Below, one piece after another: positions 1 through 64,000 of a stretch of DNA of 64,000 nucleotides. The notes beneath the pieces were generated by a model that saw only the letters and a program-made list of their open reading frames with translations, was not told where the DNA came from and ran no database searches. Both the position numbers and the translations under genes were made by a program. How positions within the stretch are numbered: position 1 is the stretch's first letter; each line of letters starts with the position of its first letter. Origin of the DNA: Spiroplasma endosymbiont of Aspidapion aeneum (GTDB lineage Bacteria > Bacillota_I > Bacilli_A > Mycoplasmatales > Mycoplasmataceae); the NCBI RefSeq assembly GCF_964031045.1, contig NZ_OZ034994.1, forward strand, positions 434,001 to 498,000, written 5' to 3'.

Positions 1-692
1 GCTTCAATTGTTGTTCGTTGAGAAACACCGATAATCAAAGTTTCTTTATTAAGAACGAGAATATCTCCACCTTCAATATGGGCATCTTTTCAATCTCTTT
101 GATAATAATATGGAACATTTCCAGCATAATTTTTATGATTTTTAAAAACAAAATCTGGAAATAGGGTTTCTCGATTTCTAGTAACAGACCACATTCTATG
201 CATTGTTATTCCGTGTGCAATTGATGAAAAAGGATCACGCTGAAATAGTATATTTGGCAAAGGGTCTGCCACAAATGGATAAGTATTTTTTTCATTGATG
301 TTTAATTCTATTTTTTTAGTCCCAGCAATCATTTTTTTTGCTAAGCGTTTATTGTCAAGATTAAACAAATAATCAAAAAAAACTTTTTCATATTTTTTAT
401 CAACTTCTGCTTCTAAAATAAATTGGTTTATAAATGATGTTCTTAATTTTGGGTTTTGGTCTAATGTTTCTGCAACAAGTGTTTCGATATATAAAACCTC
501 AACACCATTATCTTTCATTAATTTTGTAAATAAATCATGTTCTTTGATTGCAACATCTTTAAAAGGGATATCATCGAACAATAACCTGTCTAATAATTCG
601 GGTGTTAGATTTTCAATTTCTTCACCAGGTCTATGAACTAAAACAGTTCTTAGCCTTCCAATTTCTGAAAATACATTAATTTTTGCTGTCAT
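1..692 (-). CDS. arcA: Arginine deiminase, 5' part (cut by window edge)
   Basis: Hydrolyses arginine to citrulline and ammonia, the first step of the arginine dihydrolase pathway that yields ATP in many mollicutes. About the first 230 of roughly 410 residues are present. Seen: the N-terminal FDDIPF segment, FQRDPF, TRNRETL, and HIEGGD at about residues 205-210, which holds a family catalytic Glu. One in-frame TGA just before KDAHIEGG is read as Trp. The ATG at 692 is chosen because AGGAGG lies 8 bases upstream; a longer in-frame ATG at 722 lacks such a site. Its upstream region holds a T15 tract and a perfect inverted repeat that may be regulatory. Downstream arc genes would lie outside the window. 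Confidence 0.95.
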
Positions 693-853
693 TTTTATTA
701 CCTCCTGTTTAAAGATAGCCAATAATTTTTATGACTCTATTTGAAAATTGTAATATCAAACTGGTCAAACAATTGTTTTTATATAAACTCGTATGTTTAG
801 ATAGGACAATAGTTGCCATTTTTTTATTAGCTATCTCACTTGTTATTTTCTGC

Positions 854-868
854 TTTTTTTTTTTTTTT
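854..868. repeat. T15 homopolymer upstream of arcA
   Basis: Fifteen uninterrupted T residues (A on the arcA coding strand), about 165 bases upstream of the arcA start and 38 bases from a strong inverted repeat. Homopolymers of this length are prone to slipped-strand length change in mollicutes; any effect on arcA is inference. Confidence 0.6.
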
Positions 869-905
869 GTAAAAAAAGGAATATTTTTAGAAAGTAATTT
901 AATGT

Positions 906-938
906 ATATAGTACTACAAGTTTCGTGTAGTACTATAT
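906..938. promoter_or_regulatory. Perfect 13-bp inverted repeat upstream of arcA
   Basis: ATATAGTACTACA at 906-918 and its exact reverse complement at 926-938 are separated by 7 bases. It stands about 215 bases upstream of the arcA start and is not next to any convincing gene end. It could be an operator, a leader hairpin of a long arcA 5' UTR, or, on the plus strand, a terminator followed by TTTTATTT. The symmetry is certain; the function is not known. Confidence 0.5.
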
Positions 939-1063
939 TTTATTTATATGATTTATAAGAACAACAAAAATTTTGATATAATAATATGATAAATATTTGT
1001 ACAAAATTATTGCAAATAAATTTTATTATTAAGATTTTATAGAAAAAGTAGTTAATTGATCTT

Positions 1064-1077
1064 ATATCCAACATTTA
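1064..1077 (+). repeat. ATATCCAACATTTA direct repeat, copy 1
   Basis: A 14-base word that recurs exactly at 1611-1624 just upstream of the citrate operon. This copy is about 180 bases upstream of the 40-aa microprotein gene. It may be a shared regulator site. Confidence 0.4.
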
Positions 1078-1202
1078 GTTAACTATAAAAATAACAATAA
1101 TTTAGTTATTTTCCTTATATTCTATCAATATCTTTAATTTTATTAATTTATGAAACTTGCATAATTATCTTGTTGATTTTCATATTTATACTGTTAAAAT
1201 GT

Positions 1203-1208
1203 TATAAT
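1203..1208 (+). promoter_or_regulatory. Probable -10 box of the 40-aa ORF
   Basis: TATAAT about 47 bases upstream of the ATG at 1255. A convincing -35 hexamer is not obvious, so only the -10 is called. Confidence 0.4.
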
Positions 1209-1254
1209 CTATATGTAGTTTAGATGCAATAGCTATTCTATATAAGGAGAAAAC

Positions 1255-1377
1255 ATGGCACCAAAAAGCGAGAAAGAAATTTTTGAAACAGAATATGATG
1301 TTCTTTTTAATGAGGTTGACACTCTAAAAGTAACCCCAAATGGAGTTAAAATTGAAGAAATTGAGAATGAAGAATAA
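1255..1377 (+). CDS. Acidic 40-aa microprotein
   Basis: Unrecognised. It encodes 40 residues, starts MAPKSEKEIFETEYD and ends IEEIENEE, with a strongly acidic composition. AAGGAG stands 6 bases before the ATG, a TATAAT lies upstream, and a 10-bp hairpin follows the stop, so it looks like a self-contained transcription unit. There is no signal peptide, membrane segment or metal motif. It sits between divergent arcA and the citrate operon and shares a 14-base upstream repeat with the latter, which allows but does not show a link to citrate metabolism. Confidence 0.55.
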   Translation: MAPKSEKEIFETEYDVLFNEVDTLKVTPNGVKIEEIENEE

Positions 1378-1381
1378 AAAG

Positions 1382-1407
1382 TTATAATTTGACACTACAA
1401 ATTATAA
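1382..1407 (+). terminator. Hairpin after the 40-aa ORF
   Basis: TTATAATTTG (1382-1391) pairs perfectly with CAAATTATAA (1398-1407) across a 6-base loop, starting 5 bases after the stop. The following bases are AT-rich but not a clean T run, so termination is plausible rather than certain. Confidence 0.4.
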
Positions 1408-1610
1408 TTAATAAATATATTATTCTTTTTATTAATATCTCAGCCAAAATAATTATATTTATATATAAATTAAAGCTAGATAATATCTATGCTTTTTTTA
1501 TAAGCAATAATAATTAAAATAGGAACGATTAGCAAATTTTATTAAACAAGTAATTTATTAATTATTATCATTTATTATCAGTAAATAAAGCTTCTTAACT
1601 TTTGTTTAAA

Positions 1611-1624
1611 ATATCCAACATTTA
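1611..1624 (+). repeat. ATATCCAACATTTA direct repeat, copy 2
   Basis: Exact second copy of the word at 1064-1077, ending 38 bases before the citG ATG. Its place just upstream of the citrate operon makes it a candidate operator or activator site. Confidence 0.4.
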
Positions 1625-1662
1625 CATTAAAACCTAATAGTTTTTTGTGTAAAATAATAATA

Positions 1663-2466
1663 ATGAATTATTTTTTTATACAAAAAAAACCAGATGAATT
1701 GGCGGACATATTTATAAGTTGTGTTTTAACAGAAATAGAACAATATCCGTGTATGGGCCTTGTTTCCAAAATAAATAATGGTTGTCATAAGGATATGGAT
1801 TATAAACTATTTAAAAAGAGTAGTCTAGCAATAGAAAATTTATTAAAAGACATTATAAAAAATATTGATAAAATAAAAGATTTTAATGATTTGAAAAAAA
1901 TCGGTTATAAAAATGAAAAAGAGATGTTTTTACTAACAAAAAATATCAACACTCACAAGGGGTTAATATTTTGTACCTCAGTCTATTTTTATTGTCTCTT
2001 AAAATTTAAACCAAAAGATTTAAAAAGTCATATTAAAAATATTTCACTTCTTTGTAAGAATATAAAAAAAGAGTACGGAAAATCACAATCAATTGGTGAT
2101 GAATTATATCGAAAATACAAGATCTTAGGCGCTAAATATCAAGCCTATAAAGGCTATAAAATCATTTATAAGGCTTTAAATTATTATCATTTAAATATTG
2201 TCAAAAAAGATATTGATAAATCTTTAAAATTATTTCTTTTACTTGGATATATTAGTATTAAGATAAAAGATACAACATTAATTAACAAAATCGGTCTAAA
2301 AAAATATAAATTATACAAAAAAAAGATTAAAATATTACTATGTAGTTATAAAGAAGAAGAGATATATAATTTTAACAAATGATGTATTGAAAATAATGCT
2401 TCTCCCGGAGGAAGTGCTGATATTTTTGTATTATTATTATTCACCAATATGATAGTTATAAATTAA
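1663..2466 (+). CDS. citG: Triphosphoribosyl-dephospho-CoA synthase
   Basis: CitG makes the precursor of the citrate lyase prosthetic group from ATP and dephospho-CoA. The 267-residue product shows the family blocks GLVSKINNGCHKDMD (about 32-46), INTHKG (about 97-102), a GDELYRKY block, and ASPGGSAD (246-253), which lies just beyond an in-frame TGA at 2380 read as Trp. Without that readthrough the last motif would be lost. Start: a TTG at 1645 is in frame, but the ATG at 1663 gives a normal N-terminus; no strong ribosome site precedes either. The related MdcB of malonate decarboxylase is excluded by the citDEFXC genes that follow. It is first in the citrate operon, 16 bases before the transporter gene. 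Confidence 0.9.
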
Positions 2467-2482
2467 AAACGAGAGGAAAAAT

Positions 2483-4876
2483 ATGAAAGAATTATTAACG
2501 AAAGAGATGCTTGTTACAAAAAATGAGATGATTTCAAAATCGCAATTAAAAATTGCTAAAAAAGCTCAAAAACTTGATGACTTTAAAATAAAAAAGCTTA
2601 TAATTGCAGAAAAAGAGTACTTAATTTCTAAAATGAATATTGAACACGTTGTTGGAAAATATGAAAGAAAGTTAAAACTTGCTCATTATAAGTACAATGA
2701 CACAAATAAAAATGAAAAAAAATACGCTAAAATTGAAAAGTTCATAAAAGGTCGTTTTGAATGATATAAAGAATCATTAGAAATTGTTGAAAAGAATTTT
2801 GCTTTAGCAAAAGAAGATATTGAAAGTGGTGTTTATAAGGCAGCGCAATTAAATATAAAGTTTTATATTAATCCAATTAATAAAAAATATTCAAAAATGA
2901 ATTATAAGATGAATGCAAAAATAATTAAAGATGAATATAAAAGATGGATAGCAACACCAGAAAGCAAGACAGAAATCATTAAACTTAAAGAAGAATATAA
3001 AAACGCTGTTGCACAAGAAAAAATAAAAATTGCTGAATTTAAAAAAGCATATAAACAAGAACTGGCAGATAAAATCTTAAATAATACATTTACAATGTCA
3101 GAACAAGAACTTACTGCTAAAAAAAACCAATTAGCAGATAAATTGGCAAAAGAAATTGCCGAAGAACAAACAAAAATAAATAGTAACGCTTCTCCTGAAG
3201 AAAAAATTTGGTTAGATACTTTTATTTCATTTAAAACACTAGAATATCGAAAATCAATGAAAGTTCTTAAAGCATCTTCAGATGCTAGCTATGATAAAAA
3301 AATGCTTAAAATAAGTTTAAAAAATACATTAAGGCATAATATCTCAAGTGTTAAAGCAAATACAAAAATTATAAAATCAAAATTGAATAATTTAGTCTTA
3401 AAATATAAGTATATTCAATTATATGAAGAAAGTGATAAATTATACACTCCATTTACAATTATGATTAAAAAGATCTTTGTAAATTTTAAAACAAATATTA
3501 TTAATTATTTCAAAGATTTAGGTGATAAATTTTCAGAGATGAGAAATTGACGCTTGATTGACTTTGTTAGGGCAAAAATTTGAGGAATACCATTTTACTT
3601 ATTAGCTTTTTTTGTTTTAATTATATGTCTAGCGTATGGGATAAATGTTATAAAAGTAAACATGATTTGGGCTTTTGCATTTTTACTCGTAACAGCAACT
3701 GTTTTTGGGGTTATATTTGAAGCAATTCCAATTTTTAATCGTTATATGGGAGGTGCTGTTTTAGGTTGTATGCTTGTTGGAGTTACTATGGTATCTACAA
3801 AAGTAATTGATAAAAGCGGAGTCTTGTATAATTGTATAAGTACTTGATTTGATAAACAGGGATTCTTAGACTTATACGTTTCTGTTTTACTAATTGGTGC
3901 CGTGCTATCAATTCCAAGAAAAATGATTATTAAAGCATTTGGTGGGTTCTTTGTAGTAATTGTTATTGGAACTATATTTTCAATTATGTTTGCCTTTTTT
4001 GGGGCAAAACTAATTGGAATGTCTAATAAAAAATTATTACTTGGATATGCATTGCCAATTCTATGTGCTGGAAATGGTGGTGGAGTCCAACCAATTGCAA
4101 CAATGGCTGGTAATGCAGGTTTTGATAAGTCTTCATGATTATCTGGTGCATTGGCAATATCAACAATTGCATCTATCGTTTCAATCTTATTTGCAGCAAT
4201 AATTGATAACTTAGGAAAAGCAGTTCCAAAGCTTTCTGGTAATGGACAACTTATGAAACAAGATATACATATTGCTGAGAGAAAAACAAAAACTTCTCAT
4301 AAACACATTACAATATCACTTTTAATGGTAACTGTTATCTTTATTTTCTCAACAATTATTTCAGATGCAATTATTACAAAAGACTTAATTGGAATAGCAA
4401 TTCCAAATTATGCTTGAATGGTTATTATTTGTTTAATTATAAACGTGGCTGACGTTTTACCAGAAGATATTAAAAAAGGTGCCCTAGAAACTAATAAATG
4501 GGTTGCCAAACAAACAACATGGTTATTAATGCTTGGTGTTGGAATTGTTTACATTGATTTGGATAAATTTCTAAATGCTCTGAACCTAACATCAGTGTTT
4601 ATTTGTACACTATTTGTTATTGGTTCTATTGTTGGAATTATGTTAGTTTCTAAAATTTTAAAAATGAATACTGTTGAAGCTGTTTTATCTGGTGGATTGT
4701 GTATGACAACCCAAGGAGGGACCGGTGTTGTCTCGGTCCTTGGAGTTTCAAATAGAATGGAATTAATGGCTTTTGGTCAAATAACATGTAGGATAGGTGG
4801 TTCACTAATTTTAGTATTAGCAGCTGGACTATTCTCAATTTACAATGATGGTTCAGTCGGACAACTAGTATTTTAA
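2483..4876 (+). CDS. 2-hydroxycarboxylate (citrate) transporter with 355-aa N-terminal extension
   Basis: A CitS-like secondary transporter, expected to import citrate for the lyase encoded next to it. The frame is open through several TGA Trp codons, giving 797 residues; CitS-type carriers are about 450. Residues from about 356 on match the 2HCT family: IPIFNRYMGG, GNGGG at 530-534, QGGTG at 744-748 and NRMELMAFGQI, the paired Gly-rich re-entrant loop motifs. Residues 1-355 are hydrophilic, Lys/Glu-rich and look helical or coiled-coil, with no signal peptide, and end just before the first membrane segment. I know no domain for this part. GAGGAAAA precedes the ATG. The gene lies between citG and citD, which supports citrate rather than malate as substrate. 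Confidence 0.88.
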
Positions 4877-4891
4877 AAAAAGGAGATTATA

Positions 4892-5155
4892 ATGGATAAT
4901 GTATTTATGTGTGGAAGTGTAGAATCTAGTGATGTGCTTGTAAAATATACAAAAACAGAATCACCACTAAAAATAGTAATTGAGTCAAAAGTTATATATC
5001 AATTTGGTGACGAGATAAAGCATTTATCTGCACAATATTGTAAAGAGATAGGGCTTACAAAAGGCGAATTATTTTTAAATGATCAAGGAGCAATTCCTGC
5101 TGTTTTAAAAGCAAGAATCCTTGGTGTTGTTGATAAAATGAAAGGGGATAAATAA
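4892..5155 (+). CDS. citD: Citrate lyase gamma subunit (acyl carrier protein)
   Basis: The carrier subunit that holds the phosphoribosyl-dephospho-CoA group on which citrate is activated. The protein has 87 residues. GSVESSDVLV near the N-terminus contains the modified Ser; by alignment with Klebsiella CitD this is Ser12, directly after Glu11. QFGDEIK in the middle and NDQGAIPAVLKARI near the end also match the family. AAAGGAGA lies 8 bases before the ATG. The gap to the transporter is 15 bases and the gap to citE is 3 bases, consistent with one operon. Confidence 0.95.
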   Translation: MDNVFMCGSVESSDVLVKYTKTESPLKIVIESKVIYQFGDEIKHLSAQYCKEIGLTKGELFLNDQGAIPAVLKARILGVVDKMKGDK

Positions 5156-5158
5156 TTT

Positions 5159-6067
5159 ATGAAAGGTTGAAAAAGAACAACAACCAGAAAGCATATGCTA
5201 TTTGTCCCAGCTGACAAACCTGCAATGTATCGTGATGTTATATTTTATAAACCAGATACAATTATGTTTGACTTAGAAGATGCAATAAGTTTTTCTGAGA
5301 AAAATTCAACTAGAATATTGTTAAATCAAATGTTACAAACAATTGATTATAATACATATGGAATTGAAGTTTGTGCGCGTGTTAATGGATTAGATACACA
5401 ATGATTTGAAGAAGATGTAAAAGCTGTTATTAATGGTGGAGTTAATATGATTAGACTTCCAAAAGTTGAATCAAAAGAAGATATCATTGCTGCTATTGCT
5501 GTTATGGAAAAATATGAAAAAGAATTTTCTAAGGATGAAACATTAATATTTGTAGCAATCGAATCTGCTAAAGGTGTATTAAATGCTAATGAGATTGTTC
5601 AAGCATCTAAAAGAGTGGTTGGAATTGCTTTAGGTGGAATGGATTATCTTCTAGATTTAAAAGCAGAAAAACTACCAGATCGTACTGAATTATTATACGC
5701 TAGACAACATTTAGTTCATGTTGCTAGAGCCAATAAAATTGATGCCTTTGATTTATTGTTTTCAAATACAACAGATGATGAGGGATTTATAAAAGAATTT
5801 AAATTTATAAAAGCCTTAGGATTTACAGGAAAATCTGTAATTCATCCAAATCAAATTGGTTTAATCAATGAAGTATATAAACCAACTTCAAAACAAATAG
5901 AATATGCTTTAGAAATGAAAAAAGCATTTGATGAATCAATTAAAAAAGGTGTTGGAGTATTCTTGTTTAGAGGTAATATGGTTGATAAACCCGTTATTGA
6001 AAAACAATTAGAAATAATTGATCTTGCAATTGAATTTGGATTAATTTCAAAAGGAGATATTAAATAA
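5159..6067 (+). CDS. citE: Citrate lyase beta subunit (citryl-ACP lyase)
   Basis: Cleaves citryl-ACP to acetyl-ACP and oxaloacetate. The protein has 302 residues, normal for CitE. Visible blocks are LFVPADKP (14-21), MFDLEDA (36-42) with acidic metal-binding residues, RLPKVES, IESAKGV and ALGGMDY, and VIHPNQI near the C-terminal third. Two TGA codons, one at codon 4 and one at 5402, are read as Trp. The stop shares its last base with the citF start (TAATG), a sign of translational coupling. Confidence 0.95.
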
Positions 6068-7578
6068 TGAGTAGAATAATTGATGAAAAAACTTTATCAC
6101 AAATAAAAAACTTAAATTATAAATTAACACCATTTAAGCCAAATGAAAATAAACCAAAAGCAAAACATATTGTTAGAGACAAAATTGTAGATATGAAAAC
6201 TGCAATAAAAAATTGTGGTCTTAAAGATGGAATGACAATATCATTTCATCACCATTTTCGTGGAGGTGATTTAACTGTTAAACATGTAATGGAAACAATC
6301 AAAGATTTAAAAATAAAAAAATTAACAATTGCAAGTAGTAGTTTTACAGATGCTCATAACTTTTTAACAACATATATTGAAGATGGTTATGTTGTTGGTT
6401 TAGAAACTTCTGGTTGTCGAGATGAATTGGGAAGATTTATATCTTCTGGAAAGTGTCCAAAACCGATGATAATTAGAAGTCACGGTGGAAGAGCTCGCGC
6501 TATTGAAAGCGGTGATTTAAAAATTGATGTTGCATTTATTGCAGCATCATCTAGTGATTGTTTGGGAAATTCTAACGGAACAATCGGAAAATCATTATGT
6601 GGGTCCTTGGGATATGCTATGGTTGATGCTAAATATGCTACTAAAACAATTATAATTACAGACACCATTGTTGATTATCCAAATCAAAAAAAATCAATTT
6701 CTCAATCAGATGTTGATTGAGTTGTTAAGGTTGATACAATTGGTGACTCAAAAAAAATTGTTGGTGGAGAGATTCGTTTAACATCTGCACCAAAAGAAGA
6801 AATAATTGCTAAAAATATTGGAAAGATTGTAACCAACACTAGTTTATTTCAGGATGGATTTTCAATTCAAATGGGTTCTGGTGGAGCCTCTCTTTCTGCT
6901 ATTAAAGTTATTAAAGAAGAGATGATTAAAAGAAATATTAAAGCTTCATTTTGCTTGGGGGGGATAACATCACACCAAGTTAAATTATTGGATGAAGGTC
7001 TTGTTGAAAGATTAATTGATACACAATGTTTTGATTATGGCGCAGTAGAATCAATATCAAATAATGCAAATCATATGGAAATATCTGCATCAGAATATGC
7101 AAACCCTAGTAATAAATCCCCATTTGTTAATAAGTTAGATTATGTAATTTTATCTGCCCTAGAGGTTGATTTAGATTTTAATGTTAATGTAATTACTGGT
7201 TCTGATGGAATTATTAGAGGGGCAAGTGGTGGACACTCAGACACAGCTGATGGAGCTAAAATTTCAATAATTGCACTTCCATTAATTAGAGGAAGAATTA
7301 GTTGTATCTCAGAAAAAGTAAATACAATTATTACCCCCGGAAATACAGTTGACATTGTTGTTAGTGACTTTGGTATTGCCGTTAATCCAATACGAACAGA
7401 TTTAATTAAAGAACTAAAAGAAAAAAATATTCCCTTAATAACATTATCACAAATGAAGGAAATGGCAGAGAGTGTAATTGGAGTAGCTAAACCAATTGAT
7501 TTTGATTATTCCAAACCCGTTGCTGTTGTCGAGTATCGAGATGGCAGTGTTATCGATGTTGTTTATAAAGTTAAATAG
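6067..7578 (+). CDS. citF: Citrate lyase alpha subunit (citrate:acetyl-ACP transferase)
   Basis: Swaps the acetyl group on the carrier protein for citrate, producing the citryl-ACP that CitE cleaves. The 503-residue length is normal for the family. Seen: SFHHHFRGGDLT early in the protein, GSGGASL, LSALEVDLDFNVN, and GASGGHSDTADGAK in the C-terminal half. One in-frame TGA at 6718 encodes Trp. It overlaps citE by one base and citX by one base, so D, E, F and X are tightly coupled, as expected for subunits and a modifying enzyme of one complex. Confidence 0.95.
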
Positions 7579-8096
7579 TGTTAAAAAGTTTACAAAAAAT
7601 ATTAAAAGGAAAAGAAGAAAAACAAGAAATTATAAATAATTTATTTAAAAAAGATATTTATATAATTTCTTTAAACACAAATTTCCCAGGAAAGAAAAAA
7701 AATATTCCCCTTTATAAAAAGTTTTTTAATAAAATTGAAAAACAAATATCAGTAAAAATTAATGAAATTTTTAATCCTCAATCATTTATTGTTATTAAAA
7801 ACAATTCTGGAATAACGAAATTGTATGTTATAGATAAAACCAATGACGGGGTTGAAAGTAAATTAGAACTTATAGCAATAGAAAATAACTTTCAAAACTA
7901 TTCAAAATATATAGATTTAGATTTATATATTAAAAACGATAAATTAATAAGTAGAAGTGATCTTAATATTGCAAATAAAAAATGTTTTATTTGCAATAAT
8001 GATGCAAAAATTTGTACAAGAAACAAAAACCATTCTATAGATGAATTGGTAAGATTTGTAAAAAATGATATTTATAAATTATTAAAAATGAGGTAA
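7578..8096 (+). CDS. citX: Holo-citrate lyase synthase (prosthetic group transferase)
   Basis: Transfers the phosphoribosyl-dephospho-CoA group made by CitG onto the CitD Ser. The protein has 172 residues. The diagnostic C-terminal block is CFICNNDAKICTRNKNHS (136-153), matching the CitX pattern C-x2-C, C-x-R, x3-HS. The N-terminal half is poorly conserved and Lys-rich. The GTG start at 7578 overlaps the citF TAG stop by one base; no better start exists in frame. It is a separate gene here, not a CitX-CitG fusion as in some enterobacteria. Confidence 0.85.
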   Translation: MLKSLQKILKGKEEKQEIINNLFKKDIYIISLNTNFPGKKKNIPLYKKFFNKIEKQISVKINEIFNPQSFIVIKNNSGITKLYVIDKTNDGVESKLELIAIENNFQNYSKYIDLDLYIKNDKLISRSDLNIANKKCFICNNDAKICTRNKNHSIDELVRFVKNDIYKLLKMR

Positions 8097-8100
8097 ATAA

Positions 8101-9147
8101 ATGAGTAACAATTTTGAAATTGAGGAGTTAGATCTTACTAATAGCCAAAAATATAATGAACTATCAGAATTTCTCTTAAGGTTTGATCTTAAAATAGATA
8201 ATATTGATTATACTATTGTTTTTAGGGATGATAATAATATTATAGCTACTGTTAGCAAATATGGAAATCTTATAAAGTGTAGTGCAATATGCGAAAAATA
8301 TACAGGAAGAAATCTTCTAAATACACTTATTACGAAAATGTTTTACAAGATAAATGAAGAGGGTTATGACTGTTCATTTTTAATTACGAAAATATCGAAT
8401 AAATCAAAGTTTGAACAAATAGGATTGTATAAGGTATATCAAAATGATAATATTATTTTCTTTACAAATAATTATGAAAAATTAAAAAAATATGAAAGAT
8501 ACTTATTTGATATATCAAAGAAAAATGATCGAGAAAAAGCTGCCGCCGTTGTTGTTAATGCAAATCCATTATCTAAAGGTCACGATTATTTAATAAATAC
8601 AGCAGCAACGCAAAATGAGTTGGTTTATATAATTCCTGTTTATGAGGATGTTTCTTTCTTTACATATAAAGAAAGAGTAGAGATGATAAGAAACTCGATT
8701 AAAAAATATGATAATGTATATTTACTTGAGGGTAGTGAATTTCTAATTTCAAAATCAACATTTCCAAGTTATTTTTTAAATCAAGAAAAGGAAATTGTAG
8801 AAGAACAGTCTAAACTAGATGCTGGCCTATTTTGACAAATTTATTGTAAAAATCTAAATATTGTCAATAGATATGTTGGAGAAGAGCCCTTCTCAAGAAC
8901 AACAAATATTTACAATTATGTATTAGAAGAATTTTTAAAATCTAAAAAAATAAAATTAAATATAATTAAGAGATTAGAAGTTGATGGAAAACCAATATCT
9001 GCCTCTCAAATAAGAGAGGCGATATTAAACCAAGATATTGAACTATTAAAAAAATATTGCTTAGATACAAATATTGATTTTATATCTAGTAAAGAAATAT
9101 ATGATAGAGCAATTAATCATAAGGATAAAATTTATAAAAAAAATTAA
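8101..9147 (+). CDS. citC: Citrate lyase ligase (acetate:SH-citrate lyase ligase)
   Basis: Activates holo-citrate lyase by acetylating the thiol of its prosthetic group with ATP and acetate. With the TGA at 8833 read as Trp the protein has 348 residues, the usual CitC size. The N-terminal half resembles a GNAT-like domain. The C-terminal half is a nucleotidyltransferase with NANPLSKGH (153-161), a form of the HxGH motif, and ISASQIRE near 300. GLFWQIYCKNLNI spans the recoded Trp. It begins 4 bases after citX, directly after AAATGAGGTAAATAA, and ends 13 bases before the aldolase gene. Confidence 0.92.
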
Positions 9148-9160
9148 GGATGGTAATAAA

Positions 9161-9799
9161 ATGAGTAAAATTAAAAAACACTTAGAATTATTAGAAAAAG
9201 AAAGAATTTCAACAATTATAAGAACAGATGATCATGATAATGCATATAACATTGTTAAAGGTAGTTATTTAGGAGGAATTAAATTTGTTGAAATAACATT
9301 GACAATTCCAAAAGCTTATGAATTAATTGAGAGATGTTCAAAAGAGTTTCCAGATTTAAATATCGGAGCAGGAACAATCTTTACAGTAGATGAGGCTAGT
9401 AAAGCAATCAAGGCTGGAGCAACATATATAGTTAGTCCAGTTGTGACTATTGATGTATTGAAATGAGCTAATAAAAATGATATTTTATCAGCGCTTGGGG
9501 CAGTTACTCCAACTGAGTTTTATGAACTATATAAAAATAACGCTCCAATTATTAAATTTTATCCTTCAACAGCATTTCCATTAAATTATATGGGAATAAT
9601 TAAAAATCCATTTCCAGGACTAAAAATATTGGCAACTGGTGGAGTTAATAAATCAAATGTAATAGAATTATTGAAAAACGGAGCGTTAGCTGTTGGTGTT
9701 ACTGAAGAATTGGGTGGAGCTAAAGTTGGAACCAGTCTTGAAGAAATAACAAAGATAGCAAAAGAATATGTGCAAATAGTAAAAAGCATCACTAACTAA
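9161..9799 (+). CDS. eda: KDPG/KHG-type aldolase, possible oxaloacetate decarboxylase
   Basis: A class I aldolase of the 2-keto-3-deoxy-6-phosphogluconate family, 212 residues. Catalytic positions are visible: Glu44 in VEITL, GAGT, and the Schiff-base Lys132 in IKFYPSTAF, close to E. coli Eda Glu45 and Lys133, then ATGGVN for phosphate binding. A TGA at 9464 is Trp. Start: the ATG at 9161 follows AAGGATGG; an upstream in-frame start at 9074 lies within citC. E. coli Eda also decarboxylates oxaloacetate. Placed last in a citrate lyase operon with no oad genes, it may turn oxaloacetate into pyruvate and CO2. That role is inference; a sugar-acid pathway role remains possible. Confidence 0.85.
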
Positions 9800-9826
9800 A
9801 AAATATTATAAATATTAATATATTGT

Positions 9827-9857
9827 AAAAAAACCAAGCATTCAAGTTTGGTTTTTT
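9827..9857 (+). terminator. Terminator of the citrate operon
   Basis: AAAAAACCAA and TTGGTTTTTT form a stem with a short loop, 28 bases after the aldolase stop, ending in a T run. It marks the 3' end of the citG-to-aldolase transcript. Confidence 0.8.
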
Positions 9858-10250
9858 AAATGGTTTTATAATTCTTGTTTTATTTTGTTTAATAGTATAA
9901 GAGAAGCTATTTAAGGTACCTTGAGAACTAAGTAACAAGATATGAGCTTTTCAACCACGATATCATTAATACAATTTTACAATATAAGTGTTTATTATAA
10001 ATTCACTCATAATTCAATCAAAAATTTTTGAATTAATAAACAATTTCTTAACTCTTAAAACGCATTACTTTTTACAATCTTTCAAAAAATTATTAACAAT
10101 AAAAAAATATTATAGGCACACATTTATAAATAAAAAAGCGGGGAGTTATTATTTTTACATCATCTTCAAGGTAACAATTCTCCCATTTTAACTTGTTCTT
10201 ATTTTTTTGAAACAAACTAACATATATCATAAGTCAATAATATATTTTTT
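9858..10250. other. Intergenic stretch without recognisable gene
   Basis: No ORF with a ribosome site or homology is seen. A 67-codon ORF at 9988-10191 has low-complexity Phe/Leu/Lys content and is not called. AAGGTACCTT near 9913 is a short palindrome without obvious meaning. Confidence 0.5.
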
Positions 10251-10259
10251 TGATATAAT
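10251..10259 (+). promoter_or_regulatory. Extended -10 promoter of the Cys-rich ORF
   Basis: TGATATAAT gives the TG-N-TATAAT extended -10 form, 33 bases before the ATG at 10292. The same TTTTGATATAAT string recurs upstream of the Panacea gene and of the DUF3800 gene, so it looks like a common promoter type here. Confidence 0.6.
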
Positions 10260-10291
10260 TAAAGAGAGAAATATTTATGGAGAGAGAATAG

Positions 10292-10543
10292 ATGGCAGCA
10301 AAACCAAAAGAGCCCAGATGTAGATCCAAGGATATATTTGGGAGATGTAAAAATAAAGGAGTAGCTTTAGTTTGTATGAGTTGTCTTAAAGGATGAACAA
10401 CAACTGTTGATACTGTCAATGATATCGGTAAAAAAATGAGTTTAAAAAAAATGCTTGTAGCTGTTGAGGGTGCACTTGATGCTGTTGGTAAGGAAATTGA
10501 TGAAGAGGAGGAAATGAAAGCAAAGAAAAATAAGAAACACTAG
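10292..10543 (+). CDS. Cys-rich small protein, 83 aa
   Basis: Unrecognised. The first half has four Cys, in RCRSKDIFGRC and VCMSC, then KGW with Trp encoded by TGA. The spacing would allow a small zinc-binding knuckle. The C-terminal half is an amphipathic stretch followed by an acidic run (EIDEEEE) and a Lys-rich tail. There is no signal peptide. It has its own extended -10 promoter and a GAGAGAATAG ribosome site. Directly downstream is a probable small RNA with its own promoter. A cytosolic metal- or nucleic-acid-binding protein is possible but unproven. Confidence 0.65.
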
Positions 10544-10576
10544 TGTTTATGTTTTTATAAATTAAATCAAAAAGAA

Positions 10577-10605
10577 TTGACAAATAATATAAAGATATTT
10601 AATAT
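10577..10605 (+). promoter_or_regulatory. Consensus promoter of small RNA 1
   Basis: A perfect TTGACA (10577-10582), a 17-base spacer and TAATAT (10600-10605). This is one of the two closest-to-consensus promoters seen in the window; the other drives small RNA 2. Confidence 0.7.
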
Positions 10606-10610
10606 ACATA

Positions 10611-10723
10611 TGTAGGTCTTAGAAGTCTTAGTATACCTTTGGGTTAACTTAATCGTATACATTTTTATAAAGTAGGGAAGTTCTGTACTAAAAAAAGGTG
10701 GTTTTCAACCATTTTTTATTTTT
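10611..10723 (+). ncRNA. Probable small non-coding RNA 1
   Basis: A unit of about 110 bases with a consensus promoter ending 5 bases before its start and a Rho-independent terminator at its end, and no ORF between them. The body contains two GTCTTAG repeats, a GTATAC pair (near 10640 and 10664) that can form a stem, and AGTA/TACT that can close a small hairpin before the terminator. The layout and the first bases (ATGTAGGTC) resemble small RNA 2 at 23 kb (ATGTAAGTC), but the bodies differ. No known family (SRP RNA, RNase P RNA, tmRNA, common riboswitches) was recognised. Confidence 0.5.
10691..10723 (+). terminator. Terminator of small RNA 1
   Basis: An A-rich left arm and TGGTTTTCAACCA hairpin, followed by ATTTTTTATTTTTT. 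One GG bulge interrupts the A:T extension of the stem. Confidence 0.65.
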
Positions 10724-10842
10724 TATGGTGTATTAAATTATATAAATATGAATGAATTATCCTTTTATTTTGATGAAAGGATAATATTGGATTAAGAAGT
10801 TTTATAATTAAGCCTGGTTTTTAAATAAATATATTTTTGTAA

Positions 10843-10880
10843 TAAAAAAATAATCTACAGGGGTAAAAAGCGTAGATTAT
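10843..10880 (-). terminator. Terminator of the SprT-like gene (minus strand)
   Basis: Read on the minus strand, ATAATCTAC and GTAGATTAT form a perfect 9-bp stem with a 13-base loop, followed by a run of seven T residues. It lies about 190 bases downstream of the SprT-like stop. Confidence 0.65.
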
Positions 10881-11066
10881 CCACATTTGAATATACTAAT
10901 AGCTGGGGGGTTGTTAGGTTATCGCCATTATCTATACTATATAATACTAACTATAAATTGCAACATATTTTACTCATTATTATACTTTTTTGAAAAAGTA
11001 TAATAACTAATTAGTAATTTTAGATTTTAATTGATGATAAGTTTAAAAATATATTATTTTATAACA

Positions 11067-11783
11067 CTAGTCGATATAGGGTTTTTCAACTAATAGTGGT
11101 TCATTACAAGTTTCACACCTAATATTCACCTCTTGACGAAGTCTAAATTTATAGTTGCATTTTGCACAACTATAATCAACTATTTTTTCTCTTGATATCT
11201 TCAATTTTTGTTCTTTATCTATTTTCTCCTCCAATAGTTTTTCTTCAATAATTTTGTAGTTATCAAAATATACAATATCTTCAAAAATGTGTCTATCTAT
11301 ATCAAGACTGTTAATTATGTCCAATAGTTCATTAGTTGGGGATGTTGAAGAATATCCTCTTCATCCATCTCTATCAACGTTAAGCTTAGCTTTAAGTGCC
11401 ATTTCCTTAAAAAATGCATTATGTCTTTTTCCGTTTGTATCTTGAATTTTAAGTTCATGATTCATTTGGTGACACATTTCGTGGATAAGAACAGCTATTA
11501 TTTGATAGATATCTCCAGTTAGCGCATAGTTATTAATAGTTATTAATTGAGCATTATTTGAAAAAATATTTCGATCAGATTCTATCAGATGACTATATAT
11601 ACCCAGTGTAACCGAACAACCAACTCTTCTTTTTGCAAGACCATTAATTGTAATATTAACATCTTTAAGTTTGTTGTCAAATAATATTCTATTAATCTGA
11701 CTATGAACATTGTGTAATTGACCAATAAGATCAATTATTAAGGTTTTTTTATTTTCCATATTTGAAATTTTATTATTAAGCAT
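11067..11783 (-). CDS. SprT-like zinc metallopeptidase-fold protein
   Basis: A SprT/YpaA-like protein of 238 residues, read through a TGA at about 11359. HEMCH (101-105) is the HExxH zinc-binding and catalytic motif; HNAFFKEMA further on fits the SprT fold, which usually has a third zinc ligand there. A C-terminal zinc ribbon, CAKC then CETC, completes the family architecture. Relatives include DNA-protein crosslink proteases such as Spartan; bacterial members have no settled role. The start could be the ATG at 11783 or an internal ATG at 11759; neither has a good ribosome site. It is divergent from the first membrane-protein gene of the duplicated array. Confidence 0.8.
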
Positions 11784-12168
11784 ATTATGATTATCACATT
11801 AAATTTAGTTAATATTCTTGTTTTTTAGTATTTTTTTGAAAAAAAATTTTTTAATCATAATAATATCAATTTGTGGCATTAAAAATTCCATCAAAGTTAT
11901 TGAAATACTTGTTTAAGGTAATAGTATTATAATATGTTCAATTATCAAATTTGCAAAAATATAAAAACTGTAAATTTGTCTTAAAGTAAGATAATAATAC
12001 ACTTGTTTAAGAAACATATTGTATAATTATAATGAAAAGTATTGTACTATTAATTATTAAAGGTAAAACTTTAACTATGAAGTGCATAATATGTTCATAA
12101 ATGTATAACAAATTATATTTATTGTGGGTATTTTATGAATTAAACTTTGTAAAATGGAAGGAAGTCAC
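11784..12168. other. Divergent intergenic region with short repeats
   Basis: Holds promoters for the SprT-like gene (minus) and the first array gene (plus). ACTTGTTTAAG occurs at 11907 and 12001, and ATAATATGTTCA at 11929 and 12086, so two different 11-12-base words are each present twice. TATAAT occurs near 12026. No gene is seen. Confidence 0.45.
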
Positions 12169-12912
12169 ATGTTTAAAGAAGTAAAAAACAAAGTAAAACA
12201 AAAATGACCGTCAAGAATAAAAAATTCAATAAACGCTATTTTAATTATTGGGTGTCTTGATATTTTTTTAAGTTTTTCACTTTCTTTAGTTGGGATCTAT
12301 AACCCATTCAGTCTGTCTTCTATTTATTTGTTAATATTTAACTTTTCTCTCATAATAGCTGGAATTTCATATGCTGCTTATTTTCTTTCAGAATTGATTT
12401 ATAACTATAATTTAATCATTAGAAATGCAATTAGTAGAACACAAAAAATTAATAAATTACTAGTAATTAATGAAATTTCTTCATTTCTAAAAATCTATTT
12501 CTTTATAACATTTATATTTTACTTTTTAATCTTTAGAGACGCTTTTACCTTTATTAACCATAAACTTCTTTACAACGCTTATATTGTCTTTATTGTTCTT
12601 AGTACAATTGTATTTACAATGTCATTGATTATTTTAATTTTATTAATAGCGTATAATAACAAATTAAGAAAAAAATTAATTAAAAGAAAAGAATATTCTT
12701 TATTATCTATTTTAGAAAATAATGATCTTACACTTTTTAAATTTTTAGAAAATAAAATATCTTTTATTTATAAATATAAAACAATTGAAAATAATAAAAA
12801 TAATAAACAACTACCAAGCTATTTCATTGAAATGGATGGCTTATTTAAATGTATAAAAAATACAAAAATAATAACAATCCAAAAAGGAAATATTTACCCT
12901 AGCTATTTATAG
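12169..12912 (+). CDS. Four-helix membrane protein, array copy 1
   Basis: Unrecognised. The protein has 247 residues: a basic N-terminus (MFKEVKNKVKQKW), about four hydrophobic membrane segments within residues 25-165, and a Lys/Asn-rich C-terminal cytoplasmic part. GGAAGG precedes the ATG. It is paired with a lipoprotein gene 62 bases downstream, and this pair recurs three times in the array. Compared with copy 2 it differs in the first about 150 bases and upstream, then is identical. It may anchor or export the lipoprotein; that is a guess from co-occurrence only. Confidence 0.75.
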
Positions 12913-12974
12913 TAATTTTTTAATTGTACAATTTTATATTAAACAAAACTATAAATAGAATAGAGGTATATTTT

Positions 12975-14522
12975 ATGAAAAAATTTTTAACATTATTTGG
13001 TTCATTAAGTCTTGCAATATCTGCATCATTGCCAGTGACTTCTTGTTCTTCTCCAAATAAAAGTAAAACTCCAACAAAACCAACCACCAACTTATTAATC
13101 CAAAATAATATCAAGGATTTCTTTTCTGCTAGAAAATTTCTCGCAAAACAATTCAATCTCAAACTAGATGAATTTACAATGACATGGACAAGTTCTCAAA
13201 CTGTAAGATTGGTTCCAATGCCTGGAACCTCTCTAAGAAATACAATGACATCATTAGTCGATTATCGACTAGATAGTGGATATAATTCAATTTCAAAAAA
13301 TGAGAGTTTGTCTACATTGAAAAATGAGTGTCCTTTAACAAAAGAAGAACTTAAAATACCATATATGTCTTCTTTAGAACATCCTCTGAACACCGCACCA
13401 CCAACAGATAAGCAAACATTAGCTAATGATTATTTTAATGTTTTAAAATACATGTCAGGAAAAGAAATGGATGCAAATATTTATACATATAGTTATAAAA
13501 ATGCATCTGATCAAAATAACCCCAACCTAAAAGGAATATTAACAGTTGTGAATAAAAATGACTCAACAGATACTGTTGATGTAAATGTAGAAAAAAATGC
13601 AATTCCAGTTGATAAATTCTTTGATTGTAATGATATATATAAGATTTATTTACCAGAAGCTATGACAAATATTACTAAAGATAATTTTTCATTATTAGGA
13701 GCAGGTGAAAGTGGACCATTTCAAGCATTTATGAATTACTATTTTGCGACAGGAAATTATGCTAATAATTTTTATGGTTATTATAAAGATGATATTGTTA
13801 ATTTGTTCACTGTAATAATGATGCCTTTTGGTCCTGGTAATAACGGAATATCTATTAAAAAAACACTAGATAGTTCTGGCGAAGCGGGAGTTCTTAACTT
13901 TACACTTAAAAATAATAAAGATAATTATAGTAATGATTCTGGAATAATTAGTTCAGATGAAGATGGAAATATTTTTAATATAAATATTAATTTTACAACA
14001 GTTATGCCAGATACTGATGAATATGATTATTATGCAAGATATATTATTCAAAGAGATGCTAATGGAAAAGAACAAACTAATCTATGAGATACGTCATCAG
14101 GTGTTAATCTTAAGTATGGCCCAGTTAAGCATATCAAAGACTTAACAAGTGAAAAAGAAAGTAAAGACAAGTTCTCAAAAACAAATATTGGAAAAGACTA
14201 TTTAACTGAATATGAATTTGATGAATTTAAATTAAAAAATCCTACAGAGAGTGATATAGATATTAAAAAAGAATTTGTAAATAAACTTAATAGTGTTACT
14301 GGTTCAAAATTGGATTTTGGTGTATTTCTTGACGACGAAATATCTTTAATAAAAGAGGATGATGGTTATTATTACCTTGCTCCAAAGTTTGGTTCAAGAG
14401 TGATGAGTATTATGCAAAAAAATGCTATGGTGAATAATTTTATTACAATAACACCATTAGTCCCTAAATTTCAGAACACCATTGGCTCATATGTTTTTAG
14501 GGTTAATGTACAAAATAACTAA
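12975..14522 (+). CDS. Surface lipoprotein, array copy 1
   Basis: A 515-residue lipoprotein. The signal peptide starts MKKFLTLFGS and ends PVTSC, with the lipidated Cys at position 24. The rest is hydrophilic, Asn/Asp-rich and without internal membrane segments, as expected for an outer-face protein. A TGA at 14085 is Trp; the frame then runs to 14522. No domain was recognised. AGAGG precedes the ATG. Trp at 13185 is TGG here but TGA in copy 3, which helps prove the genetic code. It is probably co-transcribed with the membrane protein before it. Confidence 0.88.
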
Positions 14523-14682
14523 TAATAATTATCAATTTTATTATTTTAATTCTTATAGGTTAATTATAATAAATTACTATTATTTAAAAGAATGTAGTAG
14601 TAATTGATAATACATAAAAAAAGCAAGTAACATAAATATTAATCTGTATAATTTAGCATTATAGTCGGTGTACTAAATTGTT

Positions 14683-14723
14683 ATGATCTGCGTGAATTAT
14701 TATTTTCTCAGATCATTTTTTAT
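14683..14723 (+). terminator. Hairpin with T run downstream of lipoprotein copy 1
   Basis: ATGATCTG (14683-14690) and CAGATCAT (14709-14716) pair perfectly across 18 bases, followed by TTTTTTATTT. A TATAAT near 14647 just upstream means it could also end a short RNA of about 65 bases rather than the lipoprotein mRNA. Exact copy at 18834-18874. Confidence 0.6.
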
Positions 14724-15506
14724 TTAGCCTTTATTTTGTTGTAAATGCATATTGTTATTAAAAGCTATATATTTTTAATAAGTAATTAGATAACATTCTG
14801 AGATGTTAATATTGTAATAAAAAAATTTTCTTAAATAATAAAAATAGATTATTATTAAATTTATAGAGTTGATTTAAAATAATAGATGTTTTTATGAAAA
14901 AACTATCATTAATTTATTTTGTATTTAAAATAAATTTCTTATTTTTTTACCTTTATTGAATATTTTTTAGTTAACTTATTAAAAAATAGAAGAACCTTTT
15001 ATATAAAAAAAGTACAATATCTTACTCAAAAAATAGTTGGTAAAAGTAAATTTAAGTAAATGAAGTTAAACTATGTTGTAGATAATAAAAATATATTTCA
15101 AATAACTACCAAAAACTCTGTCAGATGTAAAATCATTAAAATATGTGGTGGATAAAAATTGACCATCTGCATATAATTAAATAGCAAATAAAATTACAAG
15201 TATATCTAAAGGACCGTTTCATCCCTACATATGATGAATTTAATGCTCTTTAAGCAAGTATATTATAAAAAAATTAATATCTGATTTGAGAAAATTTTAA
15301 AAAAAAATTCAAATTATTTAGTTATATTTCCTATAGAACGATTATTCTCTAATAGAATTTTTAATGAAAATAATCTAGAAAAAATATTTTAGATATTTTA
15401 ATTGGTAAACTATGTATCTAAAGAATTATTTGTTAAATATAATCATTTAATTACTAGTCTTAATCACGATATATTATTTTAAATTTAAATTTAGTAAGCA
15501 ATTTAA

Positions 15507-15546
15507 TTAATTTTTCAATATCTTGTTTGGTATATTGAAAAATTAA
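15507..15546. promoter_or_regulatory. 15-bp perfect palindrome upstream of Panacea gene, copy 1
   Basis: TTAATTTTTCAATAT (15507-15521) and its exact reverse complement (15532-15546) flank a 10-base loop. It ends 2 bases before a TATAAT at 15549 and about 40 bases before the extended -10 at 15586. There is no T run on either side, so an operator for autoregulation is more likely than a terminator. Copy 2 is at 19658-19697. Confidence 0.5.
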
Positions 15547-15585
15547 CCTATAATGATGATTTAAGTATTAATTGGTAACATCTTT

Positions 15586-15594
15586 TGATATAAT
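15586..15594 (+). promoter_or_regulatory. Extended -10 promoter of Panacea copy 1
   Basis: TGATATAAT, the TG-N-TATAAT form, 35 bases before the GTG start. Copy 2 lies 4151 bases downstream. Confidence 0.55.
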
Positions 15595-15629
15595 AATGAT
15601 AAAAGAAAATACGTGGAAGGAACATTCTT

Positions 15630-16112
15630 GTGGAAAATTCACTTAATATTGTTAAATATTTAAGATCAATAAACACTGATAAATTTAAAAGTCGAAAACT
15701 TATTAAAATTAATGGTTTAGAAATGTATGAGGGAGAATTTTGCTTATATAAAATATTATATTTGGCAAATATTTTTTATTATCTATTAAATAATAATTAT
15801 TTAATCGATCCAATGAAGTGAAAAAAATGAAAAAATGGACCTGCTAATACTAAAATTAGAAAATATTTTAAATTGGTTGATAAGGACTATAATTTAGAAG
15901 ATAAAATAAAATTTTTTTTAGATGCAATAAATAATTTTTTTATCGATGCCTCGTCAACCGAATTGTATGAAATCACTCATTGTGACCCTTCATATATCCA
16001 AGCAGAGGATAATCAAGAAATTGATATTGCAAAAAATATTAAATATTATAAAAAAGAGTACAAGGAAGCAATATCTTGCTTTAAACAAAAATTTAATGAC
16101 ATAGTTGCGTAA
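15630..16112 (+). CDS. Panacea-domain (SocA-like antitoxin) protein, copy 1
   Basis: A 160-residue protein resembling the Panacea/DUF4065 domain, used as the antitoxin in PanAT and SocAB-type toxin-antitoxin systems. Matching features are a helix LYKILYLANIFYYLL, then MKWKKWKNGPAN, like the family F-x-x-W-x-x-GP signature, then LDAINNFF and ELYEITHCDPSY, like its ELSxxTH-x-DPW block. Trp codons are TGA. The start is the GTG at 15630, preceded by GGAAGG. No toxin gene is obvious next to it: 1.1 kb of non-coding DNA lies upstream and a membrane-protein gene follows. Membrane toxins are known partners of Panacea antitoxins, so that neighbour is a candidate, but this is inference. Confidence 0.68.
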
Positions 16113-16319
16113 ATTAATTTTACCAATGGATAGAAATGATTTTTCTAATATAGTTACTCCCACTTTAAAAATTATTTCTTAATTTTAAAATAGTAATTTT
16201 ATATAACTTTTTATGCCATTTTATCAATATTGAATATATAATAAAATTAGTTATGTTGTTAATAAATATTATTATGCATTTATTTTTTTAAAAATAAGAA
16301 ACAAAGAAATGGTGACTGC

Positions 16320-17063
16320 ATGTTTAAAGAAGTAAAAAACAAAGTAAAACAAAAATGACCGTCAAGAATAAAAAATTCAATAAACGCTATTTTAATTATT
16401 GGGTGTCTTGATATTTTTTTAAGTTTTTTACTTTCTTTAGTTGGGGTTTATAATCCATTTAGTCTATCTTCTATTTATTTGTTAATATTTAACTTTTCTC
16501 TCATAATAGCTGGAATTTCATATGCTGCTTATTTTCTTTCAGAATTGATTTATAACTATAATTTAATCATTAGAAATGCAATTAGTAGAACACAAAAAAT
16601 TAATAAATTACTAGTAATTAATGAAATTTCTTCATTTCTAAAAATCTATTTCTTTATAACATTTATATTTTACTTTTTAATCTTTAGAGACGCTTTTACC
16701 TTTATTAACCATAAACTTCTTTACAACGCTTATATTGTCTTTATTGTTCTTAGTACAATTGTATTTACAATGTCATTGATTATTTTAATTTTATTAATAG
16801 CGTATAATAACAAATTAAGAAAAAAATTAATTAAAAGAAAAGAATATTCTTTATTATCTATTTTAGAAAATAATGATCTTACACTTTTTAAATTTTTAGA
16901 AAATAAAATATCTTTTATTTATAAATATAAAACAATTGAAAATAATAAAAATAATAAACAACTACCAAGCTATTTCATTGAAATGGATGGCTTATTTAAA
17001 TGTATAAAAAATACAAAAATAATAACAATCCAAAAAGGAAATATTTACCCTAGCTATTTATAG
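16320..17063 (+). CDS. Four-helix membrane protein, array copy 2 (mosaic)
   Basis: Same 247-residue family as copies 1 and 3. Its promoter and first about 145 bases are identical to copy 3, including TTTACTTTC and the GGGGTTTAT stretch, while its 3' end is identical to copy 1, including AGAAAATAAAAT and the SYL ending. It is therefore a hybrid of copies 1 and 3, with the join somewhere in the 434 bases (16467-16900) that all three share. The function is as unknown as for copy 1. Confidence 0.78.
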
Positions 17064-17125
17064 TAATTTTTTAATTGTACAATTTTATATTAAACAAAAC
17101 TATAAATAGAATAGAGGTATATTTT

Positions 17126-18673
17126 ATGAAAAAATTTTTAACATTATTTGGTTCATTAAGTCTTGCAATATCTGCATCATTGCCAGTGACTTCTTGTTCT
17201 TCTCCAAATAAAAGTAAAACTCCAACAAAACCAACCACCAACTTATTAATCCAAAATAATATCAAGGATTTCTTTTCTGCTAGAAAATTTCTCGCAAAAC
17301 AATTCAATCTCAAACTAGATGAATTTACAATGACATGGACAAGTTCTCAAACTGTAAGATTGGTTCCAATGCCTGGAACCTCTCTAAGAAATACAATGAC
17401 ATCATTAGTCGATTATCGACTAGATAGTGGATATAATTCAATTTCAAAAAATGAGAGTTTGTCTACATTGAAAAATGAGTGTCCTTTAACAAAAGAAGAA
17501 CTTAAAATACCATATATGTCTTCTTTAGAACATCCTCTGAACACCGCACCACCAACAGATAAGCAAACATTAGCTAATGATTATTTTAATGTTTTAAAAT
17601 ACATGTCAGGAAAAGAAATGGATGCAAATATTTATACATATAGTTATAAAAATGCATCTGATCAAAATAACCCCAACCTAAAAGGAATATTAACAGTTGT
17701 GAATAAAAATGACTCAACAGATACTGTTGATGTAAATGTAGAAAAAAATGCAATTCCAGTTGATAAATTCTTTGATTGTAATGATATATATAAGATTTAT
17801 TTACCAGAAGCTATGACAAATATTACTAAAGATAATTTTTCATTATTAGGAGCAGGTGAAAGTGGACCATTTCAAGCATTTATGAATTACTATTTTGCGA
17901 CAGGAAATTATGCTAATAATTTTTATGGTTATTATAAAGATGATATTGTTAATTTGTTCACTGTAATAATGATGCCTTTTGGTCCTGGTAATAACGGAAT
18001 ATCTATTAAAAAAACACTAGATAGTTCTGGCGAAGCGGGAGTTCTTAACTTTACACTTAAAAATAATAAAGATAATTATAGTAATGATTCTGGAATAATT
18101 AGTTCAGATGAAGATGGAAATATTTTTAATATAAATATTAATTTTACAACAGTTATGCCAGATACTGATGAATATGATTATTATGCAAGATATATTATTC
18201 AAAGAGATGCTAATGGAAAAGAACAAACTAATCTATGAGATACGTCATCAGGTGTTAATCTTAAGTATGGCCCAGTTAAGCATATCAAAGACTTAACAAG
18301 TGAAAAAGAAAGTAAAGACAAGTTCTCAAAAACAAATATTGGAAAAGACTATTTAACTGAATATGAATTTGATGAATTTAAATTAAAAAATCCTACAGAG
18401 AGTGATATAGATATTAAAAAAGAATTTGTAAATAAACTTAATAGTGTTACTGGTTCAAAATTGGATTTTGGTGTATTTCTTGACGACGAAATATCTTTAA
18501 TAAAAGAGGATGATGGTTATTATTACCTTGCTCCAAAGTTTGGTTCAAGAGTGATGAGTATTATGCAAAAAAATGCTATGGTGAATAATTTTATTACAAT
18601 AACACCATTAGTCCCTAAATTTCAGAACACCATTGGCTCATATGTTTTTAGGGTTAATGTACAAAATAACTAA
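17126..18673 (+). CDS. Surface lipoprotein, array copy 2
   Basis: Identical in sequence to copy 1 (515 residues, lipid-modified Cys24, TGA Trp at 18236). Exact identity over 1548 bases, including silent sites, means the duplication is recent, is kept uniform by gene conversion, or is an assembly artefact. Expression from both copies would double the dose of this antigen. Confidence 0.88.
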
Positions 18674-19780
18674 TAATAATTATCAATTTTATTATTTTAA
18701 TTCTTATAGGTTAATTATAATAAATTACTATTATTTAAAAGAATGTAGTAGTAATTGATAATACATAAAAAAAGCAAGTAACATAAATATTAATCTGTAT
18801 AATTTAGCATTATAGTCGGTGTACTAAATTGTTATGATCTGCGTGAATTATTATTTTCTCAGATCATTTTTTATTTAGCCTTTATTTTGTTGTAAATGCA
18901 TATTGTTATTAAAAGCTATATATTTTTAATAAGTAATTAGATAACATTCTGAGATGTTAATATTGTAATAAAAAAATTTTCTTAAATAATAAAAATAGAT
19001 TATTATTAAATTTATAGAGTTGATTTAAAATAATAGATGTTTTTATGAAAAAACTATCATTAATTTATTTTGTATTTAAAATAAATTTCTTATTTTTTTA
19101 CCTTTATTGAATATTTTTTAGTTAACTTATTAAAAAATAGAAGAACCTTTTATATAAAAAAAGTACAATATCTTACTCAAAAAATAGTTGGTAAAAGTAA
19201 ATTTAAGTAAATGAAGTTAAACTATGTTGTAGATAATAAAAATATATTTCAAATAACTACCAAAAACTCTGTCAGATGTAAAATCATTAAAATATGTGGT
19301 GGATAAAAATTGACCATCTGCATATAATTAAATAGCAAATAAAATTACAAGTATATCTAAAGGACCGTTTCATCCCTACATATGATGAATTTAATGCTCT
19401 TTAAGCAAGTATATTATAAAAAAATTAATATCTGATTTGAGAAAATTTTAAAAAAAAATTCAAATTATTTAGTTATATTTCCTATAGAACGATTATTCTC
19501 TAATAGAATTTTTAATGAAAATAATCTAGAAAAAATATTTTAGATATTTTAATTGGTAAACTATGTATCTAAAGAATTATTTGTTAAATATAATCATTTA
19601 ATTACTAGTCTTAATCACGATATATTATTTTAAATTTAAATTTAGTAAGCAATTTAATTAATTTTTCAATATCTTGTTTGGTATATTGAAAAATTAACCT
19701 ATAATGATGATTTAAGTATTAATTGGTAACATCTTTTGATATAATAATGATAAAAGAAAATACGTGGAAGGAACATTCTT
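18674..19780. other. 1.1-kb non-coding or decayed stretch, copy 2
   Basis: Exact copy of 14523-15629, with the hairpin plus T run at 18834-18874 and the 15-bp palindrome at 19658-19697. No gene recognised. Confidence 0.5.
19658..19697. promoter_or_regulatory. 15-bp palindrome upstream of Panacea gene, copy 2
   Basis: Identical to the element at 15507-15546 and in the same position relative to the downstream gene. Confidence 0.5.
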
Positions 19781-20263
19781 GTGGAAAATTCACTTAATAT
19801 TGTTAAATATTTAAGATCAATAAACACTGATAAATTTAAAAGTCGAAAACTTATTAAAATTAATGGTTTAGAAATGTATGAGGGAGAATTTTGCTTATAT
19901 AAAATATTATATTTGGCAAATATTTTTTATTATCTATTAAATAATAATTATTTAATCGATCCAATGAAGTGAAAAAAATGAAAAAATGGACCTGCTAATA
20001 CTAAAATTAGAAAATATTTTAAATTGGTTGATAAGGACTATAATTTAGAAGATAAAATAAAATTTTTTTTAGATGCAATAAATAATTTTTTTATCGATGC
20101 CTCGTCAACCGAATTGTATGAAATCACTCATTGTGACCCTTCATATATCCAAGCAGAGGATAATCAAGAAATTGATATTGCAAAAAATATTAAATATTAT
20201 AAAAAAGAGTACAAGGAAGCAATATCTTGCTTTAAACAAAAATTTAATGACATAGTTGCGTAA
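19781..20263 (+). CDS. Panacea-domain (SocA-like antitoxin) protein, copy 2
   Basis: Identical to copy 1 (160 residues, GTG start). In both copies the next gene downstream, about 207 bases away, is a four-helix membrane protein whose 5' half is the copy 3 type. So the Panacea-to-membrane-protein junction is the ancestral one, and the junction upstream of membrane copy 1 is different. Confidence 0.68.
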
Positions 20264-20470
20264 ATTAATTTTACCAATGGATAGAAATGATTTTTCTAAT
20301 ATAGTTACTCCCACTTTAAAAATTATTTCTTAATTTTAAAATAGTAATTTTATATAACTTTTTATGCCATTTTATCAATATTGAATATATAATAAAATTA
20401 GTTATGTTGTTAATAAATATTATTATGCATTTATTTTTTTAAAAATAAGAAACAAAGAAATGGTGACTGC

Positions 20471-21214
20471 ATGTTTAAAGAAGTAAAAAACAAAGTAAAA
20501 CAAAAATGACCGTCAAGAATAAAAAATTCAATAAACGCTATTTTAATTATTGGGTGTCTTGATATTTTTTTAAGTTTTTTACTTTCTTTAGTTGGGGTTT
20601 ATAATCCATTTAGTCTATCTTCTATTTATTTGTTAATATTTAACTTTTCTCTCATAATAGCTGGAATTTCATATGCTGCTTATTTTCTTTCAGAATTGAT
20701 TTATAACTATAATTTAATCATTAGAAATGCAATTAGTAGAACACAAAAAATTAATAAATTACTAGTAATTAATGAAATTTCTTCATTTCTAAAAATCTAT
20801 TTCTTTATAACATTTATATTTTACTTTTTAATCTTTAGAGACGCTTTTACCTTTATTAACCATAAACTTCTTTACAACGCTTATATTGTCTTTATTGTTC
20901 TTAGTACAATTGTATTTACAATGTCATTGATTATTTTAATTTTATTAATAGCGTATAATAACAAATTAAGAAAAAAATTAATTAAAAGAAAAGAATATTC
21001 TTTATTATCTATTTTAGAAAATAATGATCTTACACTTTTTAAATTTTTAGACAATAAAATATCTTTTATTTATAAATATAAAACAATTGACAATAACAAA
21101 AATAATAAACAATTGCCAAACTATTTCATTGAAATGGATGGTTTATTTAAATGTATAAAAAATACAAAAATAATAACAATCCAAAAAGGAAATATTTACC
21201 CTATCTATTTATAG
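20471..21214 (+). CDS. Four-helix membrane protein, array copy 3
   Basis: 247 residues, same family as copies 1 and 2. The 5' part equals copy 2. The 3' part has its own changes from 21052 on, such as LDNKIS for LENKIS, and ends PIYL instead of PSYL. These few differences show that copies 1 and 3 are older paralogues and not part of the exact duplication. It is followed by the diverged lipoprotein copy 3. Confidence 0.76.
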
Positions 21215-21276
21215 TAATTTTTTAATTGTACAATTTTATATTAAACAAAACTATAAATAGAATAGAGGTATATTTT

Positions 21277-22863
21277 ATGAAAAAATTTTTAACATTATTT
21301 GGTTCATTAAGCCTTGCAATATCTGCATCATTGCCAGTGACTTCTTGTTCTTCTCCAAATAAAAGTAAAACTCCAACAAAACCCGGAACAGACCCTGAGT
21401 CTGGAAAAGCATATAGCAATCTATTAGTTGAAAATAATATCAAGGATTTCTTTTCTGCTAGAAAATTTCTTGCAAAAAAATTTAATCTTCAACTAGATGA
21501 ATTTACAATGACTTGAACAAGTTCTCAAACTGTAAGACTGGTTCCAATGCCTGGAACCTCTCTAAGAAACACAATGACATCATTAGTCGATTATCGATTA
21601 GATAGTGGTTATAATTCAATTTCAAAAAATGACAGTTTGTCTACATTAAAAGACGAGTGTCCATTAACACAAGTGGAACTTAAAATACCATATATTGAAT
21701 CTTTGGAAAAAAATGCAAAAACAGATATTGATAAACAAACATTAGCTGATGATTATTTTAATGTTTTAAAATACATGTCAGGAAAAGAAATGGATGCAAA
21801 TATTTATACATATAGTTATAAAAATGCTTCTGATCTGTCCAATCCTAACCTAAAAGGAATATTAACAGTTGTGAATAAAAATGACTCAACAGATACTATT
21901 GATGTAAATGTAGAAAAAAATGCAATTCCAGTTGATGAATTCTTTGACTGCGACGATATATATAATATTTATTTACCAGAAGCTATGACAAATATTACTA
22001 AAGATGATTTTTCCGCCTTAGGAGGAGCTTCAACTACTGGGGGACCATTTCAAGCATATATGAATTATTATTTTGCAACAGGCAATTATGCAAATAATTT
22101 TTATGGTTATTATAAAGATGATATTGTTGATTTGTTTTCAGGAATAATGGGTCTTGGTGGTGATAATAGCGGAATATCTATTAAAAAAACACTAGATAGT
22201 TCTGGCAAAGCAGGAGTTCTTAATTTTACTCTTAAAAATATAGATAATTATAAAAATGATTCTGGATTAATTAGTTCAGATGGAGAAGGAAATATTTTTA
22301 ATATAAATATTAATTTTACAACAGTTATGCCAGATACAGATGAATATGATTATTATGCAAGATATATTATTCAAAAAGATGCTAATGGAAAAGAACAAAC
22401 TAATCTATGAGAAGTAAAGGAAAATACTTTGAATAATTTAGGTCATCCAGTTACAGGAATTAAAGACTTAACAAGTGATAAAAAAAGTAAAGATGCTTTT
22501 TCAAAAACAAATATTGGAAAAGACTATTTAACTGAATATGAATTTGATGACTTTAAATTAAAAAATTCTACTGAAAGTAATATAGATATTAAAAAAGAAT
22601 TTGTAAATAAACTTAATAGTATTACTGGTTCAAAATTGGATTTTGGTGTATTTCTTGATGATGAAATATCTTTAATAAGCAACAATGATGGTTATTTATA
22701 TCTTGCTCCAAAGTTTGGATCAAGAATTATGGATATTGTTCAAAGAGATGCCATGGTTAAAAATGTTACTATTTTTGGAATGGATATGACGGTCCCATTA
22801 GTTCCTCAATTCCAAAAAACTATTGGTTCATATGTATTTAGAATTGATGTACAAAATAACTAA
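21277..22863 (+). CDS. Surface lipoprotein, array copy 3 (diverged)
   Basis: A 528-residue paralogue of copies 1 and 2. The signal peptide is the same (lipid-modified Cys24), but the product carries an extra GTDPESGKAYS segment after the lipobox and many substitutions further on. Differences are concentrated in certain loops, for example around 21690-21720, 22020-22040 and 22140-22170, while blocks such as ADANIY-like YMSGKEMDANIYTYSYK are unchanged, a pattern seen in variable surface antigens. TGA at 21514 is Trp where copies 1 and 2 have TGG. Homology to the copy 1 region ends about 50 bases after the stop. Confidence 0.86.
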
Positions 22864-22970
22864 TAATAATTATCAATTTTATTATTTTAATTTCTTCAGG
22901 TTAATTATAATAAGGGGTACCAAAATTTTCTACCACAAAATTAATTACACAACCCTGTAGTAAAAAGTAC

Positions 22971-23000
22971 TTGACAAATAGCACAACAAAATGTTAATAT
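22971..23000 (+). promoter_or_regulatory. Consensus promoter of small RNA 2
   Basis: A perfect TTGACA (22971-22976), an 18-base spacer and TAATAT (22995-23000). Confidence 0.7.
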
Positions 23001-23005
23001 ATATA

Positions 23006-23094
23006 TGTAAGTCGTAGGTGATTAGTAAATCTTAACTGTAGTGTAACTGCAGATTCCCTACGCCAAGAAAAAAGGTAGTTTTCTACCTTTTTTT
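23006..23094 (+). ncRNA. Probable small non-coding RNA 2, three-way-junction fold
   Basis: About 90 bases between a consensus promoter and a strong terminator, with no ORF. The body can fold as a three-way junction. P1 is CGTAGG with CCTACG; P2 is GATT-AGTA-AATC; P3 is CTGTAG-TGTAA-CTGCAG with one wobble pair. The terminator hairpin follows P1 after CCAAG. That geometry is shared with purine riboswitches, but their conserved core bases are not present. The promoter of the DUF3800 gene overlaps its terminator T run. Whether the RNA acts in trans or controls the next gene is unknown. Confidence 0.55.
23068..23094 (+). terminator. Terminator of small RNA 2
   Basis: AAAAAAGGTAG and CTACCTTTTTT form an 11-bp stem with a TTTT loop and T tail. 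Confidence 0.85.
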
Positions 23095-23103
23095 GATTTT
23101 TTT

Positions 23104-23112
23104 TGATATAAT
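23104..23112 (+). promoter_or_regulatory. Extended -10 promoter of DUF3800 gene (leaderless start)
   Basis: TGATATAAT ends 7 bases before the ATG at 23120, so transcription should begin at or within a base or two of the start codon. There is no room for a ribosome site; a leaderless mRNA is implied. Confidence 0.55.
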
Positions 23113-23119
23113 AATTTCT

Positions 23120-23857
23120 ATGGATATAAAAGAAGTTTATATATTTTTAGATGAGAGTGGTAACCCTATGAAAAGTTCATTTTTTACGGTTGGGGGAATT
23201 ATTATTGATGCATTAATTAACAGAAAAAATATTGGTAGAAATATTAAGAAAATTGAAAATACTATAATGAAAAAATATCCTAACAATAATGAATGCAAAT
23301 GAAGTATTCTTGAATCTTTAGAGGAAAGAAAATATATTTTTGAAAATATAATAAATTTTGGTCAAGTTAATATATCAATAACAGCTGACCAAAAAAAGTA
23401 TAGAAAAATTAAAAATAATCAAAATAGTCCAATATCTTGTAATCTATACTTTAATTATCTTGTAAAAATTTTACTTAGCAATTACATTGGATTTAATGAC
23501 AATAGAAATATCAAATTTTATATTATGTGTGATAATAGAGGTATATCAGATAAAGGTCTCAAAAGCCTTGAAGACTACTTAAATGTTGAAATAAAAACAA
23601 ATCTCAATTTTAAGGGCGAATATAATTTTATTGTAAAATATAAAAAATCACACGACCAGCCACTTATTAGGTATGCTGATTATTATAGTGGAATGATTAA
23701 TTCTTTATTCAAATATCAATCTAGAAATTATGATCGGTGAGACGAAGGTATAGACGATGTTTTTAAAATTATCTCAAAAAAAGTAGATTTTAAGTGTTAT
23801 ACTTTTTATGCTGAAGTCCCAGATGTAATAAGAAGGCAAAATTTTAGCTATAAATAA
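23120..23857 (+). CDS. DUF3800 domain protein
   Basis: A 245-residue protein with the DUF3800 signatures: IFLDESGN at the N-terminus (Asp11, Glu12), a middle Asp in MCDNRG (138), and RYADYYSG with Asp187. These acidic residues are spaced as in the RNase H-like fold proposed for the family. Members are often found in mobile or defence-associated loci, but no activity is established here. TGA codons at 23300 and 23738 encode Trp. It begins directly downstream of small RNA 2, with a -10 box so close that the mRNA is probably leaderless. Confidence 0.8.
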
Positions 23858-23868
23858 AGTGTTTTATA

Positions 23869-23888
23869 ATACTAATTTTTATTAGTAT
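23869..23888 (+). terminator. Hairpin after DUF3800 gene
   Basis: ATACTAAT and ATTAGTAT pair perfectly around TTTT, 11 bases after the stop. It lacks a T tail, so it is a weak terminator candidate. Confidence 0.4.
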
Positions 23889-23947
23889 ACTCGGTTTACC
23901 TCTTTCCAACAAATTGTATAAAATAGCACTAAATAAGCACATTATTG

Positions 23948-23984
23948 TTTTTTTTTTTAAAATTCTCTCTTTATAGGGTATAAT
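23948..23984 (+). promoter_or_regulatory. T-tract promoter of the 1006-aa lipoprotein
   Basis: A run of 11 T (23948-23958) lies just upstream of the expected -35 region of a TATAAT -10 box at 23979-23984, 67 bases before the lipoprotein start. Poly-A/T tracts in or beside promoters of mollicute surface lipoproteins are known phase-variation switches; here that is only a possibility. Confidence 0.5.
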
Positions 23985-24051
23985 AAATGTATATATTTGA
24001 CACAAAAAGTCTAAAAAAATATAAAAGAATTTATAATAAGGAGGAAATAAT

Positions 24052-27000
24052 ATGAAAAAATTATTGTCATTATTGTGTTTAATTAGTTTACCATTTTCAT
24101 CATCAATGTCAATAACCTCATGTTTTGGAACATCATCACCAAAAAAAGACAAATCTGTTTTAGATGGGGAGGTTAATTTTGAGCATAGTGAATACAATAT
24201 TGTAAAAGGGGCTGCTGCTAGTGTTGTTGTCACAAACTTTAGTAAGTTAAGTGCTGATGGTTTTACAAAAGCATGTAGTATTTATAGTGACGATGATAGT
24301 GTTGCACAATATATAAATTTGAACAAAGATGGTATTCAAAATTATCAAACAATTCAAATTTCTGGAATTAAGGCTGGTCATACAAAAGTATCAGTTAGTT
24401 TTACAAATGTTAATGATCTTGTTATAAAGAAAGGAAGCTTTGATGTAAATGTTGTTGATTTTTCTACATACCAACCAAAAATAGATACTAAACCAATATC
24501 TATAGATTTATCCGATTCAGATTCTGATGTAGAAGTAGGTAGTCTTCCAAATTATGATGATTTTAAAAAATTCAATTTTACAGACTTTACTGTCTCATTA
24601 ACAAAAAAAGATGGAGATAATAATGTTGATCCAAATAATTTTTTAACAGGTGGATATCTTGATGGTAATGGGGATATTTATTTTAAAATTGATTATTCTA
24701 ATTTTAAACCAAAAACAACAAAAGAATCCATAAAAATTGCTGCCGCTAATATTGTATTAAAGAATACTGCTGCTAAATATGTTTCAAATGCCTTTCCTTT
24801 AAAATTTAGCGATGTTAAGCTTAATAAGCAAATAATTATAGACCCTCCAGCCAATACTCCAATTGATTTGAAAAATAGCGTTGATCTAGGTTTATCATTT
24901 GGAGATGGCCAAAAATTTAGTGCAGATGACATAAAAAAATATTCTCCTAAGATAGGGGTAACCTTTTCTGGATCTGGAGGAAATGAGTTTAAATTCACTT
25001 CCCAAATAAATGAAAATAATGATAAACCAAACCTTCATATCGAGTTTATACCCCCAAAAAATAGTTATGGGGAAGGGAAAATAGATGTCAGCATTATTTT
25101 CACAGCGAATGCTTTTACATATTCAGGTTTTCTATCAGTTAAATATAAATCCTATAATGTTCAACCCTCAGGATTTACTCATATATACACAGAAAATGGT
25201 TATACTAGTGTATATTCAGATAAAAAATTTAATGATTGAAATGAAAGTAATCCAATTGATAATAACGTTAAAGTGACTTCATCAGCTGATTTAGCTGAAT
25301 TAAAAAAAGATGGTTTTTCATATAAAGATACTATAGTTTTTGATTCATCATCTAATGCTTCTGAATGGGCAAAAGTTGAAAAATTGGATTTAACAAAAGA
25401 AACTGATGTGGAAACATTCAAAAACTATGATGCACAAAAAACTATAGATAATATTACAAAATTTACAATTAATGATATTTCATTTGATAGTGACAATAAT
25501 CTACATTTAAACATTAAAGCCTTATCAAAGCAAATTGATGATGGTGGAGTAATTTATCTCGTTTCAAGGTTTACAAATTCTTTAGGAAATTATTGTGCAG
25601 CTTCTGCAACATTTTCATATGCACAATCAAAACCTGTACATAAGAATTTAATAATAACTCCTGGAAAAATTGATGGCCAAAATAATACTGGTGAAACATT
25701 TTCAAATTCTATTCACTTAAATAATGACAGTTCTGAACAATTTTCCGATTCATACCAAGTTCAATCTGCAAATGATACAAATGTTGATTTATCAAATATT
25801 TCTGTAACCAGTTCTGCTCCAACAATTATAAGTGTAGAACAATCATTAGAACAAAAAAATGGTAAGTGGTATATAAAAATGCGTCTTATTGGTCAAAAAT
25901 CTACTGATGTTGCAAGTGGAAAAGTAACAATTTCTCTTAATGATGGAAGTGGAGCTGGAAGCACAAATGTTGATATTTTTTATGGAACATTTATTGGTGC
26001 TGATGCAAGCGTAGGAGACTATTCAATAAATAATCAAAAAACACAAGGATCTGCTAATTACTATGTAGCATCATCTGCATCAAGTAGAGCTGTATCTATA
26101 TCATATTCTGCAAGTTATGGAGTTCAGAATGCTCCTAATTTAGAATTTGCAGATAAATATTCATATTCTGGTTCTAATTCACCATTTGTTTTTAAAGATA
26201 AATCAAATGAGCTTGGAAATGTTACTTTTGATGGAAATGTTAATGTAACTGGGAGAGGTGTAATTTCTGTAACATATGATAACATCATTAGTGGAAAAAT
26301 ATTATTCAACGGAGATATTAATTACACTGGTATAAATGATAACAATGCAGAATCATGTGGTGTTATAAGTGAATATTATACATCTAATTCTGGAATTAAA
26401 AATTCAACCAGAATTGCTGTTGATGAGGGAGTTCAAATTAAAGGAAATGTAAATATTATCCCATCTTCAAATATGGGTGCTGGGATTGGATTTATCAATA
26501 CAATTAAGTCGGGTGCTATTGGCCAAGTTAATGCTGAGAAAAATGTAATAATTGATGCAACTAATGTGAAACTTACAACAAGCGAAGTTATTTATGCTGG
26601 TATAATCTATTCAAATAGTAATTGTAAAGACAATGATTATAACATTCAAAGTCTTGCTGGTTTGGATATAAAAGGAGATGCTAAAATTAATGGTACATGA
26701 GAAACGCTAAATGGTTATATGGAACAACACGCAATAATTTACAATATTGACGAATTTTATGCCCCTAAATCAAAACTTCAATTTGAAGGAAATACGGGTC
26801 TTTTCCGAGATGATGCTCCGATTGACGGTATTCTTTATTCAGAATATAACACATCAGATAAATCAAGTATTTTTGCAATTGGAGAAATAGATATTAATAA
26901 TCTTCCACCTGATAAATATGGAAATATAAGTGCTATGTATATACTCGCGGTAGTGGCGTCAGGTTCTGGGTATGTTCAAAATTTTAATATCAAGGCTAAT

Positions 27001-27072
27001 GGTAAACAAGCTAATATTGATGGTGGTGTATTTTCATATGAACATGTATATAGATATCAGGACCTAAAATAA
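24052..27072 (+). CDS. Large surface lipoprotein, 1006 aa
   Basis: A single frame through TGA codons at 25237 and 26698. The signal peptide begins MKKLLSLL and ends SITSC, Cys24 being lipidated. Residues about 40-150 have the rhythm of a bacterial Ig-like (BIG2-type) repeat, including a GIKAGHTKVSVSF segment. A second similar stretch lies near 580-640. The C-terminal third has regularly spaced Gly/Asn/Val runs (VTFDGNVNV, ILFNGDINY, IKGNVNI, IKGDAKI) that suggest a beta-helix of short repeats. No named family. AAGGAGG precedes the ATG. A strong terminator follows. It is likely an adhesin-like surface protein, by architecture only. Confidence 0.85.
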
Positions 27073-27150
27073 CCAACTAAATTTAAAATATAAGTTATTT
27101 GTACACATTCTTTGTAAGATAGTATATATAATATATTTTTTTATAAATTT

Positions 27151-27185
27151 AATGTCATTTCTATAAAGAAATGACATTTTATTTT
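27151..27185 (+). terminator. Terminator of the 1006-aa lipoprotein gene
   Basis: AATGTCATTTCT and AGAAATGACATT form a perfect 12-bp stem with an ATAA loop, followed by TTATTTTTTT. Confidence 0.88.
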
Positions 27186-27598
27186 TTTAATTAACCTAAC
27201 AAGTATAGACCATAATGTTTGCCTATTATTTTTTTACAATTATAAACACCAAGAATATCTCAAATCTTTTTAAAATATTTCAAAATTTATTTTTGTGATT
27301 AATATTTAAATTAGTATTTACAAGTGAAAAAATATTTATCCTTAACACTCTCTTAGACAGTTCCAAATAAGAAAAGCAAATTTGTTTTGTTTTTAATGTT
27401 CCTTAACAAAACTCAAATTATTGTGTTATTATAATAATAAGAAAGTATTATTTTGTAATTTATTATATTCATTTATGTTCTTAACAATGATAAAATGTAA
27501 AACTATATATTTTTTATTTAACTGAGAAGAAAAATAATATAGAAAAAAATCATAAAATATGATATAATATATATAATGATAAATAGGGGATCTTAAGT
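27186..27598. other. AT-rich intergenic stretch
   Basis: No gene seen. TGATATAAT near 27560 is a probable promoter of the next gene. An ORF on the minus strand at 27429-27611 is low-complexity and not supported. Confidence 0.5.
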
Positions 27599-28141
27599 AT
27601 GATTTATCCATTAAAAAATGTTTTCCTTAACGAAATTAAAAACGAAATTAAAATTTTTACAAAAAATGAAACATATATTAATAGTAATGACCCTTTGGGG
27701 ATTTTAATTCATGATATTTTTCAAGTAGCAGCACACACACGCTATGGTATAAAATCTAATGAAGTTGATAATCGAATCTATGAAACTATAAATAGATCAT
27801 TGAGATATTTAGAGAATATGGTTGTAGAATTGGCAATCAAATATGAAGCAGTAATTTTAGAACATCACAAACAAGAAATAGACCCACAAAAATTTATTGA
27901 CTACACTCAATCAGAAGCCGAGGAGTTAAGCTTTCAATTATACCCTAGAGACCAAATTAAAATATTAAGAAATTTTCATATTTACTATTTAACTTATGTT
28001 AAAGCGTCTAATTCTTTAGTTAAGGCTAGAATTAATAAATCACATGCAGATCTTCGAAAAATTGTTAAAGACCAACAATTAAGGGGTGACCCAACATATA
28101 TATATGACAATCAAGATAGAAACAAAGAACCAGAAGATTAA
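27599..28141 (+). CDS. Hypothetical cytosolic protein, 180 aa
   Basis: Unrecognised. The product is soluble, with predicted helices throughout (for example YETINRSLRYLENMVVEL), no membrane segment or signal peptide, and a charged tail ending NKEPED. AGGGGA precedes the ATG and TGATATAAT lies about 35 bases upstream. A strong terminator ends the unit, so it is monocistronic. It contains no TGA codon. Confidence 0.75.
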   Translation: MIYPLKNVFLNEIKNEIKIFTKNETYINSNDPLGILIHDIFQVAAHTRYGIKSNEVDNRIYETINRSLRYLENMVVELAIKYEAVILEHHKQEIDPQKFIDYTQSEAEELSFQLYPRDQIKILRNFHIYYLTYVKASNSLVKARINKSHADLRKIVKDQQLRGDPTYIYDNQDRNKEPED

Positions 28142-28151
28142 TGTAAATATC

Positions 28152-28190
28152 AAAAAAGATTGCTATTTAAATTTGGCAATCTTTTTTTGT
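28152..28190 (+). terminator. Terminator after the 180-aa gene
   Basis: AAAAAAGATTGC and GCAATCTTTTTT form a 12-bp stem across a 12-base loop with a T tail. Confidence 0.85.
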
Positions 28191-28318
28191 TATTTTTTAA
28201 CTATTTATCATTTCAAAAATTATAGTAATTATTGCTCCCATGATTGTTAAATTTTTATTATTATTTAAATTGCAGCTTATTTATTATAAAGATTTATGAT
28301 TTACAATAAAAATATAAA

Positions 28319-28380
28319 ACTTTAAAAAACTTTAAAATAAATAATAAAATAGTTGAAAAAACTTTAAAACATAGTAAAAT
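28319..28380 (+). promoter_or_regulatory. Promoter and candidate DeoR operator of the sugar operon
   Basis: TTGAAA (28353-28358), a 16-base spacer and TAAAAT (28375-28380) form the promoter. ACTTTAAA occurs three times, at 28319, 28329 and 28361, spaced 10 and 32 bases, close to one and three helical turns. The last copy lies inside the promoter spacer. DeoR-family repressors bind such direct repeats, so this is a candidate autoregulatory site. Confidence 0.5.
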
Positions 28381-28398
28381 AACATTAAGGGGGAAAAT

Positions 28399-29142
28399 AT
28401 GTTAAAAGAAGAGAGAAGAGAAATTATTATATCAATTGTAAATAAAAATGGTTTTGTTGACAATCGAAAACTAGCAGAAATCACAAATTCTACAATTCAA
28501 ACAATTATTGCAGATGTAAGAGAATTAAGCGATGAAGGCTCTGTTATTAAAGTTTATGGAGGGGCAAAATCAATAAATGCAATCAATCACTATCAATTAA
28601 AAGAATCATTTGATGAGGAAAAAGCTAAAATAAATATTGAAGCAAAGAACTTAATAGGAAAAAAAGCAACAAATATTATAAATGAAGGTGACTTGATATT
28701 TATAGATACAGGAACAACAACAAAAAAGATGATTAGTTATCTTTCAAATAGAAATGTAAATGTTGTTACAAATGGATATTCAATAGCTCTTGAACTAATG
28801 GAACAAGATATTGACGTTTGTATAATTGGGGGAACAATTCTCCCATCAACACATGCAACAGTTGGTGAACTATCATTAAAATTTATTGACCATTTTTATT
28901 TTGATAAAGTATTTATTGGAATGAACAATATAGATGAAAATAGTTACTATACAACAAATATTCAAGAAGCATTAATTAAAGAAAGAGTAATTAAAAACTC
29001 TAATAAAGCTTTTATTCTGGCTGACTCTTCTAAATTTAACTCTAAAAATAAAATAAAAGTTGATATTCAAAAAAAAGTTACATTAATCTCTGATAAAACC
29101 CCCCATAATTTTAAAGGAGAAGTAATAATTTGTAACAAATAA
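28399..29142 (+). CDS. DeoR-family transcriptional regulator
   Basis: 247 residues. The N-terminal helix-turn-helix (RREIIISIVNKNGFVDNRKL through TIQTIIADVREL) and the C-terminal sugar-phosphate sensor domain (FIDTGTTTKKM, VVTNG, IGGTILP, LADSSKF) are typical of GlpR/FruR/LacR-type repressors. It is the first gene of an operon with a PTS permease and a PfkB kinase, 17 bases before the permease gene, so it most likely represses this operon and is released by a phosphorylated sugar intermediate. AAGGGGG precedes the ATG. Confidence 0.92.
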   Translation: MLKEERREIIISIVNKNGFVDNRKLAEITNSTIQTIIADVRELSDEGSVIKVYGGAKSINAINHYQLKESFDEEKAKINIEAKNLIGKKATNIINEGDLIFIDTGTTTKKMISYLSNRNVNVVTNGYSIALELMEQDIDVCIIGGTILPSTHATVGELSLKFIDHFYFDKVFIGMNNIDENSYYTTNIQEALIKERVIKNSNKAFILADSSKFNSKNKIKVDIQKKVTLISDKTPHNFKGEVIICNK

Positions 29143-29159
29143 TATCTGAGAGGTGGAAA

Positions 29160-31283
29160 ATGAATAAGGATAATAAAATTGAACAATTAATAAATAATAT
29201 TCTCATAAAAATAGGTGGTAAAAATAATGTCAAAGATGTTTACCATTGTGCAACAAGAATGAGAATAACACTAATTGACAATAGCATAGTAAATTTAATC
29301 CAATTAAAAGAAATTGATGGTGTTCAAGGAGCACTATGGTCTAGTGGTGAATTGCAGGTTATCATTGGTCCAAAAGTCTCTAAAGTAACAGCTATGTTTA
29401 AGGAAAAAGTATCACATAAATTAACTGATTTTAAAACTATAAATATTATTGAACAAAAAAATGTTAATTATAGTAAAAGAGTAATAAAAGCAATTTCGGC
29501 AATATTTGGCCCACTATTACCATTTCTTATTGGTGTTGGACTTATTATGGCATTACAACAAATATTAATAAGAACAAATATTGCCCACGACCCAACAAAG
29601 GATGGGTATGTATTGGGAAGAGACTATAATATATTTGATGAGATCTTAAATGTTATAGCAACAACAGGATTTAAAATGATGGGTGTAATTGCTATTTGGT
29701 CTACAGTTAGATATTTAGGTGGAAAACAAGAAATAGCAATCGCCCTTGGATTACTAATGATATCCCCAATTCTTATTCCAGACGGAGTTAAACTTCTTAC
29801 TATAGAGTCTTGAGATATTATGATTAAACCATTTTATTCAACAATTTTAGCCTTTATTGCAATGGGAATTTTATTAGCTTATGGTCAAAAATTAATGGAA
29901 AAATATTTTAATCCTGTTGCAAATTTCATTCTAAATCCATTTCTATCATTATTTATTGGAGGAATATTAGCGTTTTTTATTATTGGTCCTTTAATGAATA
30001 TTGCTGAAAACGGAATGTTAAATCTTTTTAATAAATTTATGACATTACCATTTGGAATTGGTGAATTAATCGTTGGTTTAACATGACAACCATTAGTTGT
30101 TTTAGGAGTCCATAATATATTATTCTTTGCAGCGGTCACTGATTTAACTACAACATTACACAAATCATTATTTTTAGCAGCTGCATTTGCAGCTGCATGA
30201 GCACAAATGGGAGCTTCAATTGCTGTTGGTCTAAAAAGCAAAAGATGGGTTGATAAATCAGTAGCGTTTTCTGCTGCCTTACCCGGAATTATTTCCGGAC
30301 CAACTGAATCTTGTATTTATGGAGTTAACCTACCAAGATTTACTCCTTTTATTACAGGAACATTAGCTGGAGGTATTGGTGGTTGATCAATTGGAATATT
30401 TAATGTCGGATTAAACAATCTTGCTGGGTTAGGGGGAATTGTTGGATTTCTAGCTTACAATGATGACCTATTAAAAGCAATAATTATCGATAGTATATCT
30501 TTTGGTTTGGGTATAGCTATTACATTTATTATTTGATCTGATATTAAAAAAATTGATAGCATTTTAAATAAAACAATAAAATGAGCCACTAAAACAGAAT
30601 ATTTAAATAAAAAAACTGATTATAAATCTTTAGAATTTATTAATGTTTATAAAGACAAAAAAATAGATGATATATCAAAAGCAGAAATTTTATTATTATT
30701 AAGTGAGGATTTAAATATTGATACTAGCTTAGAAAAATCAATATTGCAAGTAATACAAAATATCAAAAATGGTAATTATAATATGATATTATTTAACAAG
30801 GTTAAAAAAGAATTAAAAAATCACCAAACTCAAAGACAAACAGATTTAAATAACTTGTACAAAGAAATAAAAAACACAATTAAAGAAACTAAGGTTATTA
30901 ACAATGAAATAAATAATTATCGAAAATATAGTATTAAAAAAGATAATCTTGCCTACAGGTTAAAAAAAACAGAACCACTAATTAATAATAGTTTAAACAT
31001 TTATAGTATTGAGACATTAATAAGTAATGATATTAATATTAAAAATGAAAGTAAACTTGCAAAATTAAATTTACTTTTAAAAAAATATCATAGTTATGAT
31101 GAAAAGATTTCGACACTAAAAAATGAGTTAAATCTTAAAACTAATAAGTGGTATAATATTATAAATGATAAAATCATAAAAATTGAAAAAATAAAAAACA
31201 CAGAATTGCCAATATTAAGAAATAAAATATATAACAGTGTACATAATTTTGAAATCGAGGAAAGATTAGTAAATGCAAAATAA
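29160..31283 (+). CDS. PTS sugar transporter EIIBC with 245-aa C-terminal extension
   Basis: A phosphotransferase-system permease of the glucose superfamily, 707 residues through several TGA Trp codons. The EIIB domain is residues 1-90 with the phosphorylated Cys30 in VYHCATRMR. The EIIC domain spans about 105-460, with TWQPLVVLGVHNILFF and a GPTESCIYG loop, a variant of the family GITEPAIYG. No EIIA follows. Instead residues 460-707 are Lys/Asn-rich, hydrophilic and probably coiled-coil. EIIA must come from elsewhere. The substrate is uncertain: sucrose, trehalose and beta-glucoside permeases belong here, but the linked kinase suggests a ketose. Confidence 0.87.
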
Positions 31284-31310
31284 TAGTTATTTAAGATAGG
31301 AATCACAAGA

Positions 31311-32255
31311 ATGAGTAAGAAAGTATATACAGTTTCACTAAGCCCTGCAATTGATTATATAATTAAAGTTGATAACTTAGTTAAAGGAAAGACAAATAGA
31401 CCTTTTGAGACAGATATTTATCCAGCCGGTAAAGGTATTCACGTTTCTATGATGTTAAACAACCTAGGTATAAAAAATAAAGCTATAATATTTTCATCAG
31501 GAGAGTTTGAAAATTTCTTTTATTCTGGATTAAAAAAAATTAATGTAAACTATAAAAAATTTGAGGCAGTTTCTAATATTAGAATAAACGTAAAATTAAT
31601 CGACAAAGATCAAACAGAGTTTAGTGCTCAAACTTCACAAATTAAGCCAAGACAGTTAAATTTGATGAAGGAATATTTTGGTAAGGAATTAGTAGAAGGA
31701 GATATTGTTGTATTTTCTGGAAGTATTCCAAAAAATACAAGTGAAACTATTTATGGAGAATTAGTGGAACTTGTAACTAAAAAACAGTGTTTATCTGTTG
31801 TTGATAGTTTTGGGGTACCACTTTTAAAGGCGATTGACCAAAAACCATTTTTAATCAAACCAAATATCGAAGAGTTATCTCTCACATATAATAAAAAATT
31901 AGGCAATTTTAATGATTTAAGAGACTTAATTTTAAAGATTATTTGCACTGGTGTAGAAAATGTCCTAGTGTCTATGGGAAAGGACGGAGCTGCACTATTT
32001 ACAAAAGAAAGGATCTATAAATGTTCAATTCCTACTGTTGGACTTGAACTTGTAAATGCTGCTGGTGCTGGAGATAGCATGGTTGCTGGCTTTATTTATA
32101 AATATTTAGAAACAAATAACCCCTTAGAATCATTAAAATTTTCAATCATAACTGGTTGTGCAACCGCTTTTTCCAATAGAATAGCCGATATTGAAATGAT
32201 TAATGAAATTCTAAAATATGAAAAAACAATTAATGTTGAATCTTTAAATTGATAG
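31311..32255 (+). CDS. PfkB-family sugar-phosphate kinase (1-phosphofructokinase or tagatose-6-phosphate kinase type)
   Basis: 314 residues. TVSLSPAIDYIIKV at the N-terminus, AGKGIHVS, KPNIEEL, and the anion-hole and catalytic motif GAGDS with Asp255 place it in the FruK/LacC branch of PfkB kinases. The last sense codon is TGA (Trp), directly followed by TAG. It lies 27 bases after the EIIBC gene in the DeoR operon. FruK fits fructose 1-phosphate, but the adjacent permease is of the glucose type, which usually makes 6-phosphates; the LacC-type reaction on a ketose 6-phosphate may fit better. Confidence 0.85.
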
Positions 32256-32369
32256 GAAACCTCCATCAACTAACCACATATTTTAATGTTTTTATTGCTA
32301 TTAAATGTTAAATTTTTAATACATTTTTACCATATTTTACCAAACTAAACTTCAAATTGATATATAATT

Positions 32370-32474
32370 ATATGGGTTGACTTTAAAGTTTCAACCGCAC
32401 TTGTATATGTAACTAAGTGTTTTTTTAAATAAAAAAACCACATATAAGGCGAGTAATATTCTGAAGGAGAAAAA
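32370..32474 (+). promoter_or_regulatory. Probable L21 leader RNA
   Basis: Between a TATAAT near 32362 and rplU the transcript can form two hairpins. The first is GGTTGA with TCAACC enclosing CTTTAAAG. The second is GTGTTTTTTT with AAAAAAACCAC, extended by TATAT/ATATA. Firmicute rplU operons carry an autoregulatory L21 leader in this place. Structure and position fit; the family assignment is not confirmed. Confidence 0.5.
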
Positions 32475-32993
32475 ATGTTTGCTATATTTAAAACAGGTGG
32501 TAAACAACTAAAAGCATCTATTGGTGATCGATTATATATTGAAAAAATCGACGCAGAAGATGGTGATACTTATGTTTTTTCAGAGGTTTTAATGATTGAT
32601 GGTAAAATCGGCACACCATTATTAAGTGGTGCTGGAGTTAAGGCAACAGTTATTAAAAACGGAAAAGATAAAAAGTTAAAAGTTGTTAGATACCATCCAA
32701 AGAAAAATGTTAATAAAGTATATGGTCATAGACAACCCTATACATTAGTAGAGGTAACTGAAATTGTTGAGACTGGTGTTACTAAAGATGGTGTAATTAA
32801 AAAAGCTTCTAAAAAAGCTATTGCCACAATTAACGATAAGGATACTAATGAGAAAGTATCAGTTTCAAAAACTGTAGTTGATAAGAAAATTTCACCACCA
32901 AGTGATGAAAAAATAAAAGCTATCAAAGAAACAACTACAGCTGAAAAACAAATTAATACACAAAATAAACCAGAAACAAATGATAATAATTAG
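32475..32993 (+). CDS. rplU: Ribosomal protein bL21 with C-terminal extension
   Basis: The first about 100 residues are canonical bL21: FAIFKTGGKQLK, a KIGTPLLSG block, and RYHPKKNVNKVYGHRQPYT. A further tail of about 70 residues is Lys/Thr/Glu-rich, low-complexity and not part of the usual 103-residue protein. GAAGGAG precedes the ATG. It is followed by prp and rpmA, the conserved Firmicute order. Confidence 0.95.
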   Translation: MFAIFKTGGKQLKASIGDRLYIEKIDAEDGDTYVFSEVLMIDGKIGTPLLSGAGVKATVIKNGKDKKLKVVRYHPKKNVNKVYGHRQPYTLVEVTEIVETGVTKDGVIKKASKKAIATINDKDTNEKVSVSKTVVDKKISPPSDEKIKAIKETTTAEKQINTQNKPETNDNN

Positions 32994-33018
32994 TTATCAG
33001 AGTTGGTAAAGGTTTAAA

Positions 33019-33330
33019 ATGATAAAAATTGAATTTATAAAGAAAAATAATTATTATCAAGAACTTAAAATTAATGGCCATGCCTTATTTGATGAACATG
33101 GCAAAGATATTGTATGCGCTGGTATATCTTCAATAATTTTTGGAGGGCTAAATGCATTTGATATCTTAATAAAAGATGCGAAAATAAATATTAACAATAA
33201 AGATAATGAAATAGAAATATATATAAATAAGCCAAATGATAGTAGTGATTTATTGTTTAATTTTTTAAATATTCAATTAAAAACTATTAGAGACAGTTAT
33301 CCAAAACATATAGAAATAAAGGGGGTGTAG
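33019..33330 (+). CDS. prp: Ribosomal-processing cysteine protease Prp
   Basis: 103 residues. [19 protein letters not shown] holds the catalytic His (in GHA) and Cys (in VCAG) of the Prp/YsxB family. Prp removes the N-terminal extension of bL27 in Firmicutes. The next gene encodes a bL27 with exactly such an extension, so the pairing is functional as well as positional. The stop lies 4 bases before rpmA. Confidence 0.92.
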
Positions 33331-33334
33331 CTGT

Positions 33335-33622
33335 ATGAAATTTATATTAAATTTACAATTCTTTGCTTCTAAAAAAGGGGTTGGGTCTACAAGAAATGGA
33401 CGTGACTCTGAATCAAAAAGATTAGGGGCAAAAAAGGCAGATGGACAATTCGCAAATGCTGGGTCAATTATTTTTAGACAAAGAGGTACTAAAATTCACC
33501 CTGGTAAAAATGTTGGTAGAGGTGGAGATGACACGCTATTTGCCTTAGTTTCTGGAACTGTAAAATTCCAAAAATTTGGGCATAAAAAAACTAGAGCTGT
33601 TGTTATTCCAGTAGAAGCGTAG
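33335..33622 (+). CDS. rpmA: Ribosomal protein bL27 with cleavable N-terminus
   Basis: 95 residues. [11 protein letters not shown] precedes the normal mature start [14 protein letters not shown]. The LNLQFFA segment is the Prp recognition sequence known from Staphylococcus, with cleavage expected after Ala11. The core is canonical ([13 protein letters not shown]). GGGGGTG stands 8 bases before the ATG, inside the prp end. A strong terminator follows. Confidence 0.95.
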
Positions 33623-33632
33623 TTAAAACTCG

Positions 33633-33668
33633 AATGTAGACAAGAAAATCCTTGTCTACATTTTTTTT
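33633..33668 (+). terminator. Terminator of the rplU-prp-rpmA operon
   Basis: AATGTAGACAAG and CTTGTCTACATT form a perfect 12-bp stem with a 6-base loop and an eight-T tail. Confidence 0.92.
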
Positions 33669-33813
33669 GATCATATTTCCTTGATAGTAAAAGTTTGCTT
33701 TTATTTTCAACATATATTTAATTATCTTTGTATAGCAAGATAATTTTTTAGTGGGCAATAACAATGTTAAAATATTTTTCAAATAAATGCCAAATTAGAC
33801 CTAGAAATACAAT

Positions 33814-34353
33814 TTAATCTTTTTTCAATTTTTTCTTTTTGTTGAATATTAATCACAATACTATCAATAGCGACCCTGAACATATCATTAAACACGGGGC
33901 GATAATAATATATAGCATTAGAAAAAATACTAACTGACTCATTGTGTAATCTTGAATTTTAATATACAATGAAATACTCCAAATAGAGAATGCTAAGCTT
34001 ATAAAGAACATTAATCAATAGGAAATAACATTAATTATCATATAATTAATATTTGTCAAAATCAAAAGAATTATAATTCCACAAAAAAGAACACAAGCAA
34101 CTGCAAAAATTTCTTCTCCCGTAGTTTTTATCTTATTAATCTGATCTCCTGAAAATGATTTAAGTCACTTTCCAATTTCTAACTGAAAACTGATTAATGG
34201 TATTTGAATATCCGTATTATAATACTTTTCAAAACTTATAGCTCCAGATACTGCTAATGTTGAAAAAATCATTAACAATAATGTATCAATGATTACAATT
34301 ATTGAACCAATTAGAATTATAATATCACCAATTTTTTTAATTTTACTATTCAT
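33814..34353 (-). CDS. Hypothetical membrane protein, 179 aa
   Basis: Unrecognised. Reading TGA codons as Trp joins what look like short pieces into one frame of 179 residues. About four hydrophobic segments are seen: IGDIIILIGSIIVIIDTLLL, IFAVACVLFCGIIILLIL, VISYWLMFFISLAFSIW and MLYIIIAPCLMICSGSLL. A short Lys-rich tail ends KKKKLKKD. There is a hydrophilic loop between segments 1 and 2. It is divergent from the lipoprotein gene at 34572. Confidence 0.7.
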
Positions 34354-34571
34354 ATGATTTTATTTTATATTAAAATCATTTCAAAAGTAGATATTTTTAC
34401 TATAACTATGAAAGAATGTAGGTATATAACAATTATAGTTATTTATTTAAACTTTTACATTTTGAAGTATCGCTGTTCTTTTTTTATATTAATCAACATT
34501 TTTTATGAAAAGTTACATATCCATCTAATAAAAGTGTATTATATATTTGTAATTATTATAGGAGGTAGTTT

Positions 34572-35846
34572 GTGAAACTATTATCAATATTATCATCAGC
34601 ATTTTCTTTTGGTGGTTTTTGTGCACCTAGTTCGCTAGCGTGCATTTCTCCCGCAGATACTAGTGTATTAATTTTAAATAAAGATGATATTTCTACGTTT
34701 AAAATTTCTAATAGCGTATTATATGTTGACAAAAATGAAAAAAATATCAAAAAATCGGTATATCTAAAAATGGCGATCAAAAATCCAAATTACTCTAATT
34801 TTTTCTTAATGTTAGCGCAGGATAATGGAAATAACTTTATGGTTGTTGGTGATGATTTTGCTATTCCAGAAAGCGGAAAAATTGAAAATTATACAGTTGA
34901 TATATTTGCTACTCAAAGCAATCAAAGTTTTATTGGTAATATTCAATTGTTTATTTCACTTTCATTAGATGAAAAAAAAATAGATTTAAATTCGATTTCA
35001 AATATAACCACAAATGGTGACAATTCAACATATATAAATACAAATAATATTGTTGAGACACAAGAGTCAGTGTCGACACCTAATAAGAACAAGGTTTTAG
35101 AAGAGGTAGACAAGTACATGTTAAATCCGAGAGTTGGTCAACCAGACCCTAGATGAGTTGAGAATAATAATTTACTTTTACAAAATAGTGAGAGTCTATC
35201 ATTTTCATTTGACCAAGAAAAAGATAATGACACAAGTTTATCTGAAAAATTTTATAGTATAACTATAGGGGTAACAAAAAATAGCAATGATTTTACATTG
35301 GGAACATCATGTAAAATTAATGTAAGATTAATAACAAGATTTAAAGAAATTAAAAGAGATATTTTTAAAGGTTTTCATGAGAGAATTGGTTCTAACTGGT
35401 CTACAACAGATCCTTGAAGCGACCAGGATAATGAAGTAATGCACAATGCGCAATTAAATTTAAGACAGTATGTAACAAAACAAGATATAGTAAATAATAA
35501 TAATGGTGTTACTAAGGCATTTGCTAATACATATAACAATATTAAATTTTCTATTTCAGGCGAGTTTACAAATGTGCACGCATATAAAACACAGGCAAGT
35601 AATGTTTATTTTGATATGACTGATATACAATATAATCAGATATTTTCAGAAATATCAATTGATGATGATGCCTATCATGGTAACGACCACGGTTCAGGTA
35701 CATTAATAATAAGAATAAAAGTGGATGCAAACAATGATTTTTATTATGCATGGTCATGTACTATGCATGTCACTGGGTATGGTGGTAGCTATTCTCATAC
35801 AGAATTTAATGTTGACATTAGTAATCTTTCCATTTCTCTTAAATAG
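34572..35846 (+). CDS. Surface lipoprotein, 424 aa
   Basis: Starts at a GTG preceded by GGAGG with good spacing. The signal peptide is unusual, with a short basic N-terminus (MKLL) then FSFGGFCAPSSLAC; the lipobox Cys is residue 24. The rest is hydrophilic with Asn/Ser/Thr-rich beta-like sequence and a His/Gly segment (YHGNDHGSGT). Two TGA Trp codons. No domain recognised. It stands alone between a divergent membrane protein and an ABC transporter operon. Confidence 0.78.
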
Positions 35847-36155
35847 TGCATATTATAATGGATATTTTCTTACATATAAAACCATAAAAATATTTAATTA
35901 TTAGTAAATAATAGAAAATATTGAAAAAAATAGTAAGCTCAGATAATAAATTTTCTTTGATTATATTATAAATAAAAGGCAACTTCATCTTAATTTCTAA
36001 TATAGGTGTGTAATTATAAACTTAATAAGTCTAATTTTGTGATATCTTTTGTTACATTTAAGACAAATAAAGTTTATATTCACAATATTTGCTAATACAT
36101 TTAATTTAGGAATAAAATAATATAAAGGTGCAAGGGCTATAGAAATGAGAAAAAT
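35847..36155. other. Intergenic region before the ABC operon
   Basis: 309 AT-rich bases. No gene or clear terminator is seen. AAAGGTGCAAGGG near 36124 is a purine-rich stretch before the GTG of the ATPase gene. Confidence 0.4.
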
Positions 36156-36872
36156 GTGATTAAAATACAAAATTTAACAAAAACGTATAGTGGTAAGGTT
36201 GCCAATTCAAGTATAAATCTAGAATTAAATCATGGGGATTTTTTAGCAATTATTGGTCCAAATGGTGCGGGTAAAACTACCCTTATTCGCCAAGTTATGG
36301 GTCTTATTAAACCAGATTCAGGAACTGTTACTATTGATGATATGGAGACATGAAAAAACACACACAAACTTTTACAAACTGTTTCATATATTCAAGGCGA
36401 AACATATTTTTATGATCATATGAAAGTACAAGAATATTTTGATTTTTTTACAAAAGCAAATAAGTTAATTGATTTGGGTTATTTAAATGATTTAATAGAA
36501 TTTTTTGAACTTGATAATACAAAAAAAATAATGGATCTTTCCAAAGGGAATAAACAAAAAGTAGCAATTATTGTAGCTTTAATGACAAAACCAAAATATT
36601 TGATTTTAGATGAACCAACATCTGGGTTAGACCCAATTATGCAAGAACAATTTTATACATCATTAAATGAATTAAAGGCTCCAGAAACAATAATTATTTA
36701 TTGCACACATATTATTAGTGAAATTGCAAAAGTCTGTAATAAAGTCGCTTTTTTAAGAAAAGGAAAAATTATTAAGGAAGAAAACATTGTTGGCCTAAAT
36801 GTTGAACAATTAGAAGAAATGTTTAAGGATTTATATAAGATTAAAAAAGCTGGTGTCCATAATGAAGACTAA
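36156..36872 (+). CDS. ABC transporter ATP-binding protein (ABC-2 type)
   Basis: 238 residues. Walker A GPNGAGKTT (34-42), a Q-loop Gln, signature LSKGNKQKVA in place of LSGGQ, and Walker B YLILDEPTSGLDP. The LSxGxKQK signature is common in ABC-2 exporters of the drug, antibiotic-immunity and gliding types. GTG start; ATG codons just upstream are in other frames. A TGA at 36351 is Trp. The permease gene overlaps its end by 11 bases, so the three genes 36156-38758 form one exporter of unknown substrate. Confidence 0.9.
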
Positions 36873-37806
36873 AAACAATATTAATAATAGTCCATTGATT
36901 TGGTATGGAATCAAACAAACATTAAAATTAAATAAAGGTTTGATAATTTTCTTTAATATTTTTTGAGTATTTATTGTCACATTTTTTGCGGGTTTTTCTT
37001 TAATTATTGGTGCTTCATCACAAAATGTAACAGCATTTGGACTATCTTATGTTATAACTCCTGGTAATAGACTTGGTTCTGAAAATATTATTGCCCCATC
37101 AACCGCGGTTGGTTATCTTATCTGTAGTACGCTTGGTCTTTTGGTCTTTTCAATCTTTTCCATTGCTATGCTTAATAAAATATTATTTTCAGAAATAAAA
37201 AATAACAAAATTACAATTTGGCTTTCAACAAATTTGTCAAGATATAAAATATTTATTGTTAAATTTTCTAGTGTATTTATTATGAATGTAACAGCGGCTG
37301 TGAGTGAATTAATTCCTTTATTTATTATTTTATTGTGTTGTAAAGATGTGCAGTCCATTTATTTTTTCAAAATAATTTTTCAGGAATTAAACTTATTATG
37401 AGTTGTTGCTTTTGTAATGTTATTATTTACATTAATATTTTTTTATAAGGAAAGTAGATCATTACTAAATTCATTATTTTCTATTTTTATTGTAGTTGTA
37501 ATTATTCTTTATTTTATCCGTTTAATAGCAGCTCAATATAGCGATAATAACAATTCATCCTTTAATAATATTGGACAATTTGCTCAAAAAATTGATATCT
37601 CAAATTTAATTGTTGATTTATTTCAAAAAAATGATGATCAAAAACAACTAATATCAACAGATAATGCTAATAAAACATATATTTTTGGTTTGAAGAAGGT
37701 TAATGCGTTACATTATATTTTATTATTTTTTAGTGTTAATGGTTTAAGTTCATTAATGTTTTATTTGAATATTAAAATATTTGCTAATCGTGATTATAAT
37801 ATTTAA
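36862..37806 (+). CDS. ABC-2 type permease subunit 1
   Basis: 314 residues with about six hydrophobic segments, several beginning at TGA Trp codons. The N-terminal cytoplasmic part (SPLIWYGIKQTLKLNKG) and large loop between segments 1 and 2 are typical of ABC-2 permeases. It overlaps the ATPase gene and is followed 28 bases later by a second permease. Both proteins end in a similar way (NRDYNI and NRDFSI), suggesting they arose by duplication. Confidence 0.82.
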
Positions 37807-37834
37807 AAGTAAGTTTTAAAAAATAGGAGAAAAA

Positions 37835-38758
37835 ATGACAACCAATAACTTTAAAAATATCTTCTTCATATTTAAAAATTCAATTTTTGCTAACAAAAAA
37901 ATAATTTTTCTTATGACTTTTATTTTATTTTTAGTAACTATCCTTATACTAATAATTCCATATTGTGTAGTATTAACTTATCCAAATCATGATGAACGAA
38001 TATTTATATATAATTCATTTGCTTTTAATAAGACATTGAATAACACGAGTTTTAAAATAGAAAAGGGAGTTAGTTATTATTTAACCTATTTTCTTTACTG
38101 TACTCCTGATTTAGTTATTTATGGGGCAATATCATTTACTTTAATTCAACTTTTAGTTATGTCAGATATTCGGAGTGGTAGAATATCTATTGTTTTTTTT
38201 CTGCCAATTTCTCGAAAAACTATAATTACCACAAAAATATTTACAATAATATTTCTTATCCTAACGATGATGGTCCTACAATTTTTATTAACCATTGGTG
38301 TGGTTAAGGTATTATATAACAATTTTGGTTCAGAAGAAATTAAAAGAGTGTTCTTATCTGCAATTAATATGTTTGTTATTAACATTTTCTTTGTTTTATT
38401 AATATTAGCGGTTTCTTTTCTAAACTTTAAAAATTTAAATATGATCGCTGTGACAATAACAATTTTTTCAATCCTATTTCTTATCTTCTTAACTACAGAA
38501 ATTTTATTACTTTTCAACGCTAATAGTAAATTAGTGAATTTCTTAACAAAAATTGATTTAAGAGGATATATGGCCATACCAGCGATATCTGATTTTACAT
38601 CAGAAAATGCAATTGCTTATAAGATTGGTTGAATCTTTCCGTTTAAAGACTTTGAGTATTTAAAATTTTCTCTCTCTGTTTTAATTTTTTCCATTCTCGA
38701 TGTTTTCTTATTTATGTTTGTTGTTTATAAATTTAATAACCGTGATTTTTCTATTTAA
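37835..38758 (+). CDS. ABC-2 type permease subunit 2
   Basis: 307 residues with about six membrane segments. MSDIRSGRISIVFFLPISRKT between segments 2 and 3 is the usual ABC-2 cytoplasmic motif region (SRKT after a short basic stretch). The TGA at 38630 is Trp and the frame runs to 38758. AGGAG precedes the ATG. It presumably forms a heterodimer with the preceding permease and uses the ATPase encoded first. Confidence 0.82.
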
Positions 38759-38883
38759 GAAAATAATGCAAATAGAAAAAATTACTCTAAGTGGATTGGT
38801 TAATCTAATAACCTTCTCCATTCTTTCTTTTTAAATTATAATTTTGACGGTGAGTTTTATGGTATAATTATGATAGGTATTTT

Positions 38884-41352
38884 ATGGGTATAAAGAAAAA
38901 AATTCTTATGTTATCATTAACAATTCCTGTTGCCAACACAGCAGATGTTTTTGCGTGTAAATCTGGTGAAGCATCTACATCGCATACATTAGCAGAAAAA
39001 ATAGCTAGTATTAATTCAATTAATTTAAAAACATTAAAATCTGCTGGAATAAAACTTAAAAGAAATTTTTCTGAGGTTTCTTATAATGATTTTTTGAATT
39101 ATTTAGGTATTCAAAACTTATTTCCTCAAAATGGTGACTCAACAACAGTGCTTCAAAAAGTCGTTGATAATATCGCAACAATTGATATGGCAAATCAGTT
39201 TTTATTTGATATATCATCAAAAATTCCTGCCTATGGCTGAATTAATCAAAAATTACGTTGACAAACAAGTTCTTTTGGTCTCACAGATTTCATTAGTTCT
39301 TCAAACTCTCATAAAGATTTTTATAATATAGTATCTGGATGAATGAAGAGTACTGAAGATTGGTCGTTATCTGTAACATTTTTAACTTCTGATAAAAAAG
39401 GATGAAAACCATCTTTATCAAATAGTAAAAGTGATTATCCAGAATATGCTAGAATAAACATTAATAAAAAGGCTTCTTTTGATGAAAATGGAATATTAGA
39501 CCCTTTAAATTCTAACCCTGGAGCAACTCATAAATCTGTTGATAATACAAATAGAGCATTTGAAGCCATACCTTCTGATAACGGGGATATATATCAAGGA
39601 TTATATTATAGTTCTGGTTTAATTGATGTCTCTAGTATATATGAATCTGTTGATGATTCTAATACAATTTTTCCAACAAATGTTGTCGACCTATCAATTA
39701 CAGCTTTTGACTGGGTAAATAATCTTTCACAAGCTAACTTAAATACTGTCTTAGAAGATCGTCAAAAGGCAATTGAGGATAGATTAACAAAATGGTTTGA
39801 AGCCCATAATATTTATTTAACAGAAGATGATTATGATGGTACAAAAACTTTGTATAATACATTTAGTAAAATTGGAACAAAGAGTTTTATGATTTCTCAG
39901 ATGCAACAGCGTCTTATCAACCAAGTTAACCTAGAATTGGACTATACAGTTTTAAATCGAAGCATTTTATATAAAAATAATGACTCACTTTATAAAGAAT
40001 GTTTAACATCTTTATCAAAAATATTTAATAATATTAAATATGGTTTAAAACAAGCACAAACAAGAGATGCTGGAGATAGAATTTATAAATACGATGAAGA
40101 TATTTTAGAACAATTAACAAAAGATGGCAATAAAGATCTTACAAAAAAAGCAACTGATCAACTTAAAGATGATGATGGGAGTGATTTTACTGTAAAGTAT
40201 TTTATAGATAATGCTGACCGATTTTATTCACTATCTGAAGGAGAAAATCTATCAACAAATCAAATTGCATCAATTATGTCGTTAGTTTCTGCTGTAATTG
40301 GAGATAAGACTATTCGAGAATATGTTCTTCCTGACTTACAAAATCAACAAAAAACAGAAATAGATTTTAATGGTGAGAATCATCAATTAACTTCATCAAT
40401 GAATGATACTTATATGTCAGATTCTGCTTCATTAAACTTAAAAGATATTTCACAGAATCCAGGAAGTTATATGGATAATTTTACCCCACTAGGATTATCT
40501 TATGATTTAAAATTTGTATTTTATTATTATACAACAGGATACAATCCCTCAGGTTCAATTGCTGGAGGTGTTGCAGAAAAACAATTATTATACTATGACC
40601 CAGATAAAAATTGAGGGTCCTCTGGAGATAAAAGTTCAATAACAACTCAAATATTTAGAAATATTTTTGCATATACAAGAATATCAACTCTTTTACCAAA
40701 TATATTATCATATAATAAAAATCAAACCTACTTTTCTTCTAATCTTAACACCGATAATGCATGAACATATTTTAAAAGCAAACTTAAAGATGGCGAAACT
40801 ATAAGCCCTGAGGATGTTTTTGGAGTTGCAACTAATGAAATTAATAGTAACTTCTTTAATGACATTTTTGACTCAAAAAATAGCTCGGCAAAAATTAAAA
40901 ATTATTCTTCAAATCGACCACTTAAAGAATGGTCAAATCCAGGTGGAGGTTTTAGCCAATTGCCCACCCCTTATTCTGATCAGGCTTTTGCCTCAATGTT
41001 TAAGAAGGATCTTTTTGAAGTTAAAGCGTTCGCAGGTTCTGATGGAAAATCTTATAATGGTTTAATAGGACTATCTAGTGTAAAAAATATAGATGAATTA
41101 ACAAAAAGTTTAAGTTCTGCTAATGATAGTTCCTTTATTTTTGGACAATCAAATAGTTATGGTGACGTCTTAGAATCTGCTAAACAATGATATAATTATG
41201 TAATAGATGAGAAACAAAAAATTGCCAATCCATTCTTAACATTTAAAGCAGGAATATCTGACAATAGTAATTTTGTAACTTCATTATATAATGAAGTTAG
41301 TGATGGAACAAACCCATATTGGTCGTTTGTTAATCCAAAAAAAGGGGTGTAG
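38884..41352 (+). CDS. Surface lipoprotein, 822 aa
   Basis: One frame through many TGA Trp codons. The signal peptide MGIKKKILML ends DVFAC with Cys25 as lipid site. The mature part is soluble and mixed alpha/beta, with Trp-rich stretches (SFGLTDF, WFEAHNIY). No domain recognised. TATAAT lies 15 bases before the ATG, so the 5' UTR is only about 10 bases and lacks a clear ribosome site. The next gene starts 3 bases after its stop, so the two proteins are probably made together and may work as a pair. Confidence 0.82.
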
Positions 41353-41355
41353 TTT

Positions 41356-43548
41356 ATGATTGGGAAAAAACTATTAATTAGCATTTGTGCATTATCACTA
41401 ACAGTTGCAACTGGAGCTGTTGCTTTTTCCTTTACTCATAATGAAACTCCACCTTCTAATGCAAAAAAAGAAACAATTGGAACAATTGATGTTGACTATA
41501 AATTTTCATATGACCCAACTAATAAAGATAATCCAATAACTGTAAATGAAGATGGTGTTGATTATTGAGGACAGCAATTAAAAAATTTAGTAGATACAAT
41601 CAAAGATAAAGAAACTAATTCCTCTATTTCAAATCTAGGAATTTCATCTGTTGGTGCAAAACTTTACTATAAAGATAATATGGTAAAAGAATCAGAAAAT
41701 ACTAACGATATTCCCGATAAAGAAATTGGACCAAAACTTTGAGGAGAAATGGATAAATTTATAAATAAAAAGGAACCAACCGAAAAGTTTAAATCAACTA
41801 CAAAATTTAATTTTATTTTAAAGCAATTTAAAGGGGATGCTGACCTTTTTTATGCAACTAGTTATATAACTTGAGATGGAGATACTAAATCTGGAACAAA
41901 CACGCTAAATGCTCATATTTTACGTGGTTTTAATACCTATGATTTTTTCAATTTTAAACAATTAGCATCACCTTCATTAGATGAAATTTCAACATTTAAA
42001 TTAACAACAAGTATTAGTTTCTATGGAAATATTATTCCCTCAATTGAACACACAGATACATCTTATACTAGTCAAGTGCATTTAACCGATGATGGCTATA
42101 CATATTCATGAAAAAATGTAGATTCATATTTTAGAAAAAATCCTGATGTATGAGTGGAAATAAGTAGTGCAGTTTTAAAAACAACACAAGCAGATATTTC
42201 ACAACTTCAAGAGGCGAGTGATATGTCACTAAAATTCCATAAAGCAATTAAAAATAATGATGGCACATATAAATTAGGAGAAGAAATAACCAATCGAGAT
42301 GATAATTATAAAGATGTTGGTAGTGATTATGGATATTTTTATATCTCATTAAATTTTAAAAACGAATTTAAGGGAACATATAATATGTTAGTTGATACTG
42401 TTAAAACAAACAATCCATATAATCTTGATATTTTAAAAGACCAAAAATTCTCAGGAGATACAACAATTAAGGTGTCGTCAACATACAACATTTCAACAAC
42501 ATTTACAAAAAATCGAGAACAACACGATATTAAAGCAACAATCGATACTAATTGAATATCTGGGGCTATGATAAATAAAGCAACAGAAACAAAAACCAAT
42601 TTAGTAGATTCTATTGTTTCACAACTAAAAGATGATTCTGTTAAAAAAATATCAAAAGTAATTGTCACAAAAATTGAGACAAGTTATAAAAGTGACAATA
42701 GTTCTGTTAATAGCGATTTACCATCAGATACAATAACATGAGATAAATCAAAATCTAATAAAACAGATCGTAATGTTCTTTCTACTTATTTAACCGATGC
42801 TGTTATTGCTAAAGCAAAATCTCAAGAAATTGATAAAACTATTTTGCCAGGAAATGAAGATATTGATTACACAAGAATTGATGATGATAATGTTGAAATA
42901 TTGCCATATATTAGAACAGGAGAACAAACATCTTATACAACAGCTTTCGATAATTCAAATAATTTGAAAGCAAAATACAATCTAATGTATAAAAGTGGAG
43001 ATGAAATAAATATATCTAATGTTTACTCATTACAAATTGAATATAGCAACCCATTCTCAACTATTGTTGATGATTCAATAAAATATTATAATTCCTTAAT
43101 TGGTGACTTTAATAATAATCAGTTATTATCTATGTTTGACATTGAATCTAATTCAAAAACAATAGAAGAAATGAAAAGCAAATTGAAAATAAATAATGGA
43201 ATTGTAGGATATAAAAATCAAATATTTGATAGTGTACAAAAAGTTTACACCAAATTCTTTACTCAAGCAGGGATAAATCTAACCCAAAAGGACTTGTTAA
43301 TTGACGGATTATTTTTAAAAAATCACAATTCTAATAAGCCAGAAGATATTGATGACCAATTTGACCTTCAATATGGATATGGATTAAAAAACTTAAATAT
43401 TGTAACAAAAACAACAGAAGAAGATGCAAAAAATACTCGATCTTCGGGAGACGAGATTTATATTGGAGTTAGTGTAAATAATAATCTAACAACTAATAAT
43501 CCAATTTATGGAATAACATATATTCCAATTACAGTATTTGTTAAATAA
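41356..43548 (+). CDS. Secreted or N-terminally anchored protein, 730 aa
   Basis: The N-terminus MIGKKLLISICALSL plus TVATGAVAFSF is a signal peptide or anchor without a lipobox Cys. The remainder is hydrophilic, Asn/Asp/Thr-rich, and read through many TGA codons. AAAGGGGTG stands just before the start, inside the end of the preceding gene. No domain recognised. Its coupling to the 822-aa lipoprotein suggests a two-part surface complex. No strong terminator is visible after it. Confidence 0.8.
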
Positions 43549-43879
43549 TATTATTTTCAATCTTTTATTTGCCAAATATCAAACAAACACCATTTTTTCA
43601 TTATTTATTACTTAAATTTAAAAAAATAACTACTTTTTTGCAAAATTTGTGTTTTTGTTTGGAAAATGTTTTATAATAAAAGTGTGTTTTATTATTGCTA
43701 GCAATTATGTTAGCTTTCAAATATTTTATCATTTAATATTTCAGTAAATATTTAAAAGAGGTTTTTGTGCATAATTATTGTTCTAACAATTATCATATTA
43801 ATCATTTTTTATTATTTTTTATTTGAATCACACATACAAATAATAAATATAAAAAATTTTATTATAGAAAGGAAAATAC
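43549..43879. other. Intergenic region before the opp operon
   Basis: 331 bases. TATAAT at 43672-43677 is a plausible -10 for the opp transcript, without a good -35. A GTG-started 40-codon ORF at 43767-43889 has AGAGG upstream but overlaps the oppB start and is not called. No terminator for the upstream genes is evident. Confidence 0.4.
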
Positions 43880-45115
43880 ATGGAAGTAGAAGAAAAAAAA
43901 CAAGTAGATGAAGAAAATATAACCATGGAGGGTTTGGACAATACTGTAATTTCGCAGTTACAAAATCTAATCTCAAGAGAAGGGGATATTGTTAGTCGAA
44001 GAAGCAAGGGTATTGGAACATACTTAGCAAAAATTGGTTTTAAATTTCATCTTTTGAATCAAAAAAGACAAGATTATTTTTTAAGAAAACCATTGCTTGG
44101 GTATTCAATAAAAAGACTTATTTTTGCGATGATAACATTTTATTTAGCGATCGCAATTGTTTATATTATGATAAGTAGTGTTGTTTCAAACTCAACTATC
44201 ATGCAAAATGTTGACCTTAAAGAGTATTCACAGGAGGGTGGTGTTGGTGGCCCTAAGTATATGGAAATACTTAACGGTAAAAAAAATGCAATGGGTCTTG
44301 ATTTACCATTATTCCAACAAGTCTTAAACTGGTGGTTAAACATATCATTTATAATACCATTTAGCTATGTTAATGGTCATTATGTTCACCAATGATTCTA
44401 TTTAGGAACAGTATTGTCTACAAACATATCAACTGAGGGTTCAAGTGTTTGAGATACTTTACGTGAATCTATGCCAATATCATTTAAGATAGGTTTTTTA
44501 GGATTTTTAAGTGCATTTACAATTGGTATTCCCTTAGGAATATTATGTGCAAGATATAAAAATAAATCACCAGATAAAGTAATAAATACTATTTCAATCT
44601 TTCTTCAATCTGTTCCCGCAATAATTGTTGTTTCAATTGTCTTTGTTTTAGCTGTGTCTGAATGAAATGCTAGTGCTACTTATGAAACAGGTGGGTTTTC
44701 TACAAAAATATATGCATTTATTACGATGTTTATACTTGTTCTCCCACAAATTGTAATTGATGTTAGACGTTATGTTGTTGATGAAATGACAGCAGAATAT
44801 ACAAATTTTGCAAAATCAAAAGGTTTAGGTAGCGGATATATATTTGTTGTCCATGTCTTTAGAGTTGCTGGTGTTAGAGTTTTAAGAATAGTCCCAACTG
44901 CATTAATATTGAGTTTATTTGGATCAAGTATTTTAACAGAAACATATTGAAATGTTCATGGTATGAGTAGATTAATATTATTGGGTGTTACTTATAGAGA
45001 TCTATATATTTGTTTGGGCTATATTACTATTTCTGCAATCTTTGGTATTATAACATCACTATTTGCAGATCTTTTAACTGCTTGATTAGACCCGAGAGTT
45101 AGTTTAATAAAATAG
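43880..45115 (+). CDS. oppB: Oligopeptide ABC transporter permease OppB
   Basis: 411 residues, longer than the usual 306-330 because of a cytoplasmic N-terminal extension of about 80 residues and a large first periplasmic-type loop. The conserved part shows PISFKIGFLGFL, GIPLGI, DVRRYVVDEMTAEYTNFAKSKGLG, with the EAA-loop Gly, and WNVHGMSRLI near the end. Four TGA Trp codons. GAAAGG precedes the ATG. First gene of oppBCDFA. Confidence 0.93.
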
Positions 45116-45127
45116 AAGGTGAAGATA

Positions 45128-46183
45128 ATGAAGAAAATATTGGAAAAAAATATATGAGAAGAATTATCTTCTCAATATAATGATTATGATTTATATAAAG
45201 AAAAACAAATTGATAAAGTTGAAGAAGGAAGTAAATTTGATAAAAAGTATGATGTTTTGTTCAAGGTTAGAAACTTTGAAAAAAAAGATTCTGAAAAAAT
45301 AAGTGGCACAAGATATAATTATTGAAAAGCTGTTTTTAAATCTGTTATGAAGTCAAAATCCTTTATTGTTTGTTTACTATTATTAATATTAACCATTTCA
45401 CTAGCAATTATCATTCCATGAGGTAAACCAGCTGGGGCTGACTCTTTATCTGCAAAACCAGACGGTGATTTAAATCCTGAAGCTCCATCAAGTAAACATA
45501 TTTTTGGATTAGGAGTTTATGGGGATGATTATTGAATTCAAATGTGATATGGAACTAGAACAACGTTATTATTTACATTGTTTGTTGCCTCAATTCAAAT
45601 TTTTCTAGGAATTTTTTTGGGAAGTATTTGAGGTTATTATCGAAAAATTGATGTTATGTTTATAGAGTTTACTAGATTGTTAAATATTATTCCAACAATA
45701 ATATTATGATTGGTTATTATATTTGTTTTTAATTCTTATTCAATTGCTGTTATTGTCTTTGCTGTGTCGATTACTAGTTGAATTGATTTAGCAAATGTTA
45801 TTAGAACCCAAATTATTTTAATTAAAAATAGTGAATATAATATTGCCAGCCATACATTAGGTTCAAGTGGACCAAAAATTATTAAAAGAAATATTTTACC
45901 AAAAATTTTACCAGTTGTAACACAAACAGCATGTTATGCTGTTCCAATGGCAATATCAATCGATGCAACACTATCATACTATGGATTTGGTTTTGTTTCT
46001 CAGGTTTCATTAAAGAATGCTAGTCTTGGATCAATTCTTCAACAAGTATTTCAAGATGACTTTTGAAAGCAATATCCACACTTATTAATTTTCCCAGCTA
46101 TATTTATTACTGGTATTTCTTCATTATTCTTTATAATGGGAAAAGTATTTGCCGATTCACTAGACCCTAAAAATCATAATTAG
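45128..46183 (+). CDS. oppC: Oligopeptide ABC transporter permease OppC
   Basis: 351 residues, fragmented by many TGA codons under the standard code. It has a basic/acidic N-terminal cytoplasmic segment of about 85 residues, then the OppC-type pattern: HIFGLGVYGDDYWIQMWYGTRTTL, matching the HxxGTDxxGRDxxSRxxxGxRxSL block in diverged form, the EAA loop RTQIILIKNSEYNIASHTLGSS, and LSYYGFGF. It starts 12 bases after oppB and ends 16 bases before oppD. Confidence 0.92.
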
Positions 46184-46199
46184 AAGGAGATTTAAAATA

Positions 46200-47888
46200 A
46201 TGAATTCAAAAAAAATATTGTCATTTAATGGAATTGAAACTCAGTTTCAAGTTAGAGGACAAATATTAAATACAATAAGAAATATAGATTTTGATATTTA
46301 TGATAAAGAACTAGTGGCAATAGTTGGAGAATCTGGTAGTGGAAAATCAGTATTGACAAAAGTTATTACAAGTATGATTGATAACAATGGTTATGTAAAA
46401 TCTGGTAGTGTAAAATATTATCCAACACAAGAGGCAAGAGATGATGTTGAAACAGGATTTAGAGAACCGATTGATTTCATTGATCTTCACAAGGCTGTTG
46501 TTTCTAGACAAACAAAATTAAATTTTGTAAAAATTATAAGTAAACAAATAAAATATTTACAAAAAGAAATTAAAATTATATCAAACTTAAATAAAGAATT
46601 AATCGAAACTAGATTAGCAGTTTTTAAGGAAAAACTTGATATGTATATAAAAAGACATAATCTTAATTCTAAAAAATCAGATTCAATATATAAAAAAATG
46701 GAATCAATTAGAGAAAAAATTTCAAGATTTGTATTTTTAAATAAAATTACAATAGATGAAGAATTTAAAGAAAAAACTATTCTAGAATTAAATCTAACAA
46801 TTGAAAAATTAAAAAAAGAAATTATATACTATCTACCTTTTTCAAATGAAAAGAAAGAAATCTTAAAAACAGCTGCAAGTATTTATCAAAAATATATTTC
46901 ATCTAATGAATATGATGTAGAATCTTTAGATGATTTGTCAAAACAAATTCAATCACAAGATTTTTTATTTAATTGAGAAAAAGAAATAATAAAATATAAT
47001 GATGAAATTAAAAATAAAAAAGTTGATATTGATGAATTATATATTATAATCAATAAATATGGTTACCTTGGAAATAAAAAACATAAAAATATTCGAAAAG
47101 GTAAGAAAGAAATTCAAAAATTAAGAGGAGCAACGGTTGCTGTTATTCCCCAAGACCCAATGACAAGTCTTAACCCATTACTATCTGTTGGCTGACAAAT
47201 ATGTGAGGTTTTAAGAAAACATTCTAATATGTCCAAAAAGCAAGCGAGATTAAGAGCGATTGAACTTTTAGAAGAAGTTGGTATTGCTAATGCTAAAAAA
47301 AGGTACAAGGATATTCCTGGAGATTATTCTGGAGGGATGCGCCAAAGAGTTGTAATTGCAATCGCTCTAGCTTGTATGCCTAGAATATTAATTTGTGACG
47401 AACCAACGACAGCTTTAGATGTAACTGTTCAATCTACAATCTTAAAATTAATAAAATCATTACAAATGAAACACAATTTTACAACAATATTTATTACTCA
47501 TGACTTGGGAGTTGTTGCAAATATTGCAGATCGTGTTGCTGTTATGTATGCTGGCCAAATTATTGAATGTGGAAAAACAAAAGAAGTTTACTATAATCCA
47601 CAACATCCATATACTTGAGCTCTATTATCTAGTTTGCCCCAATTGGGAGAAAAAGGTGAAGACCTTTATACAATTTATGGTAACCCACCAAGTTTAAAAA
47701 ACAAAATTATTGGTGATGCATTTGCTCCACGTAATGAGTTTGCATTAGATATCGATTTTGTTCATTCACCACCAAAATTCAATGTTAGTTCTTCTCATTG
47801 AGCAAGAACTTGGCTTCTTGATAAAAGAGCTCCAAAAATCAACGTTCCAAAAAAAATAGAATTACTAAAGAAAAAAATGAGTAAATAA
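46200..47888 (+). CDS. oppD: Oligopeptide ABC transporter ATPase OppD with large insertion
   Basis: 562 residues; typical OppD is about 330-360. Walker A GESGSGKS (43-50), Q-loop QDPMTSLNP (from 318), signature YSGGMRQRV, Walker [13 protein letters not shown], and the C-terminal HPYTW oligopeptide-transporter tail are all present. The extra length lies between Walker A and the Q-loop: about 268 residues there instead of about 50, so an insertion of some 215 Lys/Glu-rich, coiled-coil-like residues. Long insertions in OppD and OppF are known in mollicutes. AAGGAG precedes the ATG. Confidence 0.94.
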
Positions 47889-47904
47889 TGAAAGGTTTTA
47901 TATA

Positions 47905-49770
47905 ATGAAAACAAATAAGAAAATAGTTCTTACAGTTAGAGATTTAGAAGTGATATATTACTCTAGAGGAAAAGCCTTTAGAGCAGTTAAGAATGCTAAC
48001 TTTGTTGTTTACAAAGGTGAAACCTTGGGAATAGTTGGTGAATCTGGAAGTGGAAAAACAACAATTGGAAGAACAATTGTGGGAATTAATAAAGCAAGTA
48101 GTGGACAAGTTTATTTAAATGCTTCTTTAATTGCTGGCCGTGAACCAAATTTAAGAAGATTATATAACAAAAACTTAAAACAGTTAGATGAAATATGAAC
48201 AAATATTAAGATGTTGCAAAAATACTTAGTGAAAGTAACTAGAACAATAATAAATGTTGATAATACATCAACAACAGATGCTCTAAAAATATTTTCATTA
48301 ATTAAAAGAAGAGTAAATTATTTATTTTCAATAGCAACAGATATAATTAATCTAATTAATAATCTCTATGAGATGTTAGACAGTTTAAAAAAATACGTTA
48401 TTGCAATAAATGAATTTAAAATGCGCCTTAATGAAAAAGAAATGACCTATTATGTAAATAAAATTGATTTCTTGATTGGGTCAATTGCAAAAGGTAAATT
48501 AATAATCAATGATATGTATATTGCAACAAAAGAAATATATACAATTGTAAAAGAAAAACAAAATGATAACGCTTTAAATTTTATTGCAAAAAAATTACTT
48601 GTTATTAGAAATACAATTAATGCTTTTGATAAACAAAAAGCAGAAATGTTTGGGGTCTTTTTTTCAATGCAATGATTATTTGAAACAGATGAACAACGTA
48701 AAAAACTTAAAGACAAGTTTATAAAAAATGCAACTATTGATAATGCAAAAGCTGAAAAATATAAATTAGCAATTGATTTAATTGATAAATTTGATTTAGA
48801 GATAACAAATATATGAGATGTTATTGCTAATGCTATTTTAGAAAAAAAAGATTTTGTTAAAAATAAAAAGCAAGAATTAGAAAATAAAATAGCCTCAAAA
48901 AACCTATCAGATGAAGAAATTAAAGTTTTAAAAGACGAGTATGAAAACATAGTTCATAATGAAATTAAATCAACAAAAGATAAAAATATTCATAAATTAA
49001 TTCAGATGATATATCAAGACCCTGGGAGTTCGTTAAATGAGAGAATGTCAATTCGAGATATTTTAGTTGAGGGAATTTCAAACTTTCCAGAATTATATAA
49101 AAACGAGGGAGTCTATAATGCAACGATTTCTGCTCACAACGAATTACTAAATGACGATGAAAACAAATGAACAATCGAAGACATTAAACCAGCAGATGCA
49201 TTAGATTTTCTAGTTGATAAAATGATGGATAGAGTAAACCTTCTTCCCGAACATCTATCTAGATATCCCCATGAGTTTTCTGGAGGACAAAGACAAAGAA
49301 TTGGAATTGCAAGAAGCTTAATTATGAAACCAGAATTAATTATTGCAGATGAACCCATTTCAGCGCTTGATGTTTCTATTCGAGCCCAAGTTTTAAATTT
49401 AATGAAAAAATTTAGAGAAGAACACAATTTAACATATATTTTTATTGCCCATGACCTTTCGCTAATGAAATTTGTAGCAGATAGAGTTTTGGTTATTTAT
49501 AAAGGGGATATTGTTGAATCTGGTAATTCTGAATTATTATTTAAAAACCCAGTTCACCCTTATACAAAAGCACTATTAAAATCTGTACCATTACCAAACC
49601 CAGATGATAGTATCATTGATAGGGATATTGAAGACTATGATGCTAAAAAAGAACATTATGATTATTTATTAGATTTACCCAGAGTTTATGAAGTTGAAAA
49701 AGATCATTTTGTCTATTTTAACGAACGTGAATATAATCAATGAAAAAACTCTAGAAAGGAGAAAAAATAA
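47905..49770 (+). CDS. oppF: Oligopeptide ABC transporter ATPase OppF with large insertion
   Basis: 621 residues; typical OppF is about 320. Walker A GESGSGKT (45-52), Q-loop QDPGSSLNERMS (from 371), signature FSGGQRQRIGIARSL, Walker B LIIADEPISALD, H-loop FIAHDLS. About 318 residues separate Walker A and the Q-loop, an insertion of about 270 helical, Lys-rich residues, similar in place to that of OppD. The end is at 49770, after a TGA Trp at 49741. Its last codons contain the AAAGGAG that serves oppA, which starts 2 bases later. Confidence 0.94.
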
Positions 49771-49771
49771 T

Positions 49772-52507
49772 ATGAAATATAGATTTAAAAATAAACTAGC
49801 AATATTTTCTACCTTCGGATTTTTAACAATGTGTTCTAGTAGTGTTGTTAGTTGTCAACAATCAATTCACGATATTGATGTAAGAAAGAATGATCCAAAT
49901 ACTTATGCTTATTATTTAAAAACTAACTTAAAAGCACCGTCACCATTTCTTAGTCAATCATCAAGTGATTTTTATATATTTTCAGATTGTTTTGCAACAA
50001 TAACATCATTTGACAATTTTGGAAGAATTCAAGGAGATTTGGCAAAACGTACAGGTCAATTGATTAATTCTAAAACAAATCAACTTGATGATGACAACGA
50101 TGTTAAACAAGCATTTTCAAAATCTAGATATGTTGGAGATCATAATAAGGAATTTTCTTATTGACAATATCATTTTAGAGAAAATTTAAGCTGAAGTAAT
50201 GCTGACGGGGTTAAACAAGCAGAACTAAATCCTTCAGACTTTATGAATGTTTGTAAAGCTGTTATTTATAAAGGCACAGGTTCACCAACATCTTCTCTGT
50301 ACACAAAGTTCATTAAAAATGCAGATAAAATATATGCATATTTTTCTGGTGGAAGTGATGCATATGTCTACACGTATACAAACACTCCAGAAAATGGTTG
50401 TCCATATTTAATTTCTTTAACTCAATTAGATGCAGCACAAATAAATGCTGCTGGAGTAAGTTCAGAGCCAAAAGAAATTATTAAAAGTTATGATATAACA
50501 AAAGATACTAACAATAGTTGAATAAATAGCAGTATATGAAATTATTTGGGTGTCACATATAATGATGAAAATAAAGAAGTAACAACAGATGCTGGTAAAA
50601 AAATGGAAGCTAGAACTTTAAATATTTCAATGGAATCTAAATGTGATTATTTTGAGTCAATTTTAAGCTATGCAGCTTTTGCACCAACTTCTTCTCATAT
50701 GTTAGGAAATATTATTAGAGGCACTTCTATAAATAGTGATTTATTTTCAAAAAAATTATGATATAGTGGTGCCTATCGCGTAACAGGGTATAAGGTTTCT
50801 TCATATATTAATCTACAAAAAAATGATAATTATTTTGAAGCTGAAAATACTAAAATAAAAAATCTAAAATGAATAATAACAACAACATTAACATCTTCTA
50901 CAGACCAGAACTACTTTGAATCTGGAATAACTTCACAGTTTAACATATATTCTACAAATGTAAATGCATGAAAAAAATATATTGGAGATGATTATGCAAA
51001 ATCAAATTCATCTGCAATAACTGAAATGTATGATCCCAATTATCCATATTCTTGAGGACTATATTATAATTATAATTTTAATTCTCAAAATGCAGCTTCT
51101 CCAATTGGCAAAAAGATAGATGGAAAAAGTTCAAATGTAGCTTTAATCTCAAATATTGTGAGAGCATTTATACAAACAAATTTAAACAGATCTACATATG
51201 ATAAGGCATTTAGTAACCTATATGATAAATCGGGGGCCAGCGGTAAAAAAATAACAAATGGTTCTTCTTGAGAAACTAACACACTAACCGGAGATGGGCT
51301 TTCATATGATAAAAACAATACAGATTATGCTACATATGTTCAAAAAGAATATGAAAATATAGCGAATGGTGGGGGGTATCGTTCTGATGCGCCAACTAAT
51401 AAAGCAAGTGATGAAGCAACTTTAGCTGGTAACTCTAAAGCTGTCAAAGGTAGTGATGCATATTTAAATAATGATGCTCTTTTAGGAAATATCGCTGACA
51501 TGAATGGGGATCAAATAAAAACACAAGCTCAATTGCTTAAGGCTGTGCAAGATTATATAAGTTATGAAGCAAAAAAAGGTGATATTAAACTCGTTAATGG
51601 AAAAGTTCAGTTTGATTGATTAGCTCAATCAAATTTAAGAACTTTCAAATATTTAGTGGCAATGGTTTCTGATTTTAATGACATCAAAGGAAATCCTTTA
51701 GAAATTGTCTTAGATGGAACAGCAGACACAGATATTTATAATGCAACATTACAAAATGGTGGAACATCATTTGAATTGTGAGGATGAGGACCCGATTATA
51801 GTGACCCATCAACATACCTAAATACATTTTCACTTGGTGGAGATATGACATCTTATTTAGGTTTACAATCAATCTTTACAAATACTTCAACAACATCAAG
51901 TGCAAAATTTGCTTTAGATGCTGTACAATTGTCTAATGGTAAAAAAGCGAGTGATATTATATATAATAAAAAAAATGAAAAAACAGTTGATAGTAATACA
52001 TATAAAGATAAAGATATAAGTAGTATTACAAAAGCATTGGGATTTGACGCAAAGCAGTTTGGGTACTTACAAAGTTCTCCTTACTGAAAAAAATTTATAA
52101 TTGATAACACCGAATATTCTAATAGTGTAAGAGCTGTTAATGAACAAGGAACAGAGGGTGTAAATCCATTTGGTGATTACACTGTTTCTAGTGATGAAAA
52201 TGGTGGCAACTTTGTTAATAAAAGATTTAGTGGATATGCGGTTTCAGAATCAAATGCAATAATGCAAGATTTCTTATGATTACCTTTATATAGATATTCA
52301 AAATATGTACCATCGTTGAGCTATATTTATCCATATCAAGGATCAATAGCATTATGTGGAACATCATTTTTAAGACATACTAATATTGATATATCTAGCA
52401 CATTGATTAAAAGAAGTGAATTTAATTTAATTAAAAACGATTATAATAATAAAGCAAAAATAGCAGGAATTGATTATTCTGCATTCAGAATATATAGAGA
52501 TTGATAG
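49772..52507 (+). CDS. oppA: Oligopeptide-binding lipoprotein OppA
   Basis: 911 residues. The signal peptide begins MKYRFKNKLAIF and ends SVVSC; Cys28 is the lipid site. The sequence is diverged from cell-walled OppA, as in other mollicutes, and is assigned mainly from size, lipobox and place at the end of oppBCDF. Many TGA Trp codons; the last codon is TGA followed by TAG. FLWLPLYRYSKYVPSL and a GSIALCGTSF segment near the C-terminus fit a solute-binding fold. The start is the ATG at 49772; an upstream in-frame ATG at 49688 lies inside oppF. Confidence 0.88.
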
Positions 52508-52522
52508 AGGAGAGAATTTAAT

Positions 52523-52972
52523 ATGAAAAAATTTTTAACATTACTATCCTCGTTATCTATGATAAGTTTGCCAACTTTATCAGCAGTTGTTGCTTGTCGC
52601 GCAAATAGTGATGAAGACACTAAAATCCTTGATTTATATCATTTGAAGGAGTTCTTTTATAACCCAATTTTAAATATAGATCCAGTAAAAGAACTAACAC
52701 AAGATATTTTTGAGAGTGAACTTATTGTAAATTTAAATACTAATGTAAATAAAATTGTTGTTAGTAAAACAGATTTAGTGTTTGAATACTTTGATGAAAA
52801 AGGGAATACATTATCTGATAGTCCTTTTAAGGGCAATAAAATTAAAATTAATGACGCTCAATCTTATATCTATTATAGTGTTAGCGCTACTAAAACAAGT
52901 AAAACCGTTACTGGTTCAACAAATATTTTACAATCAAGTATTTATTCATCAGATTATAATCCAAAAAAATAA
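52523..52972 (+). CDS. Small lipoprotein, 149 aa
   Basis: Signal peptide MKKFLTLLSSLSM ending AVVAC, lipid-modified Cys25, then 124 soluble residues rich in Asp, Lys and Thr. No domain recognised. It starts 15 bases after oppA with GAGGAGAG before the ATG, so it is the sixth gene of the opp operon. It may be an accessory of the peptide transporter. A strong terminator follows. Confidence 0.82.
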   Translation: MKKFLTLLSSLSMISLPTLSAVVACRANSDEDTKILDLYHLKEFFYNPILNIDPVKELTQDIFESELIVNLNTNVNKIVVSKTDLVFEYFDEKGNTLSDSPFKGNKIKINDAQSYIYYSVSATKTSKTVTGSTNILQSSIYSSDYNPKK

Positions 52973-53009
52973 TTTATTCTAAATAAAAAATAAAGCATTT
53001 TTAATAAAT

Positions 53010-53040
53010 AAATACCACTTTTTAACAAGTGGTATTTTTT
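53010..53040 (+). terminator. Terminator of the opp operon
   Basis: AAATACCACTT and AAGTGGTATTT form an 11-bp stem with a 6-base loop and a T tail. Confidence 0.9.
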
Positions 53041-53121
53041 TATATGTATTTTTGCTGGATAAAAATTATTTTATTTATTGTTGGTAAAGAATAGTACATT
53101 GATAAAAAAATAATGTATTTC

Positions 53122-53136
53122 TTTTTTTTTTTTTTT
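53122..53136. repeat. T15 homopolymer between convergent genes
   Basis: Fifteen T residues flanked by ATGTATT and AATACAT arms. It lies in the 3' region between the opp operon and a minus-strand gene, so it is unlikely to affect a promoter. Confidence 0.5.
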
Positions 53137-53239
53137 ATTTTAATACATCAAACAATAAAAAAAATCTTTTATATGTACTTAAAAAATAAAAAAGAATGTT
53201 GTTTTTATTTTTTTTAAGGCTAAAAGATTTTATTATAAA

Positions 53240-54085
53240 TTAAAAATCAATTTTACTATGTATTTTTTTAGATTTAGTTTTAACTGGCTTTGTTTTTTTT
53301 ATTTTTTTATTAATAGCTTCACCTTTATATTTTTCTTCTAATTCCTTGGTTATTTTTGGTCTCAACCTTGCTTCAATCTCATGTGTAAGATCATAGGTTA
53401 ATTTAATTCTCAATTGTCTTTCTAAGTTTTTCTTCAATTCTTTTTCTATTTGTCTTCTTTTTTTTGAATCAAAATCATCTTCTAGTTTTCCTTCAATTTC
53501 ACCTTCAATATTTTGTTTTACTTCCTCCTCAACTTGTTGACGAATTTTTTTTGTCAAAATTTTTCTCGCTTTTTGAATTTCAATAGTCTTTGTTTTTTTA
53601 AGAATAAAATTAAAGCTATTTCATAATTCTGTTAATAAGTAGTCGAAAGAAAATACAACAAACATTACAGATAAAAAGTCAAATACTAGTGTTAAAATTG
53701 AAGCTGCTATATTTATATTTAAATCTCACATATATATAACAGATATAGTTGCAAATGCTTCACCGACAAGTCCATTAACAATTGATGCTATATCAAAATA
53801 AGAAGCCTTCTTAGCTGCTTTTTTAACTTTATAATTCTCATCAATATCCTTGGATCTTGTGCGATAGGAATATATAACAGCATAACATCCAAAGAAGATT
53901 GAAACACCATCTACCAATATTCACTCATAAGTTAATATATTACTCATCTGAGTATTGTATGCTGTTGATAAAAACAAGACAATAACACTCAATGCTCCAA
54001 TAAAAAATCCTACAACTCCAAACATAAAGCTGAGAACTTCTAAAATAATAACTTTTCTATATCTTAAAAAGTTTCTATAATCCAT
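53240..54085 (-). CDS. Membrane protein with charged coiled-coil tail, 281 aa
   Basis: Unrecognised. The ATG at 54085 has AAAGGAC upstream. Residues 10-180 hold about four membrane segments (VLSFMFGVVGFFIGALSV, WILVDGVSIFFGCYAVIY, FDIASIVNGLVGEAFA, ILTLVFDFLSVMFVVF). From about 190 the chain is a long charged helix with heptad-like Glu/Lys/Arg repeats (QQVEEEVKQNIEGEIEGKL, QIEKELKKNLERQLRI), then a Lys/Thr tail ending KIDF. The layout, a membrane anchor with an internal coiled coil, resembles the extended transporters in this window. Confidence 0.78.
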
Positions 54086-54196
54086 ATAAATTTTTGTCCT
54101 TTTTCTTATATTTTTTTGAAAAATATAAAAGTTATATTAATGTTAACACAAAATAATATAACACTATATATTTTAACTTATTTAAGGTCTTATTTT

Positions 54197-55225
54197 CTAA
54201 ATTTGTACTGTTTTTAACCTATTTGAAAATAATTCTTGTCTTCCAAATTTTGCAGTTTTTTTACCATTTAGATTAACTAAATCTCCAGTAAAGCTTGTTC
54301 TTTTTCTTAATAATCATTCACCAACACCATATGTATCAACTGGGGCATTATTAGCCTCAAATTCTGCAATTGTTTTGGCATCAAAACCACTAGAAACAAT
54401 TATTTTCACGTATTCAAAGCCATTTTGGTCTAAACTTTGACGTAAATTTTTAACAAGTTCAATACTTACTCCATTTATGTTCTTTTTTTTACTATTTTGT
54501 AGGCTTTTATCTATTAATGCTTTAGATGTATCAATTCTAACAGCTTTTAATTTATTTTTAAAGTTTTTTGCCAATAATAGTGAATCTGTTATGCAGTCAT
54601 TATTATAATCAACAAGGCAAATTAATTCATTTTTAGGGTACATATTTAGATAAGCATCTGCAGCTTGGACAACATCTCCACCAAAAGAGGCGATTAAGGA
54701 ATGGGGCATTGTTCCTGATAATGCGATATTTTCATCAAAAGAAGCATAATGTGCTTTTGTTACTAATTTATCAACACCACCAACATAAGATGCATAACCA
54801 TCCATTAAAAAGGGGTGGAAAATATCAGCTCTATCAGCCATGTTTAAGACTAATTTATGATTAGCAGCCACACTTACTTGACGAGTATTTGTTGCAATTG
54901 ATGAACATCTTGCCAAAATCCCGTCAAATAAACCTTCAAAATGACAAAAATCTTGGTATTTCCCAGTTATTTTTAGGACTGGTTCATTACTATTAATAGT
55001 TTCTCCATCTTCTAAATATTCAATTTTTAATGATATTTTTTGATATTTTAAAAATTGTAAAATATATTCAATCCCACATAATATAATATTATCTTCGCGT
55101 TGAAATCACTGCATTGTCACGGAATTATTTGGCATGTTTTCTTCGATTATCACCTTAGATTTTATAAAATAATCAGCACAATAATCAAGATCTAAAAGGT
55201 TTTTTTCAAATTTAAATTTAAACAT
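54197..55225 (-). CDS. pncB: Nicotinate phosphoribosyltransferase
   Basis: Converts nicotinate and PRPP to nicotinate mononucleotide, the entry step of NAD salvage. 342 residues through TGA codons at about 55112 and 54313. Seen: SVTMQWFQRE near the N-terminus, GTMPHSLI in the middle, VKIIVSSGFDAKTI and VDTYGVGEWLLRKRTSFTGDLV near the end, all typical of the family. It lies 1 base downstream of the nadE stop in a minus-strand cluster with nadE and nadD, so one transcript encodes the whole route from nicotinate to NAD. Confidence 0.92.
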
Positions 55226-55226
55226 T

Positions 55227-55952
55227 TTAAACCTCATCAATTTTTTTTGGACTTGGAGCTGGTTGTCGTTTGTGTGCAGATTTTTGATGAAGATCTTTTA
55301 TTTTCTTAACAACCTCGGGATTAACTTCTTTTCCTTCTAAATAGTTATCAATTTCATTATATGAAAAACCCAATTCATTTTCATCTGTTTGGCCTTCGTA
55401 TAATCCAGCAGTTGGTTGACGGTTGATAATTATTTCTGGTACATTTAAAATAGTTGCAATTTCTTTTACCTGTCTTTTTAATAGGTTAACTAGTGGTAAA
55501 AGGTCAACGCCACCATCACCAAACTTAGTAAAATATCCCAAATACCATTCTGGTGCATTATCTGTTCCTAAAACAAGATATTTTCTTGTTTGTCCAACAC
55601 CATATAAAACTGTCATTCTTAGTCTTGCTTTTGTGTTTCCTTTTGCTAATTTTGATAAATCAAAACCAGCATTTTGTTCTAAAAATAGGTTATAAATTTC
55701 TTCAATATCAATAATTGTGTTTTTAATTTTATTTTTTTCGATCAATTCTGCAAAACACTTCTGATCTAATTGTGATGATTGACAAGGCATATAAATTCCT
55801 AAATGATCATTTGGAAAAGCAAGTTTTGCTAAATTAGCGACAACAGCAGAGTCTATTCCTCCACTTATACCAAAAACAACTCCGCTCGCACCAGCTTTAC
55901 TTACTTTTTCTCTAATCCATTCTACTAAATAATTTATATACTTTTCTAGCAT
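55227..55952 (-). CDS. nadE: NH3-dependent NAD synthetase
   Basis: Amidates deamido-NAD to NAD with ammonia and ATP. 241 residues, the short ammonia-dependent form without a glutaminase domain. SGGIDS (30-35) is the ATP pyrophosphatase P-loop; LGTDNAPEWYLGYFTKFGDGGVD-type residues, including GDGGVDLLPL, and PTAGLYEGQTDE are family hallmarks. GGGGTGA precedes the ATG. It is followed immediately by pncB and preceded 16 bases upstream by nadD. Confidence 0.95.
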   Translation of the reverse strand: MLEKYINYLVEWIREKVSKAGASGVVFGISGGIDSAVVANLAKLAFPNDHLGIYMPCQSSQLDQKCFAELIEKNKIKNTIIDIEEIYNLFLEQNAGFDLSKLAKGNTKARLRMTVLYGVGQTRKYLVLGTDNAPEWYLGYFTKFGDGGVDLLPLVNLLKRQVKEIATILNVPEIIINRQPTAGLYEGQTDENELGFSYNEIDNYLEGKEVNPEVVKKIKDLHQKSAHKRQPAPSPKKIDEV

Positions 55953-55968
55953 TTAATCACCCCATATA

Positions 55969-56883
55969 TTATATTATATATTTTTTAGCAAAGGTATTGG
56001 CATAAGAAAGGACTAATAAGAGTTTTTTTAGTTCAAAAGAAGTGTTTTTATTCTCAGATAGTTTCTTAAGATTTAATAAAATCTTTTGATTAAAATCATT
56101 TTTAACAGATATTTCCCGTTCTACATGCTGATAACTTTTTTTTAGATATAAGTAGGGGTTTTTATTTTTAATGTTTGTATCAAAATTAAAACAAACATAA
56201 GAAGTTAAAAGCACATTTTTATAGATTAGATAATCATGGGAAAATGGTGAAAATAATAATTCAAAGTATTGGATTGCTTGTAGGAGAACTTGATAGGAAG
56301 TTGGTGTTAATAAATTATCTAGTTTGTTTTGATAATATAAAAAATTATTTTTTACATAATTATTAACAATCTCCAACTGTGATTCAATTCTTTTTTGGTT
56401 TCGAAGATCTGTTGAACTTAATTGTGAATTTGAAAAATTAATAATTTCAAAATTGTATTTATTTGCAATTTCTTCATAGTTATAATTTTCACGTTTGAAT
56501 ATAAGAAATTTAACCATTTTTATTAATTTATTAAAATTATTTCACTTCTCAATATCTTTTAGAATATCCATACCGACAATAAATGTAAAGTCGTGTTCCT
56601 TATATTTTTTCTTTAAATATTTAACAGTCAAATAAGTAGGAGTTGGTTTTGCTCTCTTTAGTTCAAAATTAATAATTTTTACAAAATTTAGGTTATCACT
56701 AACCATTGTGATGATATCCAATCTTTGTTCTGGGGTTGAAAAGACATTTGTCTTAAAAGGATTTTGATATGCTAAAACAATTCAGACTTCATCAAAATTT
56801 AAGATATCTTTACATCAATTAATAATTTCTAGATGGCTTTTATGAAAAGGGTCAAAACTACCACCAAAAATTGCTATTTTCAT
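55969..56883 (-). CDS. nadD: Nicotinate-nucleotide adenylyltransferase with C-terminal extension
   Basis: Joins nicotinate mononucleotide and ATP to deamido-NAD. 304 residues, through TGA Trp codons, against about 190-200 for NadD alone. GGSFDPFHKSH (7-17) is the nucleotide-binding motif, FIVGMD lies in the middle, and SSTDLR marks the end of the catalytic domain near residue 160. The remaining about 140 residues are helical. Some mollicutes have NadD fused to an HD hydrolase, but no HD motif is seen here. It stands between a hypothetical gene and nadE. Confidence 0.92.
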
Positions 56884-56990
56884 CTGTTACTCCAATAAGT
56901 ATATTTTATCATTATTTAGCTTTTTGTTGACAAAAAATCTGTCTCAAGGATTAATTCATATAAGTATTATTAATTATGATTATATTTTTC

Positions 56991-57686
56991 TTAGCTATTT
57001 AGAGAATCTAAAAAACCAAACGCAATCTGATTAATTGAATTTCTAAAAATTATAAATTCAAAAAAATTTCTTGTAATTGTAAAAGAATTTTCTTCTGTTA
57101 GTTTCTTTTTTCTTGCCATTTTGCTTAAGTACGATGTTATTTTTCTAATTATTAGTTCTGGATTAAAGATTTGGTTTGTTGCATATACTTGTGAATCTAA
57201 AATATATTCTATATACTTATCTTTTGGGATAATCTTGTTAATTAAGATAACTATTGCATCAAATTTTGCATTCAAAATTGTATTTATCTCACCGATGACA
57301 AAATTAACTTTCTTTTCAATATGTTCTTCTTCTAATGTTTTAAAGTATTTAATAACAATGAGTAAAAAACTGTAGTATCCCGATAGTAGGATAAAGCTCT
57401 TTATAAATTTTCGAAATTTATTATATACTTTTCTCTCAGGGGAGATTATTTTATATTTTTTATCAAAAAATTCTTTAAAATGGTTAAATTCAGATATCAT
57501 TTTTTGGTAGTCAATATCATCACCCTGCACTGACAACAATATGCGATCTTGATTCCCAAAATAATTCTTAGTTTTATTTAGAAATGATAGTGATTTGTTA
57601 ATAGATTTAATTCAATAACCATTTACCCTATGTAGATATTTAATATCTTTTCCAGCTAAATTAATTTTTGTAAAGTTTTCAATCAT
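56991..57686 (-). CDS. Hypothetical protein, 231 aa
   Basis: Unrecognised. The ATG at 57686 has AAGGAG upstream, and the frame includes TGA Trp in NGYWIKS. One hydrophobic stretch (FILLSGYYSFLLIVIKYF) at about residues 93-112 may be a membrane or buried helix. The rest is helical and Lys/Ile/Asn-rich. It is probably first in the minus-strand nadD-nadE-pncB transcript, 107 bases upstream of nadD, and is divergent from another hypothetical gene with an 89-base shared promoter region. Confidence 0.72.
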
Positions 57687-57775
57687 TTATCACACTATCT
57701 CCTTAAACCTAACATATAATTATATTATAATATAAATATATCTTGAATATATAAATTAAAAATTAAAGGAAGATA
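57687..57775. promoter_or_regulatory. Divergent promoter region
   Basis: 89 bases between two divergent hypothetical genes. Overlapping TATAAT-like strings on both strands (CATATAATTATATTATAATATA) provide -10 boxes in each direction; close spacing suggests mutual influence. Confidence 0.4.
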
Positions 57776-58510
57776 ATGTTAGAAAAAATTGATTTTACTG
57801 AAAAACAAACAAATGAAATATTAAAATATTACCGTATTTTAGTTTTTCTTTTTCAAGATTGTCTAATTGAGTCTAAAAAACACTTAGAAAAAAGGCTACA
57901 AAAATTTATTCCCGATATTGACAAAATTATTACTAATATTGAAGAAATTGAGTTTTTAGATGAATTTGAAATAATTTCAGAAAAATTTAATCATTTATTA
58001 GAAAAAATAAAATATTTTTTATTTTCAGAAATTAAAGAAAAAGATGTTATTGTTGATTTTTTTGCAAATTATTATCTCTTAGTTCAAGCTAGTGCAATTA
58101 AAAATATAATCTTATTTGCCTTAAATCAAAGCTGAGAGAATGTTTTAAATCAAGAAAACATTCTCTCATATAAAGATATAATTGATATTTTTAAATTATT
58201 TATTAAAACTACAAAAAATGAAATAATAATCTCGAATAAGAAAGATAAAATCTTTAAAGGTGATGATTTGTTTTATATCCAGTCATTAGATGATAGTGGA
58301 TTAAACATCGAAGAAATTATTAATATAACAGATGCTATATTGGAAAATTGTGATGGTGAGAATGCTTATTGTGATTATAATTTAATTGGAGAGGCAATTA
58401 ATGACCTAACAGACCCTAAACATACAGTTTATCAAGAATATGTGAATAAAATTTTGGCAATAAATATTTATGCTATTTGTATTAAAGAACTTAAAATTCT
58501 TAACAATTAA
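57776..58510 (+). CDS. Hypothetical protein, 244 aa
   Basis: Unrecognised. It is soluble and mostly helical, acidic, with Lys/Glu/Ile-rich sequence and one TGA Trp at 58133. There is no signal peptide or clear membrane span. AAGGAAG precedes the ATG. The C-terminal part has a short Asp/Asn cluster (ENCDGENAYCDYN) but no established metal motif. It is divergent from the 231-aa hypothetical. Monocistronic, about 390 bases upstream of glpF. Confidence 0.72.
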
Positions 58511-58846
58511 TTGTTAGTATCTTTTTTAGATTAATACAAATAGTTTTTTAATAATGTTAAAAATTAAATAAATTAATCTCCAATATAAATCTATTTTTAC
58601 AAACAACAATCATTAATAACAGTAAATTTCCATTTTAAGTAATAATATTTTTTTATCCCAACAAGAGAAGAGTTTAAATTGATACAGTTAGTAGTTCAAT
58701 ACAACATTGATCTCTTTTTAACTTTAATAAGATTTTTTTATTAAAGTACTTTTTTATTTTTTTATTCCCTTTTTGCATTACTACAAAATTATTACTTTTT
58801 ATTACAATATAATATATTATTTTAAAAGGGGAGTATAATTAATTTG
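58511..58846. other. AT-rich intergenic region before glpF
   Basis: No gene or strong terminator seen. The 3' end holds a TATAAT at 58834-58839 and leads into the palindromic promoter element of glpF. Confidence 0.45.
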
Positions 58847-58866
58847 TGTAGATATAATAGTCTACA
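58847..58866 (+). promoter_or_regulatory. Palindromic operator candidate over the glpFOK -10 box
   Basis: TGTAGA, 8 bases, TCTACA: two perfect 6-base arms enclosing TATAATAG, which contains the likely -10 box at 58853-58858. A repressor bound here would block the promoter directly. The glpF start is 37 bases downstream. No consensus -35 is seen, so the promoter may need an activator or use an upstream TATAAT instead. Confidence 0.5.
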
Positions 58867-58902
58867 TCAAAAATAATTTTTTGAAAATAATGGAGGTAAT
58901 AT

Positions 58903-59658
58903 ATGAATTTTTTACAGCATTTTCTAGTTGAAGGTTTAGGAACTATGATCCTAATTGTTCTTGGTAACGGTGTTGTTGGTAATGTTGTCCTTAAAAAAAA
59001 TAAGGGATATGAAGGGGGATGGTTGTTGATTACTGTTGGCTGAGGGTTGGCAGTAACAATGGCAGCATTAATATGTATTGCTTTAAAAAGTGATGCTGTT
59101 GCTTCATTTAACCCAGCATTAACTGTTGCACTTTGTATAGATGGGTTACTAAAAGTTAATCTTTTGGCAATTTATTTGGGTGCAGAACTTATAGGAGCAT
59201 TTATTGGTCAAATAATTGTTGACCTACTATATGTAAATCATATAAAAGTTCATTTAACATCAGCGCAAGGAGAAGAAGAAAAAAAAGCTGCACAAGCAGC
59301 GGTCTTGGGATTACATTCTACTGGACCCGCAATTAGATCTTATTTTTCAAATTTCTTATGTGAATTTGTAGCAACATCTGCATTAATTCTTGGAATTGTT
59401 GCCTTAGCATTGGCAAAAACATTTGCGATTGCACCATTTGTGAACCCATTTTTTGCTGGAGCCTTAGTATCTGCAATTGGTATTTGTCTAGGTGGATTAA
59501 CTGGTTTTGCAATTAATCCTGCGAGAGATTTAATGCCAAGAATTGTTCACACAATATTTTATCGTAAAGAAGGTGGTTCTGATTGAAAATATGCATGAGT
59601 TCCAGTTATGGGACCGATGGCTGCTGGTGTAGTAATTGGTTGTTTGATGTTAATCTAA
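58903..59658 (+). CDS. glpF: Glycerol uptake facilitator
   Basis: An aquaglyceroporin of 251 residues with about six membrane segments. The two half-helix motifs are SFNPALT in the first half and INPARDL in the second; the Asp after the second NPAR is the mark of glycerol-conducting members. TGA codons at 59041, 59584 and 59596 are Trp. TGGAGG precedes the ATG. It is followed 10 bases later by glpO and then glpK, so import, oxidation and phosphorylation of glycerol are encoded together. Confidence 0.95.
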
Positions 59659-59668
59659 AAGGAGTTTT

Positions 59669-60826
59669 ATGAAAAAATATGATGTATGCATAATAGGAGC
59701 AGGAATCATTGGTGCTTCAATTGCTAGAGAATTATCAAAATATAATTTAAGTATTTTACATTTAGAAGCAAATAATCGTGTTGGAATGGAAACAACAAGC
59801 GGAAACTCTGGTCTTGTTCATGGTGGTTTTGACCCAACACCACATAAATTAAATGCAAAATTAAATGTTTTGGGTAAAATAAGATACGAGGATTGAATAA
59901 AAGAATTAAGTTTTCCTTTTTTAAGGATTGATTCAACAATAGTTGCATTTACAGAAGAAGAACTAGATCATTTACAAATGTTATATGATAGAGGAATTGT
60001 TAATGGTCTTGATCCAAGTGAAATGAAAATAATAAATTACGCACAATTGACAAAAAAAGAACCGCATATATCACCATTTGTAAAATCTGCATTAGTATGT
60101 AATTCTTCAATTGCTGTTGATCCGGTTATTTTGACAAAAGTTTTAGAAACAAATGCAATTGAAAATGGTGTGGAATTGTTTTTGAGAGAACGCGTTATTA
60201 GAATTATGAAAGAAAAAGATGATTTTTTAATTAAATCTTCCAAAAATTCATATCACGCTACTGTTATTATTAATGTTGCTGGTCATTATGCCGATAAAAT
60301 AGCAGAAATAGCTGGATATCACGATTTTACTCAAACAACAAGAAGGGGAGAATATCGAATCTTAGAAAAAACACAAGCAGGGATTGTTAACTCTGTTGTT
60401 TTTATGGTTCCCACAATTCATGGTAAAGGTATAATTGTAAGTCCAATGTTATCTGGTCATGTTATGGTAGGACCAACAACTGAGGAAAATGTTGATAAAG
60501 ATGAAACTAGATTAGTAACAAGAGAAAAATACGATTATATTGGTCAAATTGGAAAAAAACTATTTCCATCAATTAATATGGATAAAACTTGTATGATTTA
60601 TTCAGGGTCAAGACCAATTGAACCAAAAAGTGATGATTTCTATATTAAACCAGCTAATAAGGAAAAGAATTTTATTAATGTTGCTGGAATGAAGTCTCCC
60701 GCTATTGCTTCTGCTCCTGCTATTGCAGATTATGTAATAGAAATGGTTAAAGAAAATTGTGACCTTAATTTAAAAGTAAAAGATAATTTTAAAGGTGTGC
60801 AAAAACTTATAAGCCCATTAATATAG
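59669..60826 (+). CDS. glpO: Glycerol-3-phosphate oxidase
   Basis: A FAD enzyme of 385 residues oxidising glycerol 3-phosphate to dihydroxyacetone phosphate. [12 protein letters not shown] (10-21) is the FAD-binding motif; [10 protein letters not shown] and SGSRP followed by VAGMKSPA fit the DAO-type fold. The short length, without the extra domain of GlpD dehydrogenases, matches the mollicute GlpO that uses O2 and releases hydrogen peroxide, a cytotoxicity factor in Mycoplasma. One TGA Trp at 59894. AAAGGAG precedes the ATG. Confidence 0.9.
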
Positions 60827-60839
60827 AAATGAGGTAGTT

Positions 60840-62348
60840 ATGGAAAAATATGTTATAACATTAGATGAAGGTACAACAAGTGCTCGTACTGTTATTGTTA
60901 ATAAAAAATCTGAAATTGTTTCAATTGACCAAAAGGAATTCACACAATATTTTCCTCAACCTGGATGAGTTGAACATGACCCAGTTGAAATATGAAACAC
61001 ACAAAGAACAACTTTAATAAATGCTGTTAACAAATTGGGTGTAAAAATTGACCAAATTGACAGTATTGGAATCACAAATCAAAGAGAAACTGCTGTTGTT
61101 TGAGATAGAGAATCTGGAACACCTATTTACAACGCTATTGTTTGACAAGATAAACGTAAAGATAATTATGTAGAAAATTTTACACAAGAACAAATAGACT
61201 CTATTAGAGAAAAAACTGGATTAATGGTAAATCCATACTTTTCAGCGTCTAAAGTTGCTTGAATTCTTGACAATATCAAAGGGGCTAGAAAAAGTGCAGA
61301 AGAAGGAAAACTTGCATTTGGAACAATTAATACATGATTAATATATCGTCTAACCGGAGGAAAAGAATTTCTAACAGACCATACAAATGCCCAAAGAACA
61401 CTATTATACAATATCAATACAAATACTTGGGATGATGAATTGTTAAAATTATTTAATATTCCTCGTTCTATGCTTCCAGAAATTAGAGATTGTGGTAGTG
61501 ATTTTGGAGAAACATTTGCAAACTTGTTTTCAAAAACAGATCCTTCAAGAATAAAAATCCGTAGTTCGATTGGTGACCAACAGTCTGCACTTTTTGGTCA
61601 AATGTGTATAAAAGAAGGGGAAGTTAAATCAACATATGGGACTGGTTGTTTTATTTTAATGAACACTGGGAACAAAAAGGTATTTTCCAAACATGGAATT
61701 TTAACAACAATTGCTCTTGCTAAAGATGGTAAAATAACATATGCTTTGGAAGGTAGTGTTATGATTGCTGGAGCTGTTACACAATGGTTACGAGACAATT
61801 TACGTGTAATTTACAACTCATTAGAAACAGAGTGGTATTCAGAACAAGTTGAAGACGATCGTCCTGTTTATTTTGTCCCATCATTCCAAGGTCTTGGTTC
61901 TCCATATTGAGATAACACATCTCGTGGAGCAATATTTGGTCTTGATCGTGGAACAAAAAGAGAACATATTGTAAGAGCTGCAATTGAATCTATTGCCTAT
62001 CAAGCAAATGATGTCATTGATGCTATGCAAAAGGACTTAAATACTAAATTAAAAATTATAAAAGTAGATGGTGGAGCATCGCGTAATAATCATTTAATGC
62101 AATTCCAAGCAGATATTTCCCAAACAACAGTAAATAGACCAGCAAACACAGAAACTACAGCAATGGGTGCTGCTTATATTGCTGGTTTGCATACAAAATA
62201 TTGAACAAGCGAAGAAGAAATTGAAAAAAACATTAAAAATGATAAAATTTTCAAAAATAAAATGCCTTTAGAGGTTGCTAATAAAAAAATTAAAGGTTGA
62301 AAATCCGCAGTTTCTAGAACATTTTCATGGACAATTGAGACTGAGTAG
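60840..62348 (+). CDS. glpK: Glycerol kinase
   Basis: 502 residues, the normal size. [12 protein letters not shown] at the N-terminus, [43 protein letters not shown] and a C-terminal [19 protein letters not shown] are canonical. Many TGA Trp codons, including those in PGWVEH and VVWD. GAGGTAG precedes the ATG, 13 bases after glpO. It makes the glycerol 3-phosphate that GlpO oxidises. A hairpin terminator lies about 100 bases downstream. Confidence 0.97.
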
Positions 62349-62448
62349 GCGCTTTTATTCACTAAGAGAATATCGTTTTTATTAATAGAATAATGTATAA
62401 TATTTATTTTATGTATTATTAAATTTAAAATATAATTTTTATAAAATA

Positions 62449-62484
62449 AAATGTCATTGCAATAAAGCAATGATATTTTATTTT
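62449..62484 (+). terminator. Terminator of the glpFOK operon
   Basis: AAATGTCATTGC and GCAATGATATTT form a 12-bp stem with one G-U pair and a 6-base loop, followed by TATTTTTA. The stem start (AATGTCATT) is shared with the terminator at 27151. Confidence 0.75.
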
Positions 62485-62552
62485 TAGCGTGATATTTTTT
62501 ATAATATTTATATAATCATAATTGGATTATTACTCAATTTTCTATAAATATG

Positions 62553-62581
62553 TTGTCTTCTTTGATATATTTGTATATAAT
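62553..62581 (+). promoter_or_regulatory. Promoter of the terminal ABC operon
   Basis: TTGTCT (62553-62558), a 17-base spacer and TATAAT (62576-62581). The expected start of transcription falls at about 62588, on the ATG of a 24-codon ORF. Confidence 0.55.
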
Positions 62582-62587
62582 AAAATA

Positions 62588-62662
62588 ATGGATAAGGAGA
62601 AAAGGAAGAACAGTAATTATTATATACTACTTATTCCAATTTTATTAAATGAGTCTAATTAA
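62588..62662 (+). CDS. Possible 24-codon leader ORF
   Basis: ATG at the predicted transcription start, basic N-terminus (MDKEKRKNSN), a hydrophobic run (YYILLIPILL) and a stop 14 bases inside the ABC ATPase gene. The ATPase gene itself has no ribosome site, so translation may be coupled through this ORF. The peptide may have no function of its own. Low confidence. Confidence 0.3.
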   Translation: MDKEKRKNSNYYILLIPILLNESN

Positions 62663-63341
62663 AATAGAAAATATAACTAAAAAATATAATAATAATTTAG
62701 TCCTTAAAGGGGTTGATCTTGAAATTAGTGATAATAAATCATTAGCTATAATTGGTGCAAATGGGTCGGGAAAAACAACATTAGTTCAAATAATTGCTGG
62801 TTTAACGAATCCAACTAATGGTGTTGTTACATATTTCAATAATATTGATAAGCAAATTGGATTTCAATTTCAGGAAGGAAATTGACCAAAAAATTCAACG
62901 CCAATAGATTTAATTATCCTATTCAAAGGTCTTAACTGACGGAAAGATGAATATGTTTCAAAAATTTTTGAAATTTTTGAAATTGATGAAATATTAAGGA
63001 AAAGTATAAGCAATATCTCAGGTGGTCAAAAACAGAGATTTAATACATTTATCGCTTTGATTAATAAACCAAAACTTTTAATTGTTGATGAACTTATTAA
63101 TGGTCTTGATATCAGAATCCAAATCAAGATATTAAATTATTTTAAAGCATTAAAAGATAATAAGGAATTATTACTTATTATGGTATCGCATAATTCTAAG
63201 GAAATTGAACTTCTTTGTGATGAAATATTATTATTAGATTCTGGGAAGGTAAAGAAAATTTATAAAAAAACTGAAGTTATAGAAAAGTATTCCAATGTAG
63301 AAAGGTTTCTTGAAGAACATTTTAAAAATTATGATGAATAA
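62649..63341 (+). CDS. ABC transporter ATP-binding protein
   Basis: 230 residues. Walker A GANGSGKTT at about 37-45, a Q-loop (FQFQEGNW), signature ISGGQKQR and Walker B LLIVDELINGLD, where the usual DEPT is DELI. A H-loop His is in MVSHNSKE. TGA codons at 62884 and 62938 are Trp. The sequence resembles ATPases of small ABC-2 exporters. The permease gene overlaps its 3' end by 11 bases. The start has an in-frame stop immediately before it, so 62649 is the first possible ATG. Confidence 0.86.
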
Positions 63342-64000
63342 AAAAATCTATGAAAGCAAAATTAATAATTGATGATATTTTGTTTTATATCTTTTTAAAT
63401 GTTTTTTTAAAGAAAAAAGAAGTTATGCATATATTTTTGCACTTTCTCCAATTGCAACACTTATATTAATAAGTACATTCGATATATTTTATAATTCTAT
63501 TTTATCACCCCCACAATTATTAATATTCTTTTCGCCAATTTTTATTTTTGGAAGTTTATATTCTGTGACTACTTTTTGTGAATTAAAAAATACATCTATT
63601 ATTAACTCTTTAAAATTAATGTCATTTAAATTCGCTGATTTTTTCTGAGGAATAACAGTTGCTTGTTTGGCCATTTCTTTTTTATCATTTATATTCTCAA
63701 TGTTTTTATTTAGAGTTGTCTTTTACAAGCTTTTATTATTATATATTGATGTTGATGTTCTTTATAATGTAGATTTTATCATTTGGGTTTTTTATTTTAT
63801 TGAATTAGCAATTATGTGTGTAACTTGTATTTTAACTTTTTTTCTAATCACATCATTTACAAAAAATATATGGGTAAATTATTTTTTGTTAATTGCTACA
63901 ACTTTAATCCTTCTATTTATGGGAGATATTATAATTTTGCCCTACTATACAAGTAATAATTTCATATTTTGTGTATTTAGTTATTTTGTTCCAACGAAGT
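63331..64000 (+). CDS. ABC-2 type permease, 5' part (cut by window edge)
   Basis: An open frame to the window end, about 223 residues, visible only when TGA is read as Trp (two adjacent TGA codons near residue 14, and one in FFWG). It starts at the ATG at 63331 or 63334, overlapping the ATPase gene by 8-11 bases. A short Lys-rich N-terminus is followed by at least five hydrophobic segments, as in ABC-2 permeases. It is expected to form an exporter with the preceding ATPase; the substrate is unknown. Confidence 0.75.

Follow-up and report, generated by a model that had tools for sequence, protein, structure and literature searches.

Tandem duplications commonly arise when direct repeats cross over unequally with the help of RecA, a route that is well documented (PMC12892994, PMC7661048). 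In the csa1 gene accordion of Staphylococcus aureus, which has been credited to RecA-dependent recombination, the genes concerned are tandem paralogous lipoprotein genes; the DNA that intervenes between similar copies is duplicated, and long perfect repeats are present after the first event (PMC7360770). Direct repeats also border the RecA-dependent duplications of IS6-flanked resistance genes in E. coli (PMC12892994) and the large RecA-dependent duplications of Pseudomonas (PMC7661048), in which the copies are exact and head-to-tail and a hybrid repeat stands at the join. Among the Mollicutes, the lipoprotein cluster of M. mycoides subsp. capri consists of lineage-specific lipoprotein paralogues that adjoin one another (PMC3053259). 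The spiroplasma locus described here resembles these systems in the respects just named, with RecA-dependent recombination as the probable route.

The window, by which we mean the whole 64-kb stretch that was analysed, comprises bases 434001 to 498000 of a one-contig genome of 1,209,723 bases that is 98.6% complete. Its GC content is 26%, and genetic code table 4, in which TGA is read as Trp, is required for its long open frames. The genetic code, the type of lipoprotein and the gene content suggest that the family is Spiroplasma-like. Elsewhere, judging by sequence, the window contains an apparent citrate lyase operon at 5159 to 9147, with citE-, citF-, citX- and citC-like reading frames, and, at 58903 to 62348, what look like successive genes for a channel protein, an FAD-dependent oxidase and a glycerol kinase, an arrangement similar to the mycoplasma glpF-glpO-glpK cluster.

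Layout of the locus

The genes are arranged in the order M1, L1, spacer, Panacea-like gene, M2, L2, spacer, second Panacea-like gene, M3, L3 and a DUF3800 gene, where M stands for membrane protein and L for lipoprotein; the M, L and Panacea-like genes all lie on the + strand, and the coordinates of the M genes were read under table 4. M1 (12169 to 12912) encodes a protein of 247 aa with four hydrophobic stretches, for which no Pfam family scored over its cut-off, and L1 (12975 to 14522) encodes a lipoprotein of 515 aa. An AT-rich non-coding spacer, confined to the duplicated unit (14573 to 15629, with a second copy at 18724 to 19780), precedes the first Panacea-like (SocA/DUF4065-like) gene, which encodes 160 aa (15630 to 16112). 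M2 (16320 to 17063) is followed by L2 (17126 to 18673), which is exactly equal to L1, and by the second Panacea-like gene (19781 to 20263), which is exactly equal to the first. M3 (20471 to 21214) and L3 (21277 to 22863), a diverged lipoprotein gene whose product of 528 aa has 84% amino acid identity to that of L1, complete the array.

The sequence MKKFLTLFGSLSLAISASLPVTSC of L fits a signal peptide with a lipobox (LPVTSC in L1) of the Mollicute type, with an NCBIfam LP_plasma score of 21.5 bits that falls just below the cut-off of 24. No relatives of L were found in genome_contigs or viral_contigs; two N-terminal matches among the 60 family genomes, at 36% and 28% identity, were taken as shared signal-peptide similarity. 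For M, no relatives were found in the 60 family genomes, and the 320 genomes of the order gave two matches, which were confined to a hydrophobic stretch with 33% identity and were taken as composition. The structure models of both proteins were too poor for a fold search, with a mean pLDDT of 50 for M and 35 for L. Downstream of the array, the window contains a further lipoprotein-like gene of 1006 aa without a Pfam match (24052 to 27072) and two more large lipoprotein-like genes (38884 to 41352 and 41356 to 43548).

An exact tandem repeat

By comparing the window with itself, we found that positions 12316 to 16900 are identical to positions 16467 to 21051, that is, 4585 bases at an offset of 4151 with 0 mismatches. 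The observation made in the sequence-only reading of this DNA, which had equated x with x+4151 over 12316 to 16900, is therefore correct to the base. Further identical runs occur at the same offset, at 12168 to 12277, 16902 to 16939, 16992 to 17052, 17054 to 17160 and 17162 to 17232, and every other offset in the 64-kb window yields at most 3 shared 20-mers, except for 8302, which is twice 4151, and for paired offsets that come from these same paralogues and are shifted by indels. An exact match of 4585 bases is far beyond chance. The segment 13000 to 15000 occurs in the whole genome in two copies at 100% and one at 85% over 1573 bases, and the remaining matches are shorter than 60 bases.

The repeat can be described as two exactly equal units of 4151 bases each (12316 to 16466 and 16467 to 20617), whose limits are arbitrary inside a core of 434 bases that is the same in M1, M2 and M3 (12316 to 12749, 16467 to 16900 and 20618 to 21051) and that forms the zone of the join. 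Because a computed deletion of 4151 bases gives one and the same product for any start within 12316 to 16901, the join can be placed no more finely than the core at 12316 to 12749. Once the unit is removed, the only possible parent is M1-lipoprotein 1-Panacea-like gene-M3-lipoprotein 3, and the longest exact repeat within this collapsed two-pair locus is the 434-base core. An ancestral two-pair array had been proposed earlier, and a single parent with two pairs is indeed what results wherever the unit is taken out.

A mosaic membrane-protein gene at the inner joint

Within the gene, M1 and M2 differ only at positions 12278, 12295, 12297, 12303, 12309 and 12315, and M2 and M3 differ only at 16901, 16940, 16946, 16962, 16964, 16969, 16991 and 17053; past the gene, differences between the M2 and M3 units run all through the lipoprotein. 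If the two ends of M1 are called type A and the two ends of M3 type B, then M2 has a 5' part of type B, with copy-3 bases at six of six differing sites, and a 3' part of type A, with copy-1 bases at eight of eight. All 14 diagnostic sites of M2 fit a single switch from M3 type to M1 type inside the 434-base core, and M2 encodes an intact protein. In other words, the hybrid at the inner joint has its front from the downstream parent and its back from the upstream parent (6 + 8 sites, 0 exceptions).

These sites reproduce without exception the map drawn in the sequence-only reading, in which copy 2 had the upstream region and 5' end of copy 3 and the 3' end of copy 1. The alignment of the three M genes revealed no copy-3-type bases in the 3' half of M2, and the claim that the join is limited to 434 bases common to the three copies agrees with the identity of 12316 to 12749 in all of them.

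Upstream of the ATG the picture is different: M2 and M3 have their upstream region in common, whereas that of M1 is unrelated to it, and the similarity of M1 to M2 and M3 starts at the start codons (12169, 16320 and 20471). The block of M and L in pair 1 (12168 to 14572) aligns with that in pair 3 (20470 to 22913) at 90% identity, beginning at the start codon. Because the upstream regions of M1 and M3 are unrelated, the two genes probably have different promoters.

Homogenisation of the core

Over the 744 bases of the gene, M1 and M3 show 14 differences, none of them inside the core; every one falls among the 310 bases of the flanks. In random trials, 14 randomly placed differences left a gap this long with P = 6.5e-5. 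The same contrast is seen at synonymous sites, with 8 changes in 57.5 flank sites versus 0 in 88.7 core sites; synonymous divergence is approximately 0.15 on either side of the core and zero within it, and the probability that none of the eight synonymous changes would fall in the core is 6e-4. Strong protein constraint was ruled out as the cause of the identical core, since synonymous changes are missing there too.

Because a single crossover between diverged paralogues leaves the cores of M1 and M3 different, the history must include one or more additional events that made the two cores alike, either conversion or a previous cycle of expansion and contraction. Expansion followed by contraction would leave a B-A-B mosaic in M3, and hence an M1-like island. 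The one-event history given in the sequence-only reading is thus incomplete, as the core is identical while the flanks differ at 14 of 310 bases. L1 and L3 are more diverged than the M genes (dS 0.275, dN 0.101, ratio 0.37), which agrees with exchange that may have been concentrated in M. A history in which the identity of the core predates the duplication would be the simpler one, because an identical core supplies the substrate for recombination.

Origin of the duplication

We consider unequal homologous recombination between M1 and M3, following homogenisation of the core, to be the best explanation of the duplicated unit, and a probable one. The parent locus would have contained two paralogous pairs, M1-L1 and M3-L3, with the spacer and the Panacea-like gene between them. 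Conversion, or expansion and then contraction, would have equalised 434 bases of M1 and M3, and RecA-type recombination, in which the M1 core of one sister chromosome paired with the M3 core of its sister, would then have doubled the intervening 4151 bases, creating the hybrid M2 along with a second identical lipoprotein and Panacea-like gene. We infer this order of events and the sister-chromosome crossover as the route; a reinserted circle of 4151 bases would give the same sequence.

The homology shared at the join, 434 identical bases, is of sufficient length for RecA. The genome has an intact recA (340 aa, with GPESSGKTT) and a ruvB match over its cut-off. A search of the genome for the MutS C-terminal domain found none, so recombination between imperfect repeats would be eased; the absence of mutS and mutL has been reported as conserved across Spiroplasma. 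With 0 differences in the 4151 duplicated bases, a rate of 1e-7, which serves only to illustrate a slower symbiont, would bound the age of the duplication at about 3,600 years. The duplication would probably raise the dose of L1 and of the Panacea-like protein.

The mosaic is not diagnostic, in that a crossover and an assembly-graph loop walked twice give the same string. The genome might hold only M1-L1-Panacea-M3-L3, the assembler having taken the loop through the 434-base repeat twice: a simulated second pass of the loop at the core restores the window exactly, the longest exact repeat of the collapsed locus is that same core, zero differences between the units would be expected, and assemblies are known to go wrong at tandem repeats (PMC6868369). 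However, the usual error is collapse and not expansion, and a repeat of 434 bases is trivial for long reads, whose use is suggested by the closed single contig of 1.21 Mb (1,209,723 bases). Because the genome is in one contig and the repeat that could confuse an assembler is only 434 bases long, we favour the biological reading and infer that the duplication is present in the cell; an assembly artefact seems unlikely to us. The crossover between paralogues 1 and 3 put forward in the sequence-only reading thus draws support from the mosaic, the join zone and the parent, but the mosaic alone does not prove it, a graph loop doing equally well, and the statement that a crossover had been "caught" in the gene and explains the duplication goes too far when a loop walked twice produces a string identical to the window.

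If the three-copy array were old, with units 1 and 2 both ancient and one recently overwritten by the other through gene conversion, the conversion between M genes that the identical core demands in any case would already be part of the explanation; yet the tracts would have to span all 4151 bases, spacer included, and end just where one crossover would, and a fresh duplication is simpler. We regard such an overwriting as very improbable. Less credible still, to the point of being nearly negligible, is variation that is programmed or site-specific, with the units being moved by a recombinase dedicated to the task. The abrupt change at the start codon, with M1 and M3 unrelated upstream and similar from the ATG onward, is the kind of pattern that would suit it, but none of the ORFs at the locus encodes a recombinase, there is no short site at the joint, and the join lies within 434 bases of homology of an ordinary coding kind.

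The Panacea-like gene and the spacer

The 160-aa protein scores 21.0 bits against Pfam PF13274 (Panacea), under the curated cut-off of 25.7 for membership. Four homologues from the family genomes align to it at 27-44% identity; three of these pass the cut-off (30.8, 35.3 and 33.5 bits), whereas the fourth, which is 41% identical, scores only 15.7 bits and falls short. Among the relatives at 41-44% identity, one passes. On these scores the label "Panacea-like" appears fair, and "antitoxin" would go further than the evidence. Scans of the collections with an alignment of the Panacea-like family gave no confirmed matches.

No toxin-like neighbour of the gene is evident: M2 or M3, of no known toxin family, follows after 207 bp, and a gene-free spacer of 1.1 kb lies upstream. 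Because Panacea proteins are able to neutralise membrane-acting toxins (PMC8832971), M is conceivable as a partner by analogy; M1 has no Panacea-like gene before it. In two relatives (L023, 4588 to 4884, and L024, 4315 to 4761), Panacea-type genes that score over the Pfam cut-off have small genes, of 98 and 148 aa, immediately after them; these small genes, which have no Pfam family, are possible candidates for toxin partners.

The spacer, about 1.06 kb of AT-rich sequence in each copy, is unusually long for the genome, and no decayed gene is recognisable in it. It was also considered as a decayed element and rejected as such, its matches in 49 of the 60 genomes being mostly short, AT-rich and without a consistent partner. 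A plasmid search with the region and a phage search with the spacer and Panacea-like gene gave no match, so there is no evidence of a mobile-element origin.

Comparison with known systems

Both the mechanism and the kind of event are well known, namely ordinary gene duplication. A real duplication would have to be very young, and the surface lipoprotein unit, which is lineage-specific, would have a short homogenised stretch of a gene as its handle for recombination; the locus would then be a tractable example of surface gene dose change in mutS-lacking, fast-evolving, insect-associated Mollicutes, with the caution that a crossover-like mosaic is exactly the output of an assembly-graph loop walked twice. 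It is possible, although we hold the idea only tentatively, that this spiroplasma, which has recA but lacks mutS, harbours a gene accordion that is still active here; the sequence-only reading had likewise suggested that copy number may still be changing in the population. Individual cells would then carry 0, 1, 2 or more units, full contraction would leave a fourth M hybrid (M1 front, M3 back) with L3 alone, and the type and dose of surface lipoprotein would change in step with whether the Panacea-like gene is lost or gained.

The variable lipoprotein families of mycoplasmas differ from this locus, which showed neither phase-variation repeats nor an inverted promoter nor IS elements and which has three lipoprotein copies only, two of them identical. 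For csa1, long reads, qPCR and experiment demonstrated that the copy number changes, whereas the present comparison draws on one genome sequence and is a likeness of gene arrangement. The repeats of the E. coli and Pseudomonas cases are mobile elements or rRNA operons, while the repeats of this locus are paralogous genes that have diverged around a homogenised core of 434 bases. Finally, in csa1 the lipoprotein genes themselves recombine, whereas here the join lies in the neighbouring membrane-protein gene.
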